This document shows, piece after piece, positions 1 through 56,393 of a DNA stretch of 56,393 bases. Made by a program: the position numbers and the translations under genes. The notes under the pieces are model-generated. The model was not told the DNA's origin, made no database searches, and was given only the letters and a program-made list of their open reading frames with translations. Within the stretch, counting starts at the first letter, position 1; each line of letters begins with the position of its first letter. The stretch is from an uncultured Eubacteriales bacterium. Its GTDB lineage: Bacteria > Bacillota > Clostridia > Peptostreptococcales > Anaerovoracaceae. The stretch spans positions 1 to 56,393 of the forward strand of contig ONJG01000070.1 of assembly GCA_900318105.1 (NCBI GenBank), written 5' to 3'.

Positions 1-38
1 AATTCCGGCGAGTCTGGTTTAAGGAGGAATTGAATAAA

Positions 39-569
39 ATGTATGCTATTATCAAGACCGGCGGCAAGCAGTACAGAGTACAGCAGGGCGACGAGTTCAG
101 AATTGAAAAACTCGATGCCAAAGTCGGAGAAAAAGTCGTTTTTGACGAAGTCGTTGCAGTAGGCGGTGACAAGCTCATCGTAGGAACACCGTTCGTGGAC
201 GGATACGTTGTAAACGCAGAAGTACTCGAGCAGGGTAAAGGCGACAAAGTAGTCATCTATAAGTACAAAGCCAAGAAAGATTACAGACGCAAGAACGGAC
301 ACAGACAGCCGTTTACTCTCGTAAAGATTACGGGAATAGGAGAGGGTAAAGCCCCTAAGGCTTCTGCAGCAAAGAAAGAAACTGCCAAGGCTGACACAAA
401 GAAAGCAGCAGATAAGGCAGAGAAGAAGCCTGCAAAGAAGGCTGAGGCACCAAAGGTAAGTGCTTCAATGAAGAAGGATGAGCTTCTTGCAGTTGCAAAG
501 GATATGGGTATCAAAGTTGATTCCAAGGCCACAAAGGCTGACATCCTTGCCGCAATCGAAGCTAAGTAA
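39..569 (+). CDS. rplU: Large ribosomal subunit protein bL21 with C-terminal extension
   Basis: Ribosomal protein L21, which binds 23S rRNA in the 50S subunit. Residues 1-102 are the canonical domain, starting [14 protein letters not shown] and containing the basic stretch [12 protein letters not shown]. The usual length is about 103 residues; this protein has 176. The extra part is a Lys/Ala-rich linker (about 103-143) followed by a SAP/HeH-like helical motif (about 144-176, [17 protein letters not shown] and on). I chose ATG 39 because AAGGAGG at 21-27 sits 11 bases before it; an in-frame TTG at 30 is too close. rpmA follows after 21 bases. No prp (ysxB) gene separates them, unlike most Bacillota. 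That the tail contacts nucleic acid is inference. Confidence 0.96.
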
Positions 570-590
570 TAGAAATCGGAGGTAAGATCC

Positions 591-851
591 ATGTCAAGTA
601 AAAAAGGAGTAGGAAGTTCCAAGAACGGAAGAGATTCCGAGTCCAAGAGACTTGGACTCAAAGTAGGCGCCGGTGAATATGTAAGCGCAGGAAGCATCCT
701 CATGAGACAGAGAGGAACCAAATTCCATCCCGGTAACAACGTATCAAAGGGTGGAGATGATACACTCTTCGCTACAATCGACGGAACTGTTAAGTTCGAA
801 AGATACGATAAGAAGAGAAAGAAAATCAGCGTTTACAGCAAAGAAGCGTAA
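591..851 (+). CDS. rpmA: Large ribosomal subunit protein bL27, no N-terminal extension
   Basis: Ribosomal protein L27 (86 aa), whose N-terminus reaches the peptidyl-transferase centre. The sequence [20 protein letters not shown] near the start and the GTKFHPG segment are diagnostic. Most Bacillota make L27 with about nine extra N-terminal residues ending FFA, removed by the protease Prp. Here the gene starts directly with MSSKKG, so no cleavage is needed, which fits the absence of prp upstream. The start is fixed by GGAGGT at 578-583, seven bases before ATG. A hairpin terminator follows the stop. Confidence 0.97.
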
Positions 852-865
852 GTTCACAAACATAG

Positions 866-892
866 AGGCCCCTGCATTGTAGGGGCTTTTTT
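866..892 (+). terminator. Rho-independent terminator after rpmA
   Basis: Stem GCCCCT (868-873) pairs with AGGGGC (881-886), extended by A-T and G-T pairs, followed by a run of T to 892. It lies between rpmA and obg, only 11 bases before the obg start, so it may act as a partial terminator lowering obg expression relative to the ribosomal genes. Confidence 0.8.
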
Positions 893-903
893 AGAGGTTA
901 ATT

Positions 904-2187
904 ATGTTCGTAGACAGGGCGGAAATTACAGTTATATCCGGTAAAGGAGGTAACGGCGCGGTTACCTTCAGAAGAGATCCATATGTTCCTGACGGAGGAC
1001 CTGACGGTGGCGACGGAGGAAACGGCGGAAGTGTTATTTTGGTTGCCGATAATAATCTGAGGACACTAATGGACCTCAAGTTTAAGAGAAAATACCAGGC
1101 CGAAAACGGACATGACGGTATGAAACGCAATCGCTATGGCGCAAAAGGTAAAGATCTATATCTAAAGGTTCCCGTTGGAACCATGATTATAGACAAGGAA
1201 ACCGGTCATCTCATGAAGGATCTGGTTGAGGACGGAGACAGCGTGGTTGTGGCAAAGGGCGGACGCGGGGGCCGCGGCAACGTCCATTACAAGAGCAGCA
1301 TACGTCAGGCTCCGAATTTCGCAGAAGCAGGATCGGCTGCAAAAGAGAGACAGATAATTCTGGAGCTTAAACTGATAGCCGATGTAGGGCTTCTTGGTTT
1401 TCCTAATGTCGGAAAGTCCACACTTCTTTCCGTCTGCACAAATTCCAAACCCAAAATTGCAGGATATCATTTTACAACAATCGACCCCAATCTCGGAGTT
1501 GTGTATTTGCATGATACGAGCTTTGTTATGGCGGATATTGCGGGGATTATCGAAGGTGCCTCTCAGGGAGCAGGCCTCGGTTTTAAATTCCTCAAACATA
1601 TCGAACGGACCAAAGTGCTGATTCATGTTGTAGACATATCAGGTTCGGAAGGAAGAAATCCGATAGAGGATTATGACAAGATAATCAATGAACTAAAGCA
1701 GTATAATCCTGAGCTTCTCGATAAACCGCAGATAGTTGCAGCGAACAAGTGCGATATCATATTAGATCAGGAAGCAGCCGATGAGTTTTTCGGCTACATG
1801 AGAAAGATCGGACGCAAGGTATTCAAAATAAGCGCTGCCACGGGAGAGGGTGTACAGAATCTGCTCAATGAAGCGCTTTATCAGATTGAGCATTACGTTG
1901 AACCCGAAGGACATGGACTGACTATGTTTGACTTTGAGGCCGATGAAAGAGAAGACGATTACAAACTGATCAACGGATATCAGGACGAAGACGGTGCTTA
2001 TGTCCTGGAAGGAAAGCAGCTCAGTAAAATATTCAACTCCACGAATTTTACAGATTCCGGTTCCATCAGGTATTTGTATAACTATATTGAAAAGCAGGGA
2101 GGAATAAAACTGCTTAAAGATATCGGGCTCAAGGAAGGCGATACGGTCAGAATCGAGGATTTTGAATTCGAGTTTACAGAGGACTGA
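904..2187 (+). CDS. obg: GTPase Obg (CgtA)
   Basis: Obg GTPase, a 50S-assembly and stress-linked GTP-binding protein. At 427 aa it has all three domains: the glycine-rich Obg fold (1-158), the G domain, and a C-terminal OCT domain (about 345-427). G-motifs are visible: G1 GFPNVGKS (165-172), G3 DIAGIIEGAS (211-220) and G4 NKCD (281-284). G3 has Ala where DxPG is most common, but the Asp and Gly are kept. ATG 904 is preceded by AGAGGT at 893-898, directly after the rpmA terminator. The order rplU-rpmA-obg is typical of bacteria. Confidence 0.97.
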   Translation: MFVDRAEITVISGKGGNGAVTFRRDPYVPDGGPDGGDGGNGGSVILVADNNLRTLMDLKFKRKYQAENGHDGMKRNRYGAKGKDLYLKVPVGTMIIDKETGHLMKDLVEDGDSVVVAKGGRGGRGNVHYKSSIRQAPNFAEAGSAAKERQIILELKLIADVGLLGFPNVGKSTLLSVCTNSKPKIAGYHFTTIDPNLGVVYLHDTSFVMADIAGIIEGASQGAGLGFKFLKHIERTKVLIHVVDISGSEGRNPIEDYDKIINELKQYNPELLDKPQIVAANKCDIILDQEAADEFFGYMRKIGRKVFKISAATGEGVQNLLNEALYQIEHYVEPEGHGLTMFDFEADEREDDYKLINGYQDEDGAYVLEGKQLSKIFNSTNFTDSGSIRYLYNYIEKQGGIKLLKDIGLKEGDTVRIEDFEFEFTED

Positions 2188-2210
2188 TTCATAATAGAAA
2201 TAGCACACAA

Positions 2211-2233
2211 AGAGGCTCAGGCCTCTTTTTTTT
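2211..2233 (+). terminator. Rho-independent terminator after obg
   Basis: Perfect six-base stem AGAGGC (2211-2216) / GCCTCT (2221-2226) with a TCAG loop, followed by eight T. It closes the rplU-rpmA-obg group. Confidence 0.9.
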
Positions 2234-2425
2234 ACAAAATATGCATTCAATTCTACATTTTTTTAATGTCTGAAATAATGAGATGGCTTTATAGTGATTA
2301 TTATGTAGAAACGAGTGCATTTTTTGTATTTTTTCAGTACATTTCCGAAAATGATTCAGAATTTTATATATAATTGCGAATACTATATATTTGCGGCAAA
2401 AGTATTTGAAAGGAGCAAGCTTGTC

Positions 2426-3052
2426 ATGACAAATGCCGCAGATAAAATCAAATCATTTGCCGGTAATCTGGTAAGTGATAAAAAACTTCTTATTAAGATC
2501 CTATCAATAGCATGCATTCTCATACTTGCGCTTATTCTAAGAATCAGTAATTCCACTAAAAGCGACATCAGCGTTGAAACGACCACAGCAAATTCAGAGC
2601 CGGAAAGTGCCGAATTATTTGTAGACATTGGAGGAGCAGTGCATCGTCCCGGAGTATATAAAGTTGAAAACGGTACCAGATTATATGAGGTGGTGGAATT
2701 AGCAGGCGGTCTGAGAAGCGATGCAGACACTGATTCTGTCAATCAGGCGGCATTTGTCGAAGATGGAGCAAAAATAATTATACCCGTGTATTCGGAATTA
2801 GATGGTGACGAAGCATCTGTTTCTGCAGGCGGTAATATGCCTCAGGCTGGTATTGATGCTTCCGGAATCGTCAATATCAATTCAGCTGACAAGGACGCCT
2901 TAAAAACTCTTCCGGGTATTGGTGATGTAATAGCAGATCGTATTATTGAGTACAGATCTTTAAACAGATTTCAAAAAATAGAGGATCTTATGCAAGTAAA
3001 AGGAATCGGAGATTCAATATTTGAGAAGCTAAAAGACGTTATCACCATTTAA
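2426..3052 (+). CDS. comEA: ComEA-family DNA-binding competence protein
   Basis: Likely membrane-anchored DNA receptor of natural transformation. The protein (208 aa) has a short cytoplasmic N-terminus, one membrane segment (about residues 22-40), an SLBB domain (from about 62, VDIGGAVHRPGVYKVENGTR) and C-terminal paired helix-hairpin-helix motifs beginning VNINSADKDALKTLPGIGD. This is the ComEA arrangement of Gram-positive bacteria. I chose ATG 2426 because AAGGAG at 2410-2415 precedes it and it places the membrane helix near the N-terminus; a longer reading frame begins at 2315. comEB and comEC are not adjacent. The next gene starts 15 bases downstream. Whether the organism is transformable cannot be judged here. 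Confidence 0.88.
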   Translation: MTNAADKIKSFAGNLVSDKKLLIKILSIACILILALILRISNSTKSDISVETTTANSEPESAELFVDIGGAVHRPGVYKVENGTRLYEVVELAGGLRSDADTDSVNQAAFVEDGAKIIIPVYSELDGDEASVSAGGNMPQAGIDASGIVNINSADKDALKTLPGIGDVIADRIIEYRSLNRFQKIEDLMQVKGIGDSIFEKLKDVITI

Positions 3053-3067
3053 CAAAGGAGAGAGGAA

Positions 3068-3607
3068 ATGATTATAGATTTGATTAACAAGGAAAACAAT
3101 GTAATAGCATTGTTACTGAACGAATTGAAAAAACTGAACAAGCATATCAGTACCAACACAAAAATGTCAGAGCTCATAAAGAACAATGGCATTTTTCTAT
3201 ATGGATTCAATCCTGCCTCGAAAGTTGAGCCTGATGCTTATAAAAAATACGTTTCATTTATTAATGCCATTACTCATATTCTTGAGGAATTTGACATCAA
3301 TAAAAGAAATACCGGATATGCTTATATTGTGGATTCCGTAATGCTAATAATTGATCAGAATCGTATGGACTTAAGCATGCTGAACGATATCTATCCTTAT
3401 ATAAAGATAAAGTACAGATTGAACAGCATTTCATCGGTTGAACACAATATACGTAATGCAATTAATTCTGCTTATAAAAGATGTGCGAATGGAAAAATCA
3501 CAAGCAGAATGATTGATTATCTGCACAAACCGACAAATAAAGATTTTATCTTTACGGTTGCACACGAAGTTTGCACCAGGATGTGCGCTGATCTGATAAA
3601 GTCCTAA
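3068..3607 (+). CDS. Spo0A C-terminal-domain protein without receiver domain
   Basis: From about residue 67 to 179 this 179-aa protein resembles the DNA-binding domain of the sporulation regulator Spo0A. The pattern GYAYIVDSVMLIIDQN (83-98) matches the GYxYLxxAIxMV helix. ISSVEHNIRNAINSAY (121-136) matches the recognition helix TxSRVERAIRHAIEVAW. KPTNKDFIFTVA (about 154-165) matches KPTNSEFIAMVAD. The first 65 residues do not form a phospho-receiver: I see no conserved Asp or Lys pattern. It lies 15 bases after comEA with SD AAAGGAG, so the two are probably co-transcribed. It may be a DNA-binding regulator that does not need phosphorylation. The domain assignment is from motif similarity; target genes are unknown. 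Confidence 0.72.
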   Translation: MIIDLINKENNVIALLLNELKKLNKHISTNTKMSELIKNNGIFLYGFNPASKVEPDAYKKYVSFINAITHILEEFDINKRNTGYAYIVDSVMLIIDQNRMDLSMLNDIYPYIKIKYRLNSISSVEHNIRNAINSAYKRCANGKITSRMIDYLHKPTNKDFIFTVAHEVCTRMCADLIKS

Positions 3608-3665
3608 GTTGATTTATATTATTCCTTCGTGATAGCATAACTGCTGAAAACGGAGGAAAACGCTG

Positions 3666-3848
3666 ATGGAAAAGATTAAAATTGACAGAATCAACGAGCT
3701 TGCTCATAAGTCCAAAGAAGAAGGACTGTCCGAAGAGGAAAAAATGGAGCAAGCTTTACTACGTCAGGAATTTCTGGCGGAGATAAGAGCAGATGTACGT
3801 GCTTCGCTCGAATCCATTGAAATTGTAGATGATTCAGAATATAATTAA
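3666..3848 (+). CDS. DUF896 (UPF0291, YnzC-like) small protein
   Basis: A 60-aa protein of the DUF896 family. The motifs KIDRINELAHKSK and LSEEEKMEQALLRQEFL match Bacillus YnzC (RINELAAKAK...TEEEKAEQQKLRQEYL). The family forms small helical hairpins; some members are linked to the SOS region in Bacillus, but the molecular role is not established. GGAGG at 3653-3657 supports the start. It ends 36 bases before alaS. Confidence 0.85.
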   Translation: MEKIKIDRINELAHKSKEEGLSEEEKMEQALLRQEFLAEIRADVRASLESIEIVDDSEYN

Positions 3849-3884
3849 TGGGTGCAAAAAACTCAAATCAGGAGATAGTAACAT

Positions 3885-6500
3885 ATGAAAAACCTCGGTG
3901 TAAATGAATTAAGAGATATGTTCAGGGATTTCTTTGTAAGCAAGGACCATTATGCGGGTGGTTCAGCTTCTCTGATTCCTCAGAATGATAAAAGCCTGAT
4001 GATAATAAACTCCGGCATGGCTCCGCTAAAACCTTATTTCGCAGGTGTGGAGACTCCTCCGAGCAAGAGAATGACAACATGCCAGAAGTGCATCAGAACC
4101 AACGATATTGATAATGTCGGAAAAACAGCAAGACACGGTACTTTTTTTGAAATGCTCGGCAATTTCAGTTTCGGAGATTATTTCAAAAAAGAGTCGCTGG
4201 AATGGGGCTGGGAATTCTGCACTGAATGGCTCGAGATGCCGGCCGATAAACTCTGGGCCACTATTTATGAAGATGATGACGAGGCTTATGAAATCTGGAA
4301 GAATGACATAGGCATGCCGGAAGAAAAAATCGTAAGACTCGGAAAAGATGACAACTTCTGGGAGATCGGTCTCGGACCATGCGGACCTTGTTCGGAAATC
4401 TATTACGACAGAGGACCGGAGTGGGGCTGCGGAAAACCCGACTGCAAACCCGGGTGTGACTGTGACAGATATCTTGAATTCTGGAATCATGTATTCACTC
4501 AGTTTGACAAACAGGAAGACGGCTCATATCCGAGGCTTGCTCATCCTAATATTGACACCGGAATGGGTCTTGAGAGGCTGGCCTGCATACTGCAGGGCGT
4601 GGACTCAATCTTTGACGTTGATACAGTTAAATACATAAGAGATGCCATCACGGATATGGCGGGTGTTAAGTACCAGGACGGCAACTTAAAAGTTGATGTA
4701 AGCGTCAGAATCATAACCGATCACATGAGATCGATGGTATTTATGATAGCCGACGGTATTCTTCCAAGCAATGAAGGAAGAGGTTACATACTCAAGAGAA
4801 TCATCAGACGTGCCGCAAGGCATGCAAAACTCCTCGGAATAACAGAGGAAAGCCCACTTTCTGTACTTGCCGAAAGCGTGATAGAAACATCGGGAAAAGC
4901 CTATCCTGAACTTGTCGAAAAGCATGATTACATCATCAAGATGATTAGAAATGAAGAAATGCACTTCGCCAAGACTCTTGATAACGGTATACAGATTCTC
5001 GATGGCTACATGGAAGACATGAAAGCAAACGGAAGCACGGAGCTCTCCGGAGACCTTACTTTCAAGCTTTATGATACTTATGGTTTTCCGCTTGAAGTCA
5101 CTCAGGAGATTCTCGAAGAAAACGGCATGACCGCTGATGTTGACGGTTTCAACGAAAACATGAAGCACCAGAAAGACATGGCCAGGGCTCGCCAGAAAGA
5201 TACGGAGGACGAAGCATGGAGAGATGCCGGAGAGTACAGCGATCTTCCGCATACAATCTTCCTTGGATATACCGAAGAAAGCGGCGAAGCAGAAGTGCTT
5301 TATGTCGGAAACTTCGATGAAAACCGCAGGTTTGTTATTCTGGATCAGACTCCGTTTTATGCCACAAGCGGCGGTCAGGTTTATGATACCGGTACAATCA
5401 CAAAGGGAAGCGATTCTCTGAGAGTTGTTGATGTCATAAAGGAAAATGACATTTATCTCCACGTTATTAATGCTGATGATGCAGGGCTTGCAGACCAGCT
5501 CAGCAAGGGAGATAAAGTATCTCTTGCTATAGATTCAATCAGAAGACATAGAATTGCCAGGTCGCACTCCGCAACGCATCTGCTTCAGCAGGCTTTGAGA
5601 GATGTGCTCGGTGACCACGTGATGCAGGCAGGATCTTATGTTGATGACAACTACCTCAGATTCGACTTCAACCACTTCCAGGCAGTGACTCCGGAGGAAA
5701 TCGAAAAACTTGAGGATGTTGTAAATGAAAAAGTGGACGAATATCTGCCGGTTAAAATGGAAGAGATGCCGATTGATGATGCCAAGAAACTCGGCGCGAT
5801 GGCTCTCTTCGGTGAGAAATACGGAGACATTGTGCGTGTTGTAAGCATGGGCGACTACAGCGTTGAGTTCTGCGGAGGCACACATGTTGATAACACCGGT
5901 AAGGTCGGCGGCTTTAAAATTGTAAGCGAGTCAGGTATAGCTGCAGGTGTAAGACGTATTGAAGCCATCACAGGTTCCAATGTAATCAAATATCTGGCAG
6001 GTAAAGAAGCAACGCTCAGCACTGTTGCTAACACGCTGAAATCAACGGAAACAGACCTAACACGCAAAGCAGCTCAGGTAATGAGCGACATTAAGTCTCT
6101 TGAAAATACAATTAAAACTTTTAAATCTGACGAGATAAGCGGCGCAGTTGATGATATAATTAATTCAGCTAAAGAAGTCGGAGGAGTCAGATTAATCACC
6201 AGGCTGTTTGAGGACAGCGATGTGGATCAGCTCAGAAGCATCAGTGATGCCGTTAAGGAAAACACTGATGATGTGATAATGGTATTCGCGGCAGTGAAAG
6301 ACGGAAAGGTGACATTTATAGTTTCCGTCAGCGAGGATCTTATCGGCAAAGGCTATCATGCCGGCAAACTGATCAAAGACATAGCTGCAGCTGCGGGCGG
6401 CGGTGGTGGTGGTAAAGCCAATATGGCTCAGGCCGGCGCCAAAGACCCGTCAAAAGTTGATGATGCATTCAGAAAAGCTGAAGAACTTCTGACAACTTAG
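3885..6500 (+). CDS. alaS: Alanine--tRNA ligase
   Basis: Alanyl-tRNA synthetase (871 aa, usual length about 875). The class II catalytic domain is at the N-terminus, with MTTCQKCIRTNDIDNVGKT and RHGTFFEMLGNFSFGDYFK. The editing domain carries the zinc motif HSATH (561-565) and CGGTH (663-667). The C-terminal C-Ala domain ends in a Gly-rich stretch before KANMAQAGAKDPSK. ATG 3885 has AGGAGA at 3870-3875. Only 36 bases precede the gene, so there is no room for a T-box leader. ireB and ruvX follow, the conserved Bacillota alaS-yrzL-yrrK order. Confidence 0.98.
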   Translation: MKNLGVNELRDMFRDFFVSKDHYAGGSASLIPQNDKSLMIINSGMAPLKPYFAGVETPPSKRMTTCQKCIRTNDIDNVGKTARHGTFFEMLGNFSFGDYFKKESLEWGWEFCTEWLEMPADKLWATIYEDDDEAYEIWKNDIGMPEEKIVRLGKDDNFWEIGLGPCGPCSEIYYDRGPEWGCGKPDCKPGCDCDRYLEFWNHVFTQFDKQEDGSYPRLAHPNIDTGMGLERLACILQGVDSIFDVDTVKYIRDAITDMAGVKYQDGNLKVDVSVRIITDHMRSMVFMIADGILPSNEGRGYILKRIIRRAARHAKLLGITEESPLSVLAESVIETSGKAYPELVEKHDYIIKMIRNEEMHFAKTLDNGIQILDGYMEDMKANGSTELSGDLTFKLYDTYGFPLEVTQEILEENGMTADVDGFNENMKHQKDMARARQKDTEDEAWRDAGEYSDLPHTIFLGYTEESGEAEVLYVGNFDENRRFVILDQTPFYATSGGQVYDTGTITKGSDSLRVVDVIKENDIYLHVINADDAGLADQLSKGDKVSLAIDSIRRHRIARSHSATHLLQQALRDVLGDHVMQAGSYVDDNYLRFDFNHFQAVTPEEIEKLEDVVNEKVDEYLPVKMEEMPIDDAKKLGAMALFGEKYGDIVRVVSMGDYSVEFCGGTHVDNTGKVGGFKIVSESGIAAGVRRIEAITGSNVIKYLAGKEATLSTVANTLKSTETDLTRKAAQVMSDIKSLENTIKTFKSDEISGAVDDIINSAKEVGGVRLITRLFEDSDVDQLRSISDAVKENTDDVIMVFAAVKDGKVTFIVSVSEDLIGKGYHAGKLIKDIAAAAGGGGGGKANMAQAGAKDPSKVDDAFRKAEELLTT

Positions 6501-6520
6501 TCAAAGGGAGGATACATATA

Positions 6521-6772
6521 ATGAGCAAGAACACTATTATGTTCGAAGGATTCAAGGACAGTCAAATGGACAAAAAAGAAACTCTGATGGAAATTTACGC
6601 AGCGCTCACTGAACGCGGATATAATGCAATCGATCAGATTGTAGGCTATCTGACATCCGGTGATCCTTCGTATATCACAAGCCACAATAACGCAAGAAAT
6701 CTCATCCTTAAAATTGACAGGGACGAGCTTCTTGAGGAGATTCTTGTGAATTATCTGAATATCAGCAAGTAA
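6521..6772 (+). CDS. ireB: IreB family regulatory phosphoprotein (UPF0297)
   Basis: An 83-aa IreB/YrzL-type protein. The family core is plain: LMEIYAALTERGYNAIDQIVGYLTSGDPSYITSHNNAR. In Enterococcus IreB is phosphorylated on N-terminal Thr by the kinase IreK and influences cephalosporin resistance; Thr5 here could be a site, but that is inference. GGGAG lies 12 bases before the ATG. It sits between alaS and ruvX as in Bacillus and Clostridium, and ruvX begins three bases after its stop. Confidence 0.92.
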   Translation: MSKNTIMFEGFKDSQMDKKETLMEIYAALTERGYNAIDQIVGYLTSGDPSYITSHNNARNLILKIDRDELLEEILVNYLNISK

Positions 6773-6775
6773 TTA

Positions 6776-7219
6776 ATGAGAATACTCGGGCTTGATGTAG
6801 GAACTAAAACAGTGGGGGTCGCAGTCAGCGACCCTCTTGGCGTTATCGCAACAGGTGTAACGACAATAGACAGGGTAGGCATCAGAAAGGACACAGGCAA
6901 GGTCATAGACTATATAAGAGAATATGACTGTGATACAGTCGTCATAGGCCTGCCTCTTTCTCTCGACGGTGATGACTCCGTGCAGACCGAAAAGGTAAGG
7001 GAGTTTCGCAGAATGCTCGAAAACAAACTGAGAAGCTCGGGCAAATTATCCTCTGTAAGAGTCGAATGGCAGGACGAGAGATATTCCACTGTTGAGGCCG
7101 AAGAAGTCCTCATAGAGGCAAATATGAGCCGTGAGGACAGGAAGAAAATCATAGACAGACAGGCCGCAATAGTTATATTGCAGCGTTATCTAGACAGAAT
7201 CTCTGCAGACAAATTATAA
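6776..7219 (+). CDS. ruvX: RuvX/YqgF family pre-16S rRNA nuclease (putative Holliday junction resolvase)
   Basis: RNase H-like nuclease of the YqgF family (147 aa). The start MRILGLDVGTKTVGVAVSD carries the first catalytic Asp. GLPLSLDG follows, and WQDERYSTVEAEEVL holds the DER motif. E. coli YqgF matures the 16S rRNA 5' end; a Holliday junction role has also been proposed. ATG 6776 lies three bases after the ireB stop without its own strong Shine-Dalgarno, suggesting coupled translation. The LysR gene begins 11 bases after its stop. Confidence 0.95.
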   Translation: MRILGLDVGTKTVGVAVSDPLGVIATGVTTIDRVGIRKDTGKVIDYIREYDCDTVVIGLPLSLDGDDSVQTEKVREFRRMLENKLRSSGKLSSVRVEWQDERYSTVEAEEVLIEANMSREDRKKIIDRQAAIVILQRYLDRISADKL

Positions 7220-7230
7220 GGAGACTTTTG

Positions 7231-8115
7231 ATGAACGACCTGATGATTGATTATTTCATGGCGGTTGCGACAAATCTGAGTTTCACCAAGACATCAAAAG
7301 AGCTATTTGTCTCACAACCCGCAATTTCAAAACAAATAACTCAGCTTGAGAAAGAACTCGGAGCCAGACTCTTCAGTCGTAACAATAAAGAAACACAGCT
7401 GACTGAAGTAGGAAGGCTCTACTTTGATTTTTTCAGCAGATATAAGTCTGATTTCATGAGCACGAAAATTGAAGCAGACAGAATACTCGGAAAGAAAAAA
7501 GGAATCATACGCGTCGGTTTTCTGGAAGGCTGGGATCTATTTAACATAATCCCGCCTATGATGAAACAGTTTAAAGAATGCTACCCGGATTCGGATATTA
7601 TCATAAACTGCTGCGGAGTAAAGGAACTATCAAGCGGTCTTCTGACACATGCTCTTGATATAGCCGTCACATTTAAAAACTCAATTAACATGTACCGCGA
7701 GATAGAGTGCAGGGATGTAACGGATATAGGGAAAGTACTTGTGTTTTCCGCAAATCATCCGCTTGCGAAAAAGGAGCCGTCAGAACTTTCGTTAAAGGAC
7801 TTCAGTGATGATGCGTTCTTTGCTCCCTGGTCCATAGTGGACAGCATGATAATCGATGCTATTTCATCATATACAAGACCTTATGGTTTTGTACCCGATG
7901 TCACATTTGTAAAGAATCATGAATCGATGGTCACATGCGTACGCAATAATATGGGTGTGGCGATAATGGATGAATGGGTGTGGGCCAAAGACGCGGCCGA
8001 TCTCAGATGGATACCGTTTGATGCACGTGACAGGGTTACCGTCGCAAGATTTAAAGCCAATGATTCCGAGTACGTGCTTAAAATGGAGGATATACTTGAA
8101 AATATTCTGAGCTGA
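7231..8115 (+). CDS. LysR family transcriptional regulator
   Basis: LysR-type regulator (294 aa) with an N-terminal winged helix-turn-helix (about residues 1-60). The signature is LSFTKTSKELFVSQPAISKQ, then LEKELGARLF. A type 2 periplasmic-binding-fold effector domain follows. I chose ATG 7231, seven bases after AAGGAG (7218-7223), over a TTG one codon upstream. It is read together with ruvX but stands just before the redox cluster on the same strand and ends at a hairpin terminator. It is a good candidate regulator of the 8.3-15.6 kb genes, although LysR genes are more often divergent from their targets. The effector is unknown. Confidence 0.93.
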   Translation: MNDLMIDYFMAVATNLSFTKTSKELFVSQPAISKQITQLEKELGARLFSRNNKETQLTEVGRLYFDFFSRYKSDFMSTKIEADRILGKKKGIIRVGFLEGWDLFNIIPPMMKQFKECYPDSDIIINCCGVKELSSGLLTHALDIAVTFKNSINMYREIECRDVTDIGKVLVFSANHPLAKKEPSELSLKDFSDDAFFAPWSIVDSMIIDAISSYTRPYGFVPDVTFVKNHESMVTCVRNNMGVAIMDEWVWAKDAADLRWIPFDARDRVTVARFKANDSEYVLKMEDILENILS

Positions 8116-8148
8116 TAAAATATACATGCTTAAATCCTTGCAACTACT

Positions 8149-8177
8149 AATCCATAACCATATGGTTATGGATTTTT
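8149..8177 (+). terminator. Palindromic terminator after the LysR gene
   Basis: A perfect 26-base palindrome with arms of 13 (AATCCATAACCAT at 8149-8161 and its complement at 8162-8174), running into five T at 8173-8177. It separates the LysR gene from the cluster promoter. Its perfect symmetry would also allow it to serve as an operator. Confidence 0.65.
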
Positions 8178-8211
8178 ATTCTGAATAGAAATTATACTTC
8201 TGACTGCTTCG

Positions 8212-8241
8212 TTGATAAAATTTAAACAAGATATATATTAT
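8212..8241 (+). promoter_or_regulatory. Candidate sigma-A promoter of the redox cluster
   Basis: TTGATA at 8212-8217 stands 18 bases from TATTAT (8236-8241) or 16 bases from TATATT (8234-8239). It lies between the terminator at 8149-8177 and the start at 8270, so it could drive the membrane protein and the genes behind it. Confidence 0.45.
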
Positions 8242-8269
8242 GATTGCTTTTGTAAGCAGGGAGGAAGAT

Positions 8270-8755
8270 ATGAAAAAGAGTAATAAACTCACTGCGGTAT
8301 ATGCACTCATCATGGATTTACCGCTCAGCATCGTTATTACAATCATCGCACTGGCTCTTGGCGGCAATTTGTCACTCAGCTCTTTTATACCGAGTTGCAT
8401 TCTGGCATATGTCGTCACTTTTTTTGTCAACTTCATACATGCCGAGAAGTGGGGATTTGCATTTGCATCCAAGCATGCAAAACCCGGAACATTCAAATTC
8501 GGTCTTTTGCTTAATCTCGTGGTAGCAGCCGTATTTGTTGTCATTCTCGATCTTATAATGACTTACTTCGGAGTCATTATCCAGGGCGGCGGCACAATGA
8601 GTGACTACTGGAAAGCCGTAATAGGCGGATTTATTCCATGCTATGTTCCGACACTTATCATCGCAATGTTCTGGAACAACGTAGCAGACAAATGGTCCAG
8701 GCAGATCTGCAACGAGCCCGCACCTGAGATGCCGGGCGCAGCTGATCAGCAGTAA
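8270..8755 (+). CDS. Small four-helix membrane protein, function unknown
   Basis: A 161-aa hydrophobic protein with about four membrane segments in two pairs. The first pair covers about residues 7-60 (LTAVYALIMDLPLSIVITI, then CILAYVVTFFVNFI). The second covers about 76-150 (LLLNLVVAAVFVVILDLIM, then GFIPCYVPTLIIAMFWNNVA). The repeated two-helix layout recalls DUF2798-type proteins, but I cannot confirm the family. ATG 8270 has GGGAGG just upstream; a longer frame from 8240 lacks a ribosome binding site. It is the first gene after the cluster promoter, which suggests a link to the downstream redox genes, perhaps in transport or membrane anchoring. That is inference. Confidence 0.75.
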   Translation: MKKSNKLTAVYALIMDLPLSIVITIIALALGGNLSLSSFIPSCILAYVVTFFVNFIHAEKWGFAFASKHAKPGTFKFGLLLNLVVAAVFVVILDLIMTYFGVIIQGGGTMSDYWKAVIGGFIPCYVPTLIIAMFWNNVADKWSRQICNEPAPEMPGAADQQ

Positions 8756-8849
8756 CACAGTTCATATATTTGTCACATGAATATATTAAAATACTAATCG
8801 GCACAGAATTTCTTTATAAGATATTTGCATTATGCAGGAGGGATAAGTA

Positions 8850-9827
8850 ATGAAGATTCTGGGAATTTCACTGGGAACAAAAAACGGAAATAATGACACA
8901 ATGTGTAGAGTGGCTCTTGAAGAGTGCCAGAAACTCGGAGCCGAAATCGAATTCATTCATCTCTTTGACTGGGACATCCAGACATGTACAGGCTGCGTTG
9001 CCTGCTCAAGAGGACTGGTAATGGGCAAAGGAATGATCTGCACAAGAAAAGATGACTATAAGGCTCTCTATGAAAAGATGGTAGAGGCTGACGGCGTATT
9101 TATAGTAGACCCGATCTATGAATCAGGCGGGTCCGGACTCTTCCACATTGTTACGGACAGAATGGGACCGGGTCACGACACGGGAATGCTCCTCGGACTC
9201 AATGAAAAACTTATTGAACAGGGAAAAGAGCCTCTCAATCCCAGATATTTCAGACAGAAAGCAATTTCGTTCCTTGCGATCGGAGGTTCCGACTGGGCTG
9301 TAAGAACAGAGACAGACCATGCCATGCTCGCCATGAGCCCGGGCTGGAAGGTCATCGACAATGACTTCTTCTCATGGTGCAAGGATGTAATCATGCAGGA
9401 TGACAAAATTGAGAGAACAAAAGAGATGGCAAGGAATCTCGTCGAAGCCGCCCAGTACATAATCGATCACGACCTGACAATTATGGAGTCTGACAATGTC
9501 GATCTCTGGAAGGGTAAGAAAGGCGCATGCCCTCACTGCAACGGCAATGCATTTTACATCTATCCGGGCACGACGACAGCCGTATGCGAACTCTGCGGAC
9601 TGGAAGGCAAACTCGTTGAAAAAGACGGAGCTATGGTGTTCGAATTCGATCCGTCAACAGAATGGCATGCACATGACATTCTGTCCGGAAAAGCCGCTCA
9701 CGGCAAGGATATCTTTGAGAACGAGGGAAGGCTGATGAACCTCTTCAAAGATCCGGAGTTCATAGCGCGCAAGGAGCACTACACAAGCGTGATCGAGCCG
9801 ACTCCTTCACCTTCAAAAGGTAAATAG
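8850..9827 (+). CDS. Isf-like iron-sulfur flavoprotein / NADPH-dependent FMN reductase family with zinc ribbon
   Basis: A 325-aa flavodoxin-fold protein. The N-terminus MKILGISLGTKNGNND is the FMN phosphate loop of the NADPH-dependent FMN reductase family. The cysteines C46, C49, C52 and C64 (in CTGCVAC and the following loop) resemble the compact cluster motif of iron-sulfur flavoproteins (Isf). A C-terminal zinc-ribbon-like region has C227/C230 and C246/C249. Isf proteins pass electrons between ferredoxin and FMN in anaerobes. The start has GGAGGG nine bases upstream. The next gene follows after 90 bases containing a large inverted repeat. The tail after residue 220 is unusual for the family. 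The substrate is unknown. Confidence 0.8.
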   Translation: MKILGISLGTKNGNNDTMCRVALEECQKLGAEIEFIHLFDWDIQTCTGCVACSRGLVMGKGMICTRKDDYKALYEKMVEADGVFIVDPIYESGGSGLFHIVTDRMGPGHDTGMLLGLNEKLIEQGKEPLNPRYFRQKAISFLAIGGSDWAVRTETDHAMLAMSPGWKVIDNDFFSWCKDVIMQDDKIERTKEMARNLVEAAQYIIDHDLTIMESDNVDLWKGKKGACPHCNGNAFYIYPGTTTAVCELCGLEGKLVEKDGAMVFEFDPSTEWHAHDILSGKAAHGKDIFENEGRLMNLFKDPEFIARKEHYTSVIEPTPSPSKGK

Positions 9828-9851
9828 AACTTAATATGCTACAATAGTTAT

Positions 9852-9889
9852 ATTCTGCGGACATAGGATTAATTCCTTGTCCGTAGAAT
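9852..9889. repeat. Imperfect 19-base inverted repeat in the cluster
   Basis: Arms 9852-9870 and 9871-9889 pair at 15 Watson-Crick and 2 G-T positions of 19. No T-run follows, so it is not a standard terminator. It could be an operator, an RNA-stabilising hairpin, or a processing site between the flavoprotein and EthD-like genes. Confidence 0.5.
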
Positions 9890-9917
9890 GGCATTTGATA
9901 AAAGAAAGGATAGCAAG

Positions 9918-10793
9918 ATGAACAGACCTGAATTTTATCCTGTAAGATCTCTTATATTCGTAGATCTCGCTCATGAAGATTACAGAATCAAGCTTGAGAA
10001 CTGGCTGTACAGATATCATGTACCCGACAGCATATCCCAGTTTGGTCCTTATGTCAGCAAATATGCATTTTATCCTGCACTTCCGACTCCGCCGGGCGGC
10101 GAGAGATTCGGTACTGTCAGGATGCAGATGACAGAGCATTACTGGCTCGCAAATCCCAACGATGTGGCATTTGCCGGTGATCATCACAAGATTCTTACCG
10201 AGTACTTTCCGACGGATGTTCTCGTCTGGCAGAATAATATTCCCGATCATGGACATTCACACAGCATAGATAAGTCAGAGGAAGTAAATATCGAGGGAGA
10301 TGACGCAAGATCAACCAAAGGAGATGAGTCTGCAGGTACTGTTCCTTTCATCTTCGCATTCATACCGGTATGGTGGGAGGAAGACTTCAAAGGAGAAGGA
10401 CGCACTGTAGAGGACGGACCTAACTACAGATGGCAGTTTGTTGTTAAATATCCCGAAGGCGTGAGTGCGGAAGAAGGGGATAAATGGCTCAGGGAAGAGT
10501 TCATACCCGCATGGACGTCACATGACGGCTGCACACGCTGCGTGTCCAGCAAAATCAAAAAGGAAGTTAACAACTGCGAATTCGACCGCGTTGTTGAAAT
10601 GTGGTTTGAATGCCAGACTGCATGGGTAGATGCATGCAAGGATGCTGCAAAGAAATGCGCTAAACCGGCATGGGCAGAAACAGAAGACTTCCCATACTTC
10701 AAGAAATCATACGGTATAAGCGGAATATTCCTCTCAGACTACGCAAGGTCGGATAATCTGCAGCAGTACCACGGATATATTACAATGAGATAA
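9918..10793 (+). CDS. EthD-like dimeric alpha+beta barrel protein, function unknown
   Basis: A 291-aa soluble protein that I read as two ferredoxin-like alpha+beta units. The first begins RSLIFVDLAHEDYRIKLENWL with the ...YRYHVPD segment; the second covers about residues 130-240 (TVPFIFAFIPVWWEEDF, then WQFVVKYPEGVSAEEG). This layout recalls EthD and related dimeric barrels that act on small aromatic or quinone-like molecules, but the match is by pattern only. His/Asp-rich stretches (DHGHSHSID, GDHH) may bind metal. ATG 9918 follows AAAGGA; a frame from 9888 lacks a site. The propeller gene starts 15 bases later, so the two are almost surely co-translated. Confidence 0.6.
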   Translation: MNRPEFYPVRSLIFVDLAHEDYRIKLENWLYRYHVPDSISQFGPYVSKYAFYPALPTPPGGERFGTVRMQMTEHYWLANPNDVAFAGDHHKILTEYFPTDVLVWQNNIPDHGHSHSIDKSEEVNIEGDDARSTKGDESAGTVPFIFAFIPVWWEEDFKGEGRTVEDGPNYRWQFVVKYPEGVSAEEGDKWLREEFIPAWTSHDGCTRCVSSKIKKEVNNCEFDRVVEMWFECQTAWVDACKDAAKKCAKPAWAETEDFPYFKKSYGISGIFLSDYARSDNLQQYHGYITMR

Positions 10794-10808
10794 CATACGG
10801 AGAGATTA

Positions 10809-12200
10809 ATGGGCAAAGGAAAATATTTTTATTCAAAAGGAGAAGGAAACGACGGATACATAAAGAATCTGGAAGTTCTTTCATTTTGTGAAATGGACGG
10901 AACTTGCGGAATGTTCCAGATGGCACTGTATCGCACCGAATCCGGCCGATATTTGCTCTATGGCGCATGTTTTGCGGCAGGTCCGGCCGGAGTAGGCATC
11001 ATGATAAGCGATGTCACAGATCCGAAAAATCCGGTATTTATCAAAAAGTGGCTTCCGTTTGACATTGAGGAGTATCCGACAACATCCATTCCGAAATTAC
11101 AGATTGCAGATGACAAACTTGTTTTTGCTCTTACATCAGGCAGCGGACCTTCGGTTCTTGTAGGTGACAGAGCCAAGATGAAATGCATGCAGGGCATCAT
11201 GGTATGCGATCTTAAGAAAGATCCTGAGAATCCGGAAATTCTCGGATACTGGGACTGCGGAGTTCCTTATTCCATGGGAGTTCACAGATTCATGTATAAC
11301 GGCGGAGACTATGTGCATCTCTCGGCCGAGGCTGATGAGCACGAGGGCATGATATACAGAATAGTCAATATAGCAGATCCCGCCAACATGTATGAAGTAG
11401 GTCGCTGGTGGGCACCTCATCAGTATATATACGGAGTTCCTGGCCGCGAAGTGGATCATTCCGCGCCGCATGTACCCGATTTCATGGATAAAGGCTGGAT
11501 GCACGGACCTCCGTTTGTTATGGGAGATAAAGCATATCTCGGTTACGGCGGAGACGGTCTTTATGTGCTTGATGTATCGGATTTCACAAGACCAAAAGCA
11601 CTCGGACAGCTTAAATTCATGCCTGCGTTTTCCAGCAGACTTGCAGGCGCAAGGACGCATACCGCGCTTCCTCTTAAGGGCAGGGATCTTTGCGTTGTGA
11701 CCAACGAGGGAGAGAGATTCGGCTTTATAAAGGACGGAGTTGTCAAAGAAGCACAGGCTATGAATAATATTCATATGGTCGATGTTTCAGACCCGGCAAA
11801 CCCCGTTTTGATAGCTGAGTTCCCATATCCTGAGGTTCCGGAAGATTTCCCGGCTCCGAACTTCAATGTAGTCGGACTGGCTGAAGGCTCAAAGGGCGGA
11901 CCATTCGGACCGCACAATCTGCATGAACCGATGGATGGAAAGCCATGGCTTGAGCAGAGAACGGATGTGGTCTATGACTGCTACTTCCAGGCCGGACTCA
12001 GAATATATGATGTTTCGGATCCGTTCTACATCAAGGAAAAGGCATATTTCATACCGCCGAATCCTACCAAGAAATTCTTCCCGTTCCCGGGACCGATGAT
12101 GGCCATGACAGAAGATGTTGTTGTGGATGATCGCGGAAATATTATAATAGATGCTAACAGCGACGGATTTTATATCCTGAGAAAAACTTACGAGGACTGA
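10809..12200 (+). CDS. LVIVD-repeat beta-propeller protein, function unknown
   Basis: A 463-aa protein with six LVIVD-type repeats, each ending in a D(V/I)xDPxxP-like turn: about residues 68-75 (DVTDPKNP), 133-142, 165-174, 224-233 (LDVSDFTRPK), 304-313 (VDVSDPANPV) and 360-369 (YDVSDPFYIK). This is a beta-propeller. There is no signal peptide, so it is probably cytoplasmic, whereas many LVIVD proteins are exported. The segment GPFGPHNLHEPM and several His/Trp-rich loops (WWAPHQYIYGVPGREVDHS) could form a metal or ligand site. GGAGAG precedes ATG 10809. It is paired with the EthD-like gene. The reaction, if any, is unknown. Confidence 0.75.
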   Translation: MGKGKYFYSKGEGNDGYIKNLEVLSFCEMDGTCGMFQMALYRTESGRYLLYGACFAAGPAGVGIMISDVTDPKNPVFIKKWLPFDIEEYPTTSIPKLQIADDKLVFALTSGSGPSVLVGDRAKMKCMQGIMVCDLKKDPENPEILGYWDCGVPYSMGVHRFMYNGGDYVHLSAEADEHEGMIYRIVNIADPANMYEVGRWWAPHQYIYGVPGREVDHSAPHVPDFMDKGWMHGPPFVMGDKAYLGYGGDGLYVLDVSDFTRPKALGQLKFMPAFSSRLAGARTHTALPLKGRDLCVVTNEGERFGFIKDGVVKEAQAMNNIHMVDVSDPANPVLIAEFPYPEVPEDFPAPNFNVVGLAEGSKGGPFGPHNLHEPMDGKPWLEQRTDVVYDCYFQAGLRIYDVSDPFYIKEKAYFIPPNPTKKFFPFPGPMMAMTEDVVVDDRGNIIIDANSDGFYILRKTYED

Positions 12201-12220
12201 TCGGCAAACGGAGATTAAAC

Positions 12221-12922
12221 ATGGGACTGTTTTATGAGTCGGACAAGAGCTTTGAAGAACTGATGAACGAAAAGAAGAATTTTGTTTTTATCGGTGAAGC
12301 AGGCTCGGGAAAAAGTGAGATTGCACTTAATATTGCGCATAAACTCGCAAATATGAGCGACAGGAAAGTCGATCTCTTCGATCTCGATCAGACCAAGCCG
12401 CTGTACAGATCGCGGGACATGCAGGCTGACTTCGAGGGGAAAGGCGTCAGCATTCATTATCAGGATCAGTATCTGGATGCGCCGGTCATGGTCGGCGGAG
12501 TCAGAGTGTCGCTTGTAAGCGACAATTATACTCTGCTCGATATAGGGGGCGGTCATCAGGCAGCGAAGTTTGCCGGAGCATATTCCGATCTTCTGAGCAA
12601 AGATGATTCCGTTCCTGTATACATAGTAAATCCATACAGACCGTGGACCAAAAGCGTGGATGCCATAGATGCCACAATGAAACACATACTCGGTTCCATG
12701 AGACTCGATCATATTTATTTACTGGGAAATCCCAATCTCGGATATTCCACCAATGTTAACGAATTCATGGAAGGTCTGAAGAAGATAGATGAGCTGTTTG
12801 ACGGATATACCGATGTCAACAGTCTCTGCGTAAACAGGGGTATTTATGATGATGTCAGTAAACTTACAGACAAAAATCTGATCCCCATAGATCTTTTCCT
12901 GACCTATTCATGGGTTGACTGA
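12221..12922 (+). CDS. P-loop ATPase, function unknown
   Basis: A 233-aa nucleotide-binding protein. The Walker A is GEAGSGKS (25-32). An Asp-containing strand VDLFDLDQTKPLYRSRD follows at about 49-65, and a Walker B-like strand YTLLDIGGGH at about 105-114. The fold suggests the SIMIBI/MinD-like class, whose members often act as metallochaperones or maturation factors. ATG 12221 has CGGAGA nine bases before it. It lies 20 bases after the propeller gene and 39 bases before vorD, so it may help assemble or activate one of the cluster enzymes. That role is inference. Confidence 0.7.
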   Translation: MGLFYESDKSFEELMNEKKNFVFIGEAGSGKSEIALNIAHKLANMSDRKVDLFDLDQTKPLYRSRDMQADFEGKGVSIHYQDQYLDAPVMVGGVRVSLVSDNYTLLDIGGGHQAAKFAGAYSDLLSKDDSVPVYIVNPYRPWTKSVDAIDATMKHILGSMRLDHIYLLGNPNLGYSTNVNEFMEGLKKIDELFDGYTDVNSLCVNRGIYDDVSKLTDKNLIPIDLFLTYSWVD

Positions 12923-12961
12923 ATAACAGATATTGTACGTTTTAACTAAGGAGGGAAATTA

Positions 12962-13165
12962 ATGGCAAGAATCGAAATTACAGCTGAGGCTTGCAAATCA
13001 TGCTCCTACTGCGTTATCTCATGCCCCAAAAAGTGCATTGAGATAGGCGAAAAGGTAAACTCCAAAGGTTACCTCTATGCTACTTCCGCAAGACCTGAGG
13101 ACTGCATCGGATGTGCGATGTGCGCTCAGATCTGCCCGGAATCGGCCATAGAGGTCTGGAGATAG
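12962..13165 (+). CDS. vorD: 2-oxoacid:ferredoxin oxidoreductase, 4Fe-4S (delta) subunit
   Basis: A 67-aa ferredoxin-like subunit with two [4Fe-4S] motifs: CKSCSYCVISCPKKC (from residue 11) and CIGCAMCAQICPE (from about 48). It passes electrons from the TPP-bound intermediate to external ferredoxin. It starts after a strong AAGGAGG. The order delta-alpha-beta-gamma with vorB 13 bases downstream is the usual VorDBAC/KorDABC arrangement. The exact 2-oxoacid (branched chain, 2-oxoglutarate or other) cannot be told from sequence, so the symbol is tentative. Confidence 0.88.
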   Translation: MARIEITAEACKSCSYCVISCPKKCIEIGEKVNSKGYLYATSARPEDCIGCAMCAQICPESAIEVWR

Positions 13166-13178
13166 AAAGGGGGATGAA

Positions 13179-14258
13179 ATGGCAGAACGTGTATTTATGA
13201 AAGGCACTGAGGCTATAGCCGAGGCTGCAGTGAGGGCAGGATGCCGCTTTTTTGCAGGATATCCGATTACACCTCAAAACGAAATTCCAGAATATATGGC
13301 CAGAAGACTTCCTGAAGTCGGAGGTTCTTTTGTACAGGGAGAAAGCGAAGTTGCTTCCGTTAATATGCTTTACGGCGCCGCATCGACCGGTATCAGAGCT
13401 ATGAGCTCATCCTCTTCATGCGGTATTTCATTATATAGTGAAGGCGTCTCATACTGCGCTTCAGCACGTATACCTATGGTATATGTAAATGTGCAAAGAG
13501 GCGGCCCGGGAATCGGAGCAATTCAGCCTGCCCAGCAGGATTATCTGCAGGCCACAAAGGCATCCGGTAACGGCGGATTCAGGATGATAGTGCTTGCTCC
13601 TGACTCAGTTCAGGAATGCGTGGATATGGTATATGAGGCCTTTGATCTGGCTGAGAGAGATCAGAACCCCGTTCTTGTCCTCACAGACGGCGTAATGGGC
13701 ACGATGATGGAGCCTGTTGTGCTTCCTGAAATGAAGACAGATAAAGAACTAGAGGAATGCAGAGCGAAATTCCTGCCAAGAGCCATAATCGGACATCCTC
13801 TCGGACAGCAGGCCACATGCAGACCGGGCTCTGTAGGAGACGGACAAGAACAGGAAAACATCAAGGCTTCCGCCATGTATGAAACATGGGATAAAGACAT
13901 CAGAGTCGAAGAATACATGATGGATGATGCCGAGATAGTATTTGCCGCTTATGGTATCTCCGCAAGAATTTCAAGAGCAGTAATCAGGGAACTGAGAAAA
14001 GAAGGCATCAAAGCAGGAATGATCAGACCGATAACAATATCACCGTTCCCGTATGATGCATTCAGGAATCTCGACTTTAACAGAATAAAGGGTATTATAG
14101 ACGTTGAGATGTCCATACCTGCCCAGATGAGATGGGATATAGACTATGCCATCCAGGGAAAATGCCCGGTAAAAGAGATTCTGAGATCCGGCGGACAGCT
14201 TCTCACAAATGACCAGGTTATGGCAGGTGCGAAGGAATTCATAAAGGAGGTGCTGTAA
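13179..14258 (+). CDS. vorB: 2-oxoacid:ferredoxin oxidoreductase alpha subunit (VorB-like)
   Basis: Alpha subunit (359 aa), giving the pyrimidine-binding part of the TPP site and the substrate pocket. Recognisable segments are MKGTEAIAEAAVRAGCRFF, GYPITPQNEIPEYMA, QGESEVASVNMLYGA and MSSSSSCGISLYSEG, which closely match proteins called 3-methyl-2-oxobutanoate dehydrogenase subunit VorB. With vorD, vorA and vorC it would oxidatively decarboxylate a 2-oxoacid to acyl-CoA and CO2, reducing ferredoxin. The stop overlaps the start of vorA (TAATG). Branched-chain specificity is only the database habit for this family. Confidence 0.92.
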   Translation: MAERVFMKGTEAIAEAAVRAGCRFFAGYPITPQNEIPEYMARRLPEVGGSFVQGESEVASVNMLYGAASTGIRAMSSSSSCGISLYSEGVSYCASARIPMVYVNVQRGGPGIGAIQPAQQDYLQATKASGNGGFRMIVLAPDSVQECVDMVYEAFDLAERDQNPVLVLTDGVMGTMMEPVVLPEMKTDKELEECRAKFLPRAIIGHPLGQQATCRPGSVGDGQEQENIKASAMYETWDKDIRVEEYMMDDAEIVFAAYGISARISRAVIRELRKEGIKAGMIRPITISPFPYDAFRNLDFNRIKGIIDVEMSIPAQMRWDIDYAIQGKCPVKEILRSGGQLLTNDQVMAGAKEFIKEVL

Positions 14259-15019
14259 TGGCTGAAGAGAAAAAAGTCTACACCAGGACAAAAGGCATAC
14301 TTCCGGATACAGTATCCGGATTCTGCCCGGGCTGCATGCACAGCACAGTACATAAAATCATAGGCGAAGCAGCAGAAGAACTCGGACAGCTCGATAATCT
14401 CGTAAGAGTTGAGGGCGTAGGATGCTGCGGACTCGGTCAATTCTATGTATCATGCGATGAGACAATCGCAGCTCACGGAAGAGCAGGCGCCGTAGCAACA
14501 GGAATTAAGAGATCTTCCCCGAATTCACTTGTATATACATATCAGGGAGACGGAGATCTCGCTGCAATCGGTCTTGCAGAGACCATGTCTGCAGCAAACA
14601 GGGGAGAGAACTTCACCGTAATCTTCATTAATAACGGAATTTACGGCATGACGGGAGGTCAGATGGCACCTACAACTCTTGTAGGCATGAAATCCACTAC
14701 ATCTCCGGCAGGCCGTAATCCGGAGGAGCACGGTTATCCGATGCACATGAGCGAGATTCTTAATCAGCTCACAGCTCCTTACTATATCGAAAGAGTAAGC
14801 TGCGATACGCCTCAGAATGTAATCAAAGCCCGTAATGCAATTAAAAAGGCATTTCAGTATCAGCTGGATGGAAAAGGCTATTCAATAGTTGAGATAGTTA
14901 CAACCTGTCCGACGAACTGGGGCATGGATCCGATTAAATCGCTGGATTTCCTGAGAGAGAATATGTTCAAGGAATATCCTCTCGGTGTATTCAGAGACGG
15001 CGGAGAAAAGAAGCAATAG
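14258..15019 (+). CDS. vorA: 2-oxoacid:ferredoxin oxidoreductase beta subunit (TPP-binding)
   Basis: Beta subunit (253 aa) holding the TPP diphosphate site. The TPP motif is GDGDLAAIG with the partner NNGIYGMTGGQ; conserved cysteines are in FCPGCMHS and GVGCCGLGQFY. It shares one base with the vorB stop (TAATG junction), with AAGGAGG just inside vorB, so alpha and beta are translated in step. vorC begins nine bases after the stop. The catalytic chemistry is thiamine-dependent decarboxylation with ferredoxin as acceptor. Confidence 0.93.
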   Translation: MAEEKKVYTRTKGILPDTVSGFCPGCMHSTVHKIIGEAAEELGQLDNLVRVEGVGCCGLGQFYVSCDETIAAHGRAGAVATGIKRSSPNSLVYTYQGDGDLAAIGLAETMSAANRGENFTVIFINNGIYGMTGGQMAPTTLVGMKSTTSPAGRNPEEHGYPMHMSEILNQLTAPYYIERVSCDTPQNVIKARNAIKKAFQYQLDGKGYSIVEIVTTCPTNWGMDPIKSLDFLRENMFKEYPLGVFRDGGEKKQ

Positions 15020-15028
15020 GAGGGCGCT

Positions 15029-15577
15029 ATGGAAAGAAATCTTATGATCGCCGGATTCGGCGGACAGGGAGTTATGACTATGGGCAAACTCCTGGCAGAA
15101 GCCACTTCTCAGGCTACTGACCTCAATGTGACATTCTTCCCGTCATACGGAGCTGCCATGAGAGGCGGTACGGCAAACTGCTATGTTGTTATATCCGATG
15201 AAGAAATAGGAGCACCTGTAAGCTACAATCTGGAGGACCTTGTTGTAATGAACGGTCCGTCGCTTCACAAGTTCCTGCCGAACCTCAAACCGGGCGGAAA
15301 TCTCTTTGTGAACAGCACGATAGTAACAGACCCGATTGACAGGGACGATATCAATATAATCAAGGCTCCTGTAACACAGATGGCCATTGATATTAAAAAT
15401 GAAAGGGCACTAAATGTTATAATGCTGGGCGTTTATGTGGGCGCAACCGATGCGGTTCCGGAAGATGTAATAATCAAGGGAATAGAGCATAAATTCGCTG
15501 CAAAGGAAAAGCTTATCGCACCGAATGTAGAAGCCTTCAAGATGGGGCTTGAGATCGGCAGACAGCAGAAAGCATAA
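15029..15577 (+). CDS. vorC: 2-oxoacid:ferredoxin oxidoreductase gamma subunit
   Basis: Gamma subunit (182 aa). The start IAGFGGQGVMTMGKLLAEA and the stretch SYGAAMRGGTANCYVVISDE are hallmarks of the 2-oxoacid:acceptor oxidoreductase gamma family, which supplies the CoA-binding domain. AGGAGGG lies five bases before ATG. It is the last gene of the redox cluster and is followed by a strong terminator at 15605-15640. Confidence 0.93.
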   Translation: MERNLMIAGFGGQGVMTMGKLLAEATSQATDLNVTFFPSYGAAMRGGTANCYVVISDEEIGAPVSYNLEDLVVMNGPSLHKFLPNLKPGGNLFVNSTIVTDPIDRDDINIIKAPVTQMAIDIKNERALNVIMLGVYVGATDAVPEDVIIKGIEHKFAAKEKLIAPNVEAFKMGLEIGRQQKA

Positions 15578-15604
15578 TAATTGTCCTTATTTAAAAAGGC
15601 GGAT

Positions 15605-15640
15605 AACAGAGCAGTGGGGCATTCTCACTGCTCTGTTTTT
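15605..15640 (+). terminator. Strong terminator closing the vorDBAC cluster
   Basis: A perfect 12-base stem AACAGAGCAGTG (15605-15616) / CACTGCTCTGTT (15626-15637) with a nine-base loop, ending in five T. It marks the 3' end of the cluster transcript. Confidence 0.92.
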
Positions 15641-15650
15641 GCTGTATAAT
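15622..15650 (+). promoter_or_regulatory. Candidate promoter overlapping the vor terminator
   Basis: TATAAT at 15645-15650, with TTCTCA (4 of 6 match to TTGACA) 17 bases upstream at 15622-15627 inside the terminator arm. Transcription would begin only about eight bases before the TTG at 15665, consistent with the absence of a Shine-Dalgarno for the next gene. Confidence 0.4.
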
Positions 15651-15664
15651 GAATATAAACAGTA

Positions 15665-16225
15665 TTGGTTAACGGTAATTTATTATTGAAAAATAAGCGT
15701 TTATTTTACAACTTAACAAGAATATTTCTCATCCTGACAGAATGCACTGCAGTAGTTTTGTGCTGTGCCGTAATTACTGTATTTTCACAGGAAAATGTAC
15801 TGGACAGGCTGGTTAATAATACCGGTGATTTATTCATAACGAACATAGATTCAGGAACAATGGAGATTGCTGCCGTAAATGCAGTAGAGGAGTATGAGGA
15901 GTATCTTGAATCCATCAGATGGAAAGGTCCGGTTCTTTCAAGGAGCAAAGGTACGGTAATAGGTCCGTCAGGTAAGGAAACTTATTATAACCTCAATATG
16001 GACGGCGTAGTCAGTATAATGCGTCGCATGGGTAATAATGATGAGTACTGGGTCAGAGAAGATGGTTGCAAAATGCTCGGAGACTATATCATGGTAGCAG
16101 CCAATCTGAACCTGCGTCCGAGAGGATCAATTGTTGAAACTTCGCTTGGAAAAGCCATAGTGTGTGATACAGGCACGTTTGCCAGGAGGAATCCTACTCA
16201 GATAGACGTTGCTGTTACATGGTGA
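15665..16225 (+). CDS. Membrane-anchored double-psi-barrel (3D/RlpA-like) protein
   Basis: Up to 186 aa: an N-terminal membrane anchor (about residues 14-40), a linker, then a C-terminal domain. The segment LNLRPRGSIVETSLGKAIVCDTG (about 148-170) followed by QIDVAVTW looks like the 3D/RlpA-type double-psi beta-barrel: a lGtxv...DtG...iDv pattern with Asp168. Such domains occur in cell-wall lytic enzymes. The start is uncertain: no ATG or Shine-Dalgarno is visible near the 5' end, only TTG at 15665 and again at 15686. It lies just downstream of a terminator with its own TATAAT and is followed by another membrane gene. Confidence 0.65.
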   Translation: MVNGNLLLKNKRLFYNLTRIFLILTECTAVVLCCAVITVFSQENVLDRLVNNTGDLFITNIDSGTMEIAAVNAVEEYEEYLESIRWKGPVLSRSKGTVIGPSGKETYYNLNMDGVVSIMRRMGNNDEYWVREDGCKMLGDYIMVAANLNLRPRGSIVETSLGKAIVCDTGTFARRNPTQIDVAVTW

Positions 16226-16238
16226 TGCATTAATTATT

Positions 16239-17372
16239 ATGAAAAAGATTTATTCCAAAACTTATAAGATACCGCGAAAACCCTTGATGTTAAGCGAAAA
16301 ACTTCTGTCAAGACTGGGTAATTATCTGATTCTGACAGTCGTTATATTGCTGGCAGGCCTGATTAATTCCGACGGATCGACGAGGGGTTTTCCGTTCCCG
16401 TGGCTTGATTATTCCGGGCATATACTGCCGCAGTATTTTATTCCGTCTGTCATAGCCATAGCTGCAGTGGTTGCAGGAGGGGATATACTGGCTAAAATGT
16501 ATATCCTGATCAAGGAACCCAGGCTCATCGTCAACACAAGAGAACCTTCTGATATGAGGGCTTACGGAGATACCATCGAAATGGCAAATTCGGAGCCTGA
16601 GATAATCATTACGGAGTCTGAAACCTCTGCTGACGGCATTGATATATTACCGGATGACGATATGATAGAAAAAGCAGAGCGCAAGATGCTTAATCGCATT
16701 CCGGTTAAAAAAGGAAAATCAAAAGATACAAAGAAGGATAATTCATTTCCTGTAGTCGGAGCTCTGGTAATCGGAAGTATTATATTGTCTATGGCTCTAT
16801 CATTCTTTGGAAGCTTATGGGAAGATGATAATAGTCTGGATTTCCTTGAAGACGATGAAATAGTACTGGATGCAGATTCAGGCTATGACAGCATAGAAGA
16901 AGCAGCAACACATAGTTGTGAACAGATGTTTGAATCGCTTCAATATGAGGATTATGACTTTTTCGAAGATTTTTCAAGCTATGAAGAAGCCGAAGAAATA
17001 CTGGAACTTACAGACTGGAGCGACCTGGATTTCGAAGAGATCTCTTCATATATTAGTGAAGAAGATGTAATCGCATTATATAAATATGCTGTAATTGACA
17101 GCTATGGTAATAGCTATCTGCTTGCGGCATATATGGATATAGGGGAGATCATTGAAGGATACGAGTGCACGATGTCCGGTGTAGCCGTGATAAGCGAGAC
17201 AGATCTTGATGAAGGCCGCAATAAAGTTGCCGATGAAAATAATCTGACGCAGGAAGAATATGAAAAATATTTTATGAATAAGATAACCAATGTCGGAAAC
17301 ATATCCATTAATGAAGAGCACATACTTTTCTGGGATTATGATGGTCAGAATCTTACGGGACTTGAGGTTTAA
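16239..17372 (+). CDS. Acidic three-segment membrane protein, function unknown
   Basis: A 377-aa protein I do not recognise. It has a basic N-terminus, membrane segments at about 28-43, 66-90 and 171-193, and a very acidic C-terminal half (193-290, many Asp/Glu, e.g. LEDDEIVLDADSGYDSIEEA). The final 100 residues could be a small folded extracellular or cytoplasmic domain. I prefer ATG 16239 over an in-frame ATG at 16209 inside the previous gene; GGTGA at 16221-16225 is a weak ribosome site. It follows the double-psi-barrel gene by 13 bases, so the two may act together at the cell envelope. Confidence 0.7.
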   Translation: MKKIYSKTYKIPRKPLMLSEKLLSRLGNYLILTVVILLAGLINSDGSTRGFPFPWLDYSGHILPQYFIPSVIAIAAVVAGGDILAKMYILIKEPRLIVNTREPSDMRAYGDTIEMANSEPEIIITESETSADGIDILPDDDMIEKAERKMLNRIPVKKGKSKDTKKDNSFPVVGALVIGSIILSMALSFFGSLWEDDNSLDFLEDDEIVLDADSGYDSIEEAATHSCEQMFESLQYEDYDFFEDFSSYEEAEEILELTDWSDLDFEEISSYISEEDVIALYKYAVIDSYGNSYLLAAYMDIGEIIEGYECTMSGVAVISETDLDEGRNKVADENNLTQEEYEKYFMNKITNVGNISINEEHILFWDYDGQNLTGLEV

Positions 17373-17373
17373 A

Positions 17374-17476
17374 GCTTATGAGAGGGGCTGCAAGGCAGCC
17401 CATGCTCTGTCTTGGCAACTCTTCCTAAAATCATAATTTTCGGAAGAGTTAAGCCCTCGAAATTTGAGTTCTAAGC
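17374..17476. other. Structured convergent intergenic region, possible ncRNA or terminators
   Basis: Several nested pairings fit one rod-like structure: GCTTA (17374-17378) with TAAGC (17472-17476); GAGGGGCT (17382-17389) with AGCCCTC (17452-17458, one bulge); and a 14-pair hairpin at 17417-17450 with one mismatch. The first arm can alternatively form a tight hairpin GGGCTGC/GCAGCCC (17385-17401). No T-run follows on either strand, so these are not plain terminators. Strand and function are open. A separate 16-base inverted repeat (GATATCG-GT-CGATATC) lies at 17486-17501. The rest of 17477-17550 shows nothing else. Confidence 0.35.
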
Positions 17477-17550
17477 GATTTTATTGATATCGGTCGATAT
17501 CTTATACCTCCTGTTTTTAAGGCTTTTCAGCATTATTTTATATTCTTTAA

Positions 17551-17609
17551 TAATAAGATCCGAAGCCGGCCGGGATGCACTGTTAGCCTATTGACTTCGG
17601 ATCTTATTA
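17551..17609. repeat. 15-base perfect inverted repeat with 29-base loop
   Basis: TAATAAGATCCGAAG (17551-17565) is the exact reverse complement of 17595-17609. It lies between convergent genes and may stop or stabilise transcripts from both sides, though neither arm is followed by a T-run. Confidence 0.5.
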
Positions 17610-17667
17610 ATAAAACACACTATCTAGACATATATCTATGGAAGGAATGAAAGATATATGATGCTAG

Positions 17668-17994
17668 CTATTTATATATGGGAACCAGAATTACATCTCC
17701 CGGTTTGATATCAGCTTCGTCCTTATCATTGATATCATACAAATCATAAAGTGCTGATCTGGTATCTATATTACTGCCGGAATTATATGTCTCAACTATA
17801 TCCCATAAAGTATCATTCTCCTGAACTGTTACCGTGGCATATCTGGTCAATGTAGCTGCATCGGCTTTACCCGAACCTGATATTGCATATGCAGCAAGAA
17901 TTGTAAGCATGCTGCAAATTAGCACGAATACGAAGAATCTGAAAGGTTTTACTATCTTATATCTGTGTTTTCTGTTTGCTTTGTTTGTACTCAT
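17668..17994 (-). CDS. yneA: LysM membrane protein, YneA-like SOS cell-division suppressor
   Basis: A 108-aa protein with a basic N-terminus, one membrane segment (about 18-39) and a C-terminal LysM domain (about 52-106; YATVTVQENDTLWDIVETY, ending PGDVILVPIY). This is the layout of Bacillus YneA, which delays septation during the SOS response. I chose ATG at 17994, six bases after AAGGTG, over an upstream in-frame GTG at 18003. Upstream is a consensus sigma-A promoter with three LexA-like boxes, which strongly supports DNA-damage control. lexA itself is not in the window. The YneA assignment rests on architecture plus promoter. Confidence 0.8.
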   Translation of the reverse strand: MSTNKANRKHRYKIVKPFRFFVFVLICSMLTILAAYAISGSGKADAATLTRYATVTVQENDTLWDIVETYNSGSNIDTRSALYDLYDINDKDEADIKPGDVILVPIYK

Positions 17995-18013
17995 ATCTGT
18001 CACCTTAAAAAAT

Positions 18014-18087
18014 CGAACAATCGTTTTGATAGCATGATTATAAACAAGCGTTCGGATAATGTCAATACTTTTTCAAACAAAAGTTTG
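18014..18087 (-). promoter_or_regulatory. Three LexA-like (SOS) operator boxes
   Basis: Boxes fitting the Gram-positive pattern CGAAC-N4-GTTCG: 18014-18027 (CGAAC AATC GTTTT), 18041-18054 (TAAAC AAGC GTTCG) and 18074-18087 (CAAAC AAAA GTTTG, a perfect palindrome). They lie just downstream of the -10, in the spacer, and just upstream of the -35 of the yneA promoter, an ideal arrangement for repression. Confidence 0.75.
18037..18065 (-). promoter_or_regulatory. Consensus sigma-A promoter of the yneA-like gene
   Basis: On the minus strand TTGACA (18065-18060) and TATAAT (18042-18037) are separated by exactly 17 bases. Both hexamers match consensus perfectly. One LexA-like box fills part of the spacer. 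Confidence 0.9.
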
Positions 18088-18101
18088 GAAAATTCACAAA
18101 C

Positions 18102-18124
18102 AAAAACTCCCTTAATTTTGGGAG
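18102..18124 (-). terminator. Terminator after ybaK
   Basis: On the minus strand CTCCC (18124-18120) pairs with GGGAG (18111-18107) across an eight-base A/T loop and is followed by five T. It ends the mutS-to-ybaK run and insulates the SOS promoter. Confidence 0.7.
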
Positions 18125-18131
18125 CTGTAAT

Positions 18132-18152
18132 GCTTGAAATTTCAAGCTTTTT
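18132..18152 (+). terminator. Palindromic hairpin with T-run
   Basis: A perfect 16-base palindrome GCTTGAAA/TTTCAAGC (18132-18147) followed by five T on the + strand. No + gene precedes it. It may help form the 3' end of the ybaK message on the other strand or block antisense transcription. Confidence 0.4.
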
Positions 18153-18169
18153 CAATTGCAGCTGCGTTC

Positions 18170-18649
18170 TTATACAGATGTAATATCTGCAAATTCCGCA
18201 TTAATTATTGAAGCGAGTTTCTCAGGTTTCATTATAATCTGCTGCCCTCTCCTGCCGGCGGAAAAGTATATTTCATCATATAACAAAGCCGTTTCATCAA
18301 TGAAAGTCGGATATTCTTTCTTCATTCCTATGGGTGAACAACCACCGCGTATATATCCGGTAAGATTCATGATCTCTTTGACATGTATCATTTCTATCTT
18401 TTTGTTTCCGGAAACAGCAGCTGCTTTTTTAAGATCCAGATTTTCTTTGACGGGAATAACAAATACCCATAATTTATTATCGTTATCCCGAGTGACGAGA
18501 GTCTTGAAAACAATATCCGGATTTACGCCAAGCATCTCCGCAGCATGTACACCGGAAAGATCGGACTCATCGGCGTCGTATTCTGCGGTTTTATAGCTAA
18601 TACCCGCAGAATCCAGTATTCGCATGGCGTTGGTCTTATTTTGTTTCAT
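18170..18649 (-). CDS. ybaK: YbaK/EbsC family Cys-tRNA(Pro) deacylase
   Basis: A 159-aa editing protein of the YbaK/EbsC family, which hydrolyses Cys wrongly charged on tRNA-Pro. Family segments are visible: FKTLVTRDNDNKLWVFVIPV, then NLDLKKAAA with the catalytic Lys region, and GGCSPIGMKK. The start has AGAGGAA on the minus strand. The first 14 bases overlap the end of the TVP38-family gene upstream, so the two are translationally linked. A terminator follows about 45 bases downstream. Confidence 0.93.
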   Translation of the reverse strand: MKQNKTNAMRILDSAGISYKTAEYDADESDLSGVHAAEMLGVNPDIVFKTLVTRDNDNKLWVFVIPVKENLDLKKAAAVSGNKKIEMIHVKEIMNLTGYIRGGCSPIGMKKEYPTFIDETALLYDEIYFSAGRRGQQIIMKPEKLASIINAEFADITSV

Positions 18650-19361
18650 CTATTTCCTCTAAACTGTCCATGTATTTAAAGATGGCTTTTCTCTTTATAT
18701 AGAATACTACGAAGAATATGACTATTACCAGCACAAGTATTCCTATGGCAACGTAATTACCGCTCTCAACAAACGATCCAAGCAGCAGACTTCCGAGCAT
18801 CCCCGGTATCCTGGCTATGCTCGACACCAGTATAAATGGCCTGAATTTCATCTCGGAAATACCTGCAACATACGATACCAGGTCTTTCGGGACTCCGGGT
18901 ATCAGATATATCAGTCCTGTGAGCGCCAGGCCTTTTCCTGAATTGAGCTTTCTGTGATAGTCGTCTACTTTATCTTTATCAAAAATCAGATTGACCATAT
19001 CCCTGCCCAGTAGCTTGGACAGATAGAATGTAATTATCGTTCCAATAACTGCTCCTATAAGAGACAGGCAAAGAGCAGGAATAACTCCGAACATATAACT
19101 GGATGCAAACTGTATGGGCTGACCCGGGAGTATACATATTATCACCTGAATCATCTGTATGAGGATGATTAAGATAAATGCGAACCTGCGGTTTGCCCTC
19201 AGATATGCGATAAGCGTATCTGCAGCATCTTTGCTGAACACATCGGCACCGAATTTCAGATACAAAATAACGGGAACGCCTATCAAAACAAACAGAAGAA
19301 TTGCAAATTTAATATAAGCGAGTATTCTTTTGTGTTTGCTGTAGTCGTTTCCGTTCTTCAT
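18636..19361 (-). CDS. TVP38/TMEM64 family (DedA-like) membrane protein
   Basis: A 241-aa protein with about six hydrophobic segments. The core GAVIGTIITFYLSKLLGRDMV and the later LIYLIPGVPKDLVSYVAGISEM are the VTT (SNARE-associated) signature shared by TVP38, TMEM64 and DedA. Relatives in bacteria are proposed lipid flippases or envelope-maintenance proteins; the substrate here is unknown. A basic tail (YIKRKAIFKYM) follows the last membrane segment. The gene lies ten bases downstream of ynbB and overlaps ybaK. Confidence 0.88.
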   Translation of the reverse strand: MKNGNDYSKHKRILAYIKFAILLFVLIGVPVILYLKFGADVFSKDAADTLIAYLRANRRFAFILIILIQMIQVIICILPGQPIQFASSYMFGVIPALCLSLIGAVIGTIITFYLSKLLGRDMVNLIFDKDKVDDYHRKLNSGKGLALTGLIYLIPGVPKDLVSYVAGISEMKFRPFILVSSIARIPGMLGSLLLGSFVESGNYVAIGILVLVIVIFFVVFYIKRKAIFKYMDSLEEIDETK

Positions 19362-19371
19362 TAATTTGTGC

Positions 19372-20661
19372 CTATAATTCTATAAGTCCCCTTTTATATA
19401 ACTCATTAAGGCTCTTTATAATTCCGTATGAAGAGTGTTCATATGTAAGGCCGCCCTGAAAATATGCTATATAAGGTTCTCTCATCGGCGCATCGGCGCT
19501 GAGCTCTATGGAGGACCCCTGAACGAAAGCTCCGGCTGCCATTACGACCTGATCGCTGTATCCCGGCATATCCCAGGGCACAGGTGTGACGTAAGAATCT
19601 ATGGGAGATGATGCCTGAACTGCCTGACAAAATGTGAGCATTTTATCGGGGTCTTCGAATTTAACAGCCTGTATGATGTCGCTTCTCTCATATCCGACAG
19701 GAGGCATGACTTCAAATCCAAGTGAATCAAATATCTTTCCAGCAAGAACCGCACCTTTTAAAGCTGCATTTACAACAGCCGGTGCGAGGAAAAGCCCCTG
19801 CAGTACATTCCTGTTCTGACCGTAAGTCAGGCCGCATTCCGCTCCTATTCCCGGGCATGTGAGCCTGTATGAAATCTTTTCGATTAAATCGGATCTGCCC
19901 ACAATATATCCGCCGGAAAGAGCAAGACCGCCGCCGGGATTTTTTATGAGTGAGCCTGCCATAACATCGGCACCATAGTCGGTAGGTTCCCCGGCATTTG
20001 TGAATTCGCCGTAGCAGTTGTCTATCATGACGATAATGGACGGATCGATGCCGTGCACGAGTTCACATGCTTTCTTTATGCTGTTAAGAGGAATGGCAGG
20101 TCTGAAGTCATATCCGGTGGAGCGCTGAATGGCAACCAGCTTTGTGCCGGGCTTTACTGCTCTTGATACGGCTTCAAAATCAATATCCTTGTCAGCGCCG
20201 AGCGGAACTTCGCTGTATTTAATTCCGTAATCACGGATTGTGCCATTAAACTCCCCTTCTCCGTTACCGATTACGGTCTGGAGCGTATCATAAGGAGTTC
20301 CGGAAATTTCGATAAAACTGTCTCCGGGAGCCAGAAGACCCAGCAGCGTCACGGCAATTGCATGTGTACCGTTTACGATATTGGGCCTTACAAGAGCACT
20401 TTCTGTATTAAAGACTGATGCATATACCCTCTCTACAGCCTCGCGTCCTGCATCGTCATATCCGTAGCCGGTGCTCCAGTCGAAGTGTGTGGCGTTTATG
20501 CGGTTGTCCTGAAATGCTTTGAGGACCTTGAGCTGGCATATGGCAGTTGTATCATCGATTGCATTAAACTGATCGGACAGGTCTGCCTCGGCTCTCGATA
20601 CGGCGTCGCAGACCTTTGGATCTATATTAAATTGTTGTATCAGATAATCTTTATAATTCAT
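19372..20661 (-). CDS. YnbB-like PLP-dependent methionine gamma-lyase family protein
   Basis: A 429-aa fold-type I PLP enzyme of the YnbB ('aluminium resistance protein') family. Asp214 (VMIDNCYGEF) should contact the cofactor ring and Lys240 (GSLIKNPGGG) should form the Schiff base. The family start (DATHFDWSTGYGYDD-like, here NATHFDWSTGYGYDDAGRE) is present. The substrate is uncertain; cysteine or methionine lyase activity is assumed from relatives. I start it at ATG 20661, after AAGGACG, where it overlaps the recombinase stop as ATGA. In Bacillus ynbB is also found downstream of miaA. Confidence 0.9.
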   Translation of the reverse strand: MNYKDYLIQQFNIDPKVCDAVSRAEADLSDQFNAIDDTTAICQLKVLKAFQDNRINATHFDWSTGYGYDDAGREAVERVYASVFNTESALVRPNIVNGTHAIAVTLLGLLAPGDSFIEISGTPYDTLQTVIGNGEGEFNGTIRDYGIKYSEVPLGADKDIDFEAVSRAVKPGTKLVAIQRSTGYDFRPAIPLNSIKKACELVHGIDPSIIVMIDNCYGEFTNAGEPTDYGADVMAGSLIKNPGGGLALSGGYIVGRSDLIEKISYRLTCPGIGAECGLTYGQNRNVLQGLFLAPAVVNAALKGAVLAGKIFDSLGFEVMPPVGYERSDIIQAVKFEDPDKMLTFCQAVQASSPIDSYVTPVPWDMPGYSDQVVMAAGAFVQGSSIELSADAPMREPYIAYFQGGLTYEHSSYGIIKSLNELYKRGLIEL

Positions 20662-21803
20662 TCTTCGTCCTTGCGCTCTACCTCCCATTCCATGTCATTG
20701 ACAAGGTCTCGTTTTACATTCATCTTGTGCCTGGCATAGAGCTGTGTTGTCGTAACCTGTTCGTGATCGAGGAGAGCCGCTACGTCATATATCGAATTTC
20801 CCCTGCTTATAAGCGATGTCGCTGCGGTTGCCCTTAGCTTGTGCGGGCTGTAGCCTGCTCGTCTTGAGGTGTTCAGAGCTATCGATGTATATTTCTTTAC
20901 GAGGTCTCTTATGGCACGCTCTGTTATGCGCTTGCCCTGAAGTGATAAAAAGAGTGCGTCTTCTGAGGCCGTATCTTCGCTTATGACGGTATTTCTTTCA
21001 AGATTGATGTAATCGTTCAATACCATTACAACGGAGCGGTTAAGAGGCATTGTGGATTCTTTGCCTCTTTTTCTGTATATCTTGAATTCTCCCCTTGAAA
21101 AGTTGAAAGAACTGAGATTGAGTTGCTGGAGCTCGCTGAGCCTGAGACCGTATGTGACAAACATAATAAGGATGGCCTTATCCCTGAGCTTTGTCTTTTC
21201 CCAGTAGCTTCGCTCATGATCCGTAAGGCCGTTTCCGTTTGTAACGGCATCGAGCATTATCATGACCTCATCATCCTGTAGCGCTTTGATTTCGCGCTCG
21301 CCGGGCTTTGATACTCTTATCGGATCGAAACCGTCGGTGATATTGTGTTCGATAAGTCCGTCTCTGTACAGTTGTTTAAACAGAACGGAAAGAGATGATT
21401 TCTTCCTGGCCAGAGACTTGTTGCTGTTTTCGTAAACAGTTACTATGTCTCCTTCTTCCACCATGTATTTACGACAGTAGTCGATGAAGAGGTTTATATC
21501 CTGAGAGACGATTTTATTGAGTTCTTCTGATGTTATCTCGGAGGTTTTTTCGGCCTTTGTAAGATCTGTTTCATTGATGAGATAATTCATAAAGAACTTT
21601 ATGTCATGAAGATATGCAAGCCTTGTCATCGGAAGGACATTGCCTTTGAGATAGATAAAATATGAGCGCAAAAACGAAGGAAGGTCCTTTTGTATTTTTT
21701 CGCACTCCATATAGATATCGTTTTCTTTTTCTACGATATTATCCGGCTTGTCGCTTTTGTTATGAGATTTGAAATCTTTGCTGTCATAGCTGGTGCGCGC
21801 CAT
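20658..21803 (-). CDS. XerC/D-like tyrosine recombinase
   Basis: A 381-aa site-specific recombinase with an N-terminal SAM-like core-binding domain (about 38-165) and a C-terminal catalytic domain. The active-site set is complete: Arg221 (YGLRLSEL), Lys248 (RGKES), His331 and Arg334 (HKLRATAAT), His357 (LLDHEQVTTTQLY) and Tyr366. Canonical XerC/XerD are about 300 aa; this one has extra N-terminal sequence of about 40 residues and an insertion. It lies inside a housekeeping run between miaA and ynbB with overlapping junctions at both ends (TAATG and ATGA). A chromosomal Xer role is therefore more likely than a mobile-element integrase. Confidence 0.9.
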   Translation of the reverse strand: MARTSYDSKDFKSHNKSDKPDNIVEKENDIYMECEKIQKDLPSFLRSYFIYLKGNVLPMTRLAYLHDIKFFMNYLINETDLTKAEKTSEITSEELNKIVSQDINLFIDYCRKYMVEEGDIVTVYENSNKSLARKKSSLSVLFKQLYRDGLIEHNITDGFDPIRVSKPGEREIKALQDDEVMIMLDAVTNGNGLTDHERSYWEKTKLRDKAILIMFVTYGLRLSELQQLNLSSFNFSRGEFKIYRKRGKESTMPLNRSVVMVLNDYINLERNTVISEDTASEDALFLSLQGKRITERAIRDLVKKYTSIALNTSRRAGYSPHKLRATAATSLISRGNSIYDVAALLDHEQVTTTQLYARHKMNVKRDLVNDMEWEVERKDEE

Positions 21804-22729
21804 TACTTTGACTCCTGATTGTAGTACAGAATACGGTCGACTATATTACCTACATTCTCTCCTTTATTGATCTCTATCCAATTTACAAAATCATATCTCT
21901 TGAGCCAGGTAATCTGTCTTTTGGCATAGTGCCTCGTGTTTTTCTTTATTTCCTCCGTGGCAACATTCATATCGCATTCACCGTGAAGATAGGCGATGAT
22001 TTCCTTATACCCTATCGCCTTCATTGCAGGAAGATCGGGGCTGTATCCCCTGTCCACAAGAGACTTGACCTCCGATACAAGACCGTCATTAAGTAGCTTG
22101 ATGACTCTCTGGTTAATGCGATCATAAAGCCATTCCCTGTCCATGTTCAGTGCAAAAAATCTGAAATCATAGCAGGGGTTCAGCTTGACATCTGCGAGAT
22201 TGCCTATTCCTTTGCCGTATTCATAGGCCTCTATTGCGCGAATGACTTTACGTATGTTATTGGGATGAATTCTGGATGCGGCATCGGGATCCAGAGCCTC
22301 CAGATACTGATACATGTATTCGGAGCCCCGCTCGTCTGCAAGACGCTCCAGCTCTTCCCTTCTTTTATCGTCATCGGGACTTGCACCGAAGTTCATGTCA
22401 TACAGTATGGAGTTCAGGTAAAGACCCGTTCCTCCGCAAACAATCGGGATTTTTCCTCTGGAAATAATGTCGTCGATTGTCTCAAGTGCAAGCTCCTGAT
22501 ATCTGGCAACCGTCATCGAATCTTTCGGATCCACAATGGAATACAGATGGTGTGGGATTCTCTTCATGTCCTTGGGGGACGGCTTGGCAGAACCGATATC
22601 CATAAATCTGTACAGCTGAACAGAATCGCAGTTTACGATTTCTCCTCCGATTCTCTTGGCCAGATAATATGCAATAAGGCTTTTTCCGGTAGCAGTTGGT
22701 CCGGAAATAATATATACGGTGTTGCTCAT
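21803..22729 (-). CDS. miaA: tRNA dimethylallyltransferase
   Basis: MiaA (308 aa) transfers a dimethylallyl group to A37 of tRNAs reading UNN codons. The P-loop GPTATGKS is at about residues 10-17, followed by NCDSVQLYRFMDIGSAKPS and CGGTGLYLNS, all family hallmarks. ARRHYAKRQ-like NTRHYAKRQITWLKR is near the C-terminus. I chose ATG 22729, preceded by AGGAGA; an upstream in-frame ATG at 22792 would add 21 atypical residues and reach into mutL. It overlaps the recombinase start by one base. Confidence 0.97.
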   Translation of the reverse strand: MSNTVYIISGPTATGKSLIAYYLAKRIGGEIVNCDSVQLYRFMDIGSAKPSPKDMKRIPHHLYSIVDPKDSMTVARYQELALETIDDIISRGKIPIVCGGTGLYLNSILYDMNFGASPDDDKRREELERLADERGSEYMYQYLEALDPDAASRIHPNNIRKVIRAIEAYEYGKGIGNLADVKLNPCYDFRFFALNMDREWLYDRINQRVIKLLNDGLVSEVKSLVDRGYSPDLPAMKAIGYKEIIAYLHGECDMNVATEEIKKNTRHYAKRQITWLKRYDFVNWIEINKGENVGNIVDRILYYNQESK

Positions 22730-22760
22730 AATCTTCTCCTGATTAAGACTGGCTGAATAT

Positions 22761-24575
22761 CTATTTTCTCTTGAATGCCTTCTCGGCATCATATCTTGTA
22801 ATCTTTATAAAAGTAGGTCTTCCGTGAGGACATGAGTACGGATTTTTGCATTGCGACAGATTGCTTATCAGTCCTTTAATCTCCATATCGGACAGTCTGT
22901 CCCCTCCTTTGACGGCTGATTTGCATGATTTCATTATCAGCTTTTCAACGACCGTGCTGTTAAGACCGAATGAAAGTTCTGTTGAATCACAGAAAGCAGC
23001 TGCGAAATCATATGCCTCCCGTGCGTTCATATATGATGGAATCTCCCTTATGATAAAGCTGCCTCCACCGAAGTCGTCAATATCATACCCTATAGATGTG
23101 AGAGCTTCAAGAATCTCATCTCTGAGTTCATATACATCCGCGCTTACATTTAGAATAATCGGTGAAAGAAGCGGCTGTTTTATCTTATCCGATGAATTAT
23201 ATACTTCCATGAGTTTCTCATAGAATATTCGCTCGTGAGCTGCATGCTGGTCAAAAACATACAGGGTTTCGTCAGCCTGCATGATTATATAAGTATCAAA
23301 AACGTAGCCGTTGTAACTCAGACTGCTGAAATCAACTGCAGCGTCATTATTTGCCGGAAGCTGTATTTCATCGTACTCGTGCTGCAGACCGGATGCGGCA
23401 TCCCTGTCTATACTTCCCAGGAAATCTTTGATAGATGTCTGAGAAGAGTAAACGGGCGAAGCTGCGGATGTATTTCCCGATAAAGGTACATAGGAATCTT
23501 TATCGTCTGCATCGTTTACAAACGAATTATCATGCTCCGTGCCTGTTATAGTTTCAATATCAAAAGCATCGGAGGACTCACGCACTTTTATCTCAGGTTT
23601 CGGAACCGATCTTGCGGAATTCAATGCATCTGAAACTGCAGAGCTTATTCTGGAACTGATATCCTCGGGATGGAGAAACAATATTTCTCTCTTACCCGGA
23701 TGTATGTTTACATCAAGATCAAACGGGTCGGCCTCGATAAAAAGGATTCCTATGGGAAAACCCGAGAATATTCTGCCACTGTATCCGTCTGTCAGTGCTT
23801 TTTCAATGAGCTTGCTCGATACAAGCCTGCCGTTTACATAAAAGAGCTGTCCCTTTTTGCTGCTCAGAACTGTTCCGGGATCCGAAACATAACCTCTTAC
23901 ACCTTCGCCGTTTACCTGTATAAGCGAGGAATGGGCATTGTCCGGATAAAGCATCCTGATTACGGAAGCAGCATCTCCGTTTCCATCCGTGCTGAACAGT
24001 GTCATGCTGTTGTTGATCATCATAAATCTGATATCTGGATAGCATATGGCATACTGCTGCACGAGTTCGATTATCGCAGAGGCCTCCCTGGCATCGGATT
24101 TCATGAACTTCCTCCGCGCGGGAGTATTGTAGAAAAGGTCTTCGACAACGATTGTGGTTCCTGTATTGCTTCCGAGTTTTTCTCTGGATATGAGTCTGCC
24201 CGCATGAAGAACAAGCTTAGTTCCGCTTATTTCATCTTTTGTTCTGCTGACAATTGTGAGCCTTGAAACGGCGCTTATGCTCGCAAGGGCTTCTCCTCTG
24301 AACCCAAGAGACCTGATATTGTCAAGGTCCGTGACTTTTGAAATCTTGCTTGTGGCATGACGCAGAAAAGCAGTCTCTATCTCATCCGATGCGATACCGC
24401 ATCCGTTATCGGTAATCCTTATATATGAAGAGGCACCTTTTACTTCAACGATAATAGAGGACGCAGCTGCGTCTATAGAGTTTTCGATTAATTCCTTGAC
24501 CGCCGAGACAGGTCTTTCAATGACTTCTCCGGCAGCTATTTTATCAGATATGAAGCTGTCCAGTACCCTGATCAT
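22761..24575 (-). CDS. mutL: DNA mismatch repair protein MutL, endonuclease type
   Basis: MutL (604 aa). The N-terminal GHKL ATPase is clear: IAAGEVIERPVSAVKELIEN, DNGCGI and LGFRGEALASISAVS. The C-terminal domain holds DQHAAHERIFYE, matching the endonuclease motif DQHA-X2-E-X4-E, and the zinc-site CPHGRP. This MutL therefore should nick DNA itself, as expected in bacteria without MutH. ATG 24575 follows GAGGG and overlaps the mutS end by 32 bases. A longer in-frame start at 24596 is less likely because homologues begin MIRVLD. Confidence 0.97.
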   Translation of the reverse strand: MIRVLDSFISDKIAAGEVIERPVSAVKELIENSIDAAASSIIVEVKGASSYIRITDNGCGIASDEIETAFLRHATSKISKVTDLDNIRSLGFRGEALASISAVSRLTIVSRTKDEISGTKLVLHAGRLISREKLGSNTGTTIVVEDLFYNTPARRKFMKSDAREASAIIELVQQYAICYPDIRFMMINNSMTLFSTDGNGDAASVIRMLYPDNAHSSLIQVNGEGVRGYVSDPGTVLSSKKGQLFYVNGRLVSSKLIEKALTDGYSGRIFSGFPIGILFIEADPFDLDVNIHPGKREILFLHPEDISSRISSAVSDALNSARSVPKPEIKVRESSDAFDIETITGTEHDNSFVNDADDKDSYVPLSGNTSAASPVYSSQTSIKDFLGSIDRDAASGLQHEYDEIQLPANNDAAVDFSSLSYNGYVFDTYIIMQADETLYVFDQHAAHERIFYEKLMEVYNSSDKIKQPLLSPIILNVSADVYELRDEILEALTSIGYDIDDFGGGSFIIREIPSYMNAREAYDFAAAFCDSTELSFGLNSTVVEKLIMKSCKSAVKGGDRLSDMEIKGLISNLSQCKNPYSCPHGRPTFIKITRYDAEKAFKRK

Positions 24576-27180
24576 CCGTACCCTCTTTCTCTGCAATCTT
24601 AATTAATTCCTGCAGACGGTTAATGGCCTGCAAAGGAGTTAAATTATCTATATCAATTGATTTAATCCTGCTTATCAATTCGCTTTCCATCGGAGCAGCA
24701 GGCTTTGATGCCGGCTTTGCTTCTCTGCTGACGGCAGGAGATGCAACGCCGCTGTTTTCAAGTTCTTTGAGTTTTATAGCTGCATCATCTCTTATCGCTT
24801 TCGGAACTCCTGCAATTCTTGCTACATGAATGCCGTAGCTCTTGCTTGCGGAGCCTTCGATTATGTTATGAAGAAATACGATATCGTTTCCGTCCTCGGC
24901 AACGGCTACAGAGAGATTGCATACACCTTCCGATGTATCTGCCAGCTCGGTCAGTTCATGATAGTGCGTGGCAAACATCGTGCGCACCCTGTGCTCTGGA
25001 GAAGCGAGATATCCTGCGGTGGCCCAGGCTATTGAAAGGCCGTCGAATGTGCTGGTTCCCCTGCCTATTTCATCCAATATAATCAGGCTCCTCTCAGTTG
25101 AATTTCTGAGTATGCCTGCAAGCTCGCTCATCTCTATATAGAAAGTCGACTGACCGAACGCAAGATTATCCGCAGCACCTATCCTGGTAAATATCCTGTC
25201 GGTGACGCCGATAGTTGCGGAATCGGCAGGTACAAAAGATCCCATCTGAGCCATCAGAACTATTACTGCTGTCTGTCTCATATAGGTTGATTTACCGGAC
25301 ATATTGGGTCCTGTGATAATGAGCATGCTCCTGTCCTTCATATTCATCTCGGTATCATTTGCGACGAATATGCCGGCGCCCAGCAGCTTTTCAACAGCAG
25401 GATGCCGTCCTTTTCGGATATCAATGACATCAGCTTCGTTAACCACAGGTCTTACATAATTATTAACAACTGCAGTTTTTGCAAAAGATAAGAGAACATC
25501 AAGTTCGGCAACAGCAGATGATGACTTTTGCAGGCTGTCTATATAAGGCATGACTGCATCTCTCAGCTTGCAGAACTCCTCGTACTCGAGCTTGTTGATC
25601 TTGTTTTCGGCGCTGAGCACCAGGTCTTCTTTTTCCTTAAGTTCGGGAGTAATATACCTCTCATTATTAACGAGAGTCTGCTTTCTGATATAGTCTTCCG
25701 GAACTTTATCGGCCATTCCTTTGCTGACATCGATATAGTATCCGAACACCTTGTTGAAACCGACTTTTATCGTCTTGATGCCGGTGCGCTCCCTTTCGCT
25801 TGCCTCAAGGCCGGCGATCCACTCCTTTGCATCGGAAATCGAGTCCTTGAGTCGGTCGAGTTCATCGGAATAACCTTTCTTAATGATGCCACCCTCTGTT
25901 ACTGTCATCGGAGGCTCATCGACAATTGCTCTCTCAATGGCAGTGTACAGCTCCGAAAAATCGGAAATACTGGTATTTATTTCCCTCAGAAGATCGCTGT
26001 CAAAATATCCCAGAAACTCCCTGATATCAGGAAGTTCGCCTATGGTTTTTTTAAGAGCGAGCATATCCCTTGCATCTGCTCTTTTGGATGCAATCCTGGC
26101 AGTCAGCCGCTGAAAGTCATATACACCTTTTAACGAAGTGGCTATGTTGTTGGAATTTAAAGGATCTTTAATAAGCGCATCGACTGCGGAAAGTCTCCTG
26201 TCTATTTCTTTTGTATCCGTTAAAGGTTCCTTTATCCAGCTCCGGATAAGCCTGCCGCCCATTGCGGTTTTCGTCCTGTCCAGAACTCCGAGCAGCGAAC
26301 CCTTCGTGTCATGGTCATATATCGTCTCAAGAAGCTCGAGATTCCTGATAGTGTTTCTGTCGAGCCTCATGTTAATTCCGTTTTGCTTGATGCTGAGATT
26401 TCTGATTTGTGCGGGATCTGCTTTTTGAGCCTCGCTGAGATAAATCAGAAGAGATCCGAGTGCAGATATGAGATCGTCTCTCCCCTCCAGATCAAGAGGG
26501 ATGAGAGAAGCCGTTTCAAAGTGCCTCAGGAGATATTCCCTGCAGGCTTTGATGCTGTAATATGATTCATCAACCTTATTTACGAAAGGATTCAAAAAAT
26601 GTGATTGTAACTGTTCTTGAATCAGATCGTAGTCGGATTCACTGATGACAAGCTCCTTGATATCAAGAGATGACAGTTCATTTATGAGATTTTCGTGGTC
26701 ATCATCATCCGTAAATTCATTTGCCTTAAGTTCACCGGTTGTGATGTCCGCAACGGCAATTGAAGTCGTCCCCTCGCTTATGATTACAGATGCAATATAT
26801 ACATTTTCACCTGCCGTATCGGGATCGGGAATATCGAGTGTGCCCGGGGTATAAAACCTTGTGATTTCACGCTTTACAATCCCCTTTGCCTCTGCAGGGT
26901 CCTCAACCTGCTCGCATATGGCTACCTTATAACCCTGCTTTACCAGCCTGACAATATATGAATCAACGCTGTGATGCGGAACTCCGCACATGGGAGCTTT
27001 TTCCTCAAGGCCGCAGTTCCTGCCGGTAAGTGTCAGCTCAAGTGCTGCGGAGGCAGTAAGAGCATCGTCAAAAAACATCTCATAAAAATCACCAAGTCTG
27101 TACATCAGGATTGCATCCTGATATTCATCCTTGATCTTTTTATACTGTTGCATCATTGGTGATAGCTTGGGTTCTGCCAT
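24544..27180 (-). CDS. mutS: DNA mismatch repair protein MutS
   Basis: MutS (878 aa) recognises mismatches. The mismatch-binding motif YRLGDFYEMFFDDA near the N-terminus has the Phe-x-Glu element. The C-terminal ATPase holds GPNMSGKST (about residue 622), DEIGRGTSTFDG and the ATHYHELTEL segment. The tail beyond about 820 is Ala/Lys/Ser-rich and ends in a short helical segment that probably binds the beta clamp or MutL. Its start is 18 bases beyond the terminator of the upstream aminotransferase; the ribosome site is weak. Confidence 0.98.
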   Translation of the reverse strand: MAEPKLSPMMQQYKKIKDEYQDAILMYRLGDFYEMFFDDALTASAALELTLTGRNCGLEEKAPMCGVPHHSVDSYIVRLVKQGYKVAICEQVEDPAEAKGIVKREITRFYTPGTLDIPDPDTAGENVYIASVIISEGTTSIAVADITTGELKANEFTDDDDHENLINELSSLDIKELVISESDYDLIQEQLQSHFLNPFVNKVDESYYSIKACREYLLRHFETASLIPLDLEGRDDLISALGSLLIYLSEAQKADPAQIRNLSIKQNGINMRLDRNTIRNLELLETIYDHDTKGSLLGVLDRTKTAMGGRLIRSWIKEPLTDTKEIDRRLSAVDALIKDPLNSNNIATSLKGVYDFQRLTARIASKRADARDMLALKKTIGELPDIREFLGYFDSDLLREINTSISDFSELYTAIERAIVDEPPMTVTEGGIIKKGYSDELDRLKDSISDAKEWIAGLEASERERTGIKTIKVGFNKVFGYYIDVSKGMADKVPEDYIRKQTLVNNERYITPELKEKEDLVLSAENKINKLEYEEFCKLRDAVMPYIDSLQKSSSAVAELDVLLSFAKTAVVNNYVRPVVNEADVIDIRKGRHPAVEKLLGAGIFVANDTEMNMKDRSMLIITGPNMSGKSTYMRQTAVIVLMAQMGSFVPADSATIGVTDRIFTRIGAADNLAFGQSTFYIEMSELAGILRNSTERSLIILDEIGRGTSTFDGLSIAWATAGYLASPEHRVRTMFATHYHELTELADTSEGVCNLSVAVAEDGNDIVFLHNIIEGSASKSYGIHVARIAGVPKAIRDDAAIKLKELENSGVASPAVSREAKPASKPAAPMESELISRIKSIDIDNLTPLQAINRLQELIKIAEKEGTDDQGTGQLHI

Positions 27181-27197
27181 ATCTGTTAATCCGTCTT

Positions 27198-27231
27198 AAA
27201 AAAATGTAGGGGGAAACGGTGTTCCCCCTAC
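27198..27231 (-). terminator. Terminator after the aminotransferase gene
   Basis: A ten-base stem (27206-27215 with 27222-27231, GTAGGGGGAA / TTCCCCCTAC) followed on the minus strand by seven T (27204-27198). It separates the aminotransferase from mutS. Confidence 0.9.
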
Positions 27232-27251
27232 CGCCCTTTTTATTATTAGGT

Positions 27252-27268
27252 TAACGGCAACGCCGTTA
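27252..27268 (-). repeat. Short hairpin just after the aminotransferase stop
   Basis: TAACGGC (27252-27258) and GCCGTTA (27262-27268) form a tight stem three bases after the stop codon, ahead of the main terminator. It may protect the message 3' end. Confidence 0.5.
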
Positions 27269-27270
27269 CA

Positions 27271-28467
27271 TTATTTGGAAGCATTATATGCAGCAACACC
27301 AAGTTTGATGAGTTCGCAAGCTCTTCTCATCTTATCCGGAGAGAGAACGTAAGCGATTCTCATTTCGTTGCCGCCAAGACCCTTTGTTGCATAGAATCCC
27401 GGAGCCGGTGCGAACATTGCGGTTTCTCCGTTGTCATCGAATTCCTTGAGCATAAACATCAGGAAGTCTTCGATGTTGTCTACAGGGAGCTTGCACATCA
27501 TGTAGAATGAGCCTGCAGGCTTCTGGCAAACTACGCCAGGAATCTTGGAGATTTCATCATATGCAGCATCTCTTCTGGCTTCGTACTCGGCCTTGGCTGC
27601 ATCGTAGTAGCTCTTATCCATTCTGTAGAGAGCTGCAGCACCGATCTGCTCAAGTGTAGGAACGCAGAGTCTGCCCTGTGCGAGTTTGAGGAGTGCTTCC
27701 ATGAATTCTTTGTTCTTGGAGATTGCAGCTCCGATACGAGCTCCGCATGCGGACCATCTCTTGGATACCGAATCAACGAGGATGACTCTGTCGGCGATGT
27801 CGTCGAGCTGTCCGAATGAGTGAGCCTCAGCTCCGTCATAAACGAATTCTCTGTATACTTCGTCTGAGAGGATCCAGAGATCGTGTTCTTTTGCAATCTC
27901 TCCGATGAGTTTCATATCTTCGAGTGTGAGAACGCGGCCGGTCGGGTTGCCCGGAGACAGGCAGCAGATGATCTTGGTCTTATCTGTGATTGCTGCTTCG
28001 ATCAGATCTCTCTTGGCCCAGTTATATCCGTCCTCTGCGTTTGTGGTAATCGGTTTGAGTACGCCCGATACCTCGTTGCAGAATGTGTTGTAGTTGGTAT
28101 AGAAAGGTTCAGCGATGATTGCTTCCTCACCCGGGTTCAGAAGAGCCGTAAATGCGAGGATGAGAGCTTCCGATCCGCCGTTTGTAACGAGGATGTCTTT
28201 TCTTTCATACTCCATTCCGAAGTCTCTCTTCATGTAGTAAATCATTGCATCGAGCAGTTCGTTTACACCGCCGGACTCAGCATATGCGATTACCTTTTGC
28301 TCATAATTATTGATAGCTTCTTTGAAGCAAGGCGGGGTCTCAATATCAGGCTGTCCGATGTTGAGTCTGTAAACTTTCTTTCCCTGCTCTTCAGCTTCGA
28401 ATGCAAAAGTGTTGAATCTTCTGATCGGCGAGAACTGCATAACTGCACATCTTTTTGATACTTCCAT
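27271..28467 (-). CDS. Class I/II pyridoxal-phosphate aminotransferase (AspB-like)
   Basis: A 398-aa PLP aminotransferase. Lys236 in VDSVSKRWSACGARIG is the Schiff-base lysine; Asn174 (SPGNPTGRV), Asp202 and Tyr205 (LSDEVYREF) are the cofactor-contact residues. The start LNIGQPDIETPPCF fits the aspartate/aromatic aminotransferase group. The amino-donor specificity cannot be read from sequence. AAGGAG lies before ATG. It has its own terminator and a 62-base upstream gap rich in A/T, so it is probably a separate transcription unit within the minus-strand run. Confidence 0.92.
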   Translation of the reverse strand: MEVSKRCAVMQFSPIRRFNTFAFEAEEQGKKVYRLNIGQPDIETPPCFKEAINNYEQKVIAYAESGGVNELLDAMIYYMKRDFGMEYERKDILVTNGGSEALILAFTALLNPGEEAIIAEPFYTNYNTFCNEVSGVLKPITTNAEDGYNWAKRDLIEAAITDKTKIICCLSPGNPTGRVLTLEDMKLIGEIAKEHDLWILSDEVYREFVYDGAEAHSFGQLDDIADRVILVDSVSKRWSACGARIGAAISKNKEFMEALLKLAQGRLCVPTLEQIGAAALYRMDKSYYDAAKAEYEARRDAAYDEISKIPGVVCQKPAGSFYMMCKLPVDNIEDFLMFMLKEFDDNGETAMFAPAPGFYATKGLGGNEMRIAYVLSPDKMRRACELIKLGVAAYNASK

Positions 28468-28529
28468 TTTTGATCTCCTTACACTTAGATTGAAAGTAAT
28501 AAATCAGTTTGATTTTATATAAATAATAT

Positions 28530-29324
28530 CTAACTGTTCATGTCCTTGTGAGCCTCTGTCACAACTCTGCTCACACCAATGTCATTATCGCATTTTTTTG
28601 GCGAAAGTAAAAGTATATATTCGATATTTCCTTTAGTTCCTTTTATTGGAGAATATGACAATTCAACAGGATAAAGCGATGATTCTGCGGCGAAGGCTAT
28701 AACTCTGTTTATTACATCTTCGTGAACTTTCGGGTCCCTGACGATTCCACCCTTTCCGACCTGCTCTCTGCCTGCCTCAAACTGGGGCTTTACAAGGGAA
28801 AACACAAGTCCGTCATCACTCAATATCTCTGCTGCCACCGGGTACATATGCTTCAGGGATATGAAGCTTACATCTATGCTGATAAGATCAACCGGTTCTT
28901 TTATCAGCGAAGTATCAAGGTAACGTACGTTGGTCTTTTCCATATTGATTACTCTCTCATCGATTCTGAGCTTGTAATCCAGCTGACCGTAACCTACATC
29001 TATCGCATATACTTTGGATGCACCATGTTGAAGCATGCAGTCGGTGAAACCGCCTGTGCTGGCGCCCATGTCCACACAGATTTTTCCTGAGCAGTCGATA
29101 TTCCACTCCTTTATTCCTTTTTCGAGTTTAAGTCCGCCTCTGCTGACATAAGGGCATTCCTTTCCTTCGACTGTAATATCGGATTCGACATCAAAAACAG
29201 CGCCCGGTTTATCTGAGACTCTGCCGTCTACTCTGACCAGCCCTGCCATTATAGTTCTTTTGGCTTTCTCCCTTGATTCCGAAAGCCCTCTGTTCACAAG
29301 GATAACATCAAGTCTTTCTTTCAC
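28530..29324 (-). CDS. tlyA: TlyA family RNA methyltransferase
   Basis: A 264-aa protein with an N-terminal S4 RNA-binding domain (ERLDVILVNRGLSESREKAKR) and a FtsJ-like methyltransferase domain with SAM motif VDMGASTGGFTDCMLQ. TlyA methylates 16S and 23S rRNA 2'-OH groups in some bacteria; in Bacillota the homologue YqxC sits next to dxs, as here. Its start overlaps the dxs stop as ATGA. VKPQFEAGREQVGKGGIVRD is a conserved late segment. It ends the long minus-strand run. Confidence 0.93.
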   Translation of the reverse strand: MKERLDVILVNRGLSESREKAKRTIMAGLVRVDGRVSDKPGAVFDVESDITVEGKECPYVSRGGLKLEKGIKEWNIDCSGKICVDMGASTGGFTDCMLQHGASKVYAIDVGYGQLDYKLRIDERVINMEKTNVRYLDTSLIKEPVDLISIDVSFISLKHMYPVAAEILSDDGLVFSLVKPQFEAGREQVGKGGIVRDPKVHEDVINRVIAFAAESSLYPVELSYSPIKGTKGNIEYILLLSPKKCDNDIGVSRVVTEAHKDMNS

Positions 29325-31168
29325 AGTTTTTCGATTATCTTTTCCGCAATGCTGTTTGCATCCAGTCCGTATTCGCTCCTGAGAGACGGAATGTCGCCGT
29401 GTTCGATAAATGAGTCCGGAATACCTATATTGACTATTTCATAATCCCTGTCTTTGTACTCCGAATTGAATAATTCGCCGAATCCGCCGATGAGAGCATT
29501 GTCTTCAACAGTGGCCACAACCCTGGAGCCGATACTTCCCCATGATGTATCAAGAGGCTTGACGACTGCCACATTGACAATACCCACGTCATATCCTTTG
29601 GACTTCAGTATTTCCGATGCTTTGATGGATTCATCAAGCATGGTTCCGGCAGCGAGAATCGTGACGTCTTTTCCTTCGTTGATTACATTGTTGGAACCTC
29701 TGAATTTGCGTAGTCTGAGATGTTCGCCCTCACTGCTTCCGCGGGGATATCTTATTGCGACGGGACCTTCCATTTCGATAGCAAATTCGAGCATTTCAGA
29801 GAGCTGGTTTCCATCGGCGGGAGTAAGTATCGTCATACCCGGAATCATATTCAAATAGGATAGATCAAACTGTCCGTGATGAGTCTCGCCGTCCGCACCG
29901 ACCAGGCCAGCCCTGTCAAGAGCAAATACCACGTGGAGATTCTGAAGTGCAATATCTTCGATCAGGTAGTCGAATGCTCTTTGAAGGAAGCTTGAATATA
30001 TTGCAACAACGGGTTTATAGCCTTGCTTGGCCATTCCTGCGGCAAATACAACGGCGTGCTCTTCTGCAATTCCGACGTCGAAATATCTGTCGGTATGCGC
30101 ATCGTAAAACGGAAGAAGTCCCGTAGCCGTACCCATGGCAGCTGCAATAGCAACGATTTTGTCATCCTTAAATGCAAGCTCTGTCAGAGTATCGCCGAAA
30201 ACTTTTGAAAAAGAAGCCCCGCCTCCGCTTGAGAGAGGCTCTCCGGTTTCAGGATCAAATGCAGAGATTCCATGGAATTTCCTCGGATACATTTCGGACC
30301 AGTAGTAGCCTTTTCCTTTAAGCGTAAGGACATGAATGAGCGTCGGTCCGTCGTATTCCGAGGCAGCTTTAATGATATTAACCATATCATTAATATTGTA
30401 ACCATCAACGGGACCGAAGTATTTGATGCCCAGGCTCTCTATAATATGCCCCTCTGTGGTAATTACCGAATATTTGAGCTTTTCCTTTGAATTTTTAAGA
30501 CCTTTTCTTATAGTGCCGCCTACCACAGGCACCTTGTTTAAAGCAGTCTTGACGGAGGATTTTGCATCGTCATATTTCTTTGATGATCTGATTTTATCCA
30601 GGTATTTGTTAAGAGCCCCGACGTTGTGTGCTATGGACATCCCGTTGTCATTCAGGATGATATTAATATTTGTCTGATTTGCTCCTATATTGTTCAGTGC
30701 TTCGTATACGATGCCGCTTGTAAAAGATCCGTCACCTATCACCGCCGTGACCTGGTAATCATCTCCCGCAAGATCCCTGGCTACGGCCATTCCGTACGCC
30801 GCGCTCACCGATGTGCTGGAATGACCGGTCTCATATACATCGTGCTCGCTTTCCCTGGACTTAGGAAATCCCGACATACCTTTGAATTTTCTCAGGCTGT
30901 CAAAGCCGGACGCCCTGCCCGTCAGTATTTTATGGACATACGACTGGTGGCCCACATCATAGATAATCTTGTCTCTCGGTGAATCAAAAACCCTCATAAG
31001 AGCAATGGAAAGCTCCACTATACCGAGATTCGATGCGATGTGACCGCCCGTCTTTGATACCTTATCTATAAGGAATTCTCTGATATCCGAACTGAGCTCC
31101 TCCAGTTCCTCTGTCGAAGCGGTTTTGCAGATATTCAGCAGATCGTCATTGATTAAATCGTACTTCAT
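29321..31168 (-). CDS. dxs: 1-deoxy-D-xylulose-5-phosphate synthase
   Basis: DXS (615 aa) condenses pyruvate and glyceraldehyde 3-phosphate in the first step of the MEP isoprenoid pathway. The TPP motif GDGSFTSGIVYEALNNIG, HQSYVHKILTGR and DRAGLVGADGETHHG are clear. I chose ATG 31168 (MKYDLINDD), four bases after the ispA stop; an in-frame ATG at 31231 lies within ispA and gives atypical sequence. No Shine-Dalgarno is visible, so translation is probably coupled to ispA. tlyA overlaps its stop. Confidence 0.96.
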   Translation of the reverse strand: MKYDLINDDLLNICKTASTEELEELSSDIREFLIDKVSKTGGHIASNLGIVELSIALMRVFDSPRDKIIYDVGHQSYVHKILTGRASGFDSLRKFKGMSGFPKSRESEHDVYETGHSSTSVSAAYGMAVARDLAGDDYQVTAVIGDGSFTSGIVYEALNNIGANQTNINIILNDNGMSIAHNVGALNKYLDKIRSSKKYDDAKSSVKTALNKVPVVGGTIRKGLKNSKEKLKYSVITTEGHIIESLGIKYFGPVDGYNINDMVNIIKAASEYDGPTLIHVLTLKGKGYYWSEMYPRKFHGISAFDPETGEPLSSGGGASFSKVFGDTLTELAFKDDKIVAIAAAMGTATGLLPFYDAHTDRYFDVGIAEEHAVVFAAGMAKQGYKPVVAIYSSFLQRAFDYLIEDIALQNLHVVFALDRAGLVGADGETHHGQFDLSYLNMIPGMTILTPADGNQLSEMLEFAIEMEGPVAIRYPRGSSEGEHLRLRKFRGSNNVINEGKDVTILAAGTMLDESIKASEILKSKGYDVGIVNVAVVKPLDTSWGSIGSRVVATVEDNALIGGFGELFNSEYKDRDYEIVNIGIPDSFIEHGDIPSLRSEYGLDANSIAEKIIEKL

Positions 31169-31172
31169 AAGT

Positions 31173-32060
31173 CTAATGGTTTCTGTTTTCCAGTTTATCG
31201 GCCAGTTCAATGAAAAATGCGGAGTTGTCATAGCTGCTGATCGCTGATTTGGCCTCGTCTGTCAGCCTGCCCAGCTCTGATCTTGCAGCATTCATGCCAT
31301 GTACATTGACATAGCTGCACTTATCCTGCTCTATATCCTTTCCGAGAGTTTTACCCATCAGCTCGGAACTGCCCTCGTAATCGAGTATATCATCAAGTAT
31401 CTGGAAAGCTATCCCGAGATTATAAGCATATGTGGTGAAATCTTTTATCATGTCTTCGGATGCACCTGCCAGCATGAGCCCGGCTCTTACAGGAGCGGTC
31501 AGCAGATCTGCCGTCTTGTGTTCCTCGATAAACCTGACAAGACCGGGAGTTGCTTCGTTTCCTTCATTTGCCACATCAGCTGTCTGACCGGCTATCATGC
31601 CCGATGCACCGGCTCTTGTAAGAATCTCGAATGTCGCCCTTGAGTGAGCGTAGAGTGCATCTTTATCTCCTTTAAGCGGCAAAGCCTGTCCTGCGATCAG
31701 CTCTGCAGCGGAACTTAAAAGCCCGTCCCCGGCGAGAATAGCCATCGCCTCTCCGTATACCTTGTGGTTTGAAGGTTTGCCTCGTCTCATGTCGTCGTCA
31801 TCCATGGCAGGCAGGTCATCGTGAATAAGAGAATATGTATGTATAAACTCTATTGCACATGCATACGGAATAGCTGCTGTCACATCTCCGCCTGCGGCAT
31901 CGCAGGATGCGAGAAGTAATACGGGCCTGATTCTCTTGCCTCCTATGCTAAGGCTGTATGCCATGCTTTCCCTCAGAATCCTGGCATGTTCACCAGGATC
32001 CGGAAGAAAAGACGTAAGATTATCCTCAATTAAAGATTTGTATTCATCAAAGCTACGCAT
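31173..32060 (-). CDS. ispA: Polyprenyl (farnesyl) diphosphate synthase
   Basis: A trans-prenyl transferase of 295 aa. The first aspartate-rich motif is DDLPAMDDDDMRRG (about 80-93) and the second is LDDILDYEG (about 219-227). The segment GGKRIRPVLLL (40-50) binds diphosphate. Length and neighbours (xseA, xseB, dxs, tlyA) fit farnesyl diphosphate synthase IspA. The first eight bases overlap the xseB stop, and dxs follows after four bases, so the MEP and prenyl steps are made from one message. Confidence 0.94.
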   Translation of the reverse strand: MRSFDEYKSLIEDNLTSFLPDPGEHARILRESMAYSLSIGGKRIRPVLLLASCDAAGGDVTAAIPYACAIEFIHTYSLIHDDLPAMDDDDMRRGKPSNHKVYGEAMAILAGDGLLSSAAELIAGQALPLKGDKDALYAHSRATFEILTRAGASGMIAGQTADVANEGNEATPGLVRFIEEHKTADLLTAPVRAGLMLAGASEDMIKDFTTYAYNLGIAFQILDDILDYEGSSELMGKTLGKDIEQDKCSYVNVHGMNAARSELGRLTDEAKSAISSYDNSAFFIELADKLENRNH

Positions 32061-32253
32061 CTTTTATTTCTCCATCCTCATAAATTTCAATTTTCTGAGA
32101 GGCTTCATCGAGTATTTTTTTGCAGTATTCGGCTTCCTGCATTCCCTCCTCGAAGAGTTTCAAGGCATGCTCGAGGCTGGTAGCCTGTTTGCTGATTTCC
32201 GATGCAGCATTCTGGAGTCTGGTCAGTGATTCGGTAAATGATTTGCCCTCCAT
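32053..32253 (-). CDS. xseB: Exodeoxyribonuclease VII small subunit
   Basis: XseB (66 aa) partners XseA in a nuclease that degrades single-stranded DNA. The heptad-like helix SFTESLTRLQNAASEISKQA and LEHALKLFEEGMQEAEYCK match the family. I prefer the ATG at 32253, one base after the xseA stop and about nine bases after AAAGGA, over the ATG at 32262 which sits on the ribosome site. The end overlaps the ispA start by eight bases. Confidence 0.92.
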   Translation of the reverse strand: MEGKSFTESLTRLQNAASEISKQATSLEHALKLFEEGMQEAEYCKKILDEASQKIEIYEDGEIKDA

Positions 32254-32254
32254 A

Positions 32255-33400
32255 TCAGTCATCCTTTCTTACATCAGTGGCAGTAGCCGTAAAGCTTCCT
32301 CCCGACATTGTGATGATATATTCACTACCCGATTTGATACCGTTAACATCAGGTATTATCTGTCCTTTTTCATCCGTGACGGCAGCATATCCCTTGGAAA
32401 AGACATTTGCCGGATTATTCTCTTTTAACAGAATGATCGACTTGTCCACCAGCGACGCTGCCTCGCTGATTCTGGATTTTATGTTTGCAAGCAGCAGATC
32501 CGAGCGTGACAGTAGTATTTGTCTTTCCGATTCAGTTTTATGTCCTGCCGAATCAATAAGTTGCTGTTTATATATTTCTATCGCATCCCTTAGTTCAAAG
32601 CTGTTCATTACGGCCATATCCGCCGCCGCAGTCGGGGTCTCTGCCCTTACATCGGCCACCATGTCGGAAATAGAAAAATCCGACTCGTGACCCACGGCAC
32701 TGATTACGGGAATTTCCGATGCGAATATGGCTCTGCATACATCCTCGTCGTTAAATGCAGCCAGGTCCTCGGGAGAACCGCCTCCTCTTCCGACTATGAG
32801 TGTATCAATTCTCAGACCTTCGCGTGCCAGCTTATTTGCTTTTTCTATATTGCTGCATATGCTGCGTGCAGCGCCCACGCCCTGCACCAGTGTCGGGAAT
32901 ATAAGTATATCCGTGAAGTCGTTCTTTGCTGTGATGATTTTGCGAATATCTTCGATGGCTGCACCTGTCGATGATGTAATTATGCCTACCCGGTAAGGAA
33001 ACTCGGGTATGGGTTTTTTATATTTTTTATCGAACAGGCCTTCCTTTTCCAGAAGTTCCTTGATCCTGTTGAACTCTGCCATCAGGTCGCCTTCGCCTGC
33101 CGCTTCAACATGCCTGATGCTGAGCGAATACGTGCCGCCTTTAGCATACGGACTGATGTCGCATACAGCAATGATCTTCTTTCCGTTTTCGACCAGCTCC
33201 ATATTTATCTTAGAAACATTTGAACCCCATATGGCACAGCGAATCTGGCTTTCCGTGTCCTTCAGGGTCAGATAGTAGTGCTGTCCGCTTCTTGAAAGTC
33301 CCGATATCTCCCCTTCAACTGCAAGACCCCTGAGATTGTAATCATCTCTCAGTTTCTTGGCTATGTATTCATTTACCTGGCTTACACTTACCGGTCTCAT
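32255..33400 (-). CDS. xseA: Exodeoxyribonuclease VII large subunit
   Basis: XseA (381 aa, on the short side for a family of about 400-450). An N-terminal OB-fold (VEGEISGLSRSGQHYYLTLKD) precedes the catalytic core with VGIITSSTGAAIEDI, GRGGGSPEDLAAFND and SAVGHESDFSISDMVAD. The C-terminal coiled-coil region is reduced, which explains the shorter length. The start overlaps the stop of the TsaD-like gene as ATGA and xseB follows directly. Confidence 0.96.
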   Translation of the reverse strand: MRPVSVSQVNEYIAKKLRDDYNLRGLAVEGEISGLSRSGQHYYLTLKDTESQIRCAIWGSNVSKINMELVENGKKIIAVCDISPYAKGGTYSLSIRHVEAAGEGDLMAEFNRIKELLEKEGLFDKKYKKPIPEFPYRVGIITSSTGAAIEDIRKIITAKNDFTDILIFPTLVQGVGAARSICSNIEKANKLAREGLRIDTLIVGRGGGSPEDLAAFNDEDVCRAIFASEIPVISAVGHESDFSISDMVADVRAETPTAAADMAVMNSFELRDAIEIYKQQLIDSAGHKTESERQILLSRSDLLLANIKSRISEAASLVDKSIILLKENNPANVFSKGYAAVTDEKGQIIPDVNGIKSGSEYIITMSGGSFTATATDVRKDD

Positions 33401-34413
33401 GACGGTTTAACCTCATTTCTTCTTGCAAGAAGCGCGGTACCGACGGCGTTGTCTCCGGAGAGATCCGCATCTCCGAAAACTATTCTGTATTTGCATTCTT
33501 CGGATTTTTCGTTGATGATTTTTCTCAATGTATCCGACGATGCAACGCCGCCTGCCATATATACGGTGTCGGCATTATATGCGGATTTGAGGTAATTTGA
33601 AGATATCAGAAGCACATCTGCGATTCTTTCCATAAGTTCGTAGCATACAGCAGACAGTTTTTCGTTCTCAATATGCACTGAATCATCCGTGTTTTCGCCT
33701 GTGCCGTGATTTTCGGCAAATGAGCGGGCGAACTTCAACAATTCGTTCTCGGGCCCTGACAGGTTAAAATAACCGTCCATTATGCGTATCCCCGGAACTA
33801 TACCGGGCAGTGGCCCTCCTTTATATGCTCCGGCGAGTTTGTCTATATACATACCGGATGGAAAATGAAATCCGAGAGCAACTCCGAATCTGTCCAGTAG
33901 CTGTCCGATGCTTATGTCCAGAGTTCCGCCCACAATGTCCAGTCTGTAGGCTGTGTCATCCCGGCTGCATTTCAATATTTCTGTCGTTCCGCCGGAAAGA
34001 TGCATCAACAGAGAATTTGAATCGGTAACAGGTACTTCGGATTTTTCAATTATTGATGCCGCGTGCCCCTCCTGATGAGAAAAGCTGTGCATCGGAACCC
34101 TGAGTATGTCGGACATCACCCTGGCGGTATTAAGTCCGGCAAGAAAACACGGCATGTATGAGCCTTCTGTTCTCCTGGGCCTGTCAGATACACCGATGGC
34201 GGCTATTTCATCGGGATTGATTGTCTTTAAAGCATCTGAAAGTATTAAAGGCAGTCTGTTTGAGTGCATAAAAAATACCTCTGACTGCCTGAGTCCTCTC
34301 TTTCCGTGAGGTACATCAAGATATTCAGAGATATTGCACAATATCCTGCCGTCATTATCTACTGCAGCAACAGAAGTCTTGTAATTTGAAGTGTCTATGC
34401 CGAGATAGATCAT
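33397..34413 (-). CDS. TsaD-like (peptidase M22 / Kae1 family) paralogue
   Basis: A 338-aa ASKHA-fold protein related to TsaD. It keeps the metal-site HQEGH (113-117), a GDNAVG end motif (320-325) and AGGVASS (287-293). However, the canonical VSGGHT reads LSGGTT (about 139-144), and the GxTxDDAxGEAFDK block reads GGTLDISIGQLLDR (about 162-175). The true t6A enzyme is therefore probably elsewhere, and this is a diverged paralogue. It overlaps both nusB and xseA as ATGA. Related genes beside nusB and xseA occur in other Clostridia. Its activity is unknown. Confidence 0.8.
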   Translation of the reverse strand: MIYLGIDTSNYKTSVAAVDNDGRILCNISEYLDVPHGKRGLRQSEVFFMHSNRLPLILSDALKTINPDEIAAIGVSDRPRRTEGSYMPCFLAGLNTARVMSDILRVPMHSFSHQEGHAASIIEKSEVPVTDSNSLLMHLSGGTTEILKCSRDDTAYRLDIVGGTLDISIGQLLDRFGVALGFHFPSGMYIDKLAGAYKGGPLPGIVPGIRIMDGYFNLSGPENELLKFARSFAENHGTGENTDDSVHIENEKLSAVCYELMERIADVLLISSNYLKSAYNADTVYMAGGVASSDTLRKIINEKSEECKYRIVFGDADLSGDNAVGTALLARRNEVKPS

Positions 34414-34817
34414 TCAGATACCTGCTCCGTATTGTTAATGATTTTACCGAGTACGGAATTCACGAATTTATATGAATTATCAGCACTGTATTTTTTTGAC
34501 AGCTCAACAGCTTCATTAATTGACACAGCCTGTGGGATATAGTCAAGATACTTTATCTCCGCAACTGCGGTTCTTATGATTGCGAGATCTGTTTTTGAGA
34601 TTCTTTCAAAGCTCCACTTATCCAGGTTTGCTTTTATCAGTTCATCAATATCCCCGATGTGATCCCTGATGGCATCAAAAGTGTCATCGGCTTGTTTTTT
34701 GCCGATGATATTCGCATCCTCTTCCATGATGCTCAGCTTTGTCACATCAAATGTGCCTTCTGCTTCCATCTGATAGATGAGCTGCATTGTCTTTTCTCTG
34801 ATTTTTTCTCTGTTCAT
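34410..34817 (-). CDS. nusB: Transcription antitermination factor NusB
   Basis: NusB (135 aa), an all-helical protein that with NusE binds boxA RNA in rRNA antitermination. The start REKIREKTMQLIYQMEAEG and the C-terminal IPQAVSINEAVELSKKYSADNSYKFVNSVLGK are diagnostic. GAGGTG lies just before ATG. It overlaps the TsaD-like gene by four bases and follows the Asp23-family gene by 13 bases, the usual asp23-nusB-xse neighbourhood of Bacillota. Confidence 0.95.
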   Translation of the reverse strand: MNREKIREKTMQLIYQMEAEGTFDVTKLSIMEEDANIIGKKQADDTFDAIRDHIGDIDELIKANLDKWSFERISKTDLAIIRTAVAEIKYLDYIPQAVSINEAVELSKKYSADNSYKFVNSVLGKIINNTEQVSE

Positions 34818-34830
34818 CCGGCACCTCTGA

Positions 34831-35136
34831 TTAATCTGCTTTGTCTATGCCTTCGATTCTGATATTTACGGTCTTGACTATGATACCTGCATGCTCCATC
34901 AGGCTGTGAATGAGCCCGGTCTGAATGTCGTAGCTGAGCTGCGGTATATTCACTCCGTAATATACGAGAATGTCTATGTTGATAGTGTATTCACCGTCTT
35001 CTTCGTCGATCTTTATGGAAGAATTGGTGTACTCACCGGATCTCGTGGTTTTGCCATGTTTTGAAAATCTGCTGACTCCTTCGAAACCGAGGACTATGTC
35101 TTCTGTCAGCCTGGTGAGATTCTTGTCCTGACTCAT
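34831..35136 (-). CDS. Asp23/Gls24 family envelope stress protein
   Basis: A 101-aa Asp23-family protein (YqhY/YloU-like). The features are LTEDIVLGFEGVSRFS, then the beta-strands YTINIDILVYYGVNIPQLSYDIQ and VNIRIEGID. Bacillus YqhY, found next to nusB, influences acetyl-CoA carboxylase; whether this applies here is inference. It shares one base with the CNNM transporter stop (TAATG). Confidence 0.9.
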   Translation of the reverse strand: MSQDKNLTRLTEDIVLGFEGVSRFSKHGKTTRSGEYTNSSIKIDEEDGEYTINIDILVYYGVNIPQLSYDIQTGLIHSLMEHAGIIVKTVNIRIEGIDKAD

Positions 35137-36485
35137 TATTGAACTTCCTCCGGTTCTTCATCGTTGATTTTTATGCGCAGCTTTTCTATACGTCTGTCCC
35201 TGACGCTGAGTATATCAAAGTCATATTTCTCAAATGAAATGGTATTGTATTTAACATCCTCTTTGGGAATCTCTCCCATGAGATCGATGATAAATCCACC
35301 CACTGTCTCACTGGTTTCCGAATCCAGTTCAATACCTGTTTCCTCTCCCAGATCATCGAGATAGACATTGCCGTCGACCTCGAAGACATTGTCGCTTATC
35401 TTTTCGATAATCCTGTCTTCCTCATCGAATTCGTCGTCTATATCTCCCACTATCTGTTCGATTATGTCCTCTACGGAGACGATGCCGCTGAAACCTCCGT
35501 ACTCATCAATGAGTATGGCCAGGTGCTGTTTTTCAATCTGAAGCTCTCTGAACAAAGCGTCTATATTTTTGGTCTCGGGGACGAAATATGCAGGTCTCAG
35601 AAGACTCTTGATATCTACCTTGTCAAATCCTTTCTTTGTTGCATGGTAGAGATAATCCTTTATGTGGAGTATGCCTACGATGTTGTCGGGGTCTCCGTCA
35701 TATACCGGTATTCTTGAGTGTGTGAGCTCCATGAGTTCCTCGAAATATTCATTCCTGTCATCATTGATATCGAACATGAATACATCGGTTCTCGGCGTCA
35801 TGATTTCGTAAGCCAGAAGATCGTCAAACTCGAATATGGAGTCGATCATCTTGCGGCCCTCTTCTTTGATCTCCCCGCTTTCCTGTCCCCTGTCAAGCAT
35901 GGACATTACCTTGTCCTCGGAGAAATACGAATCGTCCACATCGGTCTGTTTTCCAAATATTCTCAGTAAAGCATTTGCAATTCCCCTGCATATCCAGACC
36001 AGAGGAAAGGTGATGTAATATATGAATTTCTGAAATCCCACAAGGCCGACGCCGTATTTCTCACTGGACTGTGCGGCAAGTTTTTTCGGAAGTATATCGG
36101 ACAGCGCTGTGTATAAAATATAAAATCCTATATTGCACAGCAGGAGCATGAATATACCGAATGCATCCTTGTAAAAACCGAATCCGTCTGATGAACGATT
36201 CGACGCATCGATTAAATACATCAGGACGTTGAACAGGAAAAAACATATTACAATGCTTATGAAACTCGCTGCATGGTTCGCGTAGTGATACATCGAAGGC
36301 TTGGCCAGAAAAGCAGCCACAGCCTGTAATTTCTTGTTTTCGGGATTGTCTTCCAGAGCTTCTTTTATGATATTTCTGTCGATGTAATCAAGGGCTCTTT
36401 TGGATGCGACCACAAGAGCGTTGAATATCATAATAAGCACTATGATAATGATTAAATACAATCCGGGAAGACCGTCATCTGTCAT
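35136..36485 (-). CDS. CNNM/CorB family (HlyC/CorC) transporter with CBS domains
   Basis: A 449-aa membrane protein. The N-terminal CNNM transmembrane domain has about four hydrophobic segments (1-180). Two CBS domains follow (MTPRTDVFMFDIN from about 230; VPETKNIDALFRELQ from about 290, with EYGGFSGIVSVEDIIEQIVGDI), then a CorC_HlyC domain (about 360-440). Relatives export Mg2+ or other divalent ions. AGAGGT precedes ATG. It begins three bases after the U32 peptidase-family gene ends. Confidence 0.93.
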   Translation of the reverse strand: MTDDGLPGLYLIIIIVLIMIFNALVVASKRALDYIDRNIIKEALEDNPENKKLQAVAAFLAKPSMYHYANHAASFISIVICFFLFNVLMYLIDASNRSSDGFGFYKDAFGIFMLLLCNIGFYILYTALSDILPKKLAAQSSEKYGVGLVGFQKFIYYITFPLVWICRGIANALLRIFGKQTDVDDSYFSEDKVMSMLDRGQESGEIKEEGRKMIDSIFEFDDLLAYEIMTPRTDVFMFDINDDRNEYFEELMELTHSRIPVYDGDPDNIVGILHIKDYLYHATKKGFDKVDIKSLLRPAYFVPETKNIDALFRELQIEKQHLAILIDEYGGFSGIVSVEDIIEQIVGDIDDEFDEEDRIIEKISDNVFEVDGNVYLDDLGEETGIELDSETSETVGGFIIDLMGEIPKEDVKYNTISFEKYDFDILSVRDRRIEKLRIKINDEEPEEVQ

Positions 36486-36487
36486 CT

Positions 36488-37723
36488 CTATACCTCTTTT
36501 CTCTTTCTAATTATGAAGCCCTCTCCGGGCGTTTTATTAAAACGAATCTTTAATTTCTCCTGAGGATGTGGCGCGCTCTCGACGGCTTCGCCTTCCTCGT
36601 TGTACATTTCCTCTATCACTTCTTCGTAATAAGGCGTGCCGGGGCCGAATATTTCAACAGTGTCACCTACCGAGAATTTGTTCCTCTGCTCGACATTCGT
36701 AAGGCCGGTAGCATCATCATGTGTTCCGACAAGTCCGACAAATGAATAATCCCTTGTATAATCACTGGTCAGGTAGTTCTGATCCTTGTCGGTAGGCTTG
36801 TTGTAATAAAAGCCGTGTGTGAATTCCCTGTGGCTGGCCTTGCAGAGCTCATCGAAGTGAGCGGGATTATATATATAAGTATCGGGGTTCTTCAGATACT
36901 CGTCGATTGCGGCTCTGTATGCCGAAACAACCGTGGCCACGTAATACATCGACTTCATCCTGCCCTCTATCTTAAGGGATGTCACTCCGGCATCCGCAAG
37001 ATCCGGAATTCTGTCTATCATGCAGAGGTCCCTGGAATTCATGATATAACTGCCTCTGCCGTCCTCCTCTATGGGATAATACTCTCCGGGTCTTTGTTCC
37101 TCCACAAGTGCATATTTCCATCTGCATGGATGGGTGCATGCTCCTTTGTTTGCATCGCGGCCTGCCATGAAATTACTCAACAGGCATCTGCCCGAATAAG
37201 ATATGCACATCGCGCCGTGCACAAAGGCCTCCACATCCGTTCCGTCCGGCAGAGATTCGCTCATCTTCCTGAGCTCGGCGAGGCTCATCTCTCTTGCAGC
37301 AACTATGCGCCTGACGCCCTGGGATGCCCAGAAATTGGCAGTTACATAGTTTGTTGTATTGGCCTGGGTTGAGAGATGTATCTCGGCATCGGGTATCTGT
37401 TCTTTAATTAAGGCAATTACGCCGGGATCGGACACGATGAACGCATCGATAGGGATTTCCTTAATCCTCCGGATATAATCCCTGAGAGGCTCTATATCCT
37501 CGTTATGAGCATAGATATTTATAGTTAAATATCCTTTTTTGTCTCTTTGATGGATATAGTCCATGGCCTCTGATATTTCAGAGATACTTAAATTTCCGGC
37601 GCCCGCTCTCAGGGAGAACATCTCCCCGCCGAAATAAACGGCATCGGCGCCATAATCTATCGCTGTTTTAAGTTTTTCAAGGTCACCTGCCGGGGCAAGT
37701 AATTCAAGTTTTGTGTCAGTCAT
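36488..37723 (-). CDS. trhP: U32 peptidase family protein (TrhP-like tRNA hydroxylation factor)
   Basis: A 411-aa U32-family protein: LELLAPAGDLEKLKTAIDYGADAVYFGG, then AMCISYSGRCLLSNFMAGRDANKG with conserved Cys, and CTHPCRWKY. Characterised relatives (TrhP, YrrN/YrrO) form 5-hydroxyuridine at tRNA position 34 using prephenate. The next gene upstream is trmR, whose product methylates that base, so the pathway fits. I chose ATG 37723, overlapping the trmR end by eight bases; a longer start at 37768 gives unrelated sequence. Only one U32 gene is present, whereas Bacillus has two. Confidence 0.9.
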   Translation of the reverse strand: MTDTKLELLAPAGDLEKLKTAIDYGADAVYFGGEMFSLRAGAGNLSISEISEAMDYIHQRDKKGYLTINIYAHNEDIEPLRDYIRRIKEIPIDAFIVSDPGVIALIKEQIPDAEIHLSTQANTTNYVTANFWASQGVRRIVAAREMSLAELRKMSESLPDGTDVEAFVHGAMCISYSGRCLLSNFMAGRDANKGACTHPCRWKYALVEEQRPGEYYPIEEDGRGSYIMNSRDLCMIDRIPDLADAGVTSLKIEGRMKSMYYVATVVSAYRAAIDEYLKNPDTYIYNPAHFDELCKASHREFTHGFYYNKPTDKDQNYLTSDYTRDYSFVGLVGTHDDATGLTNVEQRNKFSVGDTVEIFGPGTPYYEEVIEEMYNEEGEAVESAPHPQEKLKIRFNKTPGEGFIIRKRKEV

Positions 37724-38363
37724 CAAGTTTGATAATAGCCAGGCCGTCGCCACTGCTTGACAGTGCAACGGTCAGGTCCTCTCTGTTATTTATGTATTCA
37801 AGGAAAGATTTCATGTATTTTACGTTGGTCCTGTGGCGTTTTGCGCCGGGAAGCGTTCTGTCATAAATCCAGCCGCTTATCAGTATATTGTCGCAGACTA
37901 TTATTGCACCTGGATTACAGAGCTTTTCGGCGAGGCTGAAATATTCTCTGTAGTGGGTTTTACCTGCGTCTATAAAAACGAAATCAAATTTGTTTTTAAA
38001 TATGTGATTCGACAGAACTTCTTCTGCGTCACCATGAAGCAACTCTATCCTGCCGGCGCATGGTGAATTATTAAAGTTCAATTCTGCAACCTCAGCCATT
38101 GAGTCTTCTTTTTCGATGGTGACTACGCATGCATCAGGGCATCTGCTTGCAAAGAATAATGCAGAATAGCCCTGAGCAGTTCCGATTTCCAGTATGTGAC
38201 CGGGCTTTTTGAGGCTGAGAAGCATAGACAGCATATCCTCGGTCTCTTTGAGTATCAGAGGTATGCCGGCATTTTCATTTTCAAGCCTCAGCCTTTCGAG
38301 CTCGGGAGTGAGCGGCTTGTGATAGCTCTCTACGAAATCACCCTGTCTGGTGGAAATAGCCAT
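37716..38363 (-). CDS. trmR: tRNA 5-hydroxyuridine methyltransferase (TrmR/YrrM-like)
   Basis: A 215-aa class I O-methyltransferase. The SAM-binding motif is ILEIGTAQGYSALFFA (about 56-71), followed by VVTIEKE, DFVFIDAGKTHYREYF with the metal-site Asp, and VCDNILISGW. This is the YrrM family; Bacillus TrmR converts ho5U34 to mo5U34. The gene order mltG-trmR-U32 supports the assignment. It starts three bases after the mltG stop and overlaps the U32 gene at its end. Confidence 0.9.
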   Translation of the reverse strand: MAISTRQGDFVESYHKPLTPELERLRLENENAGIPLILKETEDMLSMLLSLKKPGHILEIGTAQGYSALFFASRCPDACVVTIEKEDSMAEVAELNFNNSPCAGRIELLHGDAEEVLSNHIFKNKFDFVFIDAGKTHYREYFSLAEKLCNPGAIIVCDNILISGWIYDRTLPGAKRHRTNVKYMKSFLEYINNREDLTVALSSSGDGLAIIKLDD

Positions 38364-38366
38364 CTG

Positions 38367-39350
38367 TTACTCCGCCTCCGATGCTTTTTTATACTCTTCG
38401 AGCAGCCTGTTGTATTCCTCCTCGTCGTCGGTAAACACATGGCTGCCATCGAGTTTGGAATTGTAGACATAATAGATATTATCGTTGTCTTCGGGATACA
38501 GAGCTGCTTTGATTGATTCCTCACCCGGATTACAAAGCGGCGCTTTCTTAAGCTCATCGGCCGGCAGCAATTCGAGGTTATATCTGTTGTGAATAACCGC
38601 CGAAATTGCAGGTTTTTCCTTATCTATGCCGGTTTCAAGCTCTATCATGGAAGCTATATAAACCACTTCCCTTATGCTGAGTCCGAGTTCATCCGTTCTG
38701 GCTCTGTAATCCTCATTGAAGAACAGGTCAAACTGGTTCAGCATGGTCATAATCAGCATGCTCTCATCGGCATCATATCCTATGGTATATTCACCGGGAA
38801 ACAGAAAACCTTCAACCTGATTGCTGCCCAGTTTGTTATCTCCGATAATTTCGAACTCTTTTAAGTCCTCTGAACTGGCAGCTTCGAGGAATGCTTCCTT
38901 GTCAGCAATACCATCTCTTTCAAGAGCCGATGCGATCTGGTCCAGGTTGTAGCCCGCAGGAATGGTAAATCCGCTTGACGTGCTTATCCCGTTGACAACT
39001 GTCCTGGCTATTTCAACGGAATTCATCGAGGGAGAAAGATAATAAAGACCGGGCCTCGGTTTATCCGACCTTGACAGCTTTGCAACGGTTATAAAATCCC
39101 CGGGTTTATCTATTATCCCCTCATCCACAAGCGTCTCTGCCACATCTTCCAGCGAATCTCCGCTCTTTACTTCCACATTTTTATATGTGGTCATGGTCCT
39201 GTCGTACGGAGCAGCCATATTTGTTATGACAGCAAAAACAGCAATCAAAACTGCCAGAACCAGGATTAGTATTCCGAGTATAACACGCAGTTTTGACGCC
39301 GGTTTTACGTTTATGTCCTTATCTGTATGATTATTGTCTGCTCTGCTCAA
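38367..39350 (-). CDS. mltG: MltG-like endolytic transglycosylase, shortened catalytic domain
   Basis: A 327-aa YceG/MltG-family protein. It has an N-terminal membrane segment (about 22-45), a LysM-like module (about 56-110) and the catalytic domain. The segment ASMIELET (233-240) keeps the catalytic Glu region; HNRY (254-257), NPG (274-276) and GSHVF (312-316) are retained. Missing is the stretch that in canonical MltG carries LQSDPTV, SPYNTY and GLPPGPI: between HNRY and CNPG there are only about 15 residues. The start is TTG with no clear ribosome site, 13 bases after efp. Canonical MltG cleaves nascent glycan strands; activity here is uncertain. Confidence 0.85.
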   Translation of the reverse strand: MSRADNNHTDKDINVKPASKLRVILGILILVLAVLIAVFAVITNMAAPYDRTMTTYKNVEVKSGDSLEDVAETLVDEGIIDKPGDFITVAKLSRSDKPRPGLYYLSPSMNSVEIARTVVNGISTSSGFTIPAGYNLDQIASALERDGIADKEAFLEAASSEDLKEFEIIGDNKLGSNQVEGFLFPGEYTIGYDADESMLIMTMLNQFDLFFNEDYRARTDELGLSIREVVYIASMIELETGIDKEKPAISAVIHNRYNLELLPADELKKAPLCNPGEESIKAALYPEDNDNIYYVYNSKLDGSHVFTDDEEEYNRLLEEYKKASEAE

Positions 39351-39363
39351 TTTTTTCTGTTAA

Positions 39364-39924
39364 TTATTTGGACCTTCCGAGATACTCGCCGGATCTTGTA
39401 TCAATCTGGATTCTCTCACCTTCATTGATAAAGATAGGAACCTGGATAACAGCACCGGTCTCCACGGTTGCGGCCTTGGTGACGTTTGTTGCGGTATCGC
39501 CTTTAACGCCCGGCTCTGTCTCGATTACTTCAAGATCCACAAAGTTCGGAGCTTCTACATCAAAAGCGTTGTCTTTGTAGAACTTTACTGTCGCAATGTC
39601 GTTCTCACGCAGATATTTCATTGCTTCCTCAACGAGTTCCGATGTCAGCGGAACCTGATCGTATGTGTCCTGATCCATGAAGTAGTAGAGCTCTCCGTCA
39701 TTGTAGAGATACTGCATCTGCTTGGTCTCGATGTGAGCCTTTGGGAATTTGTCATTGGGATTGAATGCTTCTTCCCTTGTTGCTCCCGTAAGGATGTTTC
39801 TGTACTTTGTTCTTACAAAAGCTGCTCCTTTGCCGGGTTTTACGTGCTGAAAGTCGAGCACAACATGCGGCTCACCGTTCATCTCAAAAGTAATACCTTT
39901 TCTGAAATCTCCTGCACTAATCAT
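39364..39924 (-). CDS. efp: Elongation factor P
   Basis: EF-P (186 aa), which rescues ribosomes stalled at polyproline. The KOW-like first domain begins [21 protein letters not shown], and [14 protein letters not shown] holds the Lys that is modified in many bacteria (in the loop PGKG). Domains II and III follow with [10 protein letters not shown] and the C-terminal [30 protein letters not shown] precedes ATG. mltG starts 13 bases downstream. Confidence 0.97.
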
Positions 39925-39972
39925 ACTTATCTCTCCTTTTATAATTATTAAAATACAATCTTATGGAAATTA

Positions 39973-40299
39973 TTATATGCCCATGGCTTCACCGATGATT
40001 TTAAAAACATCATTCATCATGACCGAAAATGCCGCTTCTGACTGGAGAAACTTTGCTGCCAGAGGCTTTGTGGCCATCATTGTGCTCAGACTCTGAATGC
40101 GGCTCATAAGATCCTGGGCAGGTTCCGTACCGCTGAGCTGTGCTGCCTGAAGTTCCATCTGGAGCTTTTGCATCTCGGCTATCATCTCGGATACTTCCTT
40201 ATCCGAGTCGATTTCTTTTCTTACTTTGTCAAATTCAATGAATTCATTTGATTCTTTTATGGCTTTGGCCAGGCTGTGTGCCTCATCATATACGTTCAT
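39973..40299 (-). CDS. YlbF/YmcA family regulator
   Basis: A 108-aa helical protein of the YlbF family: NVYDEAHSLAKAIKESNEFIEFDKV, then MIAEMQKLQMELQAAQLSG. In Bacillus, YlbF, YmcA and YaaT form the Y-complex that guides RNase Y and affects sporulation and competence. Placement 12 bases after rnj, an RNA-decay gene, is suggestive. Which Bacillus paralogue it corresponds to cannot be said. There is a 48-base gap before efp. Confidence 0.85.
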   Translation of the reverse strand: MNVYDEAHSLAKAIKESNEFIEFDKVRKEIDSDKEVSEMIAEMQKLQMELQAAQLSGTEPAQDLMSRIQSLSTMMATKPLAAKFLQSEAAFSVMMNDVFKIIGEAMGI

Positions 40300-40311
40300 A
40301 TGATTATCCTC

Positions 40312-42159
40312 CTATACGTACATTATAACCGGGATAATAACCGGATTTCGTTTGGTCTCTTTATATATAAATCCCTTCATATCGGATTTAATTGTCCTGC
40401 TGAGTGAGGCTTCATCCAGAAGATGATCTTCCGTGCATTTGCCTATAGCATTATAGACAACACCGACAGCCTGATGTATGAGATCCTGCTGTTCCTGGAC
40501 ATATACAAAGCCTATGGTGTTGAGTTTAGGTTCTGCCATAAGCGAGCCTGTGGCTGCATCAATTACAACCGAAACCGTTACAAGACCGGACTGGGACAGG
40601 GTCTTTCTTTCCTTGAGCACCTGGTTTCCGACATCTCCGATGCCATAGCCGTCTACCATGATATCTTCTCCTGAAGTATAGCCTTCAATCAGTTTTGCTT
40701 TTTTGTCGCTTACTTCAAGAGCGTCACCGTTGCTCATGACGAATATTCTGGTCTTGGGCTGTCCGAGCCTGTTGGAGAGTTTTGCATGCTCTATCAGATG
40801 TCTGTACTCTCCGTGTGCCGGAACGAAAAATCTCGGTCGAATCAGGGTCTGGATAAGCTTTAGCTCCTCTGATGAAGCATGCCCGGACACATGTACATCC
40901 ATGGCAGACGCCAGAACAACTTCCACCCTCTTCTCATACAGCTGGTTTATAACCTGCGAAACGACTTTTTCATTACCCGGAATAGGCGATGAAGAGAAAA
41001 CTACCATGTCATTCTTTTTGAGCTTGATGGCTTTGTGATTGTCGTATGCCATTCTGGTGAGTGCCGACATCGGTTCACCCTGGCTACCGGTTGTCAGTAT
41101 GGTTATATTCTTATCCGGCAGGTTCCTGGTTTTTGTTATATCCACAAATATGGATTCCGGTATGTCATCCAGATAGCCGAGTTCCTTTGAGAGTGCAAGC
41201 ACGTTCTCCATCGATCTTCCGGAAACAGCTACCTTTCTTCCGTGCTTCATGGATGCTTCCATAAAGTATTTGATTCTGTGTACATTGGATGCGAAAGTGG
41301 CTATTATAATCCTGCTTTCGGTATTATTGAAGATCTCATCTATTGACTTTCTGACTACGGCTTCTGACGGAGTATATCCCTGCCTCAGGACATTGGTGCT
41401 GTCACACAGAAATACATCAACGCCTTCATCTCCGAGCTGAGAAAATCTCTTGAGGTCTATTACTTTTCCGTCCAGAGGAGAGTAATCTATTTTGAAATCT
41501 CCGGTATGTACAACATGCCCTCCCGGGAACTTTACGGAAAATGCAAGAGCATCAGCTATGCTGTGATTTATCTGGATGGCTTCGACCTTGAATGAGCCTA
41601 CCTTGAATTTATCTCCTGCCTTAATCACGTGCTTTTCGCAGCTGAGAGCATGCTCCTCGAGTTTGTGCTCTATCATGCCCATCGGAAGTGCTGCTGCATA
41701 TACGGGAACCCTGAGTTCCTTTAAGAGATAAGGAACTCCTCCTATATGATCCTCATGACCGTGTGTTATGATAAGACCTTTAACTTTGGATGCATTTTCA
41801 ACGAGATATGTGAAATCCGGAATGACTATATCAATTCCGAACATCTCGTACTCTGGAAATGCAAATCCGCAATCAATAATCAGGATCTCATCGTTACACT
41901 CGATAAGGGTGCAATTCTTGCCTATCTCCTTCAGACCTCCGAGAGGAATAATCCTGAACGGAGCGGGACTTGTTTTTTTCTTTGCGGCAGTCTTTTTAGC
42001 AGATTCCTTTTTTGCTGCTGCAGCCTTCCTTGATGCTGACTTTGCAGCGGATTTAACAGAGGATTTCTGATTCTTTCTGCTCGCGTTTTTAATCTTTATC
42101 TTGCCTTTTTGCTTTTTATAGTTTCTATTATTGCTATTGTTGTTTTTTGTATTTGCCAT
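40312..42159 (-). CDS. rnj: Ribonuclease J with Lys/Ala-rich N-terminal extension
   Basis: RNase J (615 aa), a 5'-3' exo- and endoribonuclease of mRNA decay and rRNA maturation. The metallo-beta-lactamase motif HGHEDHIGG (133-141) and HTGDFKIDYSPLDG are clear; the beta-CASP part holds GHASSEELKL and PAHGEYRH. The first 67 residues are an extension with Asn-rich (1-13) and Lys/Ala-rich parts (about 31-63), absent from Bacillus RNase J. It is likely disordered and RNA-binding; that is inference. The ribosome site before ATG is weak. leuS ends 18 bases upstream of it. Confidence 0.96.
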   Translation of the reverse strand: MANTKNNNSNNRNYKKQKGKIKIKNASRKNQKSSVKSAAKSASRKAAAAKKESAKKTAAKKKTSPAPFRIIPLGGLKEIGKNCTLIECNDEILIIDCGFAFPEYEMFGIDIVIPDFTYLVENASKVKGLIITHGHEDHIGGVPYLLKELRVPVYAAALPMGMIEHKLEEHALSCEKHVIKAGDKFKVGSFKVEAIQINHSIADALAFSVKFPGGHVVHTGDFKIDYSPLDGKVIDLKRFSQLGDEGVDVFLCDSTNVLRQGYTPSEAVVRKSIDEIFNNTESRIIIATFASNVHRIKYFMEASMKHGRKVAVSGRSMENVLALSKELGYLDDIPESIFVDITKTRNLPDKNITILTTGSQGEPMSALTRMAYDNHKAIKLKKNDMVVFSSSPIPGNEKVVSQVINQLYEKRVEVVLASAMDVHVSGHASSEELKLIQTLIRPRFFVPAHGEYRHLIEHAKLSNRLGQPKTRIFVMSNGDALEVSDKKAKLIEGYTSGEDIMVDGYGIGDVGNQVLKERKTLSQSGLVTVSVVIDAATGSLMAEPKLNTIGFVYVQEQQDLIHQAVGVVYNAIGKCTEDHLLDEASLSRTIKSDMKGFIYKETKRNPVIIPVIMYV

Positions 42160-42177
42160 ATATTGTACAGAGCCGCA

Positions 42178-44658
42178 CTACTTGACTACGAAATTGATTA
42201 TCTTATTAGGTACGACTATTACTTTAACTATATTCTTACCTGATATTTCTTCCTGTATTTTGTCAAGTTTAAGGGCGGCTTCTTCTGTTACCTCCTTACT
42301 TGAGTTATTCGGAAGCATTAGTTTTTCTTTAAGCTTTCCGTTTATCTGAACCACCACCAGCACTTCATCAAGTACGAGAGCCGACTCATCATATGAAGGC
42401 CATGACTTGTTGTAAAGCCTGTCGCTGTGACCCATCATGCTCCAGAGCTCCTCGCATATATGAGGAGTGAACGGGCTCAGGATGGTCACGAGAGTCTCAA
42501 TCGCTTTGTTGAAGAGAGGCAGATTCATTTCTGCATTCTGTTTGTATTTATACATTTCATTTACAAGCTCCATGATGGATGCTATGGCAGTGTTGAAATT
42601 GAATCTGTCACCTATATCCTCGCTCACCTTTTTAATAGTTGAGTTGATGTTGAGGTTGAGTGATTTGTCGGCATCCGAAGCTATTGAAATATCAGAGGAT
42701 ATATCGGAATCCCCTCTTATTTCATTTATGTATTCATATACGAGTCTGTAGACTCTTCCGAGGAATCTGTAGCTGCCCTCTACTCCCTCGTCCGACCAGT
42801 CGAGTTCCTTCTCGGGCGGGGCTGCAAAGAGTATGAAGAGTCTCGCCGTGTCCGATCCGAACCTGGCCTGAATCTCAGCAGGACTTACGACATTTCCGAG
42901 CGATTTACTCATCTTGGCGCCATCCTTGATAACCATGCCCTGTGTCAGCAGGTTTCTGAAAGGCTCCTCATCCTTGCTCATTCCTATATCGTGCAGGAAC
43001 ATCTGGAAGAATCTCGCATACATGAGGTGGAGTATTGCGTGCTCAACACCGCCGATGTACTGGTCCACATTCATCCAGTAATCTGCTTTATCCTTTGCAA
43101 ACGGCAGCTCTTCGTTGTGAGCATCCGTATATCTCAGGAAATACCAGGACGAATCAAGGAATGTATCCATTGTGTCGATTTCCCTCTTTGCTGGTTTTCC
43201 GCAGCACGGACATACGGTATCCACGAAGGTCTTGCTGCTTGCAATCGGAGATTCGCCTTTTCCGGTAAATTCAACATCCGTCGGAAGGAGGACCGGCAGG
43301 TTTTCTTCTTTTTCCGGTACCCATCCGCAATCCTCACAGTAAATCATCGGAATTGGAGTTCCCCAGTATCTCTGACGGGAGATGAGCCAGTCTCTGAGCC
43401 TGAAGTTTACGGTCTTTTCGCCTATGCCCTTTTCATTAAGCCAGTCTATCATCTTTGGAATTGCTTCGCGGTTTCCAAGACCGTCAAACTGACCGGAATT
43501 TATCATCCTGCCCTCTGCCACGAAAGCTTCTTTCAGATCATAAAGGTCGATTGTTTCATCCTCCGGATCCACTACTGGAATTATTTCAAGTCCGAATTTC
43601 TTTGCAAAATCAAAGTCCCTCTGGTCGTGTGCAGGTACAGCCATGATGGCACCTGTTCCGTAGCCCATAAGTACATAGTCGGAAATATAAATCGGAATCT
43701 CTTTTCCATTTACGGGATTTATCGCGTATCTTCCGGTGAATACTCCCGTCTTTTCATTGGTTGTGGAAGTCCTTTCGATGTCGCTCATATGGCGCACTTT
43801 TTCCTGATAAGCCCTGACTTCATCCTCGCTGTCAAGACCGGAAACGATCTCATCCACATAAGGATGCTCAGGAGACATTACCATATATGTGGCACCGAAA
43901 AGCGTATCGGCTCTGGTGGTGAATACTTCCAGGGTCTTGTCGCTGTCCTTTATTTTAAAGTTGATGTTTGCGCCGTATGATTTTCCGATCCAGTTTCTCT
44001 GCATGGTCTTGACCTTGTCAGGCCATCCATCCAGAGTGTCGAGATTTTCAAGCAGTCTGTCGGCATAGTCAGTGATTTTAAGATACCACTGCGAGAGATT
44101 CTTCTTTGTCACTTCGGTATGACATCTTTCACACTTGCCATCCACGACCTGCTCGTTTGCCAGCACAGTCTGGCAGCTCGGGCACCAGTTAACGGGATTG
44201 TCTTTTTTATACGCCAATCCCTTCTTGTAGAACTGTATGAAAATCCACTGCATCCATTTGTAGTAATCAGGCTTGCATGTGGCAACTTTTCTATCCCAGT
44301 CATATGAGAGTCCCATGCTTTTGAGCTGCTTGTCCATCTCATCCATATTCTCATAAGTCCACTTTGCAGGCTCTACGTTGTTCTGGATGGCGGCATTCTC
44401 CGCAGGAAGTCCGAATGAGTCATAGCCCATCGGATGCAGCACGTTATATCCGGCCATCTTTTTATATCTGGCCAGTACATCTCCTATCGAGTAGTTCCTG
44501 ACATGACCCATGTGAAGCTTGCCCGAAGGATAAGGAAACATCTCAAGAACATAGAACTTCTCCTTGCTCTCGTCCTCAACTGTCCTGAAGGCTTCTTCGT
44601 CCTCCCAGATCTTTTGCCACTTTGCTTCTATTTCCTTGAAATCGTATCTGTCGTTCAT
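42178..44658 (-). CDS. leuS: Leucine--tRNA ligase
   Basis: Leucyl-tRNA synthetase (826 aa, normal length). The class I HIGH motif appears as [14 protein letters not shown] and the KMSKS motif as [10 protein letters not shown]. The CP1 editing domain holds [20 protein letters not shown]. Zinc-site cysteines are in [28 protein letters not shown] precedes ATG. There is no T-box leader: rsfS ends 25 bases upstream. Confidence 0.98.
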
Positions 44659-44683
44659 TAATTAACTCCTCATGTTATGAATA

Positions 44684-45025
44684 CTATTCAACGCGTATGG
44701 ATTCGCAGTCGTTCCATATTTTCTCTAAGGTGTACTTGTCACGGGTCTCCTCGGTGAAGAGATTTACTATAACATCTCCGCCGTCAACAAGTATCCAGCC
44801 GGTCTCGGGGCGTCCGTCTTTGCTCTTGGGATCGATCCCGATTTCGGAGAATTTGTCTTCAATTTCCTCGGACAGCGCTCCCATTTGTCTCTCAGAGCCT
44901 GCTGTTGCAAGAACAAAATAATCCGCAAAAGAAGACTTCTCGGATATATTGATTATTACAACATCCCTGGCTTTTTTGCTGCTGAGAACATCAGCGAGCA
45001 TCTGTGCTGTTTCTTTACTTTCCAT
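44684..45025 (-). CDS. rsfS: Ribosomal silencing factor RsfS
   Basis: RsfS (113 aa), which binds L14 and blocks subunit joining when nutrients are scarce. Motifs: VVIINISEKSSFADYFVLATAGSERQ and GWILVDGGDVIVNLFTEETR. It is eight bases downstream of yqeK; the nadD-yqeK-rsfS order is the standard Bacillota one. Confidence 0.95.
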   Translation of the reverse strand: MESKETAQMLADVLSSKKARDVVIINISEKSSFADYFVLATAGSERQMGALSEEIEDKFSEIGIDPKSKDGRPETGWILVDGGDVIVNLFTEETRDKYTLEKIWNDCESIRVE

Positions 45026-45032
45026 TTAGTCC

Positions 45033-45623
45033 TTATCTCCCATCTTTCTTATTGATTTTTTCAAGCATGTAGTCCCTGGCATTCAGGGTTGTTTTATCCA
45101 CCTCGCGTCCTTTTGCTCTGACCATATCGACAGTAAAATCGAGTATTATGATGCAGCATCCGTCAAGGTCGCTTTCTGCGAGCTTTTGCAGGGTCTTAAG
45201 CGAAGGATAATCCCTATTGGGTTCTATCGCATCTGCCACGTACACGATTTCCTCGAGAAGTGACATTCCGGCTCTTCCGGTTGTATGGCTCTTTACTGCA
45301 TTCAGCAGGTCTTCATCCTGCACGCCGTATTCATTACAAAGTATTGCGGCGGCAACCTTTGAATGTGCAAGGGCGGGATTATCGATATATTCATCTCCCA
45401 GAGAGTACCTCAGTACGTATTCATTCATCCGTTCTGTCGTAAAACATTTGGCTATATCGTGATAGCGTCCTGCAAAGCTTGCTTTTTCGACATCAGCGCC
45501 GTGGATTTCAGCCAGATGAACTGCCATTTCTTCAACGCCCAGCGAATGAATATATCTTTTCTCATTAAGCTCAGCTTTCATAAAAGCTTCGAGCCTGTCT
45601 CTATCTGTACAGATTATGCTCAA
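45033..45623 (-). CDS. yqeK: YqeK family HD-domain Ap4A hydrolase
   Basis: A 196-aa HD-domain protein; YqeK homologues hydrolyse diadenosine tetraphosphate. The metal motif is RYHDIAKCF, with RYIHSLGVEEMAVHLAE before it and AHSKVAAAIL after. I accept the TTG start at 45623: GAGGAG lies eight bases upstream and homologues have about 14-20 residues before RYIH. It overlaps the nadD end by 23 bases. An ATG at 45581 is the alternative start. Confidence 0.9.
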   Translation of the reverse strand: MSIICTDRDRLEAFMKAELNEKRYIHSLGVEEMAVHLAEIHGADVEKASFAGRYHDIAKCFTTERMNEYVLRYSLGDEYIDNPALAHSKVAAAILCNEYGVQDEDLLNAVKSHTTGRAGMSLLEEIVYVADAIEPNRDYPSLKTLQKLAESDLDGCCIIILDFTVDMVRAKGREVDKTTLNARDYMLEKINKKDGR

Positions 45624-46200
45624 GTATGTACTCCTCTGTCTCGGGCATCACAAGGTCCGATATGCTTTTACCTTCCAGAACCCTCTTTCTGATTTCGGTC
45701 GAAGATGCATCCACGGGATCCATATCAAGTACTCTGATATCAGCCCCGTATTTTTCTCTCATTAATTCAAATTTATCCAGTCCGCATGAGATATCAACTC
45801 CGGGTCTTACGGCAGTAACCAGCGGATATTTTTTCAGAATATCCTCTCCTCTGAACCACGTGTCGATTTCAACTGTCGAATCAAAGCCCAGGATAAAGAA
45901 TAATTCACCATCCAGTATGCGGTCCCATTCCTCAAGAGTAAGAATTGTATATGAGGGACCTTCTTTGCTGATCTCATATGCTGATACCGAAAAGGCCGGA
46001 TTGTAATGCATCACATCCTCAAGCATCCTGAGTCTCTGTTCGCCGGACGTCACCTTTTTATCCTGTTTGAACGGAGAGATGTAGGCGGGCATGAATATAA
46101 TCCTGTCAAGACTGCACTCACTGCAGGCAGCGTTGGCCAATGATATATGTCCCCTGTGTACGGGATCGAATGTGCCTCCGTAAATGCCTATCTTTTTCAT
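45601..46200 (-). CDS. nadD: Nicotinate-nucleotide adenylyltransferase
   Basis: NadD (199 aa) adenylates nicotinate mononucleotide in NAD synthesis. The start GIYGGTFDPVHRGHISLA has the nucleotidyltransferase HxGH motif, and SSTEIRKRVLEGKSI carries the second ATP motif. The start overlaps the aspS stop as ATGA and the end overlaps yqeK. nadD is often near obg; here obg is at the other end of the window. Confidence 0.95.
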   Translation of the reverse strand: MKKIGIYGGTFDPVHRGHISLANAACSECSLDRIIFMPAYISPFKQDKKVTSGEQRLRMLEDVMHYNPAFSVSAYEISKEGPSYTILTLEEWDRILDGELFFILGFDSTVEIDTWFRGEDILKKYPLVTAVRPGVDISCGLDKFELMREKYGADIRVLDMDPVDASSTEIRKRVLEGKSISDLVMPETEEYILEHNLYR

Positions 46201-47954
46201 TTTACAAGACCGATTCCTAGTTCATCCAGCTGTTCCTGTTCGGCCGGTGCAGGAGCTTCGCAAAGCGGGCATTCGGCAGCGGCATTCTTTGGAAATGCGA
46301 TAACCTCACGTATGCTTTTTTCTCCCAGGAGCAGCATGACAAGTCTGTCGAGTCCGTAAGCAAGTCCCGCATGAGGTGGTGCTCCGTATTTGAAAGCCTC
46401 AATGAGGAAGCCGAATTTCTGCTCGCATTCCTCTTCCGTCAGTCCGAGGACGCTGAACATTTTCTTCTGAAGTTCCTGGTCGTGTATTCTGACTGATCCT
46501 CCGCCGAGCTCAACGCCGTTGAGAACTATGTCATATGCATTGGCCTTGAGACCAAGTATGTCATTGTCCAATTTGTCAAGCTGATCGAGCTTGGGCTGCG
46601 TGAACGGATGATGCATGGCTTTCAGCCTGCCATCCTCATCTTTTTCAAACATCGGAAAGTCCACAACCCAGAGGAAGTTGAACTTGTTATCGTCCAGAAG
46701 TCCGAGCTCTCCGGCAACCCTTCTCCTCAGGAAACCGAGTGAATCGTAAGTTACCTTTGAAGGACCGCAGACGATAAACACGATGTCTCCGGACTTGCCG
46801 CCGCACTTTTCAATCAGTGCGGAAAGCTCATCTTCGCCGAAGAATTTTCCAATGGATGATGATATTCCGTTCTCATCCTTCTTGACCCATATAAGTCCTT
46901 TGGCACCGTAATGCTTTACCTCTTCGGTGATCTTGTCTATCTTCTTTCTTGAAAATACCGAAGCACCGTCCGGTACGCAGATGCCGCGGATATCTCCGCC
47001 TTCTTTAAGTGCGTTGTTAAAGACTTCGAAACTGCAATTTCCGAAGAAATCATTGAGCTTTATAAGTTCTATGTCAAATCTCGTATCGGGTTTATCGGAA
47101 CCGTATCTTTCCATCGCCTCGTCATATGTGAGCCTCGGAAGCGGAGTCTCTATATCGATGCCCTTTATGTCCTTCATGATTCTCTTGATAAAGCCTTCCT
47201 GAACCTCGATTACGTCATCCACTCCGGCAAATGACATTTCAAGGTCTATCTGAGTAAACTCAGGCTGCCTGTCTGCCCTGAGGTCCTCATCGCGGAAACA
47301 CTTGGCTATCTGCATATATCTGTCGCTTCCTGACACCATGAGAATCTGCTTGAACATCTGAGGCGACTGAGGAAGAGCGTAGAACTCTCCGTTATGCACC
47401 CTGCTCGGCACTATATAATCCCTGGCGCCTTCGGGTGTAGGCTTGATGAGTATAGGTGTCTCGACCTCAATGAACCCGTTCTCGTCGAAATAGTCCCTGG
47501 TAGTCTTGACGATCTTATGTCTCATGTTAAGGTTGTACTGCATTTTGGGCTTTCTGAGATCAAGATATCTGTACTTGAGTCTGAGTGCTTCATCGACATT
47601 GTCGTCGTCTTTTATATAAATAGGCGGAGTCTCCGATGAGGAATATATCTCAAGACCATCGGCAAATACCTCAATTTCGCCTGTCGGTATGCCGGAGTTT
47701 TTTGAGCTTCTTTCCTTAACAACTCCTTTGACGCCTATACAGAACTCACTTCTGAGGGATTTGGCCTTTTCGAGAATATCGGCGGGCGCATCCTCATTGA
47801 ATGTAATCTGAGTTATGCCCGTCCTGTCTCTTAGATCTACAAAGACAAGGCCACCCAGACTTCTGGCCTTTGCTACCCAACCGTTAAGCACTACATTTTC
47901 ATTAACATCGGAAATTCTGAGATCTCCGCACATATGGGTTCTCTTATACAGCAT
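46197..47954 (-). CDS. aspS: Aspartate--tRNA ligase
   Basis: AspRS of bacterial type (585 aa). It has an N-terminal OB-fold anticodon domain ([26 protein letters not shown]), a class II core ([43 protein letters not shown]), the GAD insertion and the final [15 protein letters not shown]. The start overlaps the hisS end by 11 bases. A non-discriminating role with an amidotransferase cannot be judged from sequence. Confidence 0.98.
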
Positions 47955-49191
47955 TTGCCAGATCCTCCTTCTTTACCTTTATCTGTTCTCCGCTCTCCAT
48001 GTTCTTGAGAGTTATCTCACCGCTCTTTACTTCATCATCTCCGATTACGGCAGTATATAAAGCTCCGAGTTTATTTGCATATTTCATCTGTCCCTTGAGA
48101 TTGCGCTCCCTGGTATCCAGTTCACATCTGATCCCCTGCCTTCGCAGACCGCTGATCAGTTTAACGGCAAACTCCCTGGCTTCATCGCCTATCCACGCAA
48201 CGAAAAGCTGCAGTGCCTCTGCGCCTCCGAAGTCGGATCCTGCCTCCTCCATCATCATGATGAGTCTTTCCTTACCAAGTCCGAAACCGACTCCCGGCAT
48301 ATCGGGTCCTCCGACCTCTTCGATAAGATGATCATACCTGCCGCCACCGCATACGGTTCCCTGAGAACCGCCGTCAGTCTTGATAAACTCAAATGCCGTC
48401 TTGGTATAGTAATCGAGGCCTCTTACTATTGACGGGTCCACGACATACTTTATACCCATGGCATCGAGATGCATTTTGAGTTCTTCAAAATCATTTTTGC
48501 ACTCGTCGCACAGATAATCGATCATCATCGGAGCACCCTTTACGAGCTCCTGATCTTTATCCGACTTGCAATCGAGAATTCTCATCGGGTTCTTTTCGAA
48601 TCTCATCTTGCAGGTTTCACAGAGCTGATCGTACTTGGGCCTGAGGAAATCCTGCAGGTTTTTTCTGTAAACCGGCCTGCAGTTACGGCAGCCGACACTT
48701 GATATGTGAAGCTCGGTATTCCTGACTCCCATACGCTCCAGAAACTCATATCCGAGTGCGATAATCTCAGCATCTGCGAGCATGGATGAAGTGCCGAAGT
48801 TCTCAATTCCGAACTGATGAAACTCCCTGAGCCTTCCGGACTGCGGTTTTTCATATCTGTAGCATGCAGTATCATAAAAAACCTTGGTGGGCTGCGTTTC
48901 GGCATATATGTTGTTTTCGATAAAAGCCCTTACGGTCGGAGATGTGCCCTCGGGTTTAAGCGTAATGCTTCGTCCGCCTTTATCCTCAAAAGTGTACATT
49001 TCCTTTTGAACTATATCCGTTGTATCACCAACTCCCCTGTTAAAAAGCTCTGTTGCCTCAAACACGGGAGTTCTTATCTCATTGAATCCGTATTCAGCGC
49101 AGATTTTTTTCCATTCCTTTTCTATGTACTGCCATTTATATGCATCCTGAGGGAGCATATCCTTGGTACCCTTTTGCGCTTTAATCGCCAT
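47944..49191 (-). CDS. hisS: Histidine--tRNA ligase
   Basis: HisRS (415 aa). Class II motifs: KGTKDMLPQ at the N-terminus, [36 protein letters not shown], and the histidine-binding [14 protein letters not shown]-terminal anticodon domain is present. I chose ATG 49191, right after GGAGGATAAG, which starts [12 protein letters not shown] like homologues; a frame from 49257 runs into hemZ. It begins two bases downstream of the hemZ stop. Confidence 0.97.
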
Positions 49192-49192
49192 C

Positions 49193-50578
49193 TTATCCTC
49201 CAAAGTATTTATCTTTTCTTTCGAGCATTTCATCGAAACGCTCGCTGTATATCTCATAATTGCTTACGTTGGCTATCCTCTCGATCCTGTCTTCATCAGG
49301 ATAATAAAGCTTTCCGACTGCTCCGGCCCCCAGTGCTATGATGCTCTGCTTGTCCTCCATAATTCTTATGTTGTATATGGAATGTTTGCCGGCTTTGCAG
49401 TAGCCTACGTTTTCAAAGGCTCCCATCTGGTGCTTTTGTCTGTATATGTAATACGGATAATAGCCCTCATCCTTTAATCTTTCCCTCGCATAAGAGAGCA
49501 TATCCGATACCCTCTCTATGTCTCTTCTGTAGTAGAGCGGGTCATTTTCATGCAGCCTTGAACCTCTTTTGACCGAAAGTGTATGAACCGTGATGTTTTC
49601 GGCACCCAGGGCTATGATTTCATCGAGCGATGAGCTGAAGTCTGCCGGACTTTCGCCCGGTAGGCCGGCTATAAGATCGGCATTTATGACATCAAAACCG
49701 ATTTTATCAGCAGCAGCAAATGCACGTCTTATATCATCCGATGTGTGATTCCTCCCGATAAGCTTCATTGTCTCATCCTTCATGCTCTGAGGATTGATGC
49801 TTATCCTTGCTATGCCGCATTTCTTCAGCGTAAGCAGTTTATCCTCCGTGATCGTATCGGGCCTGCCGGCTTCAACGGTGAACTCGAGATCCTTCGGATT
49901 GACGGAAAATGCATCCGAGATGATGCCTATTAAGGTTTCCAGCTGTCCGGAGCTGAGAGTTGTAGGAGTTCCTCCTCCTATGTAAATGCTCTCTATTCCC
50001 TTGCCTTTATTGTGTTCCTTGTATAAATGTCCAGTATATCTGATTTCTTTTCCAAGATTCTCAAGATAAAGAGCAATGGCATCCTCATCTGCAACATTTG
50101 ATGCAAATGAACAGTATTCACATCTGGTCGGACAGAACGGAATACCCGTATATACCGAAATGAAATCAGAAGGATTGCCGCGGACATACTCTGTCTGATA
50201 TTCGGCTATCTCGGAAAGAAGATCGGCCTTTGAATCAGCAATCAGATAGAGCTCTTTCAAAGAGCGTTTCATGTCATCGAGACTGCCTGTCCGGCCTAAA
50301 ATATCGAGTGCGGGTTTAAGGGGCCTGACCCCCGTAAGCGTGCCCCATTCGGGCTTCATGTCCGTAATATCCGACAGGACAGCGTACAGTTCTCTTTTTA
50401 CGGAGTCTCTGTCGTGAGATCCGGAAGTACCGATTACGTAACTGTTCTCATTTACAAATCCCGGATCGGGCAGTTTATCAATGCTGATAATCTCGAAATC
50501 ATCCTCAGGGAGAAAAACCCTGCAGAGCTCTGCATAGTGATATTCATAACCATCGGACGGTACATAAAATCTATACAA
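49193..50578 (-). CDS. hemZ: HemZ-like radical SAM protein (coproporphyrinogen dehydrogenase family)
   Basis: A 461-aa radical SAM protein. [16 protein letters not shown] has the C-x3-C-x2-C cluster motif; [11 protein letters not shown] and [19 protein letters not shown] fit the HemN/HemZ group. The N-terminal about 140 residues are the HemZ-specific part. The gene order relA-hydrolase-hemZ-hisS is common in Clostridia. Two TTG starts are possible. I prefer 50578, nine bases after AGAGGG and overlapping the hydrolase stop; the other is 50599. Whether it acts in heme synthesis is unproven, since many Clostridia carrying it lack the pathway. Confidence 0.87.
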
Positions 50579-51152
50579 AAGGATTGGCCCTCTTTTCAAA
50601 TCCTATTGAGCTCGGAGCACCGTGTCCCGGATATACAACGAGATCTTCATCAAGTGTATAAAGCTTTTCACTGATGGACTTGACAAGAGTATTCCAGTCT
50701 CCGGATTCGAGATCCGTACGTCCGACAGAAAGCCTGAACAGTGTATCACCGGTAAAGATTTCCTTATCTGTGGCAAAACAAATACCGCCGGCTGTATGTC
50801 CCGGTGTTTCTATTACCGTAAGTTCGCTTGCTCCGAGGGTTATCACATCGCCTTCACTGAGCCATGTATGCGGTTCTGGACATGATCTCATCAGAGCTTT
50901 TTCCTTGAGGGGAGCAGCGAAATTCACGGCGCTGTATTCCTTAAGATAATCACTTACAGCACTGAAATGATCATGATGTGCATGAGTCAGAAGCAGATAC
51001 TTGAGATAAGCATTGTTCTGAATCTCCATCCTGACATCCATGCCGAAATAACCCGGGTCTATAACGGCTTTATAGCCCGTGGCCTCGTCGGTAATTACGT
51101 ATGTGTTTTCGCCGTATATTCCATATGGGAAGCATTTGGTCTGAATGCCCAT
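50571..51152 (-). CDS. MBL-fold metallo-hydrolase (glyoxalase II-like)
   Basis: A 193-aa metallo-beta-lactamase-fold enzyme. THAHHDHFSA holds the HxHxDH metal motif; TPGHTAGGI, FTGDTLFRLSVGRTDL and YPGHGAPSS give the other ligands. This compact type is annotated as hydroxyacylglutathione hydrolase-like, but its true substrate is unknown. TGAGGT precedes ATG. It lies between relA and hemZ, its usual place in Clostridia. Confidence 0.92.
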   Translation of the reverse strand: MGIQTKCFPYGIYGENTYVITDEATGYKAVIDPGYFGMDVRMEIQNNAYLKYLLLTHAHHDHFSAVSDYLKEYSAVNFAAPLKEKALMRSCPEPHTWLSEGDVITLGASELTVIETPGHTAGGICFATDKEIFTGDTLFRLSVGRTDLESGDWNTLVKSISEKLYTLDEDLVVYPGHGAPSSIGFEKRANPFV

Positions 51153-51178
51153 TATTTACCTCAACAATTTATCGTTAA

Positions 51179-53389
51179 CTATCTGGGTCTGAACACCTTT
51201 ATGACTCCTTCCAGCTGTCTTAGCGCGGTCAGGAGCCTCTGTATCTGGTGCATATCGCTGATTTCAACCTTCAGTAATGTATTTGTGGTGCCGGGTTCTC
51301 CGTCTGTCAGATTGAGTCCGACCACCTCTATATCATAGTCATCGCATACCTTGGAGATGTCCTTGAACATTCCCTTTCTCTCTTCTGAAATGACCTGAAT
51401 ATCCACGAAATACTTCAGTGTATCGCTCGGGGTGTCCCATTCGACTTCCATGAGCCTGCCCTTATCTTTCTCACTGAGATTCTTAAGGTTTGAACAGTCT
51501 GTTCTGTGTACTGTTATGCCTTTACCCTTGGATACATAGCCTATAATTGCATCGCCCGGAACAGGGTTGCAGCATGTGGCTCTTCTGATAAGGAGGTTAT
51601 CCGAGCCTTTGACCACAATACCTGAGTCGGATCCTTCCTTGCCTCTGTTAACCTGTGGTTTTTTGGAAGCCTCTATAAGGGCTTCTTCCCTGGCTTTTTC
51701 CTTATCTTTATTATCGGCTTCATAATATTCAATGAGTTTCTGCCCTAATTTTGATACGGTGCTTCCGCCCCTTGAAATCTGAAGATAAAGCTCATTTACA
51801 TTTGAACAGTTAAAATCCTTTACCGCCTTGAGAATATATGCATTTTTTGTTACAAGTGCGGGATCGTAACCCTTCTTCTTGATGTAACTGTTTATGTGGG
51901 CTTTGCCCTTGTGTATATCCGTATCTTTATCGGATTTTCTGAGCCAGTTTCTTATCTTGGCCCTGGCCTGCGATGTTTTGCAGTTCTTGAGCCAGTCTAT
52001 GCTCGGGCCGGAGGAGTTTGCGGATGTTACGATTTCGACTATATCCCCGTTCTGGAGATGGTGGTCTATCGTTACCATCTTTCCGTTTACTTTGGCTCCG
52101 ACGCATCTGATGCCGACATCGGTATGTATTTTAAATGCGAAGTCCAGAGGCGTGCTTTCGGCCGGAAGCTCCATTACATCTCCCGCCGGAGTGAATACGA
52201 ATACCTGGTTATCAAAGAGGTCAACTTTGAGAGTCTGCAGGAATTCAACGGAATCATCGGCTTCCTTTTGCCATTCCAGAGCCTGCCTCAGCCATGCGAG
52301 TTTCTGTTCGTTTTCCTCTTCGCTTCCGGATGTCTTGCCTTCTTTGTACTTCCAGTGAGCTGCGATTCCGTACTCGGCGATGCGGTGCATCTCATATGTT
52401 CTTATCTGAATTTCAAAGGGTTCTCCGTTATCGCCTATAACCGTCGTATGTATGGATTGATACATATTGGGCTTTGGCATGGCGATGTAATCTTTGAACC
52501 TGCCGGGAATCGGAGTCCATCTGGTATGTACAAGCCCGAGTGCGGCATAACAGTCCTTTACACTGCCTACCAGTATCCTTACGGCAAGCAGATCGAATAT
52601 TTCATCGATCTGCTTGTTTTGAACAACCATCTTGCGATAGATGCTGTATATGTGTTTGGATCTGCCCTTGACGTCGTGCTGAATGTCAGCTTCGTCAAGT
52701 TCATCGGATATCTCGGCGATAAGCGCGTCGAGATTCTTTTCATATTCCGCCTTTTTCTTTTTAACTGCCACCTCGAGATTTTTATACTCTATGGGGTGCA
52801 GATATTTAAGAGCCAGGTCTTCGAGTTCAAACTTGATGCTGAATATTCCGAGCCTGCCGGCCAGTGGTGCATATATCTCAAGAGTCTCAAGTGATTTGGA
52901 AATCCTTTTCTCCGGAGACATATACTCAAGGGTTCTCATATTGTGAAGCCTGTCGGCAAGTTTGATTATCAGCACCCTTATGTCCTTGGACATGGCCAGG
53001 AACATCTTGCGGAAATTCTCGGCCTGAACGGCTTCGGTTGAGTCGTATGATATGTTGCCGAGCTTGGTGACACCATCCACCAGCAGAGCTATCTTTTCGT
53101 CAAAGTCCTTTGCAAGATCCTCCTGAGTGTAGTTTGTGTCCTCAACAGCATCGTGCAGGAGTCCGGCTATTACAGTTTCGTTATCCATTCCGAAATTCGC
53201 AAGGATTTTGGCCACCGCAACAGGATGAATTATGTAAGGTTCACCACTTTTACGGAACTGCCCCTCATGAAGCGAGCGTGCAATCTCATAAGCTCTTACG
53301 ATGACGGAATCATCGTATTTGGGATTGATCTCGCTCATATCCTTTATGAACTTTTCGGTGGAAAGGTCTATGAACTTCTGATTTGCCAT
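51179..53389 (-). CDS. relA: Bifunctional (p)ppGpp synthetase/hydrolase RelA/SpoT
   Basis: Long RSH protein (736 aa). The HD hydrolase domain has YIIHPV and HDAVEDT (79-85), suggesting active (p)ppGpp hydrolysis. The synthetase domain (about 240-360) has GRFKDYIAMPKPNMYQSIHT. A TGS domain (VFVFTPAGDVMELPAESTPL), a zinc-finger region (RATCCNPVPGDAIIGYVS) and a C-terminal ACT domain complete it. GGAGGAAG precedes ATG. It controls the stringent response. It is 25 bases downstream of secDF. Confidence 0.97.
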   Translation of the reverse strand: MANQKFIDLSTEKFIKDMSEINPKYDDSVIVRAYEIARSLHEGQFRKSGEPYIIHPVAVAKILANFGMDNETVIAGLLHDAVEDTNYTQEDLAKDFDEKIALLVDGVTKLGNISYDSTEAVQAENFRKMFLAMSKDIRVLIIKLADRLHNMRTLEYMSPEKRISKSLETLEIYAPLAGRLGIFSIKFELEDLALKYLHPIEYKNLEVAVKKKKAEYEKNLDALIAEISDELDEADIQHDVKGRSKHIYSIYRKMVVQNKQIDEIFDLLAVRILVGSVKDCYAALGLVHTRWTPIPGRFKDYIAMPKPNMYQSIHTTVIGDNGEPFEIQIRTYEMHRIAEYGIAAHWKYKEGKTSGSEEENEQKLAWLRQALEWQKEADDSVEFLQTLKVDLFDNQVFVFTPAGDVMELPAESTPLDFAFKIHTDVGIRCVGAKVNGKMVTIDHHLQNGDIVEIVTSANSSGPSIDWLKNCKTSQARAKIRNWLRKSDKDTDIHKGKAHINSYIKKKGYDPALVTKNAYILKAVKDFNCSNVNELYLQISRGGSTVSKLGQKLIEYYEADNKDKEKAREEALIEASKKPQVNRGKEGSDSGIVVKGSDNLLIRRATCCNPVPGDAIIGYVSKGKGITVHRTDCSNLKNLSEKDKGRLMEVEWDTPSDTLKYFVDIQVISEERKGMFKDISKVCDDYDIEVVGLNLTDGEPGTTNTLLKVEISDMHQIQRLLTALRQLEGVIKVFRPR

Positions 53390-53414
53390 TCTTCCTCCGA
53401 CCTGTAACGATTGA

Positions 53415-55691
53415 TTAGAGTCTTATACCCTCGTCGTCTCTGCGTTTATTAGCTTTTTTGCGTGCCTTGTCTGCCTTGGCTTTGTTATCCTCGTACTTTG
53501 AAATGCCGTCTTTCTTTGTCAGTTCATAGAATATCGGGCTGCAGAGGAAAATCGATGAATATGTACCGACAAACACACCGATGATAAGCGGGATCAGGAA
53601 CGATCTGAGCTCTGAGCTTGCCATGATGAACAGCGGCACCATTACGACGAAAGTGGTAAGTGATGTCATAAGCGACCTTGACAGGGTCTGGTTGATGCTC
53701 GTATCGATAAGCTCAACACTCTGTTTGCGCTTAAAGAATTTGGTATTTTCTCTGATTCTGTCAAATACTACAATCGTATCGTTTATTGAGTATCCGACTA
53801 CGGTCAGGATACCTGCGATAAACGGGTTGTTGATTGTAATTCTGAAAATGGCATATATCGAAAGCGCAACGAGTACGTCGTGGGCAAGTCCCGCAACAGC
53901 TGCAAGTCCGTACTTCCAGTCCTTGAATCTGAACCTGATGTATATGAGCATGCATGCGGCTGCGATAAGTATGGACTTGATGGCGTTGTTTCTGAGGTCC
54001 TTTCCTACCGTGGGTCCGAATACCTCGGATGCCAGTACGTCGCTGTCATCAAATCCGTATTTTTCCTGGAGTTTGTCCACAACCTCCTGACGCTCTGCGG
54101 ATTTCAGATCTTTGATTGTCCTTATGATAATTTGCGAGTTATTGTCACTTGCATATACGATAGTTGGATTCAGGTCGAAATCGGCAATTGTCTCTTTAAC
54201 CTCATCAATGCTCGCTTCTTTCCCAAGCTCTATCTGCATCATTGTACCGCCGGTAAAATCGATTCCGTAATTAAGGCCTCTGAAAGCCATAAAGCCAAGA
54301 CCGACGATAATTACAGCCAGGCTGACAGCGTAGAACTTCCTGCGGTTTTCAATAAATTTAATATTAAAGCTACCAAGCTTGACCTTGGGTGAGCCGTCCT
54401 CTTTGGTTCCGAACATTGAATTTGTTCCGAAGGTCTTGCTCTCTGCCATAAGATTGACGAAGAGCTGTGTAATGAATACAGCAGTGATAACGCTCATCAC
54501 AGTACCGATCATAAGTGTGAGAGCGAATCCTTTTACGGATGTTGTACCGAAGAGGTAGAGCACGAACGCTGCCACAAGTGTTGTCGTCTGTGAGTCGACA
54601 ACCGTACCGAGCGCTGCTTTGTATCCCATATCAACGGCAACCCTGACTGATTTGCCCTTGGCAATCTCCTCTCTGATTCGGGTAAAGATGATTACGTTTG
54701 AGTCAACCGCCATACCTATGGACAGGATGATACCGGCAATACCCGGAAGCGTGAGCACTGATCCCATCGCGACCATGATCCAGAGTACAAGCTGGATATA
54801 GAGAAGCAAAGCGATGTCTGCAACAAATCCGAGAGCTCCGTATATTATGAGCATTATTATCATAACGAGTCCGAGACCGATGGCACCGGCTTTTACGGAA
54901 AGCTGCAGTGCATTGGCGCCTATAGTAGCCGTCTGTACGGATGAGTTAATCTCGGTCAGATTTGCAGGAAGCGCACCGCCCCTGATGAGAGCAGAAAGCT
55001 GTGATGCTTCTGTCTCAGAAAATCCGCCCGGTCTTGTAATTTCGCATGATCTTGAATTGATTTTTTCATTTACCGTAGGAGCAGAGATAACTTCATCGTC
55101 AAGTGCGATTACGATTGCTGTGTTCTGTACGACATTTCCGGACTCATCGGTCATGCTGGGCTGCACCTCTCCCGAAAAGGCCTTTTCAGTGGCATCGGCG
55201 AAGAGATCGCTGCCCTCTGCAGTGAAATCGATGGTTATTTTATAGCCTCCGTTCTGCGTATCGGTGGCAATCTGAGAATCACTGATTCCTTCGCCTGTAA
55301 GAGCGAGCGTGCCGTCGGCGAGGAAGAACTGGAGCTGAGCCGTACGGCCTATCTGCTCTATGGCTTCTTCTGCATTTTCAACACCGGGCATCTCTACTCT
55401 GATTCTGTTTGTGCCTTCGATTGATACCTGAGCTTCGCTGATACCCATGGCATTTACACGGTTTTCGAGAACGCTCTTGGTCTGGTTCATGATTGCAGTG
55501 AGCTCGGTTCCCGTCTCCTTGGAATCTGCTTCAAGGAGTACGTATACGCCTCCGTTGATATCAAGTCCGTATTTCAGCTGTTTGCCGAGATTTTCGAACT
55601 TATCTCCGATTCCCGTGAACGACACCGTCCACGAAGCAATCAGGAGCAGGATAATAAGTACCGCAAATACTTTTCTTCTACCTGTTTTCAT
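53415..55691 (-). CDS. secDF: Fused protein translocase subunit SecDF
   Basis: A single 758-aa polypeptide joining SecD (about 1-430) and SecF (about 445-758), which use the proton motive force to help Sec export. SecD marks: LKYGLDINGGVYVLLEAD and GMAVDSNVIIFTRIREE. SecF marks: LNYGIDFTGGTMMQIE and SINDTIVVFDRIREN. About 12 membrane segments are expected. A good promoter lies at 55767-55795. It is separated from yajC by a terminator. Fused SecDF also occurs in Bacillus. The C-terminus is very basic (KADKARKKANKRRDD). Confidence 0.97.
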   Translation of the reverse strand: MKTGRRKVFAVLIILLLIASWTVSFTGIGDKFENLGKQLKYGLDINGGVYVLLEADSKETGTELTAIMNQTKSVLENRVNAMGISEAQVSIEGTNRIRVEMPGVENAEEAIEQIGRTAQLQFFLADGTLALTGEGISDSQIATDTQNGGYKITIDFTAEGSDLFADATEKAFSGEVQPSMTDESGNVVQNTAIVIALDDEVISAPTVNEKINSRSCEITRPGGFSETEASQLSALIRGGALPANLTEINSSVQTATIGANALQLSVKAGAIGLGLVMIIMLIIYGALGFVADIALLLYIQLVLWIMVAMGSVLTLPGIAGIILSIGMAVDSNVIIFTRIREEIAKGKSVRVAVDMGYKAALGTVVDSQTTTLVAAFVLYLFGTTSVKGFALTLMIGTVMSVITAVFITQLFVNLMAESKTFGTNSMFGTKEDGSPKVKLGSFNIKFIENRRKFYAVSLAVIIVGLGFMAFRGLNYGIDFTGGTMMQIELGKEASIDEVKETIADFDLNPTIVYASDNNSQIIIRTIKDLKSAERQEVVDKLQEKYGFDDSDVLASEVFGPTVGKDLRNNAIKSILIAAACMLIYIRFRFKDWKYGLAAVAGLAHDVLVALSIYAIFRITINNPFIAGILTVVGYSINDTIVVFDRIRENTKFFKRKQSVELIDTSINQTLSRSLMTSLTTFVVMVPLFIMASSELRSFLIPLIIGVFVGTYSSIFLCSPIFYELTKKDGISKYEDNKAKADKARKKANKRRDDEGIRL

Positions 55692-55766
55692 TAGATCAAA
55701 TACCTTTCAATTTAGATTATTTTTTCAAAAAATCGCAAAATACGACTTATAAAAATTCATCAATAT

Positions 55767-55795
55767 ATTCTACTCAATTTTCCTTGCAATTTCAA
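55767..55795 (-). promoter_or_regulatory. Sigma-A promoter of the secDF run
   Basis: On the minus strand TTGAAA (55795-55790) and TAGAAT (55772-55767) are exactly 17 bases apart, between the yajC terminator and the secDF start. It could drive the long secDF-to-tlyA series, with a 5' untranslated region of about 70 bases. Confidence 0.75.
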
Positions 55796-55837
55796 TGAAA
55801 ATCGGCATTAATTGCACCATTTTTTGTATTAAATTGA

Positions 55838-55860
55838 AGACCCGCTTTTTAGGCGGGTCT
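55838..55860 (-). terminator. Hairpin terminator after yajC
   Basis: A perfect eight-base stem AGACCCGC (55838-55845) / GCGGGTCT (55853-55860) with a seven-base loop, seven bases after the yajC stop. The T-run on the minus strand is interrupted (TCAATTT), so termination may be partial. Confidence 0.7.
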
Positions 55861-55867
55861 GTTTTGA

Positions 55868-56281
55868 TTATTCAGCTTCATTTCCGGCTTTTTCCTCTTC
55901 GGATTTTTTGCCTAGTTTCTTAGGTGTTACTTTCTTGTCCCTGTTTGGTGATTTCTCTTCTTCGTTTATCTTGACTGCTTCCTTGGCAGGAGCGGCTCCG
56001 CCCTGACTCTGCTTGCTGACGCTTGCTATGGAAGTCTTGACAAATTCGATTTTGTTCTTTGAGGCTGTAGTCGAAACAACGACTGTCTTGTCGGTAATTT
56101 TCTCGACTTTTCCGACGATACCGCCGATAGTGATAACCTCATCCCCTACCTTCAGAGCAGCTCTCATCTCCTGATCGGCTTTATCTCTCTTCCTCTGAGG
56201 TCTTATCATCATGAAATACAGTATTGCAACAAATGCGACCATCAAGACAATGCTTGGAATAGGGCTGTTGGGATTAGTCAT
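55868..56281 (-). CDS. yajC: Preprotein translocase subunit YajC
   Basis: YajC (137 aa), small single-span partner of SecDF. The N-terminal membrane segment (about 8-25) is followed by FMMIRPQRKRDK and LKVGDEVITIGGIVGKVEKI, the family signature. The C-terminal tail is Lys/Glu-rich and probably disordered. ATG 56281 follows CGGAGG; an in-frame start further up would run into the tRNA. It lies between tRNA-Leu and secDF. Confidence 0.95.
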   Translation of the reverse strand: MTNPNSPIPSIVLMVAFVAILYFMMIRPQRKRDKADQEMRAALKVGDEVITIGGIVGKVEKITDKTVVVSTTASKNKIEFVKTSIASVSKQSQGGAAPAKEAVKINEEEKSPNRDKKVTPKKLGKKSEEEKAGNEAE

Positions 56282-56309
56282 AATTACCTCCGTGAATCTT
56301 ATACTTTGC

Positions 56310-56393
56310 TGGTGCCGGTGGTGGGGGTCGAACCCACACGATATTGCTATCACGGGATTTTGAATCCCGCGCGTCTGCCAATTCCGCCACACC
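56310..56393 (-). tRNA. tRNA-Leu (anticodon CAA), 5' end cut by the window
   Basis: On the minus strand the class II tRNA is complete except for the first three bases. The acceptor 3' strand CACCGGC pairs with the visible GGTG. The D arm has GGAATTGGCAGACGC, the anticodon loop is TTCAAAA (anticodon CAA), the variable arm is long, and the T arm is GTGGG-TTCGACC-CCCAC. CCA is encoded (56312-56310). yajC starts 28 bases downstream. Confidence 0.95.

Follow-up and report, generated by a model that had tools for sequence, protein, structure and literature searches.

A candidate flavonol-degradation operon joining flavone reductase, chalcone isomerase and an LVIVD propeller to a 2-oxoacid:ferredoxin oxidoreductase

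The window, a stretch of 56,393 nucleotides from a bacterium related to Mogibacterium, contains a gene cluster that we interpret as a flavonoid degradation operon, with a flavonol as the most likely substrate. Plant flavonols such as quercetin are probably converted by this cluster to small acids without oxygen. The gene identities, the conserved synteny, the co-occurrence of the genes and an operator-like palindrome are direct observations. We propose roles for an LVIVD propeller, for the oxidoreductase encoded by vorDBAC and for an electron path to flavone reductase; that the cluster serves anaerobic flavonol degradation, with all of these roles as proposed, seems to us an evenly balanced proposition.

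Organization of the cluster

A LysR-type regulator gene (7228..8115, forward strand; Pfam HTH_1, 7.8e-19; LysR_substrate, 1.7e-17) stands just upstream of the cluster, as the sequence-only reading had stated, and occupies the same position in congeners. It is followed by a perfect 26-base palindrome (8149..8174, with the core ATAACC-N4-GGTTAT at 8154-8169), a candidate LysR operator. With the window's own copy (0 mismatches) left out of the count, the core occurs with at most one mismatch in 23 of 25 distinct intergenic regions between the LysR and membrane-protein genes, against 0.02 expected from shuffles, and with at most three mismatches in all 25 (3.1 expected). Judged by its sequence, the cluster is a candidate operon headed by a conserved palindrome that resembles a LysR operator. 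The terminator scan also lists this palindrome as terminator-like.

The cluster runs from a small membrane-protein gene (8270..8755) through genes for a flavone reductase homologue, a chalcone isomerase, an LVIVD propeller and a P-loop NTPase to vorDBAC. All of the genes described earlier are present on the forward strand, with intergenic gaps from the membrane-protein gene to vorC of 94, 90, 15, 20, 39, 13, -1 and 9 bases; one gap thus exceeds the limit of 90 bases previously given, and four junctions, not three, are shorter than 16 bases or overlap. The membrane protein recurs upstream of the reductase or isomerase gene and matches no Pfam family above cut-off; a transport role would be a guess. 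The strong terminator reported at the end of the cluster was confirmed: an intrinsic terminator (15605..15637, forward strand) with a 15-pair stem followed by TTTTTG ranks first among the candidates within 6000-18000. The candidate promoter reported at its start did not hold up in the same way, as promoter-like sites are found as a class at chance level (24 versus 25.2 in shuffles), and the sigma-70-like promoter was excluded from the evidence. A flanking gene (15665..16225, forward strand) lies outside the operon and has 29 matches in 120 loci (L061-L180), some genomes being counted twice.

Flavone reductase and chalcone isomerase

The flavoprotein (8850..9827), previously read as an uncharacterized Isf-like protein, matches the crystallized and assayed flavone reductase (FLR) of Flavonifractor plautii (phmmer, 1.1e-79 to PDB 7d38). 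It matches the Pfam FMN_red family and aligns to 7d38 over residues 1-322, including a C-terminal tail that is absent from WrbA; no Isf chain is among its PDB matches. The residues that the FLR paper names in its structure section (Glu91, Asp103, Ser147, Trp149, His271 and Ile275; PMC7862272) all have counterparts in the alignment, and 27 of 27 loci from outside the genus retain them, with Ile or Leu at the last. Beyond the genus Thr305 is not conserved (3/27 loci have Thr), and the alignment, read by eye, shows the window protein to differ at Met10 and Lys92. The four cysteines noted earlier (C46, C49, C52 and C64) are all present, and the pattern C-X2-C-X2-C-X11-C is kept in all 27 loci, some of which belong to one species. 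The compact Isf cysteine motif, which we take to bind a [4Fe-4S] cluster, has a shorter spacing to its last cysteine than FLR. The available portion of the FLR paper mentions neither iron-sulfur nor cysteine; it describes direct use of NAD(P)H as impossible and terms the electron chain unexplored (PMC7862272). Within the portions of the literature available, we found no electron donor of FLR named.

The next protein (9918..10793, forward strand), earlier described as an uncharacterized EthD-like barrel, is by sequence a bacterial chalcone isomerase (CHI), from a crystallized and assayed family. The EthD family was ruled out, because only Chalcone_N (1.7e-50) matches in Pfam at E<=0.1. Both domains align to the E. 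ramulus enzyme PDB 3zph (1.5e-92; query 5-291, chain 4-282). An alternative start, ATG 9888, has no ribosome site by eye; the start at 9918 has one and agrees with homologues. The catalytic His33 and the pocket residues Tyr48, Thr71 and Gln101 (PMC8361940) are kept when the alignment is read by eye, whereas Asp79 is replaced by Pro and Ile29 by Leu; all 30 of the loci covered outside the genus retain the catalytic His. CHI converts taxifolin to alphitonin (PMC9694015) and is dispensable for flavanone cleavage (PMC8398226). C. butyricum, in which no CHI gene was found, cleaves flavanones, does not cleave flavonols and does not form auronols (PMC11868195). Together, flavanone cleavage without CHI and the C. 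butyricum phenotype argue that the special role of CHI is auronol formation.

The LVIVD propeller as a candidate auronol hydrolase

The protein encoded at 10809..12200 (forward strand) retains its earlier label as an LVIVD propeller (Pfam LVIVD, 8.3e-9; 35.1 bits over a cut-off of 20.2), and its predicted structure (pLDDT 89.6, pTM 0.92) has repeated strands. Its best Foldseek match is the metal phosphotriesterase 5hrm (1.1e-15, 15% identity), and many other propellers also match. This haloalkylphosphorus hydrolase/phosphotriesterase of Sphingobium TCM1 has the same LVIVD-type propeller but a different chemistry, the likeness being one of overall fold. We propose that the LVIVD protein may be an auronol hydrolase that cleaves alphitonin to phloroglucinol and an arylpyruvate, a reaction for which we found no gene named in the portions of the literature available.

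Across 345 genomes of the order, LVIVD and CHI occur together in 31, CHI only in three, LVIVD only in one, which is cut by a contig edge, and neither in 310. LVIVD is found in E. ramulus, F. plautii and E. oxidoreducens, all listed in print as phloroglucinol degraders. FLR and CHI both accompany LVIVD at 41 of its 80 loci from named genomes, and neither lies within the covered stretch at 31. CHI above cut-off is absent from 8 of 46 LVIVD-positive genomes, many being incomplete MAGs. Three CHI-positive genomes (G097, G209 and G213) are without LVIVD, although PTB and BUK genes are present at their FLR-CHI loci, in two of them together with Ior; a 3.9 Mb genome (G438) gave no CHI or LVIVD match.

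The LVIVD protein could instead replace phloretin hydrolase and cleave flavanone-route chalcones or dihydrochalcones rather than an auronol. None of the 47 genomes of the window's genus, the window's own included, gave a match to phloretin hydrolase (PF18089), and outside the genus LVIVD shares a locus with CHI mainly where this enzyme is absent (12 of 14 genomes without it versus 4 of 37 with it). The window's genome also has two matches to Oxidored_FMN, a possible enoate reductase family that is too broad to single out Fcr-like reductases. The LVIVD protein itself does not match PF18089. However, E. ramulus and F. plautii carry both LVIVD and phloretin hydrolase, indicating that LVIVD does something beyond the latter. 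Phloretin hydrolase and Oxidored_FMN are both absent from G034 (80% complete), which has FLR-CHI-LVIVD, and from G078 (99% complete), where CHI and a second-group LVIVD lie in separate places. Because flavanone cleavage also does not require CHI, we regard a phloretin-hydrolase role as unlikely.

We think it more doubtful still that LVIVD merely opens or isomerizes the auronol, or binds intermediates, leaving cleavage of the C-C bond to a second protein. Propellers commonly serve as binding scaffolds, a small DAPG-hydrolase-like gene follows LVIVD in Clostridium puniceum, and an unassigned protein without a Pfam family (cluster c9, ~190 residues) recurs downstream of LVIVD within the genus. 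The c9 protein does not recur in the examined loci outside the genus, however, and is therefore no general partner. In addition, the invariant LVIVD residues His159, His284 and His369, together with acidic residues, suggest a metal site.

The oxidoreductase and its possible link to the LVIVD genes

The remaining genes encode a CbiA/ParA-like P-loop NTPase (12221..12922; CbiA, 2.7e-5, with 24.6 bits below a cut-off of 25.4), the 2[4Fe-4S] ferredoxin subunit VorD (12962..13165; Fer4_7, 4.5e-10), VorB (13179..14258; POR_N, 6.7e-47; NCBIfam VorB, 423 bits over a cut-off of 399), the thiamine-diphosphate subunit VorA (14258..15019; TPP_enzyme_C, 1e-19) and the gamma subunit VorC (15029..15577; POR, 1.8e-38). 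All four subunits were matched, the thiamine and ferredoxin domains among them, in agreement with the earlier assignment of vorDBAC to the 2-oxoacid:ferredoxin oxidoreductase type.

The vor block might be a bystander, i.e. a general amino-acid 2-oxoacid operon rearranged behind FLR-CHI-LVIVD and merely co-transcribed. The P-loop gene precedes vorDBAC in all 12 regions fetched around it, and these genes lie elsewhere in the eight LVIVD-bearing congeners whose P-loop region was examined, as well as in LVIVD-free genomes. They follow butyrate-kinase-like genes in G138, from the genus of C. difficile, and in two LVIVD-free congeners, a context indicating that the P-loop gene belongs with vor and not with the flavonoid genes. 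The PTB-BUK-(P-loop)-VorDBAC operons of 2-oxoacid fermentation (G138, G043) share the P-loop and vor genes and their order with the window block, whereas the latter is without PTB and BUK, neither of which was found anywhere in the window, and is placed behind FLR-CHI-LVIVD. The window's VorA-D share 87-97% identity with their counterparts in seven of these LVIVD-bearing congeners and 71-85% with those in the eighth (G005), which places the move of the block within the lineage. Homologues of the flanking gene at 15665..16225 lie downstream of LVIVD in congeners, and both flanks of the moved block are therefore conserved; for this reason an assembly chimera is held unlikely as the origin of the LVIVD-P-loop junction. 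None of 19 congener loci has vorDBAC nearby. Located elsewhere in the congeners examined and moved into the window's operon, the oxidoreductase is thus not a fixed part of it.

The sequence-only reading had joined the barrel, propeller and flavoprotein genes with vorDBAC into one set, and had named their occurrence in other genomes with no such oxidoreductase nearby as counterevidence. Such loci do occur and prevail: only three of the 41 FLR-CHI-LVIVD loci carry VorB, and one more (L172) carries Ior. Congeners or Baileyella account for 27 of the 41, and four of the other 14 have an oxidoreductase (L134, L149, L172 and L174). A bystander role nevertheless seems to us somewhat unlikely, because other lineages also have VorDBAC or Ior close to these genes. 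Of 46 LVIVD loci from outside the genus, 7 include an oxidoreductase, against 0.97 expected, and 39 do not (P 4e-5; this and the P values below overstate the significance, because related genomes are not independent). These 46 genomes form a set not chosen for oxidoreductase content. Without L155, whose oxidoreductase is 7.5 kb off and 25-30% like Vor, six loci remain (P 4e-4). In a wider set of 54 loci, which includes eight genomes added after the loci had been seen (G244, G097, G209, G213, G346, G167, G241 and G078, three of them with an oxidoreductase), there are 10 against 1.34 expected (P 6e-7). The 46 leave out L143, L144 and L161 from C. difficile, L152 (the second locus of one genome), L131 and L132, and the window's genus and Baileyella (L101-L126, L163 and L177). 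Only L119 among these left-out loci has an Ior-like match (29%), on the other strand and at a distance of 9 kb, so the fraction would fall if every locus were counted singly.

Two kinds of oxidoreductase, VorDBAC and Ior, adjoin LVIVD-cluster genes in other lineages, and PTB and BUK genes adjoin the oxidoreductase in L061, L100, L129, L134, L149, L172, L174 and L178. We did not count a PTB-like stretch that precedes LVIVD in L130 and looks short and interrupted by eye. VorDBAC could also serve only to supply FLR with ferredoxin reduced at the expense of amino-acid oxoacids, never meeting an arylpyruvate; FLR is in need of a donor, and the NCBIfam annotation matched by VorB is for branched-chain oxoacids. 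In the Treponema locus L178, however, LVIVD, PTB, Ior and BUK lie together, with CHI not found in the genome and FLR not in the locus. This arrangement links the oxidoreductase with LVIVD and not with FLR, and makes such a restricted role improbable.

Proposed pathway and implications

The FLR and CHI reactions and the alphitonin intermediate are known from print, where an arylpyruvate has also been suggested; we infer the LVIVD reaction, the vor substrate and the electron path. FLR would convert the flavonol quercetin to the flavanonol taxifolin, and CHI would contract the ring of taxifolin to give the auronol alphitonin, a masked 1,2-diketone. LVIVD, as a candidate metal hydrolase, would then cleave alphitonin to phloroglucinol and 3,4-dihydroxyphenylpyruvate, from which VorDBAC would form arylacetyl-CoA and CO2 while passing two electrons to ferredoxin. 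The reduced ferredoxin would pay for the FLR step, perhaps through a [4Fe-4S] center on FLR's four conserved cysteines, and in other lineages a phosphotransacylase and a kinase would convert the acyl-CoA to the acid and ATP. The formula balances as quercetin + 2 H2O = phloroglucinol + 3,4-dihydroxyphenylacetate + CO2 and is redox-neutral. The earlier suggestion of an anaerobic pathway in which a substrate is processed to a 2-oxoacid and then oxidized is plausible and partly upheld, its catalytic steps being predicted. We put forward more tentatively, at somewhat less than even chances, the idea that LVIVD proteins supply the auronol hydrolase so far missing from anaerobic flavonol degradation, as beta-propeller metal enzymes acting on an aryl-acyl C-C bond, and that they form a redox-neutral, ATP-yielding loop with the oxidoreductase and an Isf-like [4Fe-4S] FLR.

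Catenibacillus decagia converts quercetin, taxifolin and alphitonin to 3,4-dihydroxyphenylacetate, and its authors suggest from metabolites that alphitonin cleavage yields 3,4-dihydroxyphenylpyruvate (PMC11170127, in the part available). The product of Catenibacillus scindens is 3,4-dihydroxyphenyllactate, not the acetate. The quercetin route of E. ramulus and C. decagia shares with the window the enzyme classes of the first two steps and the predicted product; the available part of that paper gives no alphitonin-cleavage gene, whereas the window offers a candidate together with an oxidoreductase. The F. plautii flavone/flavonol system (PMC7862272) likewise has adjacent FLR and CHI homologues, with no LVIVD role given in the available part of the paper, and in strain ATCC 29863 FLR, CHI and LVIVD form one locus (L173), as in the window. 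Unlike F. plautii, the window's genus has no phloretin hydrolase that we could find, and vorDBAC is joined to the window's operon.

Quercetin is a common dietary flavonoid, and its gut product 3,4-dihydroxyphenylacetate is already known, as are the FLR and CHI families and the arylpyruvate suggestion; what we newly propose is a candidate gene for alphitonin cleavage. The cluster offers one protein family and one redox couple for the questions of how alphitonin is cleaved and what donates electrons to FLR, and LVIVD together with CHI may be a genomic marker of flavonol degradation. If the proposal is true, oxidation of the arylpyruvate, in which one flavonol carbon is lost as CO2, would pay for reduction of the flavonol.

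Identity of the flavoprotein and barrel genes

The ten genes from the LysR gene to the terminator all lie on the + strand, in a source genome of 1.48 Mb (92 contigs, completeness 76.6%). Two of their products had been described in the sequence-only reading as an Isf-like flavoprotein and an EthD-like barrel. The former is instead a flavone reductase (FLR; 1.1e-79 against PDB 7d38, a code that appears in the FLR paper, PMC7862272) and the latter a bacterial chalcone isomerase (CHI; Chalcone_N 1.7e-50; 1.5e-92 against Eubacterium ramulus CHI). Aligned by eye to the E. ramulus enzyme, the window CHI keeps His33, Tyr48, Thr71 and Gln101, residues whose roles are taken from PMC8361940. On these sequence matches, the assignments to CHI and FLR are almost certain.

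The LVIVD propeller occurs with CHI

Of 345 genomes drawn evenly from the order in a single sample, 34 carry CHI (PF18232) and 32 carry LVIVD (alignment A2, E<=1e-20). Both are found in 31 genomes, CHI alone in three (G097, G209, G213), LVIVD alone in one (G026, where the contig starts within the gene) and neither in 310; the Fisher probability of 1e-39 is overstated by kinship among the genomes. At the level of genera (n=147), CHI occurs in 10 and LVIVD in 7, all within those 10. LVIVD lies outside the CHI locus in 4 of the 31 genomes with both (G078, G194, G216, G361).

For the window LVIVD, the nearest named relatives come from MAGs labelled Mogibacterium or uncultured Clostridiales, many of them with goat or sheep gut titles. 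Named genomes with LVIVD loci include E. ramulus, Flavonifractor plautii, Eubacterium oxidoreducens, Clostridium puniceum, Parasporobacterium and Candidatus Scybalocola (Catenibacillus). Among the best 80 of 147 loci, 41 hold FLR and CHI, 6 CHI only, 2 FLR only and 31 neither. CHI scores over the cut-off somewhere in 38 of the 46 genomes behind LVIVD loci outside the genus. LVIVD very probably belongs to the flavonoid pathway.

A second LVIVD group, ∼42% identical where measured, occurs as a single or second copy (G078:C21, G244:C37); G194, G216, G361 and G346:C1 join it by similar scores, G399:C30 and G420:C45 being more distant. Its substrate may differ. A PLP-decarboxylase family (c50) is found near LVIVD without FLR or CHI in five loci, E. 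ramulus among them (L137:11477-12796, L145, L146, L148, L155).

A candidate auronol hydrolase

The predicted LVIVD structure is confident (pLDDT 89.6, pTM 0.92), and its top Foldseek match in the PDB is the metal-dependent phosphotriesterase 5hrm (1.1e-15, TM 0.63, 15% identity), which the LVIVD profile also reaches by sequence (1.4e-7, over scattered repeats). Gln37, Gln98, His159, His284, His369, Asn370 and Glu435/Asp436 are invariant and His232 and His372 nearly so; in the model they stand in, or shortly before, predicted strands. They match the pattern expected of a metal site in the propeller channel, where we infer that they would cluster.

Phloretin hydrolase (PF18089) was not found in any genome of the genus (n=47; completeness 59-99%). 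Six of 148 relatives do have it, and all six are without LVIVD. Outside the genus, 14 of 51 LVIVD-bearing genomes have no PF18089, and LVIVD shares one locus with CHI (at least 40% identity) in 12 of these 14, versus 4 of the 37 with it (Fisher 9e-7, confounded by phylogeny and short contigs). Linkage of LVIVD to CHI is therefore chiefly a trait of genomes that lack the known C-C hydrolase.

According to published reports, Fcr of E. ramulus needs no CHI to open flavanones (PMC8398226), CHI makes auronols from flavanonols (PMC9694015), and Catenibacillus decagia converts quercetin, taxifolin and alphitonin to 3,4-dihydroxyphenylacetate (PMC11170127); the product in print for C. scindens is 3,4-dihydroxyphenyllactate. 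In Clostridium butyricum, for which the authors of PMC11868195 did not find a CHI gene, flavanones are cleaved and flavonols are not; no auronol forms, and the conversion ends at taxifolin dihydrochalcone. By computation, alphitonin hydrolysis to phloroglucinol and dihydroxyphenylpyruvate balances exactly, as does quercetin + 2 H2O = phloroglucinol + dihydroxyphenylacetate + CO2, with zero electrons left over. Because of the printed findings on Fcr and CHI, Catenibacillus and C. butyricum, together with this balance, we place LVIVD at alphitonin, which it would hydrolyse to phloroglucinol and dihydroxyphenylpyruvate. Its candidacy as an auronol hydrolase is evenly poised. The literature searched, which excluded most subscription journals, yielded no gene assigned to alphitonin cleavage.

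A small protein (c51) recurs in the FLR/CHI clusters L061, L080, L100 and L129, the last copy (11562-12188) being DAPG-hydrolase-like. Because three of these four loci come from genomes without LVIVD, c51 may be an alternative C-C hydrolase. L061 also carries 3HCDH, Cyclase and BKACE genes, families named for phloroglucinol breakdown (pathway in PMC10470551), the match of family to step being our own reading.

The P-loop-vor block in the genus and a candidate LysR operator

FLR, CHI and LVIVD lie on one strand in 18 of 19 fetched congener loci (L081-L099, several short), a contig edge falling inside CHI in L084; the membrane-protein and LysR genes are there too in most of these loci. Within the genus, 43 of 47 genomes, counting the window's own, have the P-loop gene (E<=4.3e-34), and in all 31 congeners with both it and LVIVD the two are on different contigs; G037 has LVIVD and no P-loop match. 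P-loop-vorDBAC stands in all 12 fetched regions around the P-loop gene, eight from LVIVD-bearing congeners. The window's copy of the block is flanked by LVIVD on one side and, on the other, by a gene at 15665 whose homologues are downstream of LVIVD in congeners; genes from 17668 to 21803 also match congeners. Because the block stands elsewhere in congeners and lies between LVIVD and the conserved 15665 gene, it probably moved into the flavonoid operon in the window's lineage. A false join is disfavoured because both flanks are conserved.

Between the LysR and membrane-protein genes, a palindrome with core ATAACC-N4-GGTTAT (8154-8169) is a good candidate for the LysR operator. Among 25 distinct intergenic regions between these two genes, five of them from outside the genus, 23 contain the core with no more than one mismatch, where shuffled sequences would give 0.02; all 25 contain it when up to three mismatches are allowed, where shuffling would give 3.1. 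These counts indicate conservation, since the regions are homologous DNA.

Oxidoreductases beside flavonoid genes

In the stretches fetched, the 19 congener loci hold no P-loop or vor genes. Across 46 LVIVD genomes outside the genus, 7 loci hold an oxidoreductase, where 0.97 would be expected given the copy numbers, the lengths of the loci and the sizes of the genomes (P 4e-5; six loci and P 4e-4 without the doubtful L155). A wider 54-genome test, including genomes added after the fact, gave 10 versus 1.34. L134 reads FLR-x-CHI-Ploop-VorDBAC-PTB-BUK-LVIVD-MFS on one strand (PTB, phosphotransacylase; BUK, butyrate-kinase-like), and L149 Ploop-VorDBAC-PTB-BUK-LVIVD-FLR-DUF1097-CHI-MFS. In L174, FLR-CHI-LVIVD is followed 5-9 kb on by PTB-BUK-MFS-Ploop-Vor, and in L074 vor and P-loop diverge from FLR, CHI and a second-group LVIVD. 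An Ior-type oxidoreductase accompanies PTB and BUK in L172, L061, L100 and L129, and L080 has PTB and BUK with no oxidoreductase. L061 and L100 come from the LVIVD-free genomes G097 and G209; in C. puniceum L129, coordinates place CHI further up the same contig. A Treponema MAG (L178) carries LVIVD-PTB-Ior-BUK on one strand (9989-16620), and CHI was not found anywhere in its genome; the substrate of this set may be a different auronol-like compound or a diketone.

An MFS family accompanies flavonoid genes in five loci (L074:298-1500, L134:11461-12690, L149:13714-14928, L166:3984-5162, L174:17846-19447), four of which also have vor. A DUF1097 membrane protein (c4; L149:12348-12845), a possible transporter, occurs in 51 loci of the set L061-L180 (n=120, with some genomes represented twice) and often adjoins CHI or LVIVD; it has no match within the 56-kb window.

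Section 8 of the FLR paper (PMC7862272) says that NAD(P)H is no direct electron source for FLR and that the enzyme's electron transfer chain is still to be explored; a search of the paper for cysteine or iron-sulfur gave no hit. The four FLR cysteines picked out from the sequence (C46, C49, C52, C64) are indeed present. All 27 FLR loci from outside the genus retain them, together with a second Cys4 set near the C-terminus (residues 227-249; window 9528-9596) that looks like a zinc ribbon. Since NAD(P)H does not serve FLR directly and the four cysteines are kept, supply of the enzyme by ferredoxin through a putative [4Fe-4S] centre is a direct, testable idea. We tentatively suggest, as a possibility, that vor acts on the arylpyruvate and feeds FLR.
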